In this document: in pieces, positions 1-64,000 of the stretch
Position numbering within the stretch: the first letter of the stretch is position 1
How the letters are laid out: each line of letters begins with the position of its first letter
Assembly (NCBI GenBank): GCA_030062745.1
Contig: CP099851.1
Location: forward strand, 9,426,393 to 9,490,392
DNA: 64,000 bases
Origin: Capitulum mitella
Lineage: Eukaryota; Arthropoda; Thecostraca; Pollicipedomorpha; Pollicipedidae
Reading direction: 5' to 3'
Notes under the pieces: generated by a model
Told to the model about the DNA's origin: nothing
What the model saw: the letters and a program-made list of their open reading frames with translations, nothing else
The model's database searches: none
Translations under genes and position numbers: made by a program

Positions 1-85
1 ATCGTTTCATTTTTTCGCAACAGAAAATCCAGTCCAACCAGGCGGTGGCCCCATTTTGAGCCCTGATCGTAAGCGCTATCCTTAC

Positions 86-280
86 CGAGGCGACAGAACT
101 GAGCTGCGTGATCCGCGAGTTCTGGAAAGGACCTCCGCTGGTGCCCGATATCACGGTTCCGGCGGCATTTCCGGTGGCCTGTCCGGCCGGGTATCCGAAC
201 AGACCGCCCCCGCCAAAGAAGCCCTGAGGCAGCGCAGCGGCTGCAGAAACGACGCAGAAGATGACGACCACGGTCTTCAT
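86..280 (-). CDS. Probable first coding exon of a small secreted glycine-rich protein
   Basis: On the minus strand an ATG at 280 opens 65 codons with a textbook signal peptide: MKTVVVIFCVVSAAAALPQG, with cleavage likely after the alanine run. It is followed by a glycine-rich stretch (FFGGGGLFGYPAG) and a Ser/Thr/Gly-rich tail. The exon ends cleanly at CG|GTAAGG (donor at 85-80), in phase 0, so the next exon would lie beyond the left edge of the window. Without splicing the frame also stays open to position 1, so the donor call is an inference. I do not recognise the family; short secreted Gly-rich proteins are common in arthropod cuticle, cement or immune peptides, but nothing here decides between these. 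Confidence 0.45.
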
Positions 281-3200
281 GGTAGATGCTGAGGAGATGA
301 AACTTCATTTAGCAATGTTCCCAGTCCATACTTCCATGTTTACGCGAGGAAAAAATCGGAACTGCGCCCAAAGCCGTGCAGAAATGTGAAGTGTTATGGC
401 TGGGTATTCTGTGCACGTTAACCAGGCGCTTTCTGAGGTACGTTGCAACCTTCCATTTGGTGGGAGACAGGGCGTCAGACGCCTCCACGCCATAGCTGCT
501 CAACCAAGTGTCTGATATGGCTAGCACTGACAGAAATCGATTGCCTTGGATTTTAAAACCAGGGGTATGCTTTACTTTTTGTCTACAGCGTTGTATCTCA
601 GATTACAATTGACATCTAAGGTAATCAACCAATTTAGGGAGAACCTTTTTCTCGTACAAATCGAGGATTACCAGCATATTAAAGCTGGAGTATATGTAAA
701 AACATGCAAAAATATCAACATACGTCTTTCTGGCAAAATGGCGACGAAGGTCAACCCAGGCTATGATGTAACATAAGTTCAGCTGCATTTCAGTCTTACC
801 ACTAGTATAGCGCATAAGACCCGACAAACCCCACAAAACCCATACAGTGCGCCCAAATTTTTGTGATTGCTCGAGAAAATTAGAAACGGTGTCATAAATC
901 GTTTTACGAGTATGGCGCCATTAATACCGCATATCAGAAATTGCAGACATTCAGATCTGTTGTATGATGAACATGCATGACATTGTGAGTGGTCGACAGT
1001 GACTTAAGACTTGTGCACACTGTCGGCCGTCTCGCAGCACCAGTGTGTCTACGACGATAAAGTAAACTAAAAGAACGACATCGTGTTTGTAAAGTCAATT
1101 TGATATGGCCTTGAATGTGGACAGTCGTTTTTACCCAAATGTTCACAATTAATGCAAAAAAATGGAAATCTGACAACGCAGCGTCGTTTGGTTGCACGAG
1201 TTAGGTGGCAGAGAAACCGTAGTGGCTTCTGACATCCTCTTCCCAACAAGTCGCTGGTTAAACCGCTGGACGTTGATGTCGTCAGGGGCAGAGCCAGCCA
1301 ACTATGTTGGCAGAAGCAAAACCACTCGGGAGTTCTGGCAAGGCACAAAATCTGAAATAGGACTTTAGATTTTATGACGATGAACATAATTTGAGCCATG
1401 TTTTGTGTGTCCACTTCTGAACCCTTGGCATTGTTTCGAAACAAAAGGAAAAACATTTTTCTTAAATCGAATAGATAGGCCTTTGTGTCGCAGTTCCGTC
1501 ATGTCTGAACATGATTTATTTCAATCTTTATCCTAGCCTCTGTGTACATGTTACATGGCGTTCAACGAAAAGGTAAGATTTTTCAGACCTGCTGATCTAT
1601 CCATCCCTGGCCACTCACCTCTTTTGACGCTCGACGCCCCCTTGGTCGCAGCTGACTGAACACTGTGGCGTTTCAGCCACGATTTCGTCTTATATGCGCC
1701 AGCTGAACGCTCCCCCATGCGAACCCCGCGGCCGGGAAATACCCAGACCGCGGCCACCGCCAGCGGAACCATCGGCGCAGCCAAAGGGGTGGAGGAGGAC
1801 CGGAAGGTCCGGCCCCCTCCTTGAGACCCGCATGTTTTGTGAAAACCACTGCATGCCGTCTTCCCAGCAGGCAGTTTTCGTATGATTTCAGCTCACAATG
1901 AGCTCCGGTCCCCTTCCGCTTTAGAAAATCCTGGCGCGCCCCTGAACAGAATTACCTCGGCTCGGCCTCCGCGAGGTCGGAAAAGATAAAAAAGGTCGTC
2001 CTATCAATACCTCGCGGTCGCTGAAGATGCTCACACAGGCAAAACTCACAGCCTCTTAGCGTATTTCTGAGAAAAGAGTTCGCAGCCATTTTTGTAAAGA
2101 CGATAGTGAATAACACGACAAGAAGTCCGGAGCGACCCGGTTATTAGGAAGAAAATCAGTAAAATGATGTCGACTGATGAATGAGGGTAAGTCCCACTAG
2201 CTTCATCTGAAAGTAGTGTGGTTTTCATCAGTGCAAGATTAGATGTACCCTCTGCCATTTTGGGCTATTCTTTAAGATGCGCTTCTAAACGTTAGGACGT
2301 CTGTATCATTTCATGACAATGGCATGACATGATGTGACACTAGTAACGCAGCCATGCCGCAAAGGCGCAGAACGGGCTACCGCGATCATATGGCCACGCT
2401 CAATACAAAAAGATAGCGAGTACGGATCCTGTAACCTTAAAAGGCAACTTTTAATACGGCTCCTGTTTTACCGTGTTTTCATACTTATTCCCGGTAATTT
2501 TCCGACGTCTAACCAAGCCGTTAGAAATACCGTGCTAAAATTTTGTGGCGTTTTTGACGTGTCTGGTTTACACACTGCATACAAATTTGGTGGTCCTACA
2601 TGGAACGGGAACGGTTCCAGGAGACCTTTCCAGGAGCCATGTCATGCCATTCAGCGTTCGCTTCAGACGCATGCATGTTCGTTAAGATATTGGTGCTGTA
2701 AGCCAACTTTTAGTAACGTTGTGATTTCAGTGAATGACATTTGTAATAACTGGCCGTCCACAACGCAAAAAAATGCTCGCAAACTGCCGTGAGCAGGTGC
2801 AGAGAACATCACAGGGTATAATGTAGCTTCATGTGTAAGTGAGTTCCAAGTGCTGAAGTGCGGTTTGATAAGTAAACGTTTTTAGATGCCATAACGCTGA
2901 TGCAAAGAATACCGACCGTAATGGAAATTTAAACAAGGGCGGAACCAGGGATAGAAATTTGTGAGGCTACATCGTAAGCCTGACATGGTGAGCCCTGACA
3001 CCACATCCTGAGCCCTGACGGTTAATGGGCGAAACGCCTGCTCAAACCACCGCTCTTGTTAGAAAAAAAAACCCAGGCCCCTTTCGGGGACGCAAATTAT
3101 GGTTCACATGCACGCAGCAGCAACCAAACCGCCGTATCGCATTCACCAGGCTGTCCATGAAGGCAAAATTTCGTCATCGACTGAAATGGCGACTGAAATG

Positions 3201-5615
3201 AAATTATACATGTATATGCCAGCGCATACCAATTCCAATGCGCCGAAACAGATTTGGCGTTGACCGTGGCAAAACTTTGCTTAAGGGCACTTAAAAAAAA
3301 ACTTTCCAAAAATGTACGTTAAACCCCAGAAAGACTCGAATCGGATGCTGGAGACCATGTTACCTTGATGAACGAGGCGGCGTTGGTCATGCTGCAGTGG
3401 ACGGGAAATCCGTCCAAATAAAGAAGTAGGAAGACCACGATGAACGCGGCGAATGGGACTGTCGGCGAAGAACGCATGTCCTTTCCAGGTCATTTGGCGT
3501 CAGCTTTTGTGTCCGAGGTTCTGAAAGAGAGAGGCTTGTCGTACAGCAAAATGCAAAAAGGATCGGGCACTCCAGAATAAACAAAGCAAAGTCCAGCCAG
3601 CCAAGGTTGGACGTTTGTCCCGCACTGCCATGCACGAGGACATCAAAACGGGCGTTGTGATGGATGATGAAGGTTTTGTGGCATAATATCACAAACCAAG
3701 GAATCGCCGCTTTTGGGTTGGGCCTGTTGGTGACGCTCATTAAAGTTCCGATACAAGACGGAAGGGTAGTTCTCACGCGAATGAATGGTTTGGCTCTCCA
3801 TCTCCCCAGGGTATAGCTCAGAGCCGTGTTCTGGGAATGTGTGGCAACATTCTATGAAGGTTTTTGTCGTGAAAACTGCAGCAGTGAGGCAATGGTACCT
3901 TTTTTGTTCCCAGATTACTCAGAAATGATTTCGTGTTTTGGCGAGACCTAACTGTCATTCGGCGCACAAAAGAAAACCTTGCTGTCTTTCACGAACTGAA
4001 TGTGCGTTATAGGTATGACCACGGGCCAGAAACCTTTGAAATACTCTCAGCTTAGGCGAACTGGAGACATGTGCGAGTTTTTTATGCAAAAGTTGAACGA
4101 CAAAGACTGGAAGGATACTAGTAACGGGGAGTTAATGGCCAGTCCGAGGCGCTGCGGACGACGATGAGATGTTTCCACGAGCGCCCGCAGACGGCGAACG
4201 CCAGGAGGGTTTCCTCTGAGTTCTTTTTAAAACAATACACAAAAATGTGCAAATTCAGCTTTCCATTGATACAACATTTCATCGCCTATCCTCATTATGC
4301 CGGACCATGTGGAAAAAATGCTATCCTCATTATGCCAGATTCATAGTGGACCAGTAAATTTCGCTAAAAAACCACACCAGTAAATTTCGCTATTACATAT
4401 TCCAAGACCAGTCAGTTGTGTCCGCACCAACCGTCGATTTCGCAGTTTCGAAGCGTTGTAAGACTGTCAAAAGCGGGTTCTCTGGCAACACTTTCTACCG
4501 CAATGGCCATGTTAACGCCGCGGCATCCGCTGCGGATGTTGCCGCGGTATGTGGAGAGAGCCGTTAGAAATGACAAGAGAAGAAGAGACTTTACAAAATT
4601 AACTCGTTTCACGGTGCTATTCACTAAACAACGTTGCTTTGACTCAATACGAAACGGGCATAAAGACAAAAATTGGACTTAAATATCCTAGTAATAAAAT
4701 AGTGAACTTATCGCAAGAGATGCAAATATCGCAAATCGAAAGTTTCCTTGCAATGCATGGGACCGATTCATCTTATATTTCAGGTTGCAGTGCGTATTGC
4801 TTCACTGGCTCGCAAAGGCCAGAGGCAGACCGGTTATTGAGCAACATCGAGGACATGATCACCCGTTGCCTCGGAGCCCATGGTCCAGTCCATCTCAGGC
4901 AATGCCGTTCAATGACATCGAGCGTAGTTCGTTAACGGTACCACGCTCGTGGTAAGCGAGTGAGCCTTTATAGGAGCAGGAGGCTGCCTATATGAGGAGG
5001 CCGCTAGTCCGTCCGCAGTTCAACGGGCGGCAATTTTTTCGGTTTATCCCGGCCCCGTGGACACGCATCTAACATTTCACACACGCGCTCCGAGGTGACC
5101 CCGAGGCAGGCCGGGCTGCCCTGCGCAGTAATGAGCGAGTGTCAACGTCCCTGGAAAACCCGGTGCCGGGCTCTCGGACAAACAACTCTCAGGTTGTTTG
5201 TCGACGACTCTCTCCGTGGGCACACACTGGCAACCCCTCCCAGTGACTAGCCATTGCCGCATGACCAGAGACTAACAGTTTGCTCGAAGTTCTGAATCAG
5301 CCGGCCTCGCAGAAAGCGTCCCCGCTGCCTCCTACTTAACTAATGGCGGCTCTTAAACGAAGATGCCGCTGCCCCACCGAGAGCGCCCTTATAAAGCCGT
5401 CTGTGTCGGTCACGAAGCACTGCAATAGGTAGGTTTCATTGGTGATGCTTGGCTCAGTACCTATGATTGAAATATTACTGGAGCACAACTTAAGCCATAT
5501 GGCTGTAAGGTCACGGAGTTTATATACATTTTTGTGGCATCTGAGGATGGCCTGTTGCGCTCCATTTTGTGCTTGTGACCTCTTGCACTTCATCTGAATT
5601 TGGCACACAAAAATG
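281..5615. other. Intergenic stretch without a recognisable gene
   Basis: Only short unconvincing reading frames occur. The one item worth noting is a possible minus-strand signal-peptide exon at 3364-3477 (see findings). No transposon termini or long repeats were recognised. Confidence 0.4.
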
Positions 5616-5652
5616 CCTCACTTATCTTTTGCTCCACAAAAGATAAGTGAGG
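5616..5652. repeat. Perfect 15-bp inverted repeat (hairpin)
   Basis: Left arm CCTCACTTATCTTTT (5616-5630) and right arm AAAAGATAAGTGAGG (5638-5652) are perfectly complementary around the 7-nt loop GCTCCAC. It lies outside any recognised gene. It could be the fold-back end of a miniature transposon; no function can be read from it. Confidence 0.6.
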
Positions 5653-6224
5653 TACCCAAGGACATCCAAGGTCAACGTAATTTAATGTCCTAAATTGAGC
5701 CTAAAAAAACAACTGAAAATAGGGTGCGAACATGCACTTTACAGAGCCAGCTACCGCCATTTCACACCTCTTTACCTCTAAATCAAGTAGTGAACACTAG
5801 TAAATGCAAAACGTCATTGTGTCTCTCAATTTCTCAAAACAGGACGAGATCCTGGCACGGAATGCTAACCGTAGGTACAACCAATCTGACTTACCAACCA
5901 ATCTGACTTCTTCTTCTGTACTTCTTGACATCCATTCACCCCACCGTTTACCATACCTAAGAAATTATGGGTGCCGTATTGAAAAATACATTGAAAAACA
6001 AATCTTGCGAAAGAAGGCCCACCAGGATCAATCCAATTCATCTAAGGTCATCGACCTTAATAACAATGAAGGGATCAAAATTATAAGAATGTGTGTTCGG
6101 CCATCCACTAAGACTGTTCTACACCATTTTGCCGTTGAATCTAGCATTAAACAAGAGACTGGTGGCGTCTCATTGGCCTCTACAGAAAGGAGTGCGTGCG
6201 AGTACATCTTTTGTTGTCTTCTGC

Positions 6225-6640
6225 CTGCAACCGGACCTGACATCGACCTGAAACTTGGTACACTGTAGACGATGAAGTGGCCCTTTATACATGTTCCAGT
6301 TTTAATTGAGATGGTTAGAACGGAAGTTCTGTGTTGGAAAATAGCTTATGATTTCAGGCCTTAACATCGCCTTGTGATCTGACCTCAGATTAACCAGTCT
6401 CCTCCGTATTTTTTCCAATTCATTCGTTCCCGACTGAGGGCCGGTTGACCGTTTCCCGTTGAAGGTTTCCCAAAGTTGCGGGAGAACGCACGAACGCAGC
6501 GCCACGAAGCTTCGTGCACTTTTTGCTTGACCACTTTTACACCTTATGTCAAAAGTTTGGCCTCAGGTTCGCAAAGTTCCGAGCGATAGCAGAGAATTGA
6601 AAAAGTTTCAAAAAATACATATTTTGGAAATAAATAGGCA
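6225..6640. mobile_element. Decayed fragments of the two main TTAA (piggyBac-like) element families
   Basis: 6225-6400 resembles the interior of the element at 48551-49761: a GACCTGACATC...CTGAAACTTGGTAC block and TGACCTCAGATTAAC in the same order. 6500-6640 resembles the element at 43237-44450: CACGAAGCTT next to a GTG-start block, GTCAAAA...CCTCAGG, and ATATTTTGGAAATAAA(T/C)AGGC. No terminal TTAA sites could be identified, so these are internal relics. Confidence 0.5.
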
Positions 6641-8700
6641 CTCTAACCTTGGCTTGCCTTTGACCCGCTCCAGGCCAGGGATCTCGAAAGATTTCAAAAT
6701 TTGTTACGGACCGAACATTGGCTAAACAATTTTGCACTGCTAGCACAAATTGTGTGCCGCTGCAACAAACCATTGAGGACGTATTTTGGGAAAACCTGAT
6801 AAGTGGTCAAATTAGTCATCCATCCGAGTGCGTGCTGACCCAAAACTCGACGGACTAATGGTTAAATAAAAGTAGAATACAAAGCCGGTAACAAAGAATG
6901 GGGGGGGGGGGGCGGTAGATCATATGAGCAAGCATAACTTATGTATGTCTTCTGGATAGTCGCGCACCTAGAGAGTAAAGCCAGTCCCGTCCCCCCCCCC
7001 AAGCTGTCAAAAGATGGATACCAATGACAAAAACGGGAGGAAAAGATGGTCGGCTGTGAACAAAAGCACAAGTGGCGATGCCACTTGCCAGAAAGTCAGA
7101 AAAAAATGTTTTTTCATCACAGAACGAGAAAATTATCTGCCTTTGAAACGTATCGTGAAAATATTTATTATTCAGAACCTTTTGCCTTCCTTTTGAATTG
7201 TTTTTGTGGTGTGGGGCACGTTAGGGCTTGGGAGCTCGTCGGTCGACTATTTCCCGATGTTTATTGTCCAAATAAAATAGGCGGCGGAACGAGGGAGACG
7301 TGGGCACCATGCCTCCTCCCCCCGTTACTGGCGAAATTTAGCACCAACTCAATGGCGTTGCATAGAAAAAAATGGCTCGAAAAGTAGCCGGTGCTCCCCC
7401 CCCCCCCAATTCGTCCTTGCCCGAACACGTTCCGTCCCTAGTGCAAGATTCGCAATACGGATGTGAATCGGTCAGACGGAGTGGGGACGCATGATGGCCA
7501 GACCATCCGTCCAAGAATGAATTACTCACGCGGTGGCGCATGGGGAGGGAGAAGGGACAATGGAGCCTCTGGCCCCCGGCCGGAAACCCGCATCTTAATT
7601 GTTGTGTCGTGGGTGGCCGGCTCGGCTGCCTCTTCATCAGCGTTCAATGTTCAGGGAAACCCAAGAACCCATCGCCCCCGCCCTTAAATCCGGTAATATC
7701 CTATTGTGCCGGTCGACCTCTGCTTGTCGACCAGGGCTGTCATTTTCCTCTTTTTTGCTTTGAAAGCCCACCCTACGCCGTACACAACCAGGAATCCACA
7801 CCCGCCCCACCAGGAAATATTAAAGAATACCCCCAACAATCAGAGCCCACGGATCAAACATTTCCGGATACTTCAAAATAGTTTTACGAGGTCCTTCGGA
7901 AATGCTACGATCATTAGCATAATAGTCCAACTACAAAGTTCCAATATATTCTGGCATAGTTTTGTCATTCAGGGACTTCTGGAAGCCATCAATTAGCCCA
8001 CAAAACCCCAAAAACGCTAAGAAGGCTTACAGCTGTCATTTCTAGCCTGCGTCTTTTGAGCCTGCATGCTCAAAAGTAATAGCTCGAGGTTACTGCGGAC
8101 ATCATATTAAAACAGGCTACACTTGTCCTCCAGACATATCTGACGAGGAGAATTCCTGGTGTTTCTCTTGACACTGACAACGACCGTCATTAGCTTCTCA
8201 CTGGTCGTACATCCGAATATTGCCTTTGCATCGGCGCGACTGCTCTTATATGCGTTTAACTAATGTGAATTAGACCATAGCTGTACTGCAAATTCCGAAA
8301 CAGTCGATCCCAGTAGGGATAATAATCTCACATAATCGCACTGAAGGTCGCTCTTATTGGGTGCACATGTTGCACAACGACTACGTATTGGAACATGTGA
8401 CATACCACACTTTATTTCATCCCCGATTTGGCTTGGAGACATACTGATGAATGTGATGATATACAATTAGACAAACACGGCTCATAAATGTTCCAAAATA
8501 ACTTTAAAAACTTGTAATGTAATGATCTCATCATGTAATTGTCCTCCGGCACCCCTTCAGTGACGTCACCGAAAGGGTTGCCAGATCTAATCGCGACTAG
8601 GTTTTGCCTGTTCCTGTACGCCTTCATCACTGGTTGCCGCCTTGCAACTGAACGGTGAAACGCGCGAGCGAAGCACAAGGCGAGACGGGCTGCTGCGAGT
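6641..8700. other. No recognisable gene; homopolymeric G/C tracts
   Basis: Contains poly-G/poly-C runs near 6900, 6990 and 7398 and scattered short frames. A frame at 7540-7881 is open but shows no domain, biased composition or splice context that would support a gene. Confidence 0.35.
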
Positions 8701-8705
8701 CCCCA

Positions 8706-8746
8706 GCTCTCGAACTGAGGCCGGAAAGCCGCTTCAGTTCGAGAGC
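8706..8746. repeat. 13-bp inverted repeat
   Basis: GCTCTCGAACTGA (8706-8718) pairs with TCAGTTCGAGAGC (8734-8746) across a GC-rich loop of 15 nt. It sits immediately before the retrotransposon relic at 8747-8843 and may mark its truncation point. Confidence 0.5.
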
Positions 8747-8843
8747 ACCGCCCCCGTACAACCGGCTTCCCCCAGACATTAAGGAGAAGCGTCAGCAGAA
8801 CTTTGTTCGTCGTCTGAAAATGCGGATGAGGGACCAGCTGTGA
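8747..8843 (+). pseudogene. C-terminal tip of a non-LTR retrotransposon reverse transcriptase ORF
   Basis: The frame ends PPYNRLPPDIKEKRQQNFV then RRLKMRMRDQL and a TGA stop at 8841-8843. The pattern 'N-x-LP-x-(D/E)I ... F-x-RRLK' is typical of the last residues of Jockey/CR1-type ORF2 proteins. Everything 5' of it is missing, as expected of a 5'-truncated insertion. Too short to assign a clade. Confidence 0.45.
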
Positions 8844-9139
8844 TGAACTGTGATGTTGTCTGTCGTGTGCATGTATGACTGTGTGTGTGTCTTGATTATG
8901 TTTCTTTTATCTATGTGCCTTCTGACTCGGGGCGCAATAGCCATTCTGCTCAATGGATAACCTTCCTATATCCTTCATTACAGTACAGTACAACACAATA
9001 CATCTTTCTTGGCCCAAAACTCATGGTTGCATCATCTGTAGAAGGGTCACCAAAACAAATCTGGACAAAGTAAAAAATGTTGAACGCAAAATTTCTTTCT
9101 TGCTGTGACCACTTCACTGGACAGCGTGGCCACTAGGGC

Positions 9140-9640
9140 TAAGGATTCGCATGCTTCGTAGGATTCGAAGTCTGGGGCGGGTTGATCTGGATTCGGATTC
9201 AGATTCGAGATTCGAATAGATCTGAATAGATTCCATGTCTTTGCACGGAAATCTCGAAATTTCTGACGTCGTTTGGTTTCCATTTTTAAACCAGTTGCAT
9301 TGGTTTCTGCCTGATTGTTCTCCTCTCTCCTCTCCTCTCCTCACTCTCACGGTCGCGCATATCTAGCTCGGCCAAAAAATGGATAGGCTCATTGAGGCCA
9401 ATCTATGTAGGTGTTAACACCAACATACACGAGCTATATTTAGTATATTTGAAAAATGAGCATAGAGTGTATTTCAAGTTCTACTTGCGTATTTAAATGA
9501 TGGCCTGGAGGATTCGACTAGTTTTTAGGATTTGAATCTCGATTTCAGGGTTCGAAACCTCGTTTTCAAGATTCGAAGATTCGCAAGATTCAAATCGATT
9601 CGAATCTGTTCGAATTCTGTGAATCCGAATCCTCAGCTCT
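9140..9640. repeat. Region dense in degenerate GATTCGAA-type motifs
   Basis: Copies of GATTCG, GATTCGAA and ATTCGAATC recur between 9140 and 9230 and again between 9508 and 9635, several being self-complementary (for example ATTCGAATCGATTCGAAT near 9595). The pattern looks like a decayed tandem or MITE-type repeat; no gene is present. Confidence 0.4.
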
Positions 9641-11340
9641 ATTGATCACTCTTGTATTCTGGTCAGTATGTAGAACTTTTAGAGACATTTAACGTTGATT
9701 CGTTAAATGTGTCTCGCTAAATGTGTTAAATGTGTTAAATGTTAAATGTTAAAATCGTCGTGCGAAATATGACACGTAATTCGCCGAATAGTACACAGTG
9801 GTGGCATCGATTCTGCTCCACTTATGAGTCGCCTCAAAATCAATGTTTTCTCCAGGGTAACACGACAAACTGTTTCGTGACATACTCTTTATGCTCGTGT
9901 GAAAACTGTGAAAAGAGGAATATTTTTAAGAGTGCCGAACGAGGACAACTGTTTTTGGACGCTTACAAAGAGGCCAACCTTCGCTCACTGGAGAAAGGTT
10001 TCTCGGAGACCCCTGGCAGGTTTTCTAAGCATAGCGGAAGAACAAAGAGAGCTAGAAACATGAAATTTCCATTAGCTATTGGGACGTCATTTTCCTATCT
10101 CGTAACAAAATTTGAAAATCAGGTTATTTCTAGTCACTGCCTTATTTCTTCCTGAAGCACGGTATCTCACATACCGTTTAAGTGTGCCAATGATCATCAA
10201 AAAGAGATAATGAGAAAGGAAAACGCTATTCTAACCCCAAACTTGCTCTCTTCAAAGTGTAAATTCTCGATATTCCGGAGAATTGTGTGATCTGACCTCT
10301 TGTAACCAAACTGAGATGCTGATTTTAGTCTTTGCGCCACAAATTATCCTGTACAGATTTTTTTTAAAATAAACTAATACTAATCGTCTGATACTCTTTT
10401 TGAATCATGTAACATACCATCTGAGAGGAGTCTGTTGCCTGCGGTCAGGTCAGTTGGTTTTAACATTGAATATCCAACGATGCAATGCGTTTACCTATGG
10501 TAAGACATAATAGGTGTCCAATGTACATTTCGGTTTATGCTTGTGAATGCTTTTAAAATGAAATGACCGTACGTGGGCTGGCGTGGCCTGACATCATTCA
10601 ATGGTCACTTGTCACTTGGGACAATTTCATGAAATGTTTTAATTCAACGTATGGAGCTGATATTCCATGCTTACTTTCAGTTGTTTCTGAGATACAAACG
10701 ATTATTTATTTGACCTGGGATTACCTTTCAAAAGAGCTGACCGTAAGAGCTCTCGTGTTATTGACTGCAGGCGGTTTTTATGATATCAGACGTGTTCCAA
10801 TACTTTGTCTCGTTCTGTGGCACTTGACTATTATCGTCCTTGACCTGAACTAACCTGACCTGTTCTTGATTTTCATGTCAGTCAAAAACACATTGGGATA
10901 CCTATAGCCATCAAATGGCGTTTTGTTCGACATTCGCACCCTTACCCAATCATGCGATACTAATCTGACCTTAGTTTTATCTGACCTGAGGTAACCTCAG
11001 ATTACCTATATTAATAATTATCTGGTAAGTGTTGTTATGTCTAACAAAACATTCGTCATTGTGATTCCGCAACGTATGCTTAAAGGACTTTTATGTGCGT
11101 GTCACTTTCCAAGTAAATCATTGTCGTATTCCAATGTCTGTCGAACTGGCCTGACATAACCTGAGGAGTAGCAAAGTGCTTTTTGACAACAAAAAAAAAA
11201 AACGGTTCTGACCCATTTTGGAATGCTCATTACTCAAGACTAGCTTGCAGGACCGTCCATGCCTTTTATTCTCCATAGATTTTGGTCATGATATGGCGTC
11301 GTTTGACCTCGTGACCCTGAACCACTGCTTCAAAATCCTT
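9641..11340. other. AT-rich intergenic stretch; unrecognised open frame and AGGTCA-rich repeat
   Basis: 9739-10155 (+) is an open frame of 138 codons with several Cys (SLCSCENCEK), preceded by a TTAAATG tandem run at about 9715-9755. I do not recognise it and there is no support beyond openness. 10850-11170 carries several TGACCT/AGGTCA half-sites (for example TCTGACCTGAGGTAACCTCA) and resembles the interior of the TTAA elements elsewhere in the window. Confidence 0.3.
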
Positions 11341-11739
11341 AAAGATGCGTTCATTCCTCGAAAAACTTGACTAGCTTTCGATTGATGCCATTCACATTTC
11401 CGTAGCTCTCTTCACTCTTGAGATCATGGGGTTCTCAAACATCTACCCCCCCTCCGCGGCTAAGCGAAGGGCGATTCGGAGACTCGGGAGTGCGCGGGTC
11501 AATGACCCTTCACATGATACTAGGCAACACGGTAACGTTTATCAGACCGATGGGACTCCAACTTTGCATGTGATGTTCAAGTGTGACATCGTTCTCGACT
11601 CATTTGCCATGTTTCGACATCGGAATGTACGTGACAACTGTGACTGTATATAGACACTGTATACTGACGTTTAATTATTTGTTTAATGTCATCCACTATG
11701 GCTGTGCCTGAGTAAATGCCTGTAGCCCATCTGTCCCGA

Positions 11740-11794
<55 letters not shown>
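11740..11794. repeat. (AAAT)n microsatellite, probably a retrotransposon tail
   Basis: About 13 copies of AAAT. The preceding 300 bases resemble the untranslated 3' end of a retrotransposon copy, so this is plausibly an expanded 3' tail of a 5'-truncated non-LTR insertion. Confidence 0.75.
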
Positions 11795-12731
11795 GTCACT
11801 AATCATTAAGCCACTTTCAACAGCACATTGAGTTCATACTTACGACGTTCTATCTACTTCTCAACCTGCTCTAAGAAAGCAACGAAACAAAAGCGAGTGG
11901 TGTGTTTGTTTTGGATAAACGATGATACCATGTTTGACGCCTAGGAGGAGGCCTCGCGGGAGGCTGTCACCGGACTCTGGTTTCCATTGGACCATGTCGG
12001 TTTCTATAGGATGCTTTTGAAGAACCCTGGAACAACTGGTGACGACTCTCGACCAAAAATATTGTCGCCATGTAATCAAGCGCTTCCCTTTTATTAAAGA
12101 ACCCTCTGAGGTTCATTAAGTCGCCATATTGTCGGCATACAATGAAACCTTATCCATTTCTTAACGAACCCGCTGAGGTCCGTAGTCGGAAAAGCAGGCC
12201 ATTAACTTATGTCAGTTTATGGCTCTGGCTATAGATAATCATAAGACCAAGTAAAGATCCAGGTATGACAGTCGCTGACGTCACGGGCAACACCTATGGT
12301 TAAGTTTTGAGTAAGAATAAGCACCGTCAGACGGTCAAAACGGTTGCCATGTGACGATGGACCGAGGGTGATCAGGATTTTTCCGCGGCGGAAATCACGT
12401 CTCCGTGACCTGTGAAGTTACTGCTCTCCAGTTCGCCTAGTACGTGGAAAACTATCAACTTAGCTGAGCAAATTTTAGACCGATCAGGGCAATTATCGTA
12501 ACACAACTTGCAAAAAGAAAATCAAAGGGTCGCACCAACCCCTGTATTTGCCTACTGCTGGCGGAAATGTGGTATTTATGACGTGAGCCAATTGATACAA
12601 AGTTTCCTATGTTCCTTTATCATCGAATAGCAATAAATTTCGAACCTCGGACATCACGACGGCTCGCTGAATTCCACCTCACACCACGTGCAAGGAAAAT
12701 ATGTGAGGCAAGTTTATGGTCTCGTAATTAA

Positions 12732-13947
12732 CCCGCGCACGACCGTCGGTCCGTCCCGAACACCGGCGACTGGGGGGGGCAGTTGACTGCCCCCCTCTAA
12801 CTCACGAACGGTTGGTCGCACGATAAAAATAGGCACACCGTTGGAAAGCCTGTCACGAGTAGAGCTCGAAACTGGTCTCATTTTCAGTTTTAGATAATAT
12901 GTCAGCCAATTTACGCCCTATATATGTTTTCTCATAGCCGACTGCATGAGACCGAGAAATGGCCTGAATCTCAAGGGCTGTGACTAATAACGCATAGGTA
13001 AAGGCACCAGCGCACAAGTAAATGTCCGCGGATGCCGATACACGTCTAATTTCCTCAGATTTGTTCAATATATACGCCGAAACGTCGAGTTAAAGACACC
13101 GTAATTCTCCCGTCAGCCGTGACTGTGTGCCGCTGCCGTATGCGGTACCAAATTGACGAGAACTAATTTTAGCGTTCCTTTGTTTTCGCGAAAAAAGACG
13201 ATCTGTGTAAATTTTATTGATCTTTGTGGTTCTTGTGATCGTTCCTGTGCTTAAATTTTGGAAAAATTGATTAGTTCCTAATCTACAAAGTTGGCGGAGC
13301 TTTATTCGCGAGAGCCTGTTTATTTCCAAAATATGCTACTTTTTCAAACTTTTTGAGGTTCCTGGTATTACTTACGTCTGTGCAAGCTAGTTCTGCCATT
13401 TTCTACCCATTCTGAGTAATTCATCGTCGATTTTGACGGTGGTACATTTTGCCCCATTTCAGTTATTCGTTACCTGACCTCAGGTCAATGGCTGGAAGTC
13501 ACTGATACTTTGCCCAATGAAGGTAACTAGATGTCTGCTTCACTCCATTTTAAAAATGTGATGAAATATTCCGTCAATTTCAGAAAAAAACGGCGATATG
13601 TCTTAAAAATGGGCTTGACCTTAGGTCAATGACCCGGAAAATTTCGAAAAATCCGAGATAGCAGATTTGTTGCATCTATCACGATCACTAATCCCTGAAA
13701 GTGTTATTGAGATATCTTGTTTTGCAAAAAAGTTAGAGGGCGCTAAACTTTTTTGGACTTAGGCCTGTTTGACCTGATCTAGGTCAGGCACCTGACCTGA
13801 CCTGAAGTCAAAATTTTGACACGAGACGTAAAATTGATGGGGCAAAAGGTACACAAAGTTTTGTGACTCTGTGTTAGTTCGTTCTTTCGCAATCCCAGAA
13901 AAACCTCAGGTGGGCAGTCAACTGCCCCCCCCCCAGTCGGGGACGGG
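12732..13947 (-). mobile_element. piggyBac-like non-autonomous element, family A copy 1 (TTAA duplication)
   Basis: TTAA at 12728-12731 and 13948-13951 flanks a 1,216-bp element. The ends are imperfect inverted repeats: CCCGCGCACGACC... on the left and, on the other strand, CCCGTCCCCGACTGGGG on the right. Both lead into a G-tract hairpin of the form GGGGGGCAGTTGACTGCCCC. A TTAA duplication with CCC-starting ends is the signature of piggyBac-superfamily elements. There is no transposase; two short open frames (minus 12853-13068 and 13090-13329) are shared with copy 2 but have no recognisable domain. The interior holds a TGACCTCAGGTCA site at 13475-13487. Confidence 0.8.
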
Positions 13948-14648
13948 TTAATAAGAAAACGCTCTGTACGACAACTATGACTAGACTTGAACCAAACTTT
14001 CGCTGGTAACGAAAACGAGGCTTATATGAAATATACCGTAACAACTCTCCATCTGATCCTTGCCATTTACATAATTATCCATGGCCTCCGCCACAGGGGA
14101 GAGAGATGGAGGGGATGCGTCCCTCCAACCGTTTGATTGGAGGCGATTATACCCCAGCGGTATACACATGTATAATATCAGTATAAAAAATGAATAATAA
14201 AAGCATAACGTGTTGGTGTAACCTACGAATCCACCTATTCTTTGGTGTCGAGTTCGGTTAAGCGCCGCGGTAGCCTAACGGATGTGGAGACGGACAAGAG
14301 ATCCGGTTCGAGACCCAGAACGGGCACCTGTACTTGGCCCGAGACCGAAGGGGTCAGTCAGGCACGGGTCGACTGTGCCATAGACATTCAGTTCAGCGCC
14401 TGTCGCAAAATCACTCCATACTTGGTACCATGGGTGTAGAATTGGGACAAATTTTGGCATGAAGAAATAAATTCGCCGGGTCACAAAATGTCTCGTTGAT
14501 GACGTATTTACAGAACTTTGTTTTGTGAAGCAAGAAAACGCACCAATAGGTCAAAATATTGGTATGGAATTACATACCAAAAATTTCCTTTGGTGTCGAA
14601 AGCCCCTTACCAAAAGTATATAGAGTTACGTCCCTGTTTGGTACAAAC

Positions 14649-15236
14649 CGGGTGTCCCAGAAGTAAGGCAACGTTTTTAAAGTCGCACAGATCAGCTTGT
14701 TTTCAGCACAAACGAGGTAAAACTCTTCATTGCAACCAGAAAAAGTGGGAGTTTTACATTGACATCAATGCATTTACATCAAAAAGACAGCGAACGTGCG
14801 ATATTAGTTCTGCGTAACACAGAACAAACCCTCTTATCCTTTCTCTTCGACATGCGCTACACGGTGTTGGGGGCAAGTCTTGATCCTGTTAGCTCTTCAA
14901 AAACGTACTGGTAGGTCTTCTTGGGGATGAATGCTACGACCGCTTCCACAGCTGCCTGTAGCTCTTGCACTGTCCCTGGATTCGTGCTGAGAACCTGGCC
15001 CTGGTGTGCAGGCGTGAGGTAGAGGAGGCGTGCAGCAGCAGTTTCCAACTTTTTTTAATGAAATTCGATCAACTTTGTTCTTTTCGATGCCATGAGATGC
15101 TTGGTGACTAAATAATTGAATTTGGCACTGGAAGAATCCCCCAGTTTTTACAACACGAAGCAACATTCCCTTTATTCTGAAAATGTGTTTTCACGTGAAA
15201 GCTGTTTTTAGGTGTATCGTTACTTTTCGAACACCC

Positions 15237-15237
<1 letters not shown>
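14649..15237 (-). mobile_element. Internally deleted mariner/IS630-like element
   Basis: The left end reads GGGTGTCCCAGAAGTAAGG (14649) and the right end, on the minus strand, AGGGTGTTCGAAAAGTAACG (to about 15237), an imperfect inverted repeat of the GGGTGTCCCAAAAGTA type seen in mariner-like elements. Inside is a minus-strand C-terminal transposase relic (14857-15048). Length of under 600 bp means most of the transposase is gone. Target duplications were not resolvable because the right side abuts a (TA)n run. Confidence 0.5.
14857..15048 (-). pseudogene. C-terminal fragment of a mariner-like DDE transposase
   Basis: The frame contains PGTVQELQAAVEAVVAFIPK followed by KTYQYVFEEL, matching the closing helix pattern '(T)-x-(E)EL-(K)-x-A(I/V)-x-A...IP...VF' of arthropod Tc1/mariner-type transposases. 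The catalytic domain is absent. Identification rests on pattern memory only. Confidence 0.45.

Positions 15238-15238
<1 letters not shown>

Positions 15239-15288
<50 letters not shown>
15239..15288. repeat. (TA)n microsatellite
   Basis: About 24 uninterrupted TA dinucleotides directly adjoining the right end of the mariner-like element. TA is the mariner target, which may explain the adjacency. Confidence 0.9.
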
Positions 15289-15290
<2 letters not shown>

Positions 15291-17297
15291 TATGTGTTTG
15301 AAATACCCACTGTCGCCTGCAATCGGTGATTTTGAAGCAAAGTGAAAGCTTCATCGCATCTTTATTGAAATGTAGGTGCATTTTACCCATGCAACACTCT
15401 AAAAAGAAAACGAACTGTTACCCGTACAAATACGAATCCCACGAGTTTTGACAGAAACTTTGTACTAATCAAAATGACGTGGCGAAGCCCCTGTAACTAT
15501 CCGACAGTGGACCCGCCATCGCCGCACCATATCATTGTTGAAATCAACTTCAGCATTGATATTCCCACTTCCTTGGTGCTGATTAACGCCGACCTGAACG
15601 GACCTAACGGTCTGTTACGGCCAGCAAAGAGTAAGCCAGCAGCGGTGTTCTTATCGGCTGGCCAAGAGCATCCAGCATTCAGCTGAGCCGCCAGTTGTTT
15701 GTTCCGGCTGATCAGCTGACTAGTGAGTGCCCACCGGCGCCGGGAGACAGGGTTTTCCGGCCGGTCGTTGGCCCGTCGCTGATGGCTCGGTAAACAGGCC
15801 AACCGTCTGAAAACACGGACGGTGCGGTAGCTGGAGGCGAAACCATGGGAAGACTGTGCCTCGCTTCCACTTACAATGCGCATGCTAACTGGACGTGGAA
15901 CCGGCGCCTCCTTTGTGCTTCGATATGAACCTGCGTTTCCTTTCTTGCTCAGCCTTTCTTGAATGTGAATCTACTAGCAATTCGGAAATCTTTCATTTTC
16001 AGAGAATGTGTTAATGACATAATACATTAGCAAAACAACACAAATGTCCAAACCGTTACCATGCGTGAACAAAGTTCTCCAGACTGGTGGTTTTCTGTTG
16101 GAAATGCGAAGCTGAAGATCTTTGCAAAGTCCTGTTTCGTGCATTGACTTCTGTGGTGTTAGCGATGCAACCTTTTATGTGTAAACGTAGCAAGGAAGAA
16201 GGCTTCGACGGAGTCAGCCAAATTCGAACTTTAGCCTCGTGGCCTGGAGAACGTCAGGCTACGTCCGCTCGGTTACCATGTCCATCAGGTCCTGTCTTAG
16301 GTATGCAACTTCATGACCACTGAAATAACTCGACTGTAGTTTCAGCACTTCCGACTCTGCACCTGTTTTCAGCCACACCTTCGCTGTTTGATTAGTTTTC
16401 ATCATTTGTTTAGACTGCTGAGTTTTGTGGCGTGACAGTCTACTTTCTCGGACGGGACTCAGTGCAATAAGGAATGAAGATGAAGCAGAATCCAACTGAA
16501 AAGAAGAACAAGAATTGAAAAATTATAGACGCCTCAGACTCATTAACACCTTTATAGGCAGACAGATCCACCTTCCACACGAGCATAAGCGGGTTTTTTC
16601 TAGTGGATGAGGTCGAGCGTGCCATTGACAAAAAACATCAATTTTTCTGTCAGGTGCGTCGCTTTTCCACCTCCCTCGTAGATCTTCCAGTGTTTCCCTA
16701 CAGTCGCTTGGTCTTTTTTCCGATTCGACCAACGAAGTACCTCGCAAAGAAAATGCAAAAGTGAACATCCTGGTCAGGTCAAAAGTCAGGCCCCTTCACC
16801 CATTACCGCTAACTAATTGGAAGGTACTGAATGGTTCAGTGAGACAGCCTTCGCCATCATGAGTACACGAAACATGGGCTGTTAGTTACTTCGAACTCTG
16901 GATTTTGGTACCGACATGGCCGTTCACATCTCGTCGCGTTCGGTTCTCGGCAGGCGGCTGTTTCTAGTGAATCGTCACAAGTTCGGGCGAGGAATTCCCG
17001 AGCGACTGACGGTCAGTCTAGTCCACACATATTTAAAGGGAGTGTGTCTCGTCAAATCTCGAATTTTAGCTGTATACGTACGATGAAAGAGGACACTGGC
17101 CTAAGTCGTCACGTATCATGCGTTTCCCCCAAGTCGCCTTCGTTGACCTACAACGGCCAAATATTTACCGATATTTCACATTACTCCAGCACCGTGCTGC
17201 CAGCACAGATTTATCGGTTTTACTCTAGCTCCTTTTCGCCACCAACTGGTACCGATAGCTCCGATAACACATCGTAAACCCCAGCGAATCATCTTTC
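15289..17297. other. No recognisable gene
   Basis: Short frames only. 15497-15883 (minus) is open for 128 codons but has no domain or splice context that I can defend. Confidence 0.35.
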
Positions 17298-18460
17298 CAA
17301 TGCAGCAGTACTGCTGCTACGATACACGCTGGGCTCTGATACACCTGGCCATGCCACCTACCGGCGGACCGGCAAGCTGGGCGAGAGTCGACCGTACCCC
17401 TACCCGACCGAACGCCGCTCGCCGTGCAGCTGGTCACCAACTAACCGATCGGGCCCTCGCGCGCAAGCCGCCGCCCGCGACGCCAGCCGGCGGCCGTCGG
17501 GCATGCCGTATCGCGGCTTGCGTCGGCGCCGTCAACAGCTCATCGACGGCAAAAGCCGCCGGCCCATGCGCACACCGATAAGGACCAAATCTCTGTGCGA
17601 GCATCCGAGCCCGGCCGTGCACGGCACCGGATACGTCCAGATGCTGGCCAGGCGTAGTGGCCGCCCACCTATGCGTCGGGACGTGCACTTTCATCAGCTT
17701 AATATTTGATACGTCCCCTACATGGGGACGAGAATATTAACCTGACTTTTGAACATATGCGAGGTCGCTGGAGCTTGCTGCCGCCTTGGCGCAGGTTGGC
17801 CTGGCATTGCACTACAGCCAGGATCGGCCCATTCTGAATGTCATATCGGAAAACATATTTAAAGATACTATTGCGTTTCACCTGGGCACCGGCAAGATCT
17901 CTATCGGCGATGGTCGAATCCGTGTCGATATATTATTCTGGTCTCTGTGTTCACCCACTAACTAGCAATAAAGCCACACATACAATGAACTGAAATCAAT
18001 ATGTAAACGCACAACTCGATCCGACGCATCAGTCAGACAGACGCGCGAAATGCAGCAATACTGATGCTGCAGTACAGTACAGGCAGTACAGCACAATATG
18101 CATGGAGAGAGAGAGAGGAGGGAGGGAAAGAGAGAGAGAGCGAGAGAGAGAGAGAGATGAAAAAACGCCTTCTGGCGTCTGCAGGGCATGCCAGGTAAAT
18201 GCAGCAGTACTTATACTTTTCTGATACACCAGGCCATGCCACCTACCGGCGGACCGGCAAGCCTGGCGAGAGTCGACCGTACCGGTACCCGACTGGACTC
18301 CGCTCTGGCGTCGTTGGTCACCCGCCAACCGATCGGACCCTGGCGCGCAAGCCGCCGCCCGTGACGCCAGCCGCCGGCCGTCGGGCACGCAGGCGTCGCG
18401 GCTAGTGTCGGTGCCGCAAACCGGTCACCGACGGCAAAAGCCGCCGGCCAAACGGGGGCT
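17298..18460. repeat. Pair of GC-rich direct repeats about 0.9 kb apart
   Basis: 17298-17577 and 18199-18455 are diverged direct copies. Shared blocks, in order, include ATGCAGCAGTACT, CCATGCCACCTACCGGCGG ACCGGCAAG (two blocks), GCGAGAGTCGACCGTACC, GCGCGCAAGCCGCCGCCCG, GGCCGTCGGGCA and GACGGCAAAAGCCGCCGGCC. Both are much richer in GC than the sequence around them. The intervening DNA (17578-18198) includes a GA-rich tract (18100-18158). Could be terminal repeats of a small LTR-type element or two SINE-like insertions; neither TG...CA ends nor target duplications could be defined. Confidence 0.6.
18100..18158. repeat. (GA)n purine microsatellite
   Basis: Imperfect GAGAGA tract interrupted by GGAGGGAGGG, all purine on the plus strand. 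Confidence 0.85.
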
Positions 18461-21400
18461 GGCATAGGTGTTGGACAACGATGGGAACTAAACTCGTCCG
18501 AGTCCCGAGTTCCATTTGCCCGCCTCCCGCCTATTGAGTGAGGAATGTTGCGACCGGATTCTTTTGGTGCCGGTGGGTTTTATCGCCTTTGGATAAGGAG
18601 CAGTTGTGAAATTTAATGGTAAGTTTTAACATTTACCTGGACTGGACGTGCTCTCTTTCTTTGTGTCCAGTTTTCGCCTAGGATTTTGTTTGCGCCACAG
18701 TATTTTTTCATTTGTGATTGGGTATCTGGTAGTGTGTCGAGAACTAAGTGGTAAATAGGAATTTTTTGGGCGATTGATGTTGCCGCCATCTGTTGTGTAC
18801 GACTGAAATTATGTTGTGTATTTTGGATTTGGGCTTAGTAGTTATGACGTTCAACTTTATGCCCTTGATTTTTTTAGTTGTATTGAGATATTCCATTAGA
18901 GATCTTGAAGGTTTGAAGGTTTTAAGGTTTGGATTTGAAGGAGGAGAGCGTGATCTTTGAGGAGATAGTGAAGAACAATCCTGGGGTTTCCTCGTTAGAA
19001 GCTTTTTCACTTCTGGAATGGAGGTCTGACCCCAGCTGCCATGTCCTGAACTGAGTCCTATTTGAAAGCTGGAACGTAAAATGTGATATCATTTAACTAG
19101 AAAAATGCCATGTGTGGGGTACTGTGCACAAAGAATGCAATCATTTTTCTCTCCGTAGGCCCACTGCTAACTCTCTTGCATTGTAGCAACTCTATGCTAG
19201 TAGCAGTGCTTCTGCCATGAAGTGAGACATATCCTATTGGTTGCTCGTTTAAAGGGAACGTACTTTGATGAAACCCTCAATGGCTTCAGTGAGCAACGCA
19301 CTGGTACGGTGATCCGAATCCACCGTACCATTGCTGTCCAGTACAAACAGGGCTGTAAAACAGGATGTAAAATGGAGTCAGGATGGCAGAAGATGTGTCA
19401 TGGTGCACTCGGCGGACGAGGGCGACGTCATGGTTGGACACCTGGTTTTCGAGTGGAAGGCGGAGGGGGGCTCGATCAGCGGATCACGGCACGCCATAGC
19501 GTGGTGATGTGCGTGCGCTCGTCACACGCCTGGGTCTGGACGTTCTGGCCTCCCCTTTATTCTGGGATCAGACGCTAGTCAATTTGGAATAACAGTCTGA
19601 GTTGTGGTGAATGTGTCAGAAGGTAGTGCGCGGGGTAATTGTAACCACAAGTTTACCGTAATGAGCTGACTGATGGTTACGTGAATATAGAACGTGAGCC
19701 TGAACCTCTACATTTCCCTTTCCTCCGGAACGTTGTTGACTAAGTGTGCTGTGCGCTAGGTGCGGAATGCACACAGTCATGCGCGATAGGCGAGGCGTTT
19801 GAGTGGCCAACCGCACGTCTGTTCATTGCAATATCGCACGGACCTGTTGGTCAGTCGCCCTGCTGCGAAAGCTATATTCACCGTACAAGTATTGTTTTCA
19901 CGTGCCACGCGTGCTTGGCCAGCATGACTAATTCGTTTCTAGTCCTTCCTTTGGCGCTCGTCCTCTTAAAAATGTGCTAGCATTGGCGGGCAAAACAGAA
20001 AATGAGATGGCTAGAAATAGTAAAGAAGTCGTCGACCGAGGCCGTCGGAAATACGATCATGTCGTCTTTCCCCGTTCTCGAGCCGCGGTGGGCAGCGCCG
20101 TCTCGTTTACTGTGCGGCCGCAGGTCTAAACTGCCTGCCGTCTACACTGAAAACTATTTAACACAAAAAATCGTGAAAAAAGCACAGGGTGCGCGTGTTA
20201 ACACGCCATTATTGTGTACCCTGCATTATGCAATTTTTGGCCAGTCTGGGCTGTGTCAGGAAACACAGACACAATGTGCTCAATGACTCGTTCTGTGTTA
20301 ACCATTTCCATTAACCCACGAAGTGTGTTACACAGATTAAAAGCACAGAAAACCTGCGCTGATAAGTGCTGCTTGCACAGGTGGTCAGTGTAACACAGCC
20401 ATAAAGCACAAAACTGTTGTGCTGCTACATACGCGCAAGCACACCGTCGGCATGTTAACACAAACTGTGAGCACCCGTCCGCTGTGTCAGCTCTTTCGCA
20501 CTGCACACTTATGTCGTGTTCTCATCCGCAGATAGCACGGGTATTCTGTGCCAAATGAAGGGTATTTAGCCAAAAGCTGAATCTGAGCTTTACACTCGAT
20601 TGTAAATTCCTGTAAATCGAAATGTACAGGAATCTGTTCCTACTCGACGGTGTCTTTCATTTTCACCAACTGTTTCCCGTTAGCTCATGGAACTCAATGA
20701 CTCCAGTGACATGAGTCAGACCAAGGCCTGGTCCGAGCCTGTGTTGTGACACACGGAGTCGGCGAGCAGCTGAACTGTGAGCTGAACAAGTTAGTTGGTG
20801 AAAATGAAGACACAAACGAACAGGACCGGCCCCCCTGTACATTCTATGCATAAACCTCAATTTTGCCTTTGGCCGGACACACTCCTTTCAACAAATCTTC
20901 TAAGTCTGCACGAAGTGCACAGTTTGGGCGGAAACTATTTCATTAATGGGATAGTTTCCAAGCATTTCGAAATCGAATGATTAAAACAGCAAACAAAAGT
21001 ATGTTCTATATTTCGTAAACAGCAGCAAACACTGTCGAAACGCGACGCAGATGCGATACACACGTGCATGGGCACCGAACGACGGTATTCATCCAGCTGT
21101 GTGCGGTGCGCCAGACGCTGGGCCCGTAAGTCACCACCACCTTTGCCACTGCTTTCAGTCCTGCCGGCAGCCGGTTCCCTACCATCCCATCCGTTTTCAA
21201 AACGTGGAACGCTAGGAGCATTGCGGTGTTCCGACATTTCAAAAACGTTAGCTTCTCTGCGAATACAGTGAAGCAGGCGCCCCACAGCAGGACCAAGTCT
21301 GCGCGGTCAGCCTCGTCGCACGCAGAGTTTTTTTTCCGCGAACACATAAGTGCCCATCAACGAAGCAAGGGCTAGACAACGGAGTGCTTTCGGCATCCAA

Positions 21401-24400
21401 AAATATGTACCGACGTTCACCGAGCGCCCGCAGTAGACTGTCGACGGCATCCTCTGAAACGGGAGAAACAGTCGTCATATACAACTCAGTCTGAGCCAGG
21501 GAATCCTATATACATCTGCAAGGACAAAATCCCTGCACCAGCGTTCGAGTGTGCATATGCCAATACACTTCATCGATGTTAACATTTTGTGAAATGGTGG
21601 GAAATTTGATTTTTCTCAGATTATGGTGGTGGCTGCCGGACTTTTACGGCAAAACACGATGGTGCACTGGATGGAGTGCAGTGGCAACCAAACTTCGGGA
21701 TGAATTTCCGTACGGTGTGCCTCCCACGAAAATTTGTTCAACTATCGGCGTACCAAATGCAGGGTGTGAGGAATGCATCCTTAATAACGCCTGACGTGGG
21801 CTCCCGTAAGGCAAACATCTCCAAATACGATGCTGCTCATCCTATGTTACCGGAAAATCTTTTATCCGTGCATATACAAAGTTCTACGATTCCCACTAAT
21901 TCACAACACAGAATGCATTTCACAAAAGGACACTTGATTCCTCCCTTTCAGTTTTTACAAATACGTATTCCGGTAATCTGGTGCAGAATTCCTTTAAAGT
22001 ACTTGGATTTCTTTGGTACCCTGTCGTTCAAATTTGTTTCGCAACGAAAGTTCAAGTTTAGGCAGACTAGCGATGCTGAAAACTGGTACCAGCATACCGG
22101 TGGCCGACCTTAAAATGCACTGGCGATCCGGCTATCTGAGCTCCAATGATGTCGGAGCTCGGGTAGCCAGACGTCGGACGTCAGAGCTCAGATGCAATGC
22201 GCTGCAACGCATTGCTCTGGAGTCCTAGTCTCCTCAGTTAGATGTAATGATACCAGATGCGACCAGCACAAATGCATCATGTTCTTACCATCTCTGCATT
22301 CAGTTCGCTCCTGCAACTTCCTGGTCATGCTCAGGAAGGTTCCACGGGCCTTTCTTTTTTCTTCCTCTCCGCTGGTGTCGCCTCGGATTCTCGCCAGCTC
22401 CTTCCAAATCTGACAAAAGGAGAACACTGATAATGTTGTGTGCATGTTACGAGCAATCGGTACGCCTGGGATTACGTCGTTTTGGTTGGTTATTGAAGCT
22501 TAGGGGCGCACCGACTACAAGGTCATTCGGCGCCCAGATTACGTCGTTTTGTAAGGTAAAAGCGCAACCTGTCGCGTAATGATATGCACCAAATGGCTCA
22601 GCAATAAGACATGTACCGGATAAAGGGCGTGAAAATAATAACAATGTGACAAAAATAATGACAATGTGATAAAGACAATGTGCCAACAGAGTAAAATCTA
22701 TTCAGACCTATAATCTTAATCCTCAAAACTGCACCACTGTTCGGCAACTGTCCAGCTGCGCTGCCAAGTTCCAGGACACTACGGGAGCCTTAACGAGTCA
22801 AAATACTACAGCGGTGTTGACTGATACCGGATAGTACTGGGAGCGGGGAGGGGGGGGGGCTAGCTCCGCACATATTATTTTTTCCTGCCTTTCGACTACT
22901 AGAACTCAGAAAGAGCTGCCCGACAGCCAGCGAATTGCCCCAGAGCTTCCCCATCCAATTATACCCAATATTGCTTTGCTGGTTTAACACATCATCTCTC
23001 TGGTGAGGTGGATCTTTTCTTGGTATGCAACTTTTTGACTGTAAACAGAAATAAAATGAACAGAGTTTCTCGCTCTTTTGTAAACATCTAGTGAAGGCAG
23101 GGCCAAAGAAGGTACTAATAGGCGTTCAAGCTCCGTAACATTACACAGTACAGTCATTACATTACACGATACAGTTTGCCTGATGCCAGTCGGTCGTAGT
23201 GCGCGTAAGTCAATGGACATTTTCAGCGGAAATGGTTCCCCCCGAACTAATATGAAAGCAATCTTCAGTGGGGCAGATCCGTGTTTGATCTGCCCCAGTT
23301 TGAAGTAAATAGTTTGAAGCGGTTGACCAAACCAGCTTTAGGATACAACATACAAAAGGACCCTACAGCAAAAAAAGAAAGAAAACAAAACAAAAACACA
23401 TAAAAGCAAAAAGCAGACAAACACATACAGTCCCAAAACAACCGACCGAGTTCAAAGACCGTACAGGACCCTACAAGATCATAACGATATTCAGAAATGC
23501 GGGAATATCCTATCTAACTAAAACTGTGAAGACAGCATGACCGGAACAAACATTGTTTTTCTGATTTCACAGGATTTGCCGTTTTTGGCTTAGCATGCCT
23601 TCCAGAACAAGGTCATGGTGCTGCGAGCTGACGTCAGCATGCAAACATCTGCCCCATAAATTCCGCCAGTGCCCTAGACAATGTGTTGGGCTGAACAGGG
23701 AAGGCAGCAGACCCTTCCCAGGCGCGGGAGTGGTTTACCTAACATGCATAGTAACACCAACTACTGTAGACTTGAGCATACACAAATTTTGCGTTCATAA
23801 CGCACTCAGAGATTCGGTTTTTCCAAACTACACTCCACTTTAGACACAGCCTCCCGGGCTGCCACCTGTCGACGATTACTAGCAAGCCACTAACCTGATC
23901 CGTCGAAAAAAACCTTCGGTAAACTTCCTTCAATTCACACATGGAGTCTTTCAGAACTATAGCCCGTCGGTCCGCTAGCGTAGCATTCATTGCTTCATCC
24001 AGCTGAAACATGCGATCATGCCAGATAAAAAAGTGGACTTTTGTCCCTGTAACGTACACGCCACCGTGATGCAGCCTGGCTATAAAATGAGCCTCCCATC
24101 TTTCCAGTCTGTCTGAGTAGCACTAAAATCTAAAACAAATAGCATGTACCACCATAGCGAACGAAATAAATGCAATCATCAAAACTGAACAATGGTATGT
24201 CAAGGGACAACATTGCTGGTAGCAACGCATTTCGTGGGAACAACTTGACACAATACTTCTGCCCAAGCCACCGAAAAAAAACAGCCACAATCAACGTCTA
24301 CGTTCAGGAACAGGCCAGACTTGACACAACCTTAGATAAAAACTACTGGTTCAACGGGCAATGTGACCACCAACTGGTATCAGACATAAAGGGGAAGGGA

Positions 24401-25290
24401 ATTTAATTGTACGTATTTAAGAGGTGCGTCTACGTGCAAGATACTCCTAAACTATTGCATGGTGGCCACTTCGTGGTCCATGAATATTTATGAATGTTGA
24501 AGTTTTATAAAATTTGTAAGGTGTATTGCGCGCATAGACGCGCGTATGTGCGGGTGGCCCAATGACTTGCCCTGTCTGCAGTCATGTAGCAATGTCGGGG
24601 TCGCGAGCCTGGATCTGTGCGTCCCGGGACTATTCTTCGATGTTCACGGGCCAACAGGGTTCCGAAAAACATTGCTTAGTAGTAATATGTCTGATAAGCA
24701 ACCCTATTTATTCCGCTAGACAGGAGCAGAAAACAAAAACAAAAAAAGCAAAAGAAAAAGAACGCATATTTTATAAAAGTCATATGCCACTATTCTTCTC
24801 CAAAATGCTGGACGTTCACACTGCAGGTAGTCTAGCTGTTGCTGATCTACAAGTGAAGCATCCGGTAGAATTAATATAATCTGGGAAGATATGCAAGCCC
24901 AGCTACTCTATGAAAGAGCATTAAATTCAATGCACGCCTGCCTGCAAATCTGTCATGTCCGTTTTCATAGTCGTAGTTTTCATAGTTTTTCGTAGTTTGC
25001 ATAGTCATAGTTTATCATAGTTTTATTGTCATTTTTCTATTTATCATATTTTTATTATTATTTTTTATTTTTACATATTTATCTTGATCACCAGAGAATC
25101 TTTGATGACTTTCTGGAAATTGTGAAAGTGCTTAGCTCCAAGAACGCCGAATGGTGACAGACAACAGATACGGAATAGAAAATGACCGGATTCCGACATA
25201 TGAAGTAGAAAGCCAAGAACTGGCAATTTCCAACCGAAACCATGGCGCCTGATGCTGGGAATGGAAAAGCGCGTACTGAAATCACAGTAC
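18461..25290. other. Long intergenic stretch without a recognisable gene
   Basis: About 6.8 kb with only short unsupported frames. Notable local structure: 20160-20525 is dense in the words AACACA/TGTGTT on both strands (GTGTTAACACG near 20198, GTTAACACAAACTGTG near 20453) and looks like a decayed fold-back element. 23268-23301 contains GGGGCAGATC and GATCTGCCCC as an inverted pair. Confidence 0.35.
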
Positions 25291-25306
25291 TACCTTAAAA
25301 TAAAGA

Positions 25307-25342
25307 CAGAGAGAGAGAGAGAGAGAGAGAGTCAGAGAGAGA
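25307..25342. repeat. (GA)n microsatellite
   Basis: GAGAGA run interrupted by TC, followed at 25360 by a G10 tract. Confidence 0.85.
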
Positions 25343-25400
25343 GAATCGGCGTGTGTGTTGGGGGGGGGGGCAAGCAGGCGAACTTACACACAATATTTAA

Positions 25401-26110
25401 CCCTATTCCCAGAAGGCTTGACGGTATAGGCGATTCTTGGAAAAGTTAAAAACACTTTTAGTTTTAAGGTATAATCTTAGCACCGGCGGCGCCACGAACA
25501 TAAAAATGGGGGGAATGTTTTGATCACATATTTATCAGGTTAACTTCCGAACTTTGACCTTAAATGAACTTCAGTGACCTAAGAGTCACATGAAATGATC
25601 GTGAGTGCATTTCATATTGCTTGAAAACGTTCCCAATCATTTGAATTCACTCTGTTTCGAAAATTCCATTTTATGGCTGTCGTGATATAGGTTATGCGCA
25701 CTGGCATTTTAGGTCATAGCTCCGTGGCCCGACCTGACATCAATCTGAAACTTGCTACCCAAGCAGAAGGCATCATTTACGTCATATATATCCCGGACTT
25801 GACATCTGGAAAATGGCGCCAAAATTATGACTACAAAACCAAATTTTGATTTCGACCCAGACCTGACTTTGTGAAGTGACCTCAGATTAACAAAATTATA
25901 TTTGTATGCTGGCTCAACTATTTGTCTATACACCCACATAAAGCTGTAAGTTCTGTCCTTGAAACACTATTTTTGACAGCCACCTTTCTTTTCCTCTCAA
26001 GAGGGTCCAAAATGGCCTGAGGTGCCTCCCAAAAACAGGTGTCTGGATGTGCCCCTAAGCAAAACAGAACTAAGGAATTTTGCTCCTGTAAGTAGGAAAA
26101 ATAAGTAGGT
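25401..26110 (+). mobile_element. Old, truncated piggyBac-like element, family B copy 2
   Basis: TTAA (25397-25400) is followed by CCCTATTCCCAGAAGGCTTG and ACGGTATAGGCGATTC, matching the left end of the intact copy at 48551. After an internal deletion the interior tracks that copy through GACCTTAAATGA, TTTTAGGTCATAGCTCCGTG, TGACCTCAGATTAACAAAAT and CCTGAGGTGCCTCCCAAAAA, then similarity fades near 26110. The right terminus is missing. Divergence is clearly higher than within family A, so this is an older insertion. Confidence 0.7.
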
Positions 26111-27808
26111 CAAGAAGCAGTCCTGCCCAAAATAGAGTGCAGTTGCCCTGCAAATGTGATTTCATTTTCATGCTTGGTATGGGTAAGGCAGCATTGTGAC
26201 TTCCACCAGTTAAATGTATGTTGAAAGTGTGCTCACTGTCTACAGTGCTATCCAAGGACTTCTTGCCATTGTGTTGTGCCCAGTCTTCCCAATTTTGAGT
26301 GATTTATATTTAAGCATCTGCCATTTGCATTGTACTTTTTATCTTAATTGTTGCACTTTTTGTAATCCTGGGGAGGGCTGGGGCCCAGGTACCATTGCTG
26401 GCACCCCCACTTTGAAAAGTTGTGACCATGGACTACTTCCCTTGCAACAGCATGTTGGAATTCACCAGCCACTTCCATTGCATCACTTTCAGCATGCCCA
26501 GCTAACTGTCCTTGAGAGGAGGCCCCCATGACATTCAAAAGAAATCCATGTTTGTATAAAGTGAGCACTGAATTTTGCAGAAATGCTAATTAGGTTAGGT
26601 TAGGTTAGGTTAGGTGGTATTGGCTTATTTGGCTTTTTACACAGCTAAATAATTATTACAACAAAGCAATCTGTCAGAAATATAGTATCCTGAGTCAGAA
26701 GGTGTGATCACCTGCTCAAGGTTGTAAACAAACTGTCATTTCTGAATGACCACCTGGTATGGGCTCTATGGGCATGGTAGCACAGTATTGTAACAAGCTT
26801 TTTCATGCAGGTTTTCTGTGGTCTTGCTGTAAGATATGTTATAATGGAAAGTATTGCCATTTGTGGTGTATTGGTCATTTGTTACAGGAAATTTTCTGAA
26901 CTAGGCTGAAGATGTAGTCTTTTAACATGACTCAGTTTCTTCAAGCAGTTTAAATATTCCTTTATAATGTAAAGCAGTTTTATCCAGTTGGTGTTAAGGT
27001 AGATTTCATGTGGACTAGACAAAACATCAGAGTGATTTCCATAGTTCAAAAATATATTAATAAAAATTAGTTCTGAAAAAGTGAAGGCCTGTTAACCTTG
27101 CTGGCCCTCCATCTTGCATGGTTGGGGCTATGGGACTCCGGCCTCTCCCCTGTTCCTATGCCTTTGCACTGTTAAATGCTACAGGCACACCTCTTGCAGA
27201 GCTATCTTTGCTGTATGCCTATGGATTGTTGTGTGGAAGCATAGTAGTAAAGCTTTGTTTATTTTAATGTCAAAGTTACAAGTCTTGAAAACTGAATGAG
27301 CATCACAATGTAATTGCTTTTTGTGTACTGCAATCTTAATTTATAGCAAGAAGAAACAATAAATTTTTATTGTTGTCATTGGGATCTCCCACCATTTCTG
27401 CCTGGTAAATGCCACCAGATCTAATCTAGCTCAGAAAAGTTAGATGCTCAAGACTTTGCCCTAGGATACCAAACATGTGTTGATATGTTGTTATATTTGG
27501 CAGTATGTGGCAGGTAGTTGATCAGGTACCAGAAGACATGCTGGTGCCAGGTCTCCAAATGAAATGGGACATGGGCCTGATTGCCCATCCCTGGATATGT
27601 CATTGTTAGAGTGACTTAATACATATCAGTTGGTAATCTGCTATGTTCTGCAAAGTCATTTTTAGAAGGTTCTGCAAAAGGAAATTGTTTCCCATACAGT
27701 AATACTTATGGTTATTGCCTCATTTTTATGTAGCTGTGGCATGCCTAATGTGACAGTGCAAGAGGAATCTCCACACCCTGACCTCATGAAATGCTATGAT
27801 TGTTTCAG
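26111..27808. other. AT-rich region upstream of RABL6; likely promoter and 5' UTR lie here
   Basis: No coding frame of note. A short telomere-type run is present at 26590-26616 (separate entry). The first coding exon of RABL6 is preceded by a good acceptor (TGTTTCAG, 27801-27808), so at least one non-coding first exon should exist upstream in or beyond this interval; I could not place it. Confidence 0.4.
26590..26616. repeat. Short (TTAGG)n run
   Basis: About five copies of TTAGG. This is the canonical arthropod telomere motif, but such short interstitial runs are common and it is far from a chromosome end in this context. Confidence 0.8.
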
Positions 27809-27829
27809 ATAAAGTCATCAAGCACAAAG

Positions 27830-27953
27830 ATGTTTTCTGCCTTAAGAAAGCTCACAAGCAAGAATGAGCCTACTCCATCATCAGCATCATGCAATGTCCA
27901 GACAATGTCATCCCACCTTCAGAGGAAGTTTGCTAAAGGCATTCAGTATAACA
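27830..27953 (+). CDS. RABL6: RABL6 coding exon 1
   Basis: Acceptor TGTTTCAG at 27801-27808 leads into a short 5' UTR, ATG at 27830. Encodes 41 residues from [10 protein letters not shown] to AKGIQYN and ends A|GTAAGT in phase 1. The start matches the family's conserved MFSAL beginning. Confidence 0.88.
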
Positions 27954-30900
27954 GTAAGTCACCACATCTTTAGATGACTTTGCATTTGTTTGCAGTTGCA
28001 GTTTGTGTTTGAAACATAAGTGGCAAGTTAATAATGTCAGTTGGCAGATTTTGTGTGCACACAGAAAAGAATAAGCAACACAGACACTTGCTGAGGTGTG
28101 CAGCTTTCACAGAACACATTGATTCTCACTGCCATATTGCTTTTTCAGAAAAGTGGTGTGGTTGCTGAAATAAGCAAAACAACTACATTTTGATGTATAC
28201 AAAATAGTTATCTTAAAAGAATTGTACATTTTCTATGCTTTAGTCCCATTTTAGGCCAGGCTGCCTACTTTTAGTCACATTTTGTGCACCAGCATTGTTC
28301 AAGGCTGGGATCATTTGATTTTATACTTATGTGAGAAGTCATTTACTGATGTTCATTGATTAAGCATGTTTTTATGCTTTCAGTGAAAATTGTGATAAAA
28401 GGAGATAACAATGTTGGGAAAACATGTCTGTTTGATCGTCTGCAAGGAAAGCCTTTCAGTGATTCATATGTTCCAACTCCAGAGATACAGGTGAGAATTG
28501 CGTGTGCATCTACATAATGGTTTTCTCCCTATGTAGAAATGATATAGGACCTAGCAAAACGAAATGTGGCAGTATTTCACTAGCAGTATCCAAGGGACTG
28601 CCATTGGAAATGTGTGACCTGTCTTGTCTTGTGACTAATGGTTTTGTGGGACATTGAAATCATCTCTAGAGCAAGGTAGCTGTCACATATGGTAAAATCA
28701 CTCTGGAATGGTTGTTGGGTATTAATGGAAGTTAAGAAATAGCAGCAGTAATTACAGTTAATACATGTGATTTGTACTTGAACATGTGGTTTATAAACAA
28801 ATTAGGGCATTGCCATTCAGTTTCACATTCTTACTTCCAAAGTCAAAAGGCTGTTATCCTGAACATATCTGGTGCTCTGATGCAGGTGGCTAGCATACAG
28901 TGGTCATACAAGGCCACTGATGATGTTGTCAAGGTGGAGGTGTGGGATGTCGTTGACAAGGCCAAAAAGAAGAAGAAAATGGAAGGTAAATCATCTAGAT
29001 GTGCAATATGCGCACAAAATTGTGGAAACCATTGTTTTTAAACTGTCAGACTTCTGTAAGCTGGCTTCCATGGATTAGACTCCAAGTTTGAAAGCTTGGG
29101 TGTTAATAATTGCCTGTACTCTGTAGCATAGTCATGAAATTGTAGCCTCGTCTGGACTGAATGGTGTAATATTCGGCCCAGTTGTGTTTGGCCTGTATTG
29201 TGCCTCTGATCTCCATCGATCTGTTTCCCACTGTCGCCAGAATTGGACAACATCTGCCCTCACTTTGGTTTAGTGCCTGTCTGGCGCCTGTCTGGTCTGT
29301 GTTTGCTCTCTGTTGAACCATTGCTCCATGGCCGATTTGGACCTGGCTCTGGACGGCGTTTGGACCGAGCTTTGTGTGGCCGCACCTGATGTCCATCGTC
29401 GTCACGTCTGTCGAATTGTTCCCCGCCCTGTGTGCACTTGGCGATGCTAACACTATGCACTGTACAACTCTTTACACTTAACACTACACGCTAACATTGT
29501 ACCAACACGGTCCATTTTGTGAACGATTAGTGCTCCCTGCAGGCCGTGGCCATCTGGCTTATTGCAATGAGGCGTCCAGCCACCTTTTGGTGAGGCGCCG
29601 CACCTAGACGCCACACTGTCTGTATCTTACAACACTGCGACATCGCGTAACGTATCGTGATGTGGAGTGGCGTCCCGTGATAAACCATTACGCCGTGTGA
29701 CGCCCTGCGACATCGTGACAGATGAGACGTGTGCCCGTCCTCTCCGGGTGTGGGGGTACGCGCGACATGTTGTACATCATAATGCGACATTATGGCGCTG
29801 CGTCGTCTCCTCACCTGGCGTGGCGTGTTGCGGCGCTGTGTGACGCTGGATGGGCCGGCAGGTCTCAAGCTAGAGAACAGCAGCGCCGCCGTGCCGGACG
29901 AGGTGGCGCTGGACGCCGAGTTCCTCGACGTGTACAAGGGCACCCACGGCGTCATACTGGTGCTGGACATCACCAAGGCCTGGTGCGTGACGGCAGCCTG
30001 CCGCGCCGGACATCGCCTGGACTTGGCCGACGCCCAGAGCCGGGCATCAGGCAGGCAGCAAGCTGATGCCGCTGTCGGCCGTTGCCCTGCAGGATGTTAG
30101 GAAGTTTTTGGGGCCGACCATCTTGCCAGCTTCCTCTTCGTCGGTTGTGACGGCCGATTCCTGAGTTTGTCGCGCGATTGATGCGGAGTAACTGAAGCGG
30201 TAATGCGGCAAGTGGTGCCGACCCGCCTCGTTCACCCGATGACGCAGCTGTATGTGCTCGGTGGTGCTGCCGTGTTCGCCTGAGGACGCCGTCCGCTTCT
30301 CGTGACGCCGCCGCCGGCCGGCAGGACGTTTGAGTACGTGCAGCGCGAGGTGCCTCGGATCCCGGGCCACATACCGGTGCTGATTCTGGGCAACCACCGC
30401 GACATGGGCCACCACCGTCAGGTGCGCGAGGACGACGTCCGCTTCTTCGCCGAACACGTCGAGAGGTGGGTCACCGCTCCTGACGCGCTGCTCAGGCGGC
30501 CCTCGCGCGCTGTGAATGCAAGCAGCCGAGCTGTCTTGTTGTTACGGAAATCGCATAGCACGATGGCTCGGAGTGCCGTGGGTGATGGTGGGCTTCGCTA
30601 TAGAGGGACACTTGATGCGTGATGAGTACCCAGGGATCAACCATTGCTGCGTCTTGAATTGACCATCGACGGTAAGAAGTGTCATTCATTGGTACCTTGC
30701 ACCATGTGGAGGACATTGTTAACTTCTTATCGGCAAGACGTTGAGAAAATTAGTCATTTCAGGTCAATATTTCTTCGATGAGGGAACTTCGTGCAGTGCT
30801 CCTGCATTAAAATGTTGTTCATAGAAGTTGGTTGTAAAAAAATGGTGTCCGCTCACAGCCCCAAAACTACGACCGCTTTCACAGCTACAGGCCCGATCCA

Positions 30901-33900
30901 CTAACCCACAGTATGCATTGAGGCCCTCCTTGACTCAAGCTTACTGCAGCTGTACTGTTGCCTTTGGTGGGCAGGTCGGACTGCAAAGTGTTACATGGTG
31001 TGGCCTGTTGAGTCGTGGGCGAGGTTGAAAGTCCGTTTTTCTTCTTGGTGTCTGAGTATAATTTTTGTTTTGGAGTACATCATTGTAGAAAGAGTAATAC
31101 TGGTTGAAATTGGCGTTGTGGGCATAATTCATTTATGACATCATACCTGCTTCGTGATGAATGGAAGCAGAGTAATTTTCTTGCAGAGTTAGAGATTTGT
31201 GAACATGGTTATAATGTAAGTTTCATTGGAGACATAGGGACAAATATTTTGGGGGAAAACATTTTAGGAGCACAGTTTTTTTGGTGTTTGTCGGCACCAG
31301 AAAACAGCCCCTTCCTGACCCTGGTCATAGGTGTATATTCGACTTTTCCTGTGTATGCACTCAAACAAAGGATGCTTTGTAGTTAAATTCTCTTTAATTA
31401 TCTTTTGTTTGTCCTCGTGCTTCATACAAGTTGCTCCGCCATGTCATACTGTCATATATAATGCTGTTCCTGTTGTAAGTTGGTCCTCTCGTTAACACGT
31501 TGAGTCACTGGCAGCTCTAGCTTCAGGTTCAGACCGTGCACTGACTCGCGCTCCGTTCCGTCCGCGCGGCCCGAACTCAGTATCAGCTGTCCAGTTCCCC
31601 GCGACCCGGCGACCCGACCTCGACACTGTACACCACGTGATAACAGTCTCGACCATCCGGACCGCATATATCCGAATTGACGCCACGCTGGTCAAGGTGA
31701 CCCGACACCCGCCGGGCACCGATACGGACCGGCCCGGCGCCGGCCAGGGCGGCCAATCCCGCATTCACAGGGGGGACGGGCAGCACGTCTCCACGCCACG
31801 CGGCCCCCCTGCACTGTGTGCACATGGAAGGGATGGCTCGGAGGGTCTGTGGCTGGAGCGTCGTTCTCGTCCATCCCCGTCGTCCGGTTGATTTGGACAC
31901 TGCCGTCGCGGCGCTGAATCAGGCCTGCTGCCACAGGTCGAGAGCGGCGCTGAATCAGGCCTGCTGCCACAGGTCGAGGGCGGCGCTGAATCAGGCCTGC
32001 TGCCACAGGTCGAGAGGCGACGCCCTGGTCCGGTACGCCGAGTCGTCGATGCGGAACGGCTTCGGCCTGAAGCTGCTGCACCGCTTCCTGAACGTGCCGT
32101 TCCTGGCGCTGCAGCGCGACTGCCTGCTGACCCAGCTGGCCACCAATGAGCGGGAGGCGGAGGCCACCAACCAGGAGATGGACCTCTACCAGGAGTCAGA
32201 CGACGCCAACTATGACATGTGAGGCAGCGCCCGGGCCGGGCCGGTGGGATGACGTGTGAGGAAGCGGCCGGGCCGGGCCGGTGGGATGACGTGTGAGGCA
32301 GCGGCCGGCCGGGCAGGTGGGATGACGTGTGAGGCAGCGGCCGGGCCGGACCGGTGGGATGACGTGTGAGACAGCGGCCGGGCCGGACCGTTGGGATGAC
32401 GTGTGAGGCAGCGGCTGGGTCGGACCGGGTCGAACAGGTCAGGTTAGACAGGTGGGAAAGGGAACAGCACGGACTATCGCAGAACTTCAGAGTTTTCCGT
32501 TGTCATCCCATTTTGAGCATTCAGAGTTGTCCGTTGCCATCTCATTGCCAGCATTATCCAGCGGTTTCGATAACTTTCCGTCATACTGATTGCGAAAAAC
32601 AGACTAGTAAGTACAGTAACGCGTACAATTGCTGTTGCATTGTAGAAAGGCGTCTGTAAAGAACTGATTGTATCAGGCAACAGTGGGTCTTCTGCCTCCT
32701 TTGCCTTGCGGTCCTAGTCACTCGCTCGGCAGTGGAAAACTCGAGCCGTGTAAATGGGTCACCTACCTCTGGTCTGATTTAGACGACAGACGATGGGCAG
32801 CCATCCGTGATAGGATGGTGACCGTCGTTTTGCGCATTGTGTGCTGCCAGAGGGCCCGAGGTTGTGACTCCGTCGTTGTGTACTCGCGTGGGATTAGTTC
32901 ATAGTGTGCTGCCGCGCGATACGCTGTAAGCCTGCTGCTTTGTGCTGTGTGTGCCGTGTCATCACCTTGTGCTATGGTGCTGTGTCGCTGCTGTGTATTG
33001 TGCTACTGTCGCCGCATCGCCGCTGTGCGTTATTGTGTCGCCGATGTGTGCTGTGTGCGGTGTTGTGTTGCCGCTGTGTGCTGCGATGTTGTGCCGCCGC
33101 TGTGTGCTGTGCCGATGACTCCGTGTCTGGTCGTGTGCCAGGTTCCTGGATCAGCTGACCAACAGGCGGCGGCAGGCGGCGGACGCGGCGGCGCCCTCGC
33201 AGAAGATGCCGCACTCGCAGACAACCACAGCACTGAGCGCTGCTGCACGGCCGGCCGGTGAGTGTCCGGCGACGTCCTCTGACCCCCGCCCTCCCGCCCC
33301 GGACACGGCGGGACAGGACCAGCTGAGGGGTGCCCCGGACACGGCGGGACAGGACCAGCTGAGGGGTGCCCCGGACACGGCGGAACAGGACCAGCTGAGG
33401 GGTGCCCCGGACACGGCGGAACAGGACCAGCTGAGGGGTGCCCCGGACACGGCGGAACAGGACCAGCTGAGGGGTGCCCCGGACACGGCGGAACAGGACC
33501 AGCTGAGGGGTGCCCCGGACACGGCGGGACAGGACCAGCTGAGGGGTGCCCCGGACACGGCGGGACAGGACCAGCTGAGGGGTGCCCCGGACACGGCGGG
33601 ACAGGACCAGCTGAGGGGTGCCCCGGACACGGCGGGACAGGACCAGCTGAGGGGTGCCCCGGACACGGCGGGACAGGACCAGCTGAGGGGTGCCCCGGAC
33701 ACGGCGGGACAGGACCAGCTGAGGGGTGCCCCGGACACGGCGGGACAGGACCAGCTGAGGGGTGCACCACTACCCCGCCTCGCTGCGTTGCCCTTTTGAA
33801 CTCCCCTAGGGCGACGGCTGGACATTGCTGGTTTTGACTCTTTTCTTAGGTGGAACTTTTTGGGCCTGGAAGTTTTGCTTTTTTGTGACGGCCGGGGGAA

Positions 33901-36900
33901 AGGAGGTTGGACGGCTGCGTATTCGTGAACCTGAGAAGCAAAACTAACCGGTGTGATGGCGCCGCATCACCATTAAAACTGTAGTCTCGTTTTACACACA
34001 GCGCTTGACGCAAGTGGGGCCAGCAGCACCTGGTTGAGATTAATTTCTGCCACTGGTTTTAACTGGTTAATACCAGCCAGTTGAAAACGAAGCTGGGAGG
34101 AAAGGGCAAACAGTGACAGATGTTTTGCGTGAAATTTCCTTATGAATAAGTTATGTTGATTGTGTAAAGGACAACGGATAGCCCAGTATCCATGAAAAAG
34201 TGTGATCTAACATTAGGAAGTCTCACTCTGAAAATGACAGATGCAAATAGTGTTAGATAAGGACTGAATTATGCAGAAAATGTGTTTGTTATATTTGTTC
34301 TTTGAACACTATAGTGCAAAAATATTGGGAGCTCGTGGTCATTGAAGCGATAACCTATCTAGAGTTGACCAAAAATACGCAAGTGAATATTTGCACAACA
34401 CAGTATACATTTTATTGATGTGTAGTGGCGAAGCAAAGGGGAGGGCGAGGGGGCGACCGCCCCCTCCTGGAGGTCGACAGGGGCCGTCAGCCTGAGACAA
34501 GGACAGGTGGCGCCGAGACGGTCCTGGGATAGTCAGAGGTCCTGTGAGAGGGGGTGTGAAACAGTCAGGGGCCTTGGGATTTTCGAGGGCGTTCAGGGAC
34601 TGACATGGATCTTGAGACGGTCAGGGGCCACTAGTCTTTCGTGAGCATGAAGCAGCAGAGGGTCCCGAACAGTCAGGGCTCCTGAGACGATCGGGGACCT
34701 GAAACAATTATGCGACGGTCGGAAACCATGATACAGCCAGAAGCCCTGAAACAGTGAGGGGTCTTGGGACGGGTAAGGGCCCGGGATGGTGGAATCACCG
34801 ACAGTCGGGACCGTCATGAGCCTCGAAACAAACGCGATCGTGGGAAGGTCGTGGGCCCTAGGACCCATGTCGACCTAGGGACGGTCAAGGATCCGGAATG
34901 TTCGGGGGCCCGGGAATGGTCAGGGATTTCGGGTGTGATAAAATAGGAAACCTGGGACGCTCAAAGGCCCTGGGATGGACGAGCGTCCTGTGACGGTAAA
35001 GGTCCGGGGCTGGCCAGGATCCGGAACGGTCAGGAGCGAGGGATGGTCGGGCATCTGGGAGAGTCATGAGTCCTGAGAATCATGAGTCCTGAGAATCATG
35101 AGTCGGGAGCCTACAACGGCCAGGGACCTTGGGACAGTCAGGAGGGCCGTCTAACACTTCCCTGCTACGGGCCACTTCAGGAACTTGCTCTCGTCTTGAA
35201 CCATATCGGTTGAAATGACACATGGATTCGAAAAAGACTTCAGCTACTAATCCTCCACCTAACCCCATAGCCAACGGAAACTAACTTACATGTAAACGAC
35301 GTTTCACGACACAGTAATAATTCAGCTACATAGATAACTGCGGCTTCCACCTTGCCACAAAACAAGTATGCTAGGAAAAGGCAAAGGTGCGGCTCAGATA
35401 GTACCATTGAGCAGCGCGCGTGGAAGACGGCAAGGAAAAAAAGAATGTGCCTAGAAAGTAGCCATGAGCGAACGCGTAAGGGAACGAATCGGGAGGCCGT
35501 CTGCCCACCACTGACCAATCTGTTGATGTTGTCAGTTCGAGGTTGCCAGGTGAACGGCCAGTCGGCCAGTGGAATGCAGGAAAAGAGCGGAAATTAACGT
35601 GTTTTAGAAAACTAGCAATGTGCGACGTAACGGTCGGGGATTGGAACCGGCGTACTCTCATACGTCTCAAGCATCTTACCACTGAACTGCATTTTTTTTC
35701 GCGCGCGGACGCATATGTAATACCGCGGGAAAGTAACAGTATGCAAACTATTCCACTTACTATGTTTGTTTTGTAAATTTCTCCCTGATGTAAGAACCTA
35801 GTCCTATTTTTTCTCAGGAACCCCTGAAAACACAATGGGTAAAATCTGTAAAGTTTTCCTAATTCGAGGTTTGTTTGGGCCCAAATTTGAGACTACCCTG
35901 TCTTGGACCGAATCCCGGTTACGCCACCGTTGATCAGTAACCATCAATTGCATTCGTTGTAAGGGCGCCGGGAACAGATTACTAATGGAGTAGCTTAAAC
36001 TAGAAGTCATTCCAGACCATATCAAGGTATAATAATATTTTGTAACCAGTCGTTACCTAGTCGACGTAGTCATTCGAGCGATGATTGAAGATCGTTTTAC
36101 TCCGCGGTCATAGCTATGTGGAATATAAAGTAAGCGGTATGTAAGTAGCTAAGTAGCTGTAATAGTTTGTCAGTAACCATCAGATGTGCCCTTTGCGCAG
36201 CTGATTGTGTTCGTTACCAGTCAGTAAGTAGAGTTATGCCAGAATTGCGAAGCGGCGTGATACCTTATCGTTTATCAGTGGGCACCTGCTCTCTAGATGT
36301 GCCTTGGCGAGGACATCTTTCCCTGATTGACCTAGTAATATGGAATTTGTCGTTGGTAAAGAATGAAGCGCTTTTAAGTTCCTTTTAGTCGTGAACTGAA
36401 AATCACACAATTGAAGAAATTGATGGTGTTCTCGTGGAAACACAGCTGAAAATATCTCATTACACCGAGATGGTATTTGCTGATATGCTACTAGCAATGG
36501 GCAGTCACGTTTAACCCTCGCCCGGGGGCAGGAGTCCTAAAACGACTCCGCCTACTAACTTTTGAACAAAAAGAAATAGAGTAATGCGGCGAAAACCGGT
36601 GTGTTGCTCTTTGCATAAGCAACTCAGCGATATCTCATTTTTTGGTTTCTGGTCAACAGGTGTCGTCTCAGATCGTGGTAATATCCGGAAAGCGGCCATG
36701 TCGAAATACTTCGAGGTTTTCATGACAATGTATTTTCCAAACATACGAAAGTAAATCAATTTTGTAAGTATTAGCGTGTTGGCCGTTCTCTTAGCTGTCG
36801 CAAAATAAATGGGTTTTTGGATCTAGTTCAATAGATTACCTCCCACGTCACAGAAATGTTATCATAGCTGAAATTTGCAGTGGGAGACAGGATAGTCCCA

Positions 36901-39900
36901 CCACATTTTCGTCGGGTCGCAGGTCAAACGAACGACCCGCGTGCTCCAAACTTGGTACACCGGTTTTTCTCGGGCTGGGAGGAAGTCGCCTATTTGAGGT
37001 CGCGGCCACCGTATTTCCCGAGGTCACCGCCAGGGGTGCTCATGCCGTTTTATGGAAATCACTCCTTGTCGAAAACCAGTCGAGCTAGAGCCGCCAAATT
37101 TGGTGTGCAGGTAGTCGGGCGTACGGTCTGTCCTAGCATATCGTTGTGGCTGCAACAATTTCTCTGCGCCATCGCTAGGGGCACAGCCAGATCTTGAATC
37201 TTCGAATTTTTTAACTTCTCTGGCCCAGCGTGACTTTGACCTGTAAACTTGCTTGACATTGCGTCAAACGATGCACGTCAAAATAATGTTGGTGTGGTGG
37301 ATCGTAATAAAGCATTCTTGCGAGTGTAGGTAACACTTGTCCGGTACGCAGTCACAATGGTGTTTGACGTCGATGTTTAATGTTCACGTTTGACTTAGCT
37401 TGACCTCTGATGACCTGATTCTTCCCATGCTCTAAAATCAGGTTACTGGCACCAACATTTCTGAAAGAAAGATGTTGCAATGCAACTGTTAAAGCAACAT
37501 GACAGTACCCAGTTTCCAACAAATGAAATGTGTATATTGCTCGATTTGTTTGAAAACACGACTGACATGACCACAGGTCACAGGTCACGGGCCATCGCAT
37601 GGAAAATTCAGAAAATTGCACTCTTTGTGTAGGAATGTTGAAAACTCAGCTGCAGAAAAAATCAGCGTTCTTTCTAGGGCCACTAAAAAGTTATTCAAGT
37701 AAAACCGCAGGGGGTCCCAAAGCGTGAGTTAATGTGCCGTGCGCCTGTGCCGGGCGAGAGTTAATCTGTGTGGGTTTTTTTTTTATAAATTTGATCTAAA
37801 TCGTTTGTGGAATGATGTTATACATCGGGGCTCGTGTCGACTGAAATGTTTTGCCTTGTTCTATCTTTAGTAGCATATTGCGTTCAAATTATTTGTTGTT
37901 GTTTAGTGGTGTTTTAGAACGCGCCGAGTATTGAGGTCATTCTTGCCCATGTGGAAAAATTAGGAATATGCATGATTTCTAATGCGCTTGAAATATGCCC
38001 TTTGTAATTACTAAAATTAATTTCCGCCATTTTATGACGGTTTTTCCCCGGTAAATGCAGGGAGAAAATTAGCTGGTGGAAATCCGAACTTCTGGTGTAC
38101 GTTTCAAAGTTGTGATGGTTGGTCAGCGTGCATTCGTAATGTCATCGTTGATTGGCAGCCTTCATGATTGCCACGATTCGCCGTCTGCAGAGCTGTCGTG
38201 TTGTCGCTTGCTGTTTCCCCTTCGTCCCCGTTCTTCGCCCAGTCCCCCTTCGGTCCCTGCCCATCCTTCGTCCTTCCCCTTTCCTCCGTCCTCCCCTTCC
38301 GTCGTTTTGCCCACTTTTGTCCATGCTGTCGCGGCGAACAGGCCGGGTCGATTGGGTACGTTTCTCCCAGTGCGGCGTCATAGCCGCCAGCGGAGGTTGA
38401 CGGGGCGGCCGGTACCGCAGACCAGGCCGGCAGAGGTTGACAGGGCGGCCGGTACCGCAGACCAGGCCAGCGGAGGTTGACGGGGCGGCCGGTACCGCAG
38501 ACCAGGCCGGCAGAGGTTGACGGGGCGGCCCGTGCCGCAGACCGTGGCGGCGCTGGCCTGCCGCGAAGCGCGTCCCAGCCGGGCCAGCTGTCGTCGCCGG
38601 CGGCGGCGGCGGTCGGAGCGGCCGCGGCCGACACCGGAACCGGCCCGTCGCCGGGTGACGGCGACCGGTCACCGGCACCGCCCAACGGAACAGGTCAGTA
38701 GACAGAGCTGACGGCCGGCGACTGGCACCGCCCAACGGAACAGGTCAGTACAGAGAGCTGACGACCGGCCACCGACACCGCTCAACGGAACAGGTCAATA
38801 GACATAGCTGACGACCGGCCACCGACACCGCCCAACGGAACAGGTCAGTAGACATAGCTGACGACCGGCCACTGACGCCGCCCAACGGAACAGGTCAGTA
38901 CAGAGCGCTGACGACCGGCCACCGACACCGCCCAACGGAACAGGTCAGTAGACAGAGCTGACCACCGGCCACCGACACCGCCCAACGGAACAGGTCAGTA
39001 GACAGAGCTGACCACCGGCCACCGACACCGCCCAACGGAACAGGTCAGTAGACAGAGCTGACGGCCGGCGACTGGCACCGCCCAACGGAACAGGTCAGTA
39101 GACAGGGCTGACGACCGGTCACCGACACCGCTCAACGGAACAGGTGAGTACAAAGAGCTGACCGGCAGCGCGTCAGTACACAGCTGACCAGCAGTGGGGC
39201 AGTACACAGCTGGCCAGCTGCTGGTCAGTGGGGACTGTGCCGTCCTGCCGTCGCCGCGGCTATGTGCCACCGCTTCGTTCTCCGGCACACCTGCGCTGTG
39301 CTCTTATCTGTCTGCTGTGACCCAGTTTATTCCCGGCGCGGCGTTGAGGGGGCGGTGTGTAGGCGGCCTCCTCTGCTGGGTACTGACTGCTCGGTCCGTG
39401 CCGCCAGGGCCTGCCCAGCCAGCGGCGTGCAGCACGGCGGCGGCCGCCGCCAGCCCGCAGCGGCGAGTGGACGCCTTCGTGCCGGACGGTGCTCTCGACT
39501 CGTCGTTTCTGGACGAAATGACGCCGCAGCCGACGCCGTCCAAAGCAGCTGCACCGCCGCCGGCCGCCGCCTCCGACAGGTTAGTCGGGCAGTCAGAGGC
39601 CGGGCCCGGTGAGGTCCGCGCTGGGCTCTGAACCGTGTGACAGGTTAGTCCGGCGGTCAGAGGCCGGGCCCGGTGAGGTCCGCGCTGGGCTCTGTTTGAA
39701 CCGTGTGACAGGTTAGTCCGGCGGTCGGAGGCCGGGCCCGGTGAGGTCCGCGCTGGGCTCTGTTTGAACCGTGTGACAGGTTAGTCCGACGGTCAGAGGC
39801 CGGGCCTGGTGAGGTCCGCGCTGGGCTCTGTTTGAACCGTGTGACAGGTTAGTCCGGCGGTCAGAGGCCGGGCCTGGTGAGGTCCGCGCTGGGCTCTGTT

Positions 39901-41491
39901 TGAACCGTGTGACGGGTTAGTCCGGCGGTCAGAGGCCGGGCCTGGTGAGGTCCGCGCTGGGCTCTGAACCGTGTGACAGGTTAGTCCGACGGTCAGAGGC
40001 CGGGCCTGGTGAGGTCCGCGCTGGGCTCTGTTTGAACCGTGTGACGGGTTAGTCCGGCGGTCAGAGGCCGGGCCTGGTGAGGTCCGCGCTGGGCTCTGAA
40101 CCGTGTGACAGGTTAGTCCGGCGGTCAGAGGCCGGGCCTGGTGAGGTCCGTGCTGGGCTCTGTTTGAACCGTGTGACAGGTTAGTCCGGCGGTCAGAGGC
40201 CGGGCCTGGTGCGGTCAGCGCTGGGCTCTGTTTGAACCGTGTGACAGGTTAGTCCGGCGGTCAGAGGCCGGGCCCGGTGAGGTCCGCGCTGGGCTCTGAA
40301 CCGTGTGACAGGTTAGTCCGACGGTCAGAGGCCGGGCCTGGTGCGGTCCGTGCTGGGCTCTGTTTGAACCGTGTGACAGGTTAGTCGGGCGGTCAGAGGC
40401 CGGGCCTGGTGCGGTCCGTGTTGGGCTCCGGACCGCGGGACGATGCTGCCTCACTTCGTGTGCCCGCCGTGTGAATGTGCGCGGCCCACCCGACTGGTCG
40501 ACTGTACTGGAGCGGAGTGGTGCCATTTATTTGCACAGCTGTGTTCGCGGGGGTCCGTGCCCGCGTGGCACCTGCTGTCTCGTGTAACGGTCGAGAGTTG
40601 TGTTCCAGCGAGGACGACGCGACGGCGGGCAACCCGATGGTGGCCGGCTTCCAGGACGACGTGGACGAGCTGCAGCTGGTGTCGCGGCCGGGCCGGCGGC
40701 CGCAGGCCGACTCGAGCGACGACGAGCCGCCGCCGCCGCCGCCGCCGGCCGCGGACTCGCCTGACGCGGGTGCGCTCGGCCGGCGGCGGCGCGACGCGCG
40801 GCTGGCGGCTCCTCCCGCCACGCCGGACGATTTCACAGTGCCAACGGCGGAGAGCGAGCCGGAGGAGACGCCCGTCAAGGCGCAGGCGGATGACAGCGCC
40901 GAGGCCCCGCAGAAGACGAAGAAGAAAAAGAAAAAAGACAAGGACAAAGAGGTGAGGTGGTCGGCAGGGGCGTGGCGCGGTATTCCTGTAGCGAGCGTGT
41001 CTGGTTCGATCCGCTTGGTGTGCGAACACTGGCCACCAGTCATTTCATTTTACGTAAAAAGAGAGCCGATCTGGGGTGTCGAGAGTGGAGTAGCGTTGGG
41101 CTCAGTGGCGCGCAGGCGCATGGCACCGATCGAAATAGTCAAGGTCTCTCGTTGCAGGATCCCAGACCAGAACGTACGAGTAACGAAATACGTAGCCTAC
41201 TTTCTCATGTTATTGACATATTTCTGCGGAATTCACCTCATGACGGTTTTTTATTATTAACCTTATGAAGTCAGAACACCGGTGGACTGGACAACTGACG
41301 CTTACTGCCTAGCGCCATCCTGTTTTGGACGCTTGCTCTGCACGTTTCAGAATGGGGAGAAGAAAAAGAAGAAGAAGCACAAGGACAAGGAGCCCGAGAA
41401 GAGCGCCGTGCCGCGCGAGCGTGACGCCCTGGAGGAGTTCCTGGCGGGCGACTCGGAGCCGGCAGCGGACGAGGCGTACGAAGCGATCTGA
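27830..41491 (+). CDS. RABL6: Rab-like GTPase 6 (RABL6/RBEL1/PARF orthologue), 11 inferred coding exons
   Basis: Inferred exons: 27830-27953, 28384-28490, 28886-28985, 29862-29982, 30325-30465, 32009-32218, 33142-33257, 38541-38693, 39408-39579, 40609-40951, 41351-41491, all GT-AG with matching phases, giving about 575 residues (human RABL6 is longer, about 730). The N-terminal half is a Ras-like GTPase domain: start [11 protein letters not shown]-loop GDNNVGKT (residues 48-55), then [11 protein letters not shown] and VEVWDVVDK in the switch region, [20 protein letters not shown] in place of NKxD, and [13 protein letters not shown]. The C-terminal half is low-complexity but keeps [27 protein letters not shown], two lysine-rich nuclear-localisation-like stretches ([11 protein letters not shown] and [12 protein letters not shown]) and the conserved ending [13 protein letters not shown]. 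Known mammalian RABL6 is a cytosolic/nuclear GTPase linked to ARF tumour-suppressor binding and proliferation; function here is inferred by homology. Splice-junction tandem repeats (separate entries) are the odd feature. Exon 8 is the least certain exon. Confidence 0.9.
28384..28490 (+). CDS. RABL6: RABL6 coding exon 2 (P-loop)
   Basis: Acceptor TTTCAG, donor CAG|GTGAGA. Completes ATG across the junction and encodes [17 protein letters not shown] with the nucleotide-binding P-loop, ending YVPTPEIQ. Confidence 0.92.
28886..28985 (+). CDS. RABL6: RABL6 coding exon 3 (switch II region)
   Basis: Acceptor GATGCAG, donor GAAG|GTAAAT. Encodes [19 protein letters not shown] then [14 protein letters not shown]; the WSYKxTDD and VWDVVDK blocks are RABL6 hallmarks. 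Confidence 0.92.
29862..29982 (+). CDS. RABL6: RABL6 coding exon 4
   Basis: Acceptor CCGGCAG, donor TG|GTGCGT. Encodes [20 protein letters not shown] followed by [20 protein letters not shown]; the Trp codon is split over the intron. Base composition turns sharply GC-rich from this exon on. Confidence 0.9.
30325..30465 (+). CDS. RABL6: RABL6 coding exon 5 (guanine-base motif)
   Basis: Acceptor CCGGCAG, donor AG|GTGGGT. Encodes [20 protein letters not shown] and [13 protein letters not shown], the family's substitute for the NKxD motif, ending FFAEHVER. Confidence 0.92.
31908..32020 (+). repeat. Triplicated 3' splice site of RABL6 exon 6 (36-bp unit)
   Basis: Three nearly identical 36-bp units (CGGCGCTGAATCAGGCCTGC plus TGCCACAGGTCGAGAG) end with the same CCACAG|GTCGAG acceptor, giving possible exon starts at 31937, 31973 and 32009. 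Because 36 is a multiple of three and no stop occurs, all three acceptors keep the reading frame; use of the upstream ones would add 12 or 24 residues ([12 protein letters not shown] once or twice). Confidence 0.9.
32009..32218 (+). CDS. RABL6: RABL6 coding exon 6
   Basis: Start taken at the third of three tandem acceptors because the protein then runs straight from HVER into [18 protein letters not shown] as in other RABL6 proteins. Encodes [19 protein letters not shown] and ends NYDM across AT|GTGAGG. If the first donor is skipped a TGA stop follows at once. Confidence 0.88.
32211..32425 (+). repeat. Donor-derived minisatellite at the 3' edge of exon 6 (about 37-bp unit, 6 copies)
   Basis: Units of the form GATGACGT|GTGAGGCAGCGGCCGGGCCGGnCCGGTGG repeat the genuine exon-intron boundary TATGACAT|GTGAGGCAGCG. 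Potential donors begin at 32219, 32256, 32293, 32329, 32366 and 32403. Confidence 0.9.
33142..33257 (+). CDS. RABL6: RABL6 coding exon 7
   Basis: Acceptor GTGCCAG, donor CGGCCG|GTGAGT, in phase 1 at both ends. Encodes [20 protein letters not shown] and [18 protein letters not shown], corresponding to the family's FLEMMEARSR region. The frame continues past the donor through the 36-bp array to a stop at 33799, so retention of the intron would give a repeat-bearing truncated protein. Confidence 0.82.
33301..33768 (+). repeat. 36-bp minisatellite, 13 copies, abutting exon 7
   Basis: Unit begins GGACACGGCGGGACAGGACC and ends AGCTGAGGGGTGCCCC; thirteen copies at exact 36-bp spacing. Copies 3-6 share a G-to-A change (GGCGGAAC), a contiguous block that shows recent block duplication. 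In the exon 7 frame each unit reads [12 protein letters not shown] with no stop, and several other frames on both strands are open too, which is a property of the repeat and not evidence of coding. Confidence 0.92.
33800..36510. other. RABL6 intron 7, first part: non-coding with a decayed tandem repeat
   Basis: 34480-35140 is built from degenerate units of the type CCTGGGACGGTCAGGGG (GACGGTCAGGGG, ACAGTCAGGGG, GATGGTCGGG and so on) of roughly 20 bp. 34430-34490 holds a GTGGCGAAGC...GGGGGCGACCGCCCCC motif of a miniature-element type. No exon matching RABL6 was found here. Confidence 0.45.
35625..35697 (-). repeat. tRNA-like sequence, probably a SINE head, in RABL6 intron 7
   Basis: On the minus strand an A-box-like CAGTTCAGTGG (35689-35679) is followed 41 nt later by a good B box GGTTCCAATCC (35648-35638), the spacing of a tRNA internal promoter. 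The acceptor arms do not pair, so this is a tRNA pseudogene or tRNA-derived SINE and not a working tRNA. Confidence 0.4.
36515..37760. mobile_element. piggyBac-like non-autonomous element, family C, inside RABL6 intron 7
   Basis: TTAA at 36511-36514 and 37761-37764 bounds a 1,246-bp element with matching ends: CCCTCGCCCGGGGGCAGG on the left and, on the other strand, CTCTCGCCCGGCACAGG on the right. No transposase. The interior has TGACCT/AGGTCA words near 37400-37580, like families A and B. Confidence 0.7.
38387..38540 (+). repeat. Tandem repeat carrying four copies of the RABL6 exon 8 acceptor (40-bp unit)
   Basis: Four units of AGCGGAGGTTGACGGGGCGG plus CCGGTACCGCAGACCAGGCC type, at exact 40-bp spacing. 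Each contains a GCAG|AC acceptor, ending at 38420, 38460, 38500 and 38540. Only the last gives an open, phase-matched exon; the first is in the same phase but meets a TGA within seven codons. Confidence 0.85.
38541..38693 (+). CDS. RABL6: RABL6 candidate coding exon 8 (linker)
   Basis: Bounded by GTGCCGCAG and ACAG|GTCAGT, 153 nt, phase 1 on both sides, so it fits between exons 7 and 9 without disturbing the frame. It encodes a Ser/Pro/Ala/Gly-rich linker that includes [20 protein letters not shown], comparable in composition to the ANGQSPSPGSQSP-type linker of vertebrate RABL6. Because composition alone identifies it, it could be skipped or absent from the mRNA; exons 7 and 9 also join in frame without it. 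Confidence 0.5.
38670..39155 (+). repeat. Donor-derived minisatellite at the 3' edge of exon 8 (exact 50-bp unit, 10 copies)
   Basis: Each unit contains CACCGCCCAACGGAACAG|GT (last exon bases plus donor) followed by CAGTAGACAGAGCTGACGAC and CGGCCACCGA. CAG|GTCAGT-type donors recur at 50-bp steps from 38691 to 39141; one is CAG|GTCAAT and the last is the strong CAG|GTGAGT. Donors after the first would extend the exon into an immediate in-frame TAG. Confidence 0.92.
39408..39579 (+). CDS. RABL6: RABL6 coding exon 9
   Basis: Acceptor CCGCCAG, donor GACAG|GTTAGT. Encodes an Ala/Pro-rich start followed by [20 protein letters not shown], the conserved block equivalent to vertebrate EDFVPDDRLDRSFLED. 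Phase 1 in, phase 2 out. Confidence 0.9.
39575..40440 (+). repeat. Donor-derived minisatellite at the 3' edge of exon 9 (64/68-bp unit, 13 copies)
   Basis: Thirteen units begin GACAG|GTTAGTCCGGCGGTC and continue AGAGGCCGGGCCTGGTGAGG, TCCGCGCTGGGCTCTG and (TTTG)AACCGTGTGACAG; presence or absence of TTTG makes the unit 68 or 64 bp. GGTTAG starts lie at 39579, 39643, 39711, 39779, 39847, 39915, 39979, 40047, 40111, 40179, 40247, 40311 and 40379. The array fills most of intron 9. Confidence 0.93.
40609..40951 (+). CDS. RABL6: RABL6 coding exon 10
   Basis: Acceptor TGTTCCAG, donor GAG|GTGAGG. Encodes [20 protein letters not shown], strongly conserved in the family, then an acidic/proline-rich segment and [13 protein letters not shown]. 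Ends in phase 0. Confidence 0.92.
41351..41491 (+). CDS. RABL6: RABL6 last coding exon (11)
   Basis: Acceptor CGTTTCAG. Encodes [20 protein letters not shown] then [20 protein letters not shown] and AYEAI before TGA (41489-41491). The lysine block and the D-LEEFL ending match the C terminus of RABL6. Confidence 0.92.
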   Translation, partial: NGEKKKKKKHKDKEPEKSAVPRERDALEEFLAGDSEPAADEAYEAI

Positions 41492-41662
41492 CGGGGCCCA
41501 TTCCAGCGCGACCACCAAATTTTAATGCTGCCAACGCGCTATTTTTATACCAGCCGAACGCCGCAATACGGGGTGCTAAGCTTCCTCACGGAACGCATCG
41601 GTCTGCGCGCTCCTGCGTGGAGTCTGCTTCTTACAGTGGCGTGCCGCGCGTCCTGAGGCATA

Positions 41663-41668
41663 TTTATT
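41663..41668 (-). terminator. Probable polyadenylation signal of TTC33
   Basis: TTTATT on the plus strand is AATAAA on the minus strand, 322 nt past the TTC33 stop. It lies upstream (plus coordinates) of the RABL6 signal, so the two 3' UTRs are expected to overlap. Confidence 0.55.
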
Positions 41669-41731
41669 CGTTTCATTTGGGCAGTGGTTGACAATGTCGT
41701 AGTCATGTTGATGTGATGTGAGATGAGCTGT

Positions 41732-41737
41732 AATAAA
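41732..41737 (+). terminator. Polyadenylation signal of RABL6
   Basis: AATAAA 241 nt after the RABL6 stop codon, followed by a TG/T-rich stretch (GATGTGGTTTGTTGT) typical of a downstream element. Confidence 0.7.
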
Positions 41738-41989
41738 CAACGATGTGGTTTGTTGTAAAATGTGGTGACCGGCCCCCTGACAGTACCCAACACGCCGCTT
41801 CTCTGGGAGGTTTCCTTTCAACACGTCTTCCAGTTCCTAACAGCGGAAAAGACGAAAGGAGGGCGATCCCATCCTGCTACGCTGGTCTGCACGGTATCAC
41901 CTGACGCACTGAGAGTTTGAGAACACGCCCCAGTCCGTCACGGTCCGTCGTGGACCGCATCCCGCCGCCAAGGCGGTCACCAGCCAGCG

Positions 41990-42862
41990 TCAGTCATCTT
42001 CGGCCATCTCCGAATCCCCACTGTCGTCAAACTCTTCGACGCCGTCCCACACCGTGCTGCCGTCGCACGGCGCGGCCCCCGCCGTCTGGACCACTGCCAC
42101 CTGTTCGCCGTCATCGGACTCGTCCGAGGCGTCCGAGGCGGCAGCGGCGGCCTCAGCAGCCTCGTCCTCCGCCAGCGGCGGCCAGGAGGCGTGGCAGCGC
42201 GCCACTGCCGCCGACACGCCCATGCCCAGCCCGAGCAGCTGCAGAAGCTCGTCCGACTGCTCGTCCGAGACGACGCCGCCAGCCGGGCTGAGGGTGCCGC
42301 CGGCGCGGCGCCGCCGCCGCGCGCGCTCCAGCAGCTGGCAGCTCCAGAGCAGGTCGTCGGTTCGCAGCTCCACGTCGTCCGGCCGAAGATGGGCCGCGAC
42401 CGAGAAGGCACGCCGCGCCAGGCCGAGCTCCCCGCAGCCGAGCAGCGTGCGGCCCAGCGTCTGATGCGCCTCCCACCAGCCGGGCCGCAGTCGGGCCGCC
42501 TGAGCGGCCGCCTCCACCGCCGGCCGCAGCTCGTTGACGCGCTGCAGCGCCTGCGCTCGCATCTCGTGCAGCTCGGCGTCGGCCGGCGTCAGCGTGACAG
42601 CTTCGTCCCACTGGTGCAGCGCCTCCCAGAAACGGTCGAGCTCGGCCAGCGCAGCGCCCTGCTCGCGCAGTGCGGCCGCCTGCTCGGCGGTGCTCAGCAC
42701 GGGTCGGCCGCCGGGCCGTGGCGTCCTGGTGGCTGCCGGCGGCACCGGCCAGTCGGGCTCCTCGTCCTCGTCCTCGTCCTCGTCCGAGTGTGAGAAGGCG
42801 GCCGGACGCGCCAGCCGCGACACGCGCTGCCCGGCGCGCTTCTTCCAACAGAAGCCAGACAT
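41990..42862 (-). CDS. TTC33: Tetratricopeptide repeat protein 33 (TTC33) orthologue, single exon
   Basis: 290 residues in one uninterrupted frame. It begins MSGFCWKKRAGQRVSRLA, matching the family's M-x-x-FGWKRKIGEKVSK start, then an acidic linker. Three TPR units follow at about residues 60-93 (REQGAALAELDRFWEALHQW, DEAVTLTPADAELHEM), 94-127 and 128-161 (EAHQTLGRTLLGCGELGLAR), ending in a Trp-containing helix (DDLLWSCQLLER). The C terminus is acidic with a conserved CDGS motif. Length is close to the vertebrate protein (about 262). TPRs are protein-protein scaffolds; the partner and cellular role of TTC33 are poorly known. It is convergent with RABL6. Vertebrate TTC33 is spliced, so the intronless state here suggests intron loss or a retroposed origin. 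Very GC-rich; antisense open frames of up to 200 codons are by-products. Confidence 0.88.
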   Translation of the reverse strand: MSGFCWKKRAGQRVSRLARPAAFSHSDEDEDEDEEPDWPVPPAATRTPRPGGRPVLSTAEQAAALREQGAALAELDRFWEALHQWDEAVTLTPADAELHEMRAQALQRVNELRPAVEAAAQAARLRPGWWEAHQTLGRTLLGCGELGLARRAFSVAAHLRPDDVELRTDDLLWSCQLLERARRRRRAGGTLSPAGGVVSDEQSDELLQLLGLGMGVSAAVARCHASWPPLAEDEAAEAAAAASDASDESDDGEQVAVVQTAGAAPCDGSTVWDGVEEFDDSGDSEMAEDD

Positions 42863-43232
42863 CGTGGCGCGCCGAGACGCGGCGGTTAATGGGTCTCAGA
42901 CGGTGCCGACGAACGGTGATGCCCAGGTGCTGCAGGAGACACTGTAGGGAACTGCCGGGCTATGCCATACTTCTAGGAGTGGATGCTGCTCACTGGCTTC
43001 TCAATCTGGCGACGTGAAAGGGGATCTTTTGATACTGGCGCATCATTAACAATACAATTGCTTATGTTTAGTGGAGTACGGATTGGGTGGGTCCAAAACG
43101 GATTGGTTTAACCCAATTGCCGTATGGAGGGGGGCTTCAGATGCCCCCTCTGGTTTTTTGCTCGCCATTTCCATGTTTCTTGAAGTAGCAATGTAAAACT
43201 TGGTCCCTTCTCCTGTCTATTATTTCTCGGTA
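42863..43232. promoter_or_regulatory. Upstream region of TTC33
   Basis: 370 bp between the TTC33 start codon and the TTAA element at 43237. CpG-rich next to the gene (CGTGGCGCGCCGAGACGCGG), no TATA box seen in minus orientation. The transcription start must lie here or within the transposon beyond it. Confidence 0.35.
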
Positions 43233-43236
43233 TTAA

Positions 43237-44450
43237 CCCGTCCCCAACTGGGGGGCAGTTGACTGCCCCCCCCCCGAGGTTTCTCTGGGATTGCGAGAGA
43301 ACCAACAAACACAGAGTCACGAAGCTTTGTGTACCTTTTGCTCCATCAATTTTACGTCTCGTGTCAAAATTTTGACCTCAGGTCACGTCAGGTGCCTGAC
43401 CTAGACCAGGTCAAACAGACCTATGTCCAAAAAAGTTTAGCGCCCTCTAACTTTTTCGCAAAACAAGATATCTCAATAATACTTTCAGGGATTCGTGATT
43501 GTGATAGATGCAACAAATCTGCTATCTCGGATTTTTTGGAATTTTCCGGGTCATTGACCTAACGTCAAGCCCATTTTTAAGACATATCGCCGTTTTTTCT
43601 GAAATTGACGGAATATTCCATAACATTTTTAGTGTGGAGTGAAGCAGACATCTAGTTACCGTCATTGGGCAAAATATCAGTGACTTCCAGCCATTGACCT
43701 GAGGTCAGGTCACGAATAACTGTAGTGGGCCAAAATGTACCACCGTCAAAATCGACGATGAATTACTCAGAATGGGTAGAAAATGACAGAACTAGCTTGC
43801 ACAGACGTAATTAATACCGGGAACCTCAAAAAGTTTGAAAAAGTAGCATATTTTGGAAATAAACAGGCTCTCGCGAATAAAGCTCCGCCAACTTTGTAGA
43901 TTAGGAACTAATCAATTTTTCCAAAATTTAAGCACAGAAACGATCACAAGAACCACAAAGATCAATAAAATTTACACAGATCGTCTTTTTTCGCGAAAAC
44001 AAAGGAACGCTAAAATTAGTTCTCGTCAATTTGGTACCGCATACGGCAGCGGCACACAGTCACGGCTGACGGGAGAATTACGGTGTCTTTAACTCGACGT
44101 TTCGGCGTATATATTGAACAAATCTGAGGAAATTAGACGTGTATCGGCATCCGCGGACATTTACTTGTGCGCTGGTGCCTTTACCTATGCGTTATTAGTC
44201 ACAGCCCTTGAGATTCAGGCCATTTCTCGGTCTCATGCAGTCGGCTATGAGAAAACATATATAGGGCGTAAATTGGCTGACATATTATCTAAAACTGAAA
44301 ATGAGACCAGTTTCGAGCTCTACTCGTGACAGGCTTTCCAACGGTGTGCCTATTTTTATCGTGCGACCAACCGTTCGTGAGTTAGAGGGGGGGCAGTCAA
44401 CTGCCCCCCCAGTCGCCGGTGTTCGGGACGGACCGACGGTCGTGCGCGGG
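43237..44450 (+). mobile_element. piggyBac-like non-autonomous element, family A copy 2
   Basis: TTAA at 43233-43236 and 44451-44454; element of 1,214 bp in the opposite orientation to copy 1 at 12732-13947. The 71-codon frame (44114-44329) translates identically in both copies and the 79-codon frame (43853-44092) differs at one residue, so both moved recently. Ends: CCCGTCCCCAACTGGGG and, on the other strand, CCCGCGCACGACCGTCGG, each followed by a G-tract hairpin around CAGTTGACTG. A TGACCTGAGGTCA site lies at 43695-43707. Confidence 0.85.
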
Positions 44451-44454
44451 TTAA

Positions 44455-47094
44455 TGCACATTTTCATAGGTCTATCTTCCCCAGAGGCCGGTCCAGACCA
44501 TGTTGCTGGGAAGGCACCTCAGGCCATTTTTGGCAATGTTAACAGAAAACAGAAATGGATGGTGAAAAAAAAAATTAAAGTAGAAAACCACGAATGTACG
44601 GGAAAATAACTGGACATATGAAAAATAGGTGTTTCTGTCCACTTGAGGTCACCTCACAAGGTCAAGTCAAGGTTGGAGGCCACAACCAAGTTTTAAATAC
44701 ATATTTTAAATTCTGTTGATTTCTTACATGAAATATTGATAACACTGACAACTAACCAGCATTCCCGACTCGCATTTAAGTTTCAGGTTCATATCAGGTC
44801 AGATAGCACAACTATGGCCTCAAATGTCTGTGAGAATACCCTATATCAAAATGGTCATAAACAGGGTTTTTTTGACATACTGTCAATTTAAACTATTAGA
44901 GATGTTTTGAACTCAATCAAATGAGCCAAAGGACATTCCCTGCAACTATGAGCATATCTGAGGTCATCTGAAGTCCAAGATAGTAGGATGACCTGATACA
45001 TGTGCAACCATGACAGGCCCCTCTTCTCATGTCCCTGGTGCTATTTATGCAGACATATGAAGAATGGAATACAACCAGCCCTTCATTAGTATGGAATTAC
45101 TAGCAAAAGCTCAAAAATATTTTACCAGCACTGCCTAGGCACACATTATATGAAGGATCAAATACAACCTGTAATTCCTTAGTATGGGACTACTAGCAAA
45201 AGATCAAAACTTTTGTACTGGGACTACCTATGCAGACATTATATGAAGAATGGAATACAGCCTGTACTTCCTTAGTATAGAATCATTGGCAAAAGCTAAA
45301 AATATTTTAAACTTGTTAATTCAGTTTTGAAAACAAAATATTCATATAATTCCCAACTCCTAAAATTGCCTAGTTTTTCATACTTTAAATATAAGTAATA
45401 AAAGGAAAGTCCCATCCATTACCTCTCAATCTGTGCCAGTTGTACCAAAATTGGTCCATAACACAAGATCAAAATTGCAACAAAATCAATCATCAACATC
45501 AAAGTTATAACACATAAAAAATAACCCATTTGGCTATTTTGCCCCTCATATACACCCCCTTGCATGATGTTCAAAGCATCTGGTTAAGATATGTAGTTTA
45601 CATAATCATGAATTGATTGCCACTTATTGCAATCAAGCTGAACAAATGGATCTTGGAATATGGGGAAGGAGGCAAATACACCCCCCATTTGGGTGTGCAT
45701 ACTAGTGTTATGGGTATGGGAATAGGGTTCAATGCATGCTTGATACTGATACCAACCAACATCACATGGGTTTCATTCCAAATGCAATGTCAAAACTTGG
45801 CTTCGGCTTTCAACAAAATCTAATTACATTTTGCTGCATAAGTCAGTATGACCGAATTCATACTTGAAATCTAAACAGAATACCTCTGAGCAGCACAACA
45901 GCAGCAGCAGAGCTAATTGCATCACCAGATGTTTACATCAACTCAGGGACAACATTCTGATGTGGCCATGATTCACAAGCTGGCATCTGTATCCAGAAAC
46001 TGACCAGAAATCCTCTAAACCTGATAGCAAGGGCATCATTGTGATGAACATAAAGTATAAAAGTATTAAGTAATAGCTTCAGCTTCTATCATAACCACAT
46101 GGTGTCTGAACTGTGCTTGAACAATATTTGTTTGTACGATATATCTTGCTAGAACATGTTTGCATCACCAATGCCAACATCAGTATTTCTCAAGTTGTTC
46201 TGCAGCTAACCTACCCAAAGTGCAGGCTATGCTGACTTGGCCACTGGGGAACTCCACCATGATTCAACAAGAGCACACAAGCGGTTTTATATCTCTTCGG
46301 TACAAAATAGCACAATCTAGCAAAAAAATAGCACTGCCTAGAAAACATGCCACCAGGTGCCACATAGGTATGGTTTTGTAGGATGGTCTGAAAAAATCCT
46401 ACTTTCCAGTGATACAACTGACTTCACATATTTAAAGGTAAACACTATTCACAATGGTGTACATCCAGGAAACCAAGCACCTGCATCATATCACTAAGTG
46501 GACATGTGCATAACTTGCCAGAATAGGTACACACATAGTGAAGACCATTTTCAAAACCATGGCATGTTCTATTACATCTTGTTGAGCTCGCAGCATGAAT
46601 GGAGCAGTGGCATGACAAGTGTGACTTTGTTTCATACACTTTAGAGCAATTCTAGAAATTTTAAGGCAGATTCTAGTATTCTATGGAAACTGTAAAGAAA
46701 AAAAGACCTTATCTAAATAACCCAAACCTAAATAATAAATAAACCTATATAACCTAACCTGTAAAGAAAAAAACTGTAAAGGTAAAAAAGTAAAGGTCCT
46801 GGGACTGCAAATATGCCACAACCGGTACTCCATAACTGGGCCTAGCATTGCTCAAATTCTGAGAACAGATTCTGATCTCGCTGCCCCTCAGGGTGTTTGT
46901 CATTCCTGTGCCATTGCATAAAGTTGCTATCCGACAGTTTACATACCGAAGCATTGTCTATCGCTACGCAGCTAATGCAGACATAACCGCGTCACATTAT
47001 CACTCCACGTGTTCAAAGAAAAGAGCACAAGGCAATCGGCGACCACAGTACATACGCGCTTCTCACTTCTGTTTTGCGCAATCAGCGCCATTCA
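44455..47094. other. AT-rich stretch without a gene; family B relic at its left
   Basis: 44460-44640 in minus orientation resembles the right part of family B (GGCCTGAGGTGCCT...). 45050-45300 shows three loose direct repeats of about 100 bp (TATGAAGAATGGAATACA, CTTTAGTATGG-type words, CTAGCAAAAGCTCAAAAATA). No convincing coding frame. Confidence 0.35.
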
Positions 47095-47840
47095 GTTTAG
47101 CCATGGATTATACTACTGGATTGGAAACTCGCCGCAAAATCGCGACAGCGGCGACACTGGCACCATCTATTGACAGGAATGTTGTGATCGAGGAGCCGAC
47201 CAACGCTGCGAACGTTTTCGGGCAATGGGCACGTGGTGGACACGTGTCGCGCCGGCTCGGGGAGGATAGTTCTGGCTTCGCGCCGCGGTTTGATATCCGC
47301 TTGCTACTGTGAGGCGCCTTCTCGCATGTTAATGTAAGTTCTAAACCATCTGTACGGCGTGAGGTGCATAGGGTACTTCGTGAAACAGAGAAATGGATAT
47401 CCCTTGCCCTGCGTCGTTGTGCTGGGTGTCGGACGACGTACTGACGCCCGACTGTTCATGGATTCCAGAACTGTCTGGACCATCAACCCCTTTCCCAGCC
47501 TCCTCATCCCAGTCAACCCAAACAGGTGGAAATAACCAAGGCTAATCTGGCCCCTCTGATCACTTGGTGAACAACTGTTACAACATGTGCGTCATTACAA
47601 GGTCTGCTATATCTGTGTTTTTATGCTCATGGGTTAGGAGCACAGCCCCTTGGGCTCAAGTGTCCAAAGCGTTTTGTCAAGTTGTGTGTCTTATCATGTG
47701 TTCTTCAGTCATGCTATATGTGAGGCTAGGAAATATAGGCCTTAGCCACGTTTCTGATACATAGTAATGCACTAAAAGTATTTATTACAGGTGCAAGTAA
47801 GACTTCGGTACGTGCTTACATCCATTGATTGGCCTTGATC

Positions 47841-47956
47841 ATGAATCCATTCAAGGACAGCAGTGCCTTGTGTGGGGCAATTAACTGCAAGGACTCAAAG
47901 CGGTCTGCACCAGACTTGACTTTTCTATTGACTTTTGACTTGACTTTGACGTGAGT
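47841..47956 (+). pseudogene. THAP zinc-finger fragment of a P-type transposase
   Basis: ATG at 47841 opens MNPFKDSSALCGAINCKDSK followed by RSAPDLTF. The C-x4-C spacing and the downstream (P)DLTF match the first half of a THAP C2CH DNA-binding domain (C-x(2-4)-C...F). The second Cys/His pair is lost. The sequence runs into TGA, or into a GTGAGT donor just after it, and is immediately followed by C-terminal transposase sequence, so a large internal deletion joins the two. Confidence 0.6.
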
Positions 47957-48546
47957 TTTCTTGACTTGCTATGGAACAGTGTCAAAGACATCCTTAAATT
48001 CCTCTGTACACGGCGACTCAATCAGGATTCACTGGAAAATTTCTTTGGCACCATTCGTCAGGTCAGTGGCCACAAGGACCATCCCGACCCGACTCAGTTC
48101 CGTCAAGCCTACCGGAAAAGCAGCATGAACAGCGTGCTGCGGTCACCTGACGACGCTGTGAACCAGAAGCAGACAGACTGTTGGCCGTCGTCACGTCTGC
48201 CGCATCTCGACCTCACCACCCAATGCCTGAAACCGTCGTGCAGTTTGCACGTGATATCACTTCAGTCAGTCCCATTATGATAGACTGCGTCACCGAGAAC
48301 GTTCTGACGTATGTCGCTGGTTGGCTGGCCCATAAGGAGGGCCAGAACCACTCCTGTGAGCAATGCACCAGTGCCCTCCTCAGCCCGGACAGGGTTGTCC
48401 GGCGCGGCAGAGAGACGCTGTTGGGACTGAAGAGTTACACCGGCCTCACCTCTGCTGACGTCGGCAGCCTTAAGGCTCCTTCTGAGCCGCTGTTCCGAGG
48501 TGTGGCGGTGGCTTACGAGATCACTCAAACGCAGGCGCTGAGTGCA
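47951..48546 (+). pseudogene. P-element/THAP9-type transposase, C-terminal region (part 1, frameshifted)
   Basis: KFLCTRRLNQDSLENFFGTI followed by RQVSGHKDHPDPTQFRQAYR is the signature of P/THAP9 transposases (TxRLNQDxLENFFxxIRQxxGxxDxPTxxQF). After a frameshift near 48170 the next block reads ENVLTYVAGWLAHKEG...CEQC, the family's (L)xYVAGYL...C..C region. The frame is then cut at 48547 by the TTAA element. Not functional. Confidence 0.75.
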
Positions 48547-48550
48547 TTAA

Positions 48551-49761
48551 CCCTATTCCCGGAGGGCTAGACGGTATGGCCGATTCCCGGCAGGGGGGGC
48601 GGATTCGGCCCCCCCCCCTGAGATCTCGAGAACTACTCATCCGATTTCATCGCAACAAACGGCAATCGATTTGCCGTGACGTGAACTACATTTTGATAAA
48701 AACAAATTTTCAAAATTTTAAAATTTGTGGATACAGGAGGGCAAAAATGTCAAAATGGGGGGTACTTTTTGACTTCTTATAACTCCGTTGTTTATGAACC
48801 GATTTCGATGAAACTGGCATCAATCGAGAGATTATGGACAGGGCTTTTACCATGGGTATGCAAATCTGAAATTTTGAGAAAATTCATGGGCGTTCACAGG
48901 GTTTCAAAAATAGGGGGATTAGTTTTCCAATAACGGAATGAACAAAAGAGGCCAAAACACTTTTTTAGCTTCTGCTAGTCATGTTATGCTAAAGAAGTAC
49001 AAATCGCATTACAATGTTTGTATAATGTTAGCATAGGCGGTGCCAGGGACATAAAAAAGGGGGAACTGTCATGGTCACACGTTTCTCAGATCAACTTGTG
49101 ACCTTTGACCTTAAATGACCTCCAGTGACCTTGGGGTCACCTGGAATGATGTCGTGTGCATTCAATATTATTTGTAAACGTTTTTAATTGATTAAATTCA
49201 CTCTATTTCAAAAAATTCATTTTTTGGCTTTTGCGGTATAGGGTACGTGCACTGACATTTTAGGTCATAGCTCCGTGACCTGACCTGATATCAAGCTGAA
49301 ACTTGGTACACAAGTAGAGAGCATCTTTCTACGTCATATGTATTCCGGGTTTGGCATTTGAAAAAACGGCGCCGAAATTATTGCAAAAAAACAAATTTTG
49401 AATTTTGACCTTGACCTGACCTTGTAAAGTGACCTCAGATAAACAAAATTACATATGCGCATTGCCCAACTATTTAGCTATATATTCATATAAAGTTTTA
49501 TGTTCTATCTTAAAAACTCTGTTTTTGGCAGACATTTTCCTTGTACCCTCAACATGGCCAAAAATAACCTGAGGTGCCTCCCAAAAACGTTGCCTGGCTC
49601 CGCCCCTGAGCAAAATAGAATTTCGAAATTTTGTCACGGCGCGTAGAAGGAACAGCTAGGAAAAGTGACCAAGTTTCGTGAAGCTGCGTCAAAAAGCCTG
49701 GAATCGGCAAGCAAAAAACCCGAGGGGGGGCGGATTCCGCCCCCCCCTGCCGGGAATAGGG
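48551..49761 (+). mobile_element. piggyBac-like non-autonomous element, family B copy 1, inside the P-type transposase
   Basis: TTAA at 48547-48550 and 49762-49765; 1,211 bp. Both ends start CCCTATTCCCGG, and both carry a hairpin of G7-8/C7-8 around GGATTC(G/C)G. Interior has repeated TGACCT words (TGACCTTTGACC, AATGACCTCCAGTGACCTT near 49090-49130). No transposase. It interrupts the P transposase relic, so it inserted after the P element. Confidence 0.85.
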
Positions 49762-49765
49762 TTAA

Positions 49766-49995
49766 AGAACCATGGCATCGGACAAAAGCTTATGCTTTGT
49801 TTCGAAGATACTCCCCAGTATCAGGAGGTGGATGCTGGGCTATGCGAAACTGGCCGTTTGCGGGGGATAATGGCCCGATTCATACGCATGCAGCTCCACA
49901 TTCTGTGCGTGCGCACCACCGCCATGAACGGCAAAAGCACCAACCGGCTCAGTCGGAAACGCCTGAAGATGTCGTCGCGCCCCACACGGCAGTGA
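49766..49995 (+). pseudogene. P-type transposase, extreme C terminus (part 2)
   Basis: After the nested element the frame resumes, with RGIMARFIRMQLHILCVRTT as the recognisable block (cf. the family's final RxxxRMRLHxLCR), ending at TGA 49993-49995 region. The rest of the P element to 50500 is subterminal non-coding DNA. Confidence 0.55.
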
Positions 49996-50730
49996 AATAG
50001 GTGGAAAGTGTTCCCCAGCAGGAGTCAGCCGGCCGGGTAACGGTCCACCCGGTCGCGTTCATTCGCTTTGCCGAGTCCGACCGTCCCAGTCTTGGCGGCT
50101 GAGTCCACCTGCCCGAGTCCGCTGGCTGAGTCGACTGGACCGAAACAAGATACCAGTTTGCTCTGCCCGTTAGGCCGTGGCGTTCACTTTCCGCCTTCTG
50201 TCGGGGTCTCCTTCTGGTGGTTAAAAATGGAGACGCAGTCTGATGTGGCGGCCTTCTCGTGGAAGGCTGTGTTTTTACTAACAGCCACAGAAGGTTGTCT
50301 GGTAAGCACCTTAGTACCCGATATCTTGAGCACCAGCTGAAAACGAGAAATTACGGTGACTTTCAGCAGCAGTTGTTACGAGAGGCCGAAAGTATTCCTC
50401 GCTAACGATATTCTCGGCGCTAGATGGCGGTCGCGGCGCGCTGTCGCCGACAACAATAGAAAAATGGCGAAGTTTCCAATCCAGTAGTAGGTAATCCATG
50501 GTTTAGCCATTCAGTTTACACAACTGCTATCCCCATCTTACGACTGCTAAATTCAAACACATTAAATCTTGCTCACAAAGAAGTTTGACTTCAAACTTTT
50601 CGTAGTCTTCCTAGAAAGTTAGAAACCGCAAACAGTAGACGCACGCACACAGCATTTTTTTCTTGTCCGTCTTTGTAACCGATTTTCTGAGACAGAAGGA
50701 GGCAGAGCCAGATAACTATTGGCCAGACAC

Positions 50731-51053
50731 GTAGCCAGGATTTTCCTCACGGGGTGGGACAAATATCAAATTTTGTCATATGCTGCTGGCGTGGCGACGA
50801 AATTTTGTAGGAAAAAGCAGCATTTTTTATGTTACTGATCTCATATGACCACCCAAGAGCACGCCGTTTTATGTAACTGACCTTATATTTAACGTGGTAG
50901 AGCTTGCCGCAAGAATCTGCTCGAATACATATGTTTGTTTTTGCAACATATATATGATCACTATTCCGTATTCGCGCCAAATTGCCATATATTTAGTGAG
51001 GACCGCTTGGCTAAAGGAGGGGGGCATGACTCCATGTCCCCCTTGGCTACTTT
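50731..51053. mobile_element. Small MITE-like insertion with GTAGCCA ends
   Basis: Left end ACGTAGCCAGGATTTTC and right end (other strand) AGTAGCCAAGGGGGACATGG form a weak inverted pair, and the right end has its own GGGGGCATGACTCCATGTCCCCC fold-back. About 320 bp, no coding. Target duplication not clear. Confidence 0.4.
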
Positions 51054-52052
51054 CCTGCTATTGATGTAAAAACGGGGTGGGGTCCTTCCGGACACGGACC
51101 CTACCACGACACCAAACAGCGCTACGCACCGCCCAGCGCCGTTCCACCCTCCACCGTGAGTCGTCGGCCGAACTCGTCATGGGGAGCCAAAAGCACCGGT
51201 ATCGCTGTTTCGCTCGCCTGCCACACGGTCGTTACGTGCGACCCGGTACACACATAGGGGAGAGTGGGGTAAGGCGCCCACTTGGGTAAAGCGCCCACCA
51301 CCATCTAGCGGCGAAACTAAACGACGTACCCCCATTTTAGAATTATTGGTAAGCAGAGGCCTTTCGGAAAGGCGGCGGGTTGGATTTTGGTGCACCTGGT
51401 GAGTTCGAGCTGGTTACGGCGAAGCGATGTTTGTTTTCGTACGTTACGATGTAAAAAATACAGACGTTAAGATTACGTTTGTGTATATCTAGCCGTCAGC
51501 TTACGCATAGCAACATATGGTGGCAAAAAGCCTTGTGTAAGAGCATGTGTATGGTATGATCTATTTGCGTCGTGATTGTCTCGTCATCCTGATACGTTTG
51601 AAATAGTTGCAAATGGTGCCTGTGGACAAAGCGCCCACCCCCAGGGTCGGGGTACAGCGCCCAGTGGGCGTTTTAACCGCACTTAGATGGGCGCTTTACC
51701 CCACATTCATGCAAATAAAAAAAACATCCTTGCATATATGCATTCCGGAAGTCAAGAGTTAGAATCAGTGCTTGGTTGGCAGTGGAGCGAAAGTAACTAT
51801 GACAAAACTGACCGAGGGGTAGAAGGTCAGTACACTGTTTCCCCCTCTCCCCGCTTCAAAGTATGGTCTTGTTTTTTACTAATAAAATAATGCATGACGT
51901 GACGCAGACTGGTGAGAGCTATCACATTCACCCTAGTACAGGATGATACTGCCCCTCCCCTCGCATATAAAGATACGCATAAGGGCTGCGCTGATTTGTA
52001 CTAATGCATCAGTACAAATCAGTGATGTCAGGGGTGTACTGTTGCAGATATC

Positions 52053-52667
52053 ATGCCTCGAAAATACGTAAGGAAGAGTACGTGGGCAAGCTATAGTACT
52101 GAAAGTCTACAAGCTGCGTTGACTGCTGTAGGAAATGGTGAAAAGCTGAAAAGCATGTCGACCCGATACAGCATCCCCCGCAGGACGCTCCGCCTCCATA
52201 GAGACAAGGTTGTCCAATCTCCAGGACGTCCGAAGCTGGGACGTTTCAGGCCAGACATCAATGAAGCATTTGAGGAGAAGCTTAAAAATTACATTTTGGA
52301 CATGGAGAAGGCATTCTTTGGCCTAACGACTACCGATGTCCGGCGCCTTGCTTACGAGTTCGCCCAGGTGGAAGGCATCACTCACCGATTTAACATGGAG
52401 CAGAAGATGGCCGGGCGAGACTGGCTACGTTGTTTCTTTCAACGCCATCCTGAGCTCTCTATCCGGAAGCCTGAGGTGACCAGTTTGGCTCGAGCTGTGG
52501 GATTCAACCGCCCACAAGTGAAACGTTTCTTTGACATCTACGGAGAACAGCTCGACGCGTGCAAGGCGAACCCGATGCGAATATGGAACGCTGATGAGAC
52601 AGGACTGACGACGGTACAGCAGACTCTGTGTTGGCTACCAGGGGACAACGCCGAGTGGGCAAGGTAA
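52053..52667 (+). pseudogene. pogo/Tigger transposase, N-terminal part
   Basis: ATG at 52053. Residues about 15-60 form a psq-type helix-turn-helix (SLQAALTAVGNGEKLKSMST, YSIPRRTLRLH), followed by a CENP-B-type second DNA-binding region (FRPDINEAFEEKLKNYI ... WLRCFFQRHPELSIRKPE) and the first catalytic Asp in IWNADETGL (residue 181). A small indel near 52625 throws the frame and the reading ends at TAA 52665-52667; the catalytic domain continues in another frame. Confidence 0.85.
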
Positions 52668-53380
52668 CTAGCGCAGAGAAAGGTAGGACGGTGACAGTCA
52701 TGTGCGCCGTCAATGCGTGCGGCCAGTACGTCCCACCAATGCTGATTTATCAGCGCAAGAGGATGGTAGAAACACTCTCAAAAGGTGCTCCGCCTGGTTC
52801 ACTAGCCACAGTAACACCCTCCGGCTGGATGGATTGCGATTCGTTCTTGATGTGGCTCAAGCACTTCGCAAGCGTCGTGAAACCCAGTGAAGAGGAAAAA
52901 CATATCATCATTATAGATGGACACCAGAGCCACAAGTCACTAGCCGCTGTCGACTATGCCAGAGAGCACGGAATCGCAATGATTACTCTTCCGCCTCACT
53001 GCACCCATCGCATGCAGCCATTGGACGCAAGTATCTACAAGGCACTGAAAAGTGCCTACGACACTGCTGCAGACTGTTGGATGCACTGCCATCCTGGCAA
53101 GCGCATAACGGACTACCAGGTCGCGGAAATCTTCTGCGCTGCCTACAGCAAAGCTGCCACCATCGAGGAAGCTATCAACGGGTTCCGGTGTACGGGTTTG
53201 TGGCCCCTGGACACTAGCATCTTCACCGACGAAGACTTCGCTCCGTCCATGCTAACTGAAGAGGAAGACCCCCCCCCTGTCCAGATGGTCCCACGGGTGT
53301 CTGTGGGCAGCAAACTAGGACGTCCTCTGCCGTCCAGACAGAGCAGGACGCTTTCAACAGCACCAATTTTATCGTCTTAG
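52628..53380 (+). pseudogene. pogo/Tigger transposase, catalytic DDE domain part
   Basis: Continues from the previous frame with LATRGQRRVGKVTSAEKGRT. The second and third catalytic aspartates are in IIIIDGHQSHKS (codon near 52916) and MQPLDASIYKALK (near 53024), giving a DDxD triad with 35 residues between the last two. The frame ends at TAG 53378-53380 after another frameshift; the tail continues in a third frame. Confidence 0.87.
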
Positions 53381-53409
53381 GACAGCAAGCGGAGGCAACA
53401 GCGCATGCA

Positions 53410-53832
53410 GTGCAAGACTCGGCGACTACGAGCAGTGCAGAGAAGAGGACCTGTGAGCAGGCCCCGGGGTTCTGTGAGTCAACGGCTATGCCAAGCACCT
53501 CGGCTTCAGGCTTAGTTGACATCTTTTCGCCAGTCAAAGCAGCGGTCAGAACGAAAACGAGGAAGGCGGAGAAGTCCGAACTCCTCACGTCTTCATCATA
53601 CAAGAGGCGTCTCGAGGAGAAGAAGAAAGTGCCAGTAGTGAAGAAGAAAGCCAAGAAAAGCACACTGCGCAGCGATAAGAGTGACGATATCACTTGCTTC
53701 GTCTGTGGCATGCTCTTTAGGCGTTCTTGTGAGCGCTGGATCCAATGCACGGAGTGCAGCTCCTGGGTTTGCGAGCCGTGCACAGATGCAGACGAAAAGC
53801 AGAAGTCGTATGTCTGTGACTTTTGCCGTTAA
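53410..53832 (+). pseudogene. pogo/Tigger transposase, C-terminal tail with PHD-like zinc finger
   Basis: Ser/Lys-rich linker, then ITCFVCGMLFRRSCERWIQC, TECSSWVCEPCTDADEKQKS and YVCDFCR: eight cysteines spaced C-x2-C...WIxC-x2-C...W-x-C-x2-C...C-x2-C. This resembles the PHD-like finger at the end of many arthropod Tigger transposases, with Cys where His is usual (SSWVCEPC). Ends at TAA. Likely a chromatin- or DNA-contact module. Confidence 0.75.
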
Positions 53833-54798
53833 ACCTGTAGCACCAGTGGAAAGCAGCTGTAACCACCAGTGGAAGTCACTCGTGCAAACAGCAGGGTCGA
53901 TTTTGTTCTAAAACTTAACATTTCTTCGTTCTATATGACAGTCCTTCTTCGGTGATATACGATTGTAGACTGGCGGATGGCAGTGGGAAGCCACGATTCT
54001 GTTTGGTAGATACGTTGGTACATTTCTGAGGAACGCGATATTGAGTTCTTGTCCTCGCCGGTTGTAGCGAGCGAAGAGCCTTTGGGCATTCCGTTTCTGC
54101 AGGTGGAGGGTACAGGTCTTGTTTCTACGTGCACGTATGTATTCTAGCAAGTTTACTTTGCAAGAAATGCCTGCTGATAGACCTTTTGTCAAAGAATATA
54201 CACTGTTACGTTTGCATCACTTAAAGGCATGCAATTTTGCCAACACAGACCAAGTTTGTCTTTCTTGTGTTGCCAACGCGGCGTCGATAACAGTGAATTT
54301 TGCAGTCAAAATAAAACCATAGCTAAATTCTCCGGCTTTCGATATCGAAGAGGTCCAAGTTAGATGAGCTTTCCGTTTTCAGATGCCTAGAGTTACTGAT
54401 ATGCTACTGCTTACGCATCGGGTTCATAACTCCTTTGTTTTGCTGGCAAACGTTTGCTTGAAATAACAACACAGATGGTGACTGCTCATTTACCCTTTTG
54501 AAGAAATAATATCGGGGTAAGGTACAGAATCTCGCGGTTATGGCGGAGCTTTGGTTGGGGGCGTTTTGCCCCACACCAGCGGGCGCTTTACCCCATATAG
54601 GGGGTAAAGCGCCATTTTAAACCGCTTTGGGAAAAACGATTTTAACCTATTTTAGAATCATTCCTTCAAAACAGGTATTTCAAAACAGTTAGCCAATTTA
54701 TCAGAGTTTCTTACCATACCCTTCATTTTTTTGCAGCACTGCGACCACATATGATATTGCCGTTTTTCCTTAAGGTGTGCGCTTTACCCCACTCTCCC
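53833..54798. other. 3' subterminal region of the pogo element
   Basis: Non-coding; contains the GGGGGCGTTTTGCCCC and GGGCGCTTTACCCC repeats near 54555-54615 and the right terminal repeat. Confidence 0.6.
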
Positions 54799-55429
54799 CT
54801 ATGTGTTGCGCTCACCGCAGAGTAGTCCCGGCACCCCGCACTGGAGAAAGATAGCTGATCTCTAGTATCCCATGTATTCACTAATTACGAGTTACGGCTA
54901 CAGAATCGTACAGCCAATCCTAACATTCAACGTGACACATTCGATACAAACACACTCACAATCACAGCGCCTACATTTACGCAGGGGATAGCCCAACCCC
55001 AGAATCTCGAAACCCTCTTTGGCCCGACGCCCACATGACCTACCCCAAAGAAGCCACGGTGCGGAGTGCCCCGAAAGCCGGGCCTTCGCGGCCCACATCG
55101 CGCGCGCAACGGGAAGGGTCGTTCACCCCTTTGGCGCATGCGCCTAACCCGGCAGCAGCATCCTAGGCACCTGATGCAGCGCCCACCGCCGTCTAGCGGC
55201 CATGCGCGGCTCCACCGCCAGGGTACAACCCGACGGCCGAGGCGACTAGCGCCTGGCGGCGGGCGCTTAAATCAGGCACCCTTGATGCTGGTCATGCGCA
55301 AAAGGTGGCGCCGCTTCCCACCGCGTGGCCCGCACAATGCCGACTGCAGAGCGACCCCGCGCCGTAGTGGGCGAAACATTTTACATTGACATCCTTATTC
55401 TTTATTTGCGTGCTGCCGGGGGAACAACA

Positions 55430-55910
55430 CCGATTTCCTGCACATCGGTGGCCGCGGTCTCCGTCACGGTCGTGATCTTGACGGCTGATTCCGACAGGTT
55501 GTCCCCTTCTCGAAGTAGTCGCCTGAGCATCGCCTCGTTGTTCAACCCGCAGACGAAAGGGCACCGCGGTTGCTCATCCAGGCGCTCTCCGTATGCAGTC
55601 CTTCGCGATCCGCCGCAGTTCCGCCAGAAACTCGGAAATAGTCTGTCCCAGCTACGTCGTCCGGTTAAACTTGCACCACGACACGATCACTGTCGGCATC
55701 GGTGCAAAATGCTTCAGGGCAGTCAGCCAGCTCATCGTAGGTTTTCGTGGCGGGTAGAGCTGGTACCCATGGGCTTCGCCACGGGGGGGACGCATCCCCT
55801 TCAAACGCCTGATTGGGGATTATACCCCGCAATAATTGCTGAACGCAAGCTTCAATATTCATACCCGAAAAGCATGCTGCAGTTAGTGGATAATGCAAGA
55901 CGAACACTTA
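55430..55910 (-). pseudogene. Ty3/gypsy retrotransposon gag fragment
   Basis: In minus orientation the order of blocks is TYDELADCPEAFCTD, then (shifted frame) TISEFLAELRRIAKDC, then (shifted frame) CPFVCGLNNEAMLRRLLREG. These are the gag motifs S-x-x-EF-x-AELRRIA-x-(D/H)C and R-x-x-FVCGL-x-(N/D)E-x-(I/M)-(Q/L)RRLL of gypsy elements. At least two frameshifts and stops; cysteine-rich, zinc-knuckle-like remains follow at 55300-55430. No polymerase or long terminal repeats could be assigned. Confidence 0.7.
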
Positions 55911-56168
55911 CTTTATCTGGCATTTTCCTTCTTGTTGTTGAATCTGACAGTGAATAGCAACACAAATGATATTCAGAAATGATGCAATACGAGGCAATAC
56001 AATGGTGTAATACGATGCAATACGAGTACTAAGCTGGGCACCTGCCTTCTAGCGCTTGTGCGACTGCCACAGGATCAGGATGGATATAAGAGATAAGAAC
56101 GTGTTCGTATGTTTTGTATTATCCAACAGAAATAAATTAAAATGCTGTATAATATACTCTATAATATA
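55911..56168. other. No recognisable feature
   Basis: Short AT-rich stretch with repeated ATACGA/GCAATACGA words near 55985-56030. Confidence 0.3.
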
Positions 56169-57036
56169 ACCTCAGGGGGTGCGGTCAACTGCCCCCCCCC
56201 ATTCGGGGACAGGTTAATACGTGGAAACGTTGAGTTAAAGACACGGTGATTTTCGCAACGCTGCGAGGTGGACCCGCCGACGAAGGAGGTATGAAATGAT
56301 CAGGAATTAATTTTAACGTTCCTTTATTTTCGCGAAATATGCCGCTCCTAGTCTTATTTCTTGATCCTACTGGTTCTTGGGATGATTTCTCATGCTTAAA
56401 TTTTGGAAAAAAAGAGTAGTTATCAGTCCACGCAACTGGCTTTCAAACTTTTTGAACTTCATGGTATTAGTCACCATTGTGCAAGCCAGTTCTGCCAGTT
56501 TCAACCCAATCTGAGTCATTCATTGCCGATTTTGATGATAATGCAGTTTGACTCATAACAGTCATTGGCGACCTGACCTCAGGTCAGTGGTCGGAGGCCA
56601 TTGAAACTCTGCCCATTGACGGGAACTTTATGCCTGGGTCTCCCAGGATTCAAACTGTTCTAAAGAATTCCGTCAGTTTTCGAAAAAAACACGACCTATG
56701 TTGAAAACGGGCTTGACCTTAGGCCAATGACCCAGACATTTCCAAAATACCCGAGATGGCAGGTTTGTTGCATTTATCAAAATCTATGAGCTTTGAAAGT
56801 TTTATTGTGATATCATGTTTTGCGAAAAAGTTACAGCGCGCCAAACGTTTTTGGACATAGGTCCACTTGGCCTGTCCTACGTCAGACATTTTACATGACC
56901 TGAGGTCAAAAATTTGATAAAAGGTGCTAAAATGATCAAGCAAAAAGTACACGAAGTTTCGTCGCGCTTTTTTTCTTGCAATCTCAGAAAAACTTTAGGA
57001 AGGGGGCAGTCGACCGCCCCCTCAGTCGGGGACGGG
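56169..57036 (-). mobile_element. Two partial, older family A elements joined at a TTAA
   Basis: 56169-56213 is a solo right end (CCTCAGGGGGTGCGGTCAAC ... CGGGGACAGG) ending at TTAA 56214-56217. Directly after it a second copy runs to the right end GTCGGGGACGGG and TTAA 57037-57040, but lacks the first 350 bp of the intact copies. TGACCTCAGGTCA is present at 56574-56586 and TGACCTGAGGTCA at 56896-56908. Divergence from the 12.7-kb and 43.2-kb copies is obvious, so this is an older insertion. Confidence 0.65.
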
Positions 57037-57040
57037 TTAA

Positions 57041-58160
57041 TCCAGTCCGGCTCTGCGCGTCGCCCCGAGCGCGTGGTCAGACAGAGGTCGCGCCGCTCTG
57101 AATGGCTCTCCACCCCTGCCACCGGTGTACCTTTCCGAGTGATATATGTGAAACGACTGAGGAGCCTGAGTGACTGATGTGAATGACTAGTGTGAACGTG
57201 GTTGAGTGCTGGGCAGAGCATCATTTATCCACGTCCGATGCAACAGCTATCTGGTGCACACCCCTAAAACATCTGACGTTACCGCACGAATATGCACCGC
57301 GATACTGCGCGGCATCTGGTGTTCCTGGCGACCATCCGTATTCTGATCGCCGCTGCTACCCCTGCACCTCGAGCATGGATGGTACCAGCACATGTACGGT
57401 ATGTACAACATCAATCTCGTCCTGCCGTCACGGAGCAGATACTCCATGCCGTCACGGCGCAGCCCCTTGCCCGCCCGCGACCCAGCGGCCCGGTCAGCGT
57501 CTTGCCCCCGGTCGGTTGACGCCGCTCGCCGCCCGGCTGCATTGGGGACCTAGCGGCCATGACCTTGAGGCCAGCTGACCCGCAGCCTGCGGCGGTATCC
57601 ACGCTCGAACGTAGAACGCCGAAAAACCCGCCGCGGCCGGCGCTCCCGTCACCGACAGCGAGGGAACTGAGGCGGAAATCCGGGGGCCGGGAACGGCAGC
57701 TCCGAATTTCTGAGGATTTGTGCTATAAATGCGCACATTCTGCCATTCTTCCGTTCCGCACGTGAATCTGGCTCGGCAAATCACTTCCAGCTGTTTTGAT
57801 TTACAAATAGAGCTGATACGTAGCAAACTGCTGTCAAAGTAGCGTCGGGAGCGAACTCAGCTGAACAGGGCATATGCTGACCTGGCCTGGAATGCGACCA
57901 GCTGACCTCAGTCAGTAAAACTGCATGTCATAAGAACAATGAGAAGCTACTCTCTGATTTAGCACCAGGAATTGCTCTGCCGCTGCTAAATGGGGACTAA
58001 CGTGCGAGACATTCCGTTTGTAGCGCAAAAAAGTAAAATCTTTTTGTTTGACATGACCTGGAACGTAAATATTTGGCATAGAACACCAGATCTGGCGTCG
58101 CTGGATTCAGCACGCTCCAAGCAATCCGCTGGTTATTGTCGTGAGGCTCTATCTAAATTA
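57041..58160. other. No recognisable gene
   Basis: GC-rich frames at 57183-57826 are open on both strands without domains. 57990 onward may be the 5' part of the retrotransposon that follows. Confidence 0.3.
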
Positions 58161-58164
58161 GGAG

Positions 58165-58779
58165 GTGGATGACTTGGAGGGTGGCAACCACTCCTCCCAG
58201 GCGCGATCTAGGGTGGCGAAATGGCAAGTGCGGGCGAGGGTTAAGCGTCGTGACCGTAAATTTGCTCCCAAAGGTTACGGTGGTGTGGGTTTGTTTTGCC
58301 GTGATGAGATGGACCTGAAGAATATTGACACTCCTCGTTCTACAAATCCCACACCTAACGTGAGACGTTATGTCATTGCTTTAGGTGAGTCCGAAAGATT
58401 GATTGTGTATATTGCGCACCGTATGCGCAGAAACACGGCCGCTGCACGAGGAACAGATTTTGAAGACCTAGAAGCATAATATGAGAATGTTCTCGTAAAT
58501 CGTCCTGGTTGCATGATTGTGATCGCTGGTGATCTGTGCTCTAATTTGTTGACCGATTATGATTCTCACGTCGTTTGTCGGAAACTGACTGATTTTCTGA
58601 ACCAGCACTTTCTGGATCAAGTTGCTGCTGAGCCAACATACTCGACTAGATCGCCGCTGGACGCGTTAATTGTTAATTGTGATTTTGTTAAACGAGCTAG
58701 TACCAAGGTCTGGCACTTAAGTCCGCACCGTTTATTACAATGGCCCGTGATGTTCCTAGACCGCGACCGAGATACCTAG
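58165..58779 (+). pseudogene. AP-type endonuclease domain of the non-LTR element
   Basis: A single frame with one internal TAA (58477-58479). The segment MIVIAGDLCSNLLTDYDSHV matches the (I)xxGDFNx(D/N)xxxD catalytic block of retrotransposon endonucleases, with the Asp kept. Upstream GGVGLFCRDEM fits the GGVAIYVRxxL block. Confidence 0.65.
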
Positions 58780-59373
58780 ACCGTTGTACGTGCCAGACTG
58801 TTACGCTGCATCGACGCCGTCGCACACCACCATGACCTTTTGCAGTGTGACTGGAAAACAGTGTTCGATGCCGCCAGCGTCACTGACAAATGGGTACATT
58901 CGCCGACAACCTGCGAGTTGTCTTCGATTGCCTTGCCCCCTATAGGGGCATCAAACTGCGCAATCCGACAGCGCCACCTATCTCGCAGGCACCACGTGAT
59001 CTTATCGCCGCAGAGCGTCAGTTCTGCGCTCGCATGGCCACGGCTCGGACCTGTATCCCGAAGCAAATAGGGATGTCAGATTTGCGATGAAGAACGACAC
59101 GAACCAGGACAACGCCGATGGAATCAACTCTCAAGGACCGGGCTTTCTGTGGCGCAACATGCGCCACATCGTAGGTGGCAGACGACCTAGCCAAAACTAG
59201 TGCCATCTATCGGTCCTGTCGAACTCACGACTTCTTCGTCAATGTGGGACGACGAGTGGCCGCCGGGGTTACCGGACGTGGTGCTGCTTCCAGCATCGCA
59301 TGCGCTTTCCGGGTGCATCGGATCTCCGACCACCTACGACGTACTTTTTTTAGCATGAGGAACTCGGCAGCGT

Positions 59374-59426
59374 GCGGTACTGACTGACTCTGTATTAGGC
59401 TCTAATACAGAGTCAGTCAGTACCGC
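59374..59426. repeat. Perfect 25-bp inverted repeat with 3-nt loop
   Basis: GCGGTACTGACTGACTCTGT+ATTAG (59374-59398) and its exact complement (59402-59426) surround the loop GCT. It sits between the linker and reverse transcriptase regions of the non-LTR relic and does not belong to any protein motif. Confidence 0.9.
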
Positions 59427-59429
59427 GAG

Positions 59430-60290
59430 TTTTTAAGACGTCTTTTACCTCAATTGGACATGTCCTACTGCACATCGTCAATGAGTGCCTGAAAAGAAAT
59501 GACGTACCAGCCTCATGGAAACATGTTATGGTACATGGCATCTTCAAATCCGGGGACCATGGAAGGCCCTCCAATTTTCGCCATACCCCTATCCTTCCTG
59601 TCATTGCCAAGATAGTTGAGAGGGCTGTTCAAAACCAGCCCTCTCACCATTTCTCCTTTAACCACATCCTTTCTCCTACCCAGTATGGTTTTCGGTGCCT
59701 CCATTCTACCAAAACCTCTCTTTTCAGCATATCGGACAGAATTTTATCGGTGATAGACCAGCGCAAAATTCCTTTTCTTTGTCTGATTGACCTCAGTAAA
59801 TGTTTTGATGTGACTGACCTTTCCAAATTGCTCACAGAACTGCAGCCTCACTGTATCAGCACCGAATGATTGAAAAATTACTTCACGGTTCATACTCAGA
59901 GTGTGGGCTTTACAAACTTCTAATATCAGGCAGATTTCGGCTCCGCGAACCATTAAACAGGGTGTCTTCCAGGGTCCGTCCCTGGGACCCCTGCTCTTTA
60001 TTGTTTTTGCTAATGACCTCAGCTTGCATGTCGCCGGTGCCCTTGTGATACAATACGCCGACAACACTCAGGTTCTGGTCAACGGCTTAAAATCTGCGTT
60101 TTTTCTCTTGTTTCTGACCTTGAGATTGCGTTGGCCTTGTTGAATGACTATTTCGGCTGAAATGGTCTGAAGGTCAACGAATCGAAATTCGGGCTTGTCC
60201 CCCTGGGAACTCGTCAGAATATGCGGAACCTTCCTTCATGTTCTGTAAAGTTCCGGAATACTCGTATCAATCCTAGCACTGAAGTTCAAA
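59430..60290 (+). pseudogene. Reverse transcriptase domain of the non-LTR element
   Basis: Motifs in order, over several frames: VPASWKHVMVHGIFKSGDHG and PSNFRHTPILPVIAKIVERA (motif 1-2), KIPFLCLIDLSKCFDVTD (motif A, F-D kept), QGVFQGPSLGPLLFIVFAND (motif B), VIQYADNTQVLV (motif C) and a GLKVNESK-type block. Motif C reads YADN in place of YADD, which removes a catalytic aspartate. Inactive. Confidence 0.8.
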
Positions 60291-60293
60291 ATT

Positions 60294-61028
60294 TTGGAGT
60301 CACTTGTGGTCGTTTTCTTTCTTGGGATTCTCATATCTCCAAACTTTCACAAAAACGTTTACCGTTTGGGAAACGTTTATATCTCTACCGGCATCTCCTA
60401 CCTGCGTCACTGTCTCCCTTCCGGTACCCTTCCCATCATTGCCTTTGCCCCGGTGTTCTCTCACGTCCGTCATTGCTTCACAGTTTATGGAAACGGTTGG
60501 GCCAAAAACATGGCTGCCGTGCAGAAAATAATCAATTTCACTGCACGCGTGATATCCGACAAAAGAAAACATGCACACATTTCGGCCGTGCGGGAAAACC
60601 TGGGCTGGCTCCCTTTCCATAGCATGCTTCAGGACCAGACGCTGACATTACTTCATAAGATCCGGTGCATAGGTGAACCAGAGCACCTTGCGGCATCGTT
60701 TTGTCTGAACAGCGAACGGGTGGATCACGCGAGACATATCAGGCGAGACATACCGCCTGCTCAGCCTTCCTCGCACAGGTGGTTTAATGTCTGGAAAGAG
60801 ACAATCGTATACCGCGCCGCCTCTTTGTTCAACACATTGCCAACAGACATCGCTGACACGTCTTTCCAACTGTTCAGACGCCAGCTGAAGCAGCACCATA
60901 TTGCAACATCTTGCAAACGTACATGGCAGCATTCTTTTTTAACATTTTTTTGCAAAGTTAGCTGGACATGTGAGACGAATGTACTGTGTGTGTGTGTGTC
61001 TCTTACCTTTTGTACCCTTCAGGTGTGA
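60294..61028 (+). pseudogene. C-terminal region of the non-LTR ORF2
   Basis: 244 codons open. Recognisable are NGWAKNMAAVQKIINFTARV, LGWLPFHSMLQDQTLTLLHK and FNTLPTDIADTSFQLFRRQL, the last matching the usual Jockey/CR1 ending 'N-x-LP-x-(D/E)I-x-x-(S)-x-x-F-(K/R)RxL'. Confidence 0.75.
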
Positions 61029-61122
61029 TGACTCGGGATCAAAAATAGCCCCTGTGTCCTCGGTGATGATTTGGAGAATGATCGCATGACGTACATAAAC
61101 AAATAAATGAACAAACAAATAA

Positions 61123-63389
61123 GCCACGCCAAACCGTCGCCCTGGCGGGGGCGGCCGGAACCGGGGGGATTCTCAACGTCCCCTCCGCCTCGCAAGCGGA
61201 ACGTCGGGGAAAAAGGAAGCCTACATCGTCGGAAAGCTCGCAAGGAGTTCGTTACAAAGCACTCGTTTTTGAAAACTTGCGGAAAATAATGCAACTTTTT
61301 GGCCTCGATATATTAAAATAGGAAAAAAGGAGTTTTTAAAAAAAAAAAATAAAAAAGGAGTTTTTAAGAACTCTAGATCCAACCCCCCTCTCGTCATTAA
61401 AGTTGGAGAAGTCCTTCTGCCAATGGAAAGCTCATAGAATATACAATGCGGTGACATATAATTTATAACATGCGTATAGTCACACATTGCATCAGGCGAC
61501 CTGACATAATGCCATATTTCATTTCACTATATTTGTGGGGATTTTGAATGTCGCTGGCGACGTGTTGTCCATGTGTGTTTTCAAAACGGCAGAAGCGATT
61601 CTGTGCGTACGTACGTGGTATGCGATATATACGTACAGAATTATTTGTACGTACGTATGTGCAAATATTTCTTTGAAATACCGACAGACCACAACGCCAA
61701 TTAACCAAAATGACTTTATCTTACCTTGTGTAAAATAAGGTCCTCTTACCTTATTGTCATATCATCTCATCTTACCTTGTGGCTTGAACTAGCATTCAGC
61801 CGTTTACTGCATTTCGTGTTCTGTTGAGGATCAATAACAAAGCAAACAAAAGGGCAAACTGAAACTCTGGGATCCACAACTGAGGTCAATAGGGCGATAT
61901 ATAAGGTCGATCATATGACTTGACCTATCGTAAGGTCATTACCTGATTTGAAGCATGCTTGGGTTTCGTCTTTCTATGCCCAGATCTGCCATTGGCTCAT
62001 GAAATAATCCAGAGAGGTAAAATTGGACATCTGGATATGAGCTCAGCATCTACCACGCATCTTCTCATCTTCTCGCATGACTTCAGGCGACCTAAGGTCA
62101 TTTCATAGTATAGAAGCGTCTTGGTGCAATTTTGGACTGCAAAATCGACCTCAGTGCCTTTTTTTAGCCCAGAAATAATCAGAACGGAGTTTTGGACTCC
62201 TTTTTGTAGGCTAACCCCAAATGTGACCTGATCTGACCTCATAGCCTTCCATATGTCGCTTTTTGTATGTGATGTTATATGTTATATAACCCTTTTTGTC
62301 ATGTTTAGCGATTTACTTGACCCAGAAATGCATTTTAGGTGCCAGACATGCATTTCATCTTGCACTTCATTCAGCATTTCAGCTTCACGGTGACCTCGCA
62401 ACCCCATGTGGCCTAGGTCATTTTACAGTTTGGAAGTGTATTGATGTAATTTTTGCTGCTCAGTGCCCATTTCTGCCCTAGGCATCACCAAAACGGTGTT
62501 CGGGACTCATTTTCGCCACTCTGCCCTAAATGTGACATTGATATCATGATCCGTCATGCGGGCCAACACTTTGTGTCCTTTGAAGTGACTTTCTTGGCCA
62601 AGGAATGCGTTTCAGACACCAGCAAGCCGAAGAAACGGGTCAAAGCCGTTAGAGGTGGGGAAATTGAGCTGATCTCAGGTCACTCAACTTCACCTTGAAA
62701 ACAAATTTGATATGACACAGTTCTTAGGACTGACCGTGACTACTGTCCCTGAAATACATGGGGAATTCAAAAAAGTCGTGAGGAATTCAGTGCTTTCTCA
62801 GTGACCGATTATGTGACTAGAACGGCCGCAAAATGGTATGAAATACCTCTCAGAAACGACTTCTGGAGCTGCTCCAATGCTTCCCAGGAAACTCGAGTTG
62901 TGGTATACCATGTAAAAAGGATTCCTAGGAAACGTCTCAAAACGTTAACGCAATAGCGCTGCCCGTGATTGTTGTTTAGCAGGGTCTGTTCTTCTTCCAG
63001 TAGATGCAGTCTCGTGAGTTTGTTTACAAAATCCTAGGCAGGAAAAAGCGAAATGTAGCTGTCAACACTGTAGCGTTTGCCCGGATGAGCGCCAACGAGG
63101 AGTTACTAAACCCTAAAAAATCTCTCGTTAGTGCAGTGGCAGCGTTATGCACTCTGCAACAGAAGACCTTCCCACAAGGCATTCAGCTCAAAAACGAGAA
63201 TGTCTTTTACTGGAACACCATACGAATGATCATAGTGTTGTCTTGGTCTCTATTTTATAAGAGTCGTCTGTTTGTTATTTTTATATGAAATATAATAGCA
63301 TACTGACATCTTAGGGATTACACGACTCATGATGCACACAAGAGATGTGTTGAGTTCCTTAGCTCTTGTTCGTCGTGTCAGTTTTACGG
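61123..63389. other. No recognisable gene; AGGTCA-rich repeat at 61880-62720
   Basis: 61330-61365 contains a short duplicated AAAAAGGAGTTTTTAA. 61880-62720 has many TGACCT/AGGTCA words (GACCTGATCTGACCTCATAG near 62224) and two loosely repeated halves (CCTAAGGTCATTTCATAGTA at about 62091 and CCTAGGTCATTTTACAGTTT at about 62411), resembling other AGGTCA-bearing repeats here. 63004-63288 is a 94-codon open frame I do not recognise. Confidence 0.35.
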
Positions 63390-63395
63390 TTTATT
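63390..63395 (-). terminator. Probable polyadenylation signal of the lysozyme gene
   Basis: AATAAA in minus orientation, 217 nt past the lysozyme stop codon. Confidence 0.5.
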
Positions 63396-63611
63396 TCACA
63401 ATTCAAACGCGAAAAACTAGGTGGCTGCCCTCGCTTCTTCCAAGTCTCTTCATCACGCACCTTTCCTCAGTTTCTTCACGGTGTACGCGACAGCGCATGA
63501 TCAGCGCCTACCAGTTCCAGTCCCATCACTTCCCTTCCTCCAGAAATGACCAGCAGGGGCGTCTATGTGTTTTGCTGTGTCCGCCGGCGGCCAGCCCTCG
63601 GTCGTCGGCTC

Positions 63612-64000
63612 TCACGCGTTAGGATAGAAGGCCAGGCACGCCTCCAGGCGGCGCCAGTAGGCCGACTGTCGCACGGACGCCCTGTTGGCCGCGCAGCCGC
63701 CGGGGCCCGCTTTGTGCAGCATGGCGTGGTCGTAGCAGGTCTTCCTGCCGTCGTTGTTGCAGTCGTGAGGGTACTTGGCCATGTACTTGCGGATGACGGC
63801 GGCCGAGCAGAACGCGTCGCTCGTGCACGACTCGAACGTCTGTGACGCGTACTGTGGCTCCCGCGCCAGCTCCGAGTCGATGAAGAAGCCCCTGGTGATG
63901 AGGAACGGACCGCACAGGCCGTTTCGGCAGCCTCTGTTGACGTCGCAGGAGGAAGACGCCTCGCAGATGCAGCCGAGGCACTCGCGACTGACCAGCTCCT
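63612..64000 (-). CDS. Destabilase / invertebrate (i-type) lysozyme, C-terminal part, 5' end outside the window
   Basis: Read on the minus strand from the right edge, the frame gives 128 residues ending at TGA (63614-63612). It starts ELVSRECLGCICEASSSC, then GCRNGLCGPFLI, FESCTSDAFCSAAVIRKYMA, KYPHDCNNDGRKTCYDHAML, HKAGPGGC and SAYWRRLEACLAFYPNA. The order CLxCICEA...CG.F.I...C..D..C.......Y...Y..DCN.DG...C.D.A..H..GP.GC...YW.....C is the full destabilase domain, with 12 cysteines for the disulphide network. The signal peptide and start are beyond position 64000. i-type lysozymes are secreted and cleave peptidoglycan or isopeptide bonds in molluscs, annelids and crustaceans. Here the residues aligning with the catalytic Glu and Asp of active mollusc enzymes appear replaced (see findings), as in insect members, so muramidase activity is doubtful. 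Confidence 0.9.
   Translation of the reverse strand, partial: ELVSRECLGCICEASSSCDVNRGCRNGLCGPFLITRGFFIDSELAREPQYASQTFESCTSDAFCSAAVIRKYMAKYPHDCNNDGRKTCYDHAMLHKAGPGGCAANRASVRQSAYWRRLEACLAFYPNA

Follow-up and report, generated by a model that had tools for sequence, protein, structure and literature searches.

Tandem arrays spanning exon-intron junctions of a barnacle RABL6 gene as probable mirage-type minisatellites

Five of the 20 exon-intron junctions of the RABL6 gene of the barnacle Capitulum mitella lie inside tandem arrays whose repeat units comprise both exonic and intronic bases. These arrays, which are known from one assembled sequence, are probably minisatellites of the "mirage" type, produced by local tandem duplications that included a junction, enlarged by slippage or unequal exchange and tolerated by splicing. 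The duplications would have arisen within the GC-rich 3' part of the gene, where GC-rich sequence adjoins the exons, and the duplicated unit would have included an exon-intron junction by chance. Replication slippage or unequal exchange may then have expanded the units and partly homogenised them. Junction-crossing duplications would be tolerated by selection because the exon and its own splice site remain intact, so that an array could grow into the intron as a nearly neutral change. The spliceosome would most likely stay with the copy adjacent to the exon, and the other copies would act as decoys, yielding low-level products with a broken frame or, at the exon 6 acceptor, longer in-frame ones.

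The RABL6 gene and its tandem arrays

The RABL6 coding region extends over positions 27830-41491 of the forward strand of the window (the entire 64,000-nucleotide stretch analysed) and comprises 11 exons, at 27830-27953, 28384-28490, 28886-28985, 29862-29982, 30325-30465, 32009-32218, 33142-33257, 38541-38693, 39408-39579, 40609-40951 and 41351-41491. Exons 1-6, 9 and 10 were matched in a translated search with a human RABL6 sequence, the match of exon 3 being weak (E 4.7), and exons 7, 8 and 11 were positioned by eye using frame and splice signals; the exon boundaries are predictions based on frame and homology. The joined exons form a closed frame of 575 codons without interruption, with GT-AG borders in all ten introns, every one of which is compatible with the frame of the homologous protein. 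In a protein comparison that scored 7978 candidates and gave 1487 matches, the stalked barnacle Pollicipes pollicipes supplied the top entry among the best 120 of the 1487, its rab-like protein 6 (70% identity over 100% of the length), followed by a protein of Amphibalanus amphitrite (60% identity, 89% covered); domain matches were to Ras, Roc and Arf. The gene is complete, and the identity proposed for it in an earlier note on the same DNA is supported. The Pollicipes alignment runs through the exon joins, in agreement with splicing at the exon-proximal sites. The gene models of the relatives diverge at two of the places considered below: a second, low-quality Pollicipes model (P0003) has about 30 additional residues following the end of exon 6, and the Amphibalanus model (P0002) is without exon 8.

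Several features of the surrounding sequence were recorded. The nonamer GTCGAGAGG occurs at 30458-30466 (end of exon 5 plus the first intron base) and at 32009-32017 (start of exon 6), forming a 9-base direct repeat, identified by eye, that flanks intron 5. The arthropod telomere repeat TTAGG is present in five copies at 26590-26615, 1.2 kb before the start codon of RABL6. A GC-rich open frame on the minus strand at 41990-42895, convergent with RABL6, contains a single TPR match exceeding the Pfam cut-off (41990-42862 scanned) and resembles TTC33. DDE transposase frames (DDE_1, with a Tc5 DNA-binding match just below the cut-off) and a reverse-transcriptase fragment are located at 52026-53377 and 59399-59866.

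Amplification of the acceptor and donor of exon 6, the acceptor and donor of exon 8 and the donor of exon 9 had been claimed in the earlier note, and Tandem Repeats Finder (TRF) recovered all five arrays on the plus strand, in agreement with the note as to position, unit length and number of copies. The exon 6 acceptor lies in 3.0 copies of a 36-bp unit (31908-32016) that reach 8 bases into the exon, the 20-base acceptor regions of the three copies being identical. The exon 6 donor is contained in a 37-bp unit repeated 5.9 times (32212-32428) with 7 exonic bases, and its six donor copies read GTGAGG in five cases and GTGAGA in one. Exon 8 is bordered by an acceptor array of 4.0 copies of 40 bp with 3 exonic bases (38386-38543) and by a donor array of 10.0 copies of 50 bp with 32 exonic bases (38662-39162); homology of the latter extends 38 bases into the exon (38656-38693), including a 3-base gap, and the last of its ten donor copies (GTGAGT, after 39143) is the strongest. 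The exon 9 donor lies in an array of 64/68-bp units (TRF period 68) repeated 12.8 times (39575-40428), with 5 exonic bases and 13 donor copies. Arrays account for 83% of intron 9 and 66% of intron 8. The dinucleotide GT is retained in 29 of 29 donor copies (6 + 10 + 13) and AG in 3/3 and 4/4 acceptor copies; the donor copies were located through GT-containing motifs and their counts agree with the TRF copy numbers (5.9, 10.0 and 12.8). The arrays themselves are certain because their TRF scores range from 211 to 1449.

With a score of at least 200, TRF reported six arrays inside RABL6 and one outside it, at 45055-45306. Junctions are crossed by five of the six strong arrays in the gene, or by 5/11 once the weak ones are counted, as none of the five weak arrays (score 50-199; at 32486, 33024, 35059, 38264 and 39156) crosses one. 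A short, ungapped self-similarity test, in which each 30-base junction was compared with 1 kb on both sides, gave best matches of 24, 21, 22, 30 and 22 of 30 at the five amplified junctions and of 15-18 at the other 15. At 400 control sites, 95% scored 19 or fewer with a maximum of 29, and at the 107 GC-rich sites among them 95% scored 20 or fewer with a maximum of 23; by this short ungapped measure, three of the five junctions exceed the 95% mark of the control but not its maximum.

The sixth strong array, absent from the earlier note, spans no junction. It comprises 13.1 copies of a 36-bp unit with 99% matches, lies in intron 7 on the plus strand (33296-33765), starts 38 bases beyond the exon 7 donor and has its variant copies in a single block of four. 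Although it can be read on from exon 7 in the same frame, within a stop-to-stop frame of 226 codons, coding use is unlikely, as the exon 7 donor is strong, the Pollicipes protein passes straight into exon 8 sequence and further frames of the array are open too, on both strands. High GC is a likelier explanation of the open frame than a coding extension.

As the earlier note had stated, the units of the arrays appear unrelated in sequence. In 15 pairwise comparisons against shuffles, the lowest value was 3/200 shuffles (exon 6 donor versus exon 9 donor) and the next 11/200, and a single expanded repeat family giving rise to all arrays was rejected. The units differ, and therefore several separate duplication events took place.

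Base composition and the siting of the arrays

Third-position GC rises from 0.28-0.64 in RABL6 exons 1-3 to 0.80-0.94 from exon 4 to exon 11, and all arrays fall in the GC-rich 3' part of the gene. The abrupt switch within the gene (27830-41491) is located in intron 3 and may reflect a domain of recombination or biased conversion. In introns 4-10, edges outside arrays have a GC content of 0.58-0.74, apart from intron 10, which drops to 0.44 at its end; the four edges covered by arrays were excluded from the measurement. GC is 0.47-0.51 in the central parts of introns 5, 6 and 7, below most measurable intron edges of the 3' part, but 0.68 and 0.70 in what little remains of introns 8 and 9.

This setting bears on the rival explanation that survives best, although we consider it unlikely, namely that splice junctions in transcribed DNA are preferred duplication points in barnacles, for example through co-transcriptional RNA-DNA hybrids at exon ends or through transcription breaks. 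The presence of several, mostly unrelated units would fit such targeting, as would the number of junctions hit. In a within-gene placement test, each array was reduced to the one unit by its exon, and these units were scattered randomly across the gene, leaving out positions that are wholly coding. Five of the six strong arrays span a junction against 0.50 expected (P ~2e-5; 1.1e-5 when whole arrays were thrown), and with all 11 arrays (score of at least 50) the expectation is 0.75 (P 4.3e-4). Positions were then matched by a minimum GC over the unit plus 50 bases on each side. For the six strong arrays, P was 0.00016 at a threshold of 0.50, 0.0019 at 0.58, 0.009 at 0.62, 0.038 at 0.65 and 0.088 at 0.70, the thresholds being passed by 6/6 real seeds at both 0.58 and 0.62, by 5/6 at 0.65 and by 4/6 at 0.70; at 0.58 and 0.62, where all six seeds qualify, 1.26 and 1.75 junction-spanning seeds are expected against the five observed. 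A threshold on the unit alone gave P values of 0.0069 (0.65), 0.025 (0.70) and 0.041 (0.75) for the same six arrays.

The excess shrinks, however, when all 11 arrays are GC-matched, with P values of 0.003 (0.50), 0.028 (0.58), 0.098 (0.62), 0.30 (0.65) and 0.52 (0.70), bearing in mind that tight thresholds in part condition on exon proximity. All of these statistics describe a single gene, chosen for its striking look, and the cut at a score of 200 was chosen once the table of arrays had been viewed. Furthermore, 15 of the 20 junctions lie outside any array, including all five of exons 1-3. The siting of the arrays is partly explained by composition, and composition may not be the whole cause, in that the GC-matched excess persists for the six strong arrays. 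The repeated process put forward in the earlier note holds as regards several separate events, whereas a process aimed at junctions falls short of demonstration because GC richness around exons explains much of the excess. It is likewise doubtful, and slightly more so than targeting itself, that junction-aimed tandem duplication is frequent in barnacle genomes beyond the effect of GC, leaving many genes with duplicate splice sites and RABL6 with protein length variants at exon 6.

Predicted splicing and the origin of the units

The competing splice sites envisaged in the earlier note are a prediction from sequence. Every donor copy beyond the exon-proximal one (five at exon 6, nine at exon 8 and twelve at exon 9) leads to an in-frame stop, which begins 3, 6 or 51 bases past the start of the last codon, and the three upstream acceptors of exon 8 lead to a stop at 18 bases. 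At four of the five array junctions, an early stop is thus escaped solely by the exon-proximal copy. The exception is the exon 6 acceptor, where both upstream copies keep the frame without a stop and are predicted to add 12 or 24 residues. These residues are absent at the exon 6 start in 8/8 aligned homologues from the best 120 of the 1487 matches; P0003 carries two added residues at that point. Donor strength was calculated as pairing to the 5' end of U1. The donor copies of exons 6 and 9 pair equally to or more weakly than the proximal one, whereas the tenth copy of exon 8 reaches -13.6 kcal/mol in relation to -9.6 kcal/mol for the proximal donor, and with a stronger copy in the model, use of the proximal exon 8 donor is not certain.

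A selected splicing device, in which the copies regulate or buffer splicing through in-frame isoforms of exon 6 or optional skipping of exon 8, appears improbable. It would draw on the in-frame, stop-free acceptor copies of exon 6, on the complete retention of GT in the donor copies, and on exon 8 itself, which is flanked by arrays on both sides, starts and ends in phase 1 and has no counterpart in Amphibalanus P0002. Against this stand the early stops given by non-proximal copies at the other four junctions and the variability of the donor motifs, which is not clearly lower than elsewhere in the units (variable columns 2/9 versus 16/41, 1/9 versus 12/49 and 2/9 versus 4/15). Purifying selection on the copied donors is unsupported by these counts, and nothing in them indicates that spare donors are selected for.

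The exon 8 donor array is the one in which the direction of copying can be read. Its unit comprises about 35 exonic and 15 intronic bases, and the nine copies within the intron agree with the exon tail in 31-33 of 38 aligned columns. The peptide GDRSPxPxNG, which is encoded by the unit, occurs in the Pollicipes protein P0001, the only one of eight aligned homologues that can be judged in this region, as the Amphibalanus model P0002 and the second Pollicipes model P0003 are without it and the five others are unjudgeable. With the unit peptide present in this one relative, the end of exon 8 is probably the ancestral sequence, from which the intron copies would derive. The notion of exon edges as seeds of the arrays, advanced in the earlier note, accordingly finds its backing at the exon 8 donor only, where the exon tail shared with Pollicipes is the likely source; the other four arrays include 3-8 exonic bases, too short for a test of polarity.

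Within the arrays, the distribution of variants suggests how the copies may have spread. The last exon 8 donor copy and the exon copy have GGTCACCG in common, and five of the eight copies between them have GGCCACCG, a pattern that may reflect an escape of array ends from homogenisation, which is reported for lancelet globin mirages. At exon 9, units switch irregularly between 64 and 68 bases, and TRF reports further periods of 132 and 200. These periods, the mixture of 64 and 68 bases and the blocks of shared variants, including the block of four in the intron 7 array, are expected of slippage or unequal exchange.

It is very unlikely that the arrays represent intermediate stages in the gain or sliding of introns through tandem duplication, as modelled for lancelet globins and potato RdRp. 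Such models are published, and the exon 8 donor units do contain exon-like pieces between AG and GT, but the RABL6 gene model displays no new intron. Least likely of all is false expansion during assembly, as apparently befell one mirage in the amphioxus genome draft (PMC3087553), since ordered variants distinguish the copies and six arrays with different units would all need to be false, although copy number may nonetheless be off.

Comparison with known junction-spanning repeats

Chance inclusion of junctions in local duplications, the reading preferred here, places the RABL6 arrays beside repeats already described, and the earlier statement that no comparable gene was known is not supported as to kind. 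Tandem repeats spanning exon-intron boundaries were named "mirages" in lancelet Adh3, with further examples in troponin C, the globins BflGb6 and BflGb9, and PGBD5; in these reports, unit length varies from 10 to 160 bp, 5' or 3' boundaries are affected, many units copy AG or GT, and regular splicing is described as unaffected (PMC3087553, PMC3902484). For the human IFI6 (6-16) minisatellite, downstream repeat units are reported to serve as donors (PMC4526556, citing Turri et al. 1995), and in potato RdRp a boundary-crossing duplication is reported to have created a new intron (Ma et al. 2016, PMC4974935). Less closely related are earthworm metallothionein, for which the sections available describe intronic minisatellites and exon 4 duplications missing from transcripts rather than junction-spanning arrays (PMC12783039), and a family of prawn lectins whose coding region contains tandem repeats. 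In full-text literature covered by title and the start of the abstract, with subscription journals mostly outside, no junction-spanning minisatellite of a barnacle, another crustacean or any arthropod was found.

The five RABL6 units, of 36, 37, 40, 50 and 64/68 bp in 3-13 copies, each have an exonic and an intronic part, and their copies keep AG or GT. They are similar to the lancelet mirages in spanning a boundary, in affecting 5' or 3' boundaries, in differing in length and in copying AG or GT. The lancelet cases come from different genes, and length polymorphism and somatic instability are further features of the mirage type. RABL6 belongs to a barnacle, has five such arrays in one gene with GC-rich units of 36-68 bp, and is represented by one assembled sequence. 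In both RABL6 and IFI6, donor copies are carried by tandem repeats at the end of an exon. The two differ in that IFI6 involves one junction, downstream donors reported to be used and a shorter unit, reportedly of 12 bp, while RABL6 involves five junctions, at three of which the distal donor copies would bring stops beginning 3, 6 or 51 bases on. Potato RdRp resembles RABL6 in a tandem duplication across an intron-exon boundary, but there the duplication made a new intron, while in RABL6 multi-copy arrays are present and no new intron is seen.

Junction-spanning minisatellites are seldom reported, the cases found being those of lancelets and one human gene, and the RABL6 arrays would extend mirages to arthropods. 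The gene would serve as a natural experiment on the choice of the spliceosome between many near-identical sites and on whether such arrays contribute to intron gain. In relation to the known systems, the RABL6 arrays belong to a repeat type already described, and what appears new is the host group and the presence of five such arrays in one gene.
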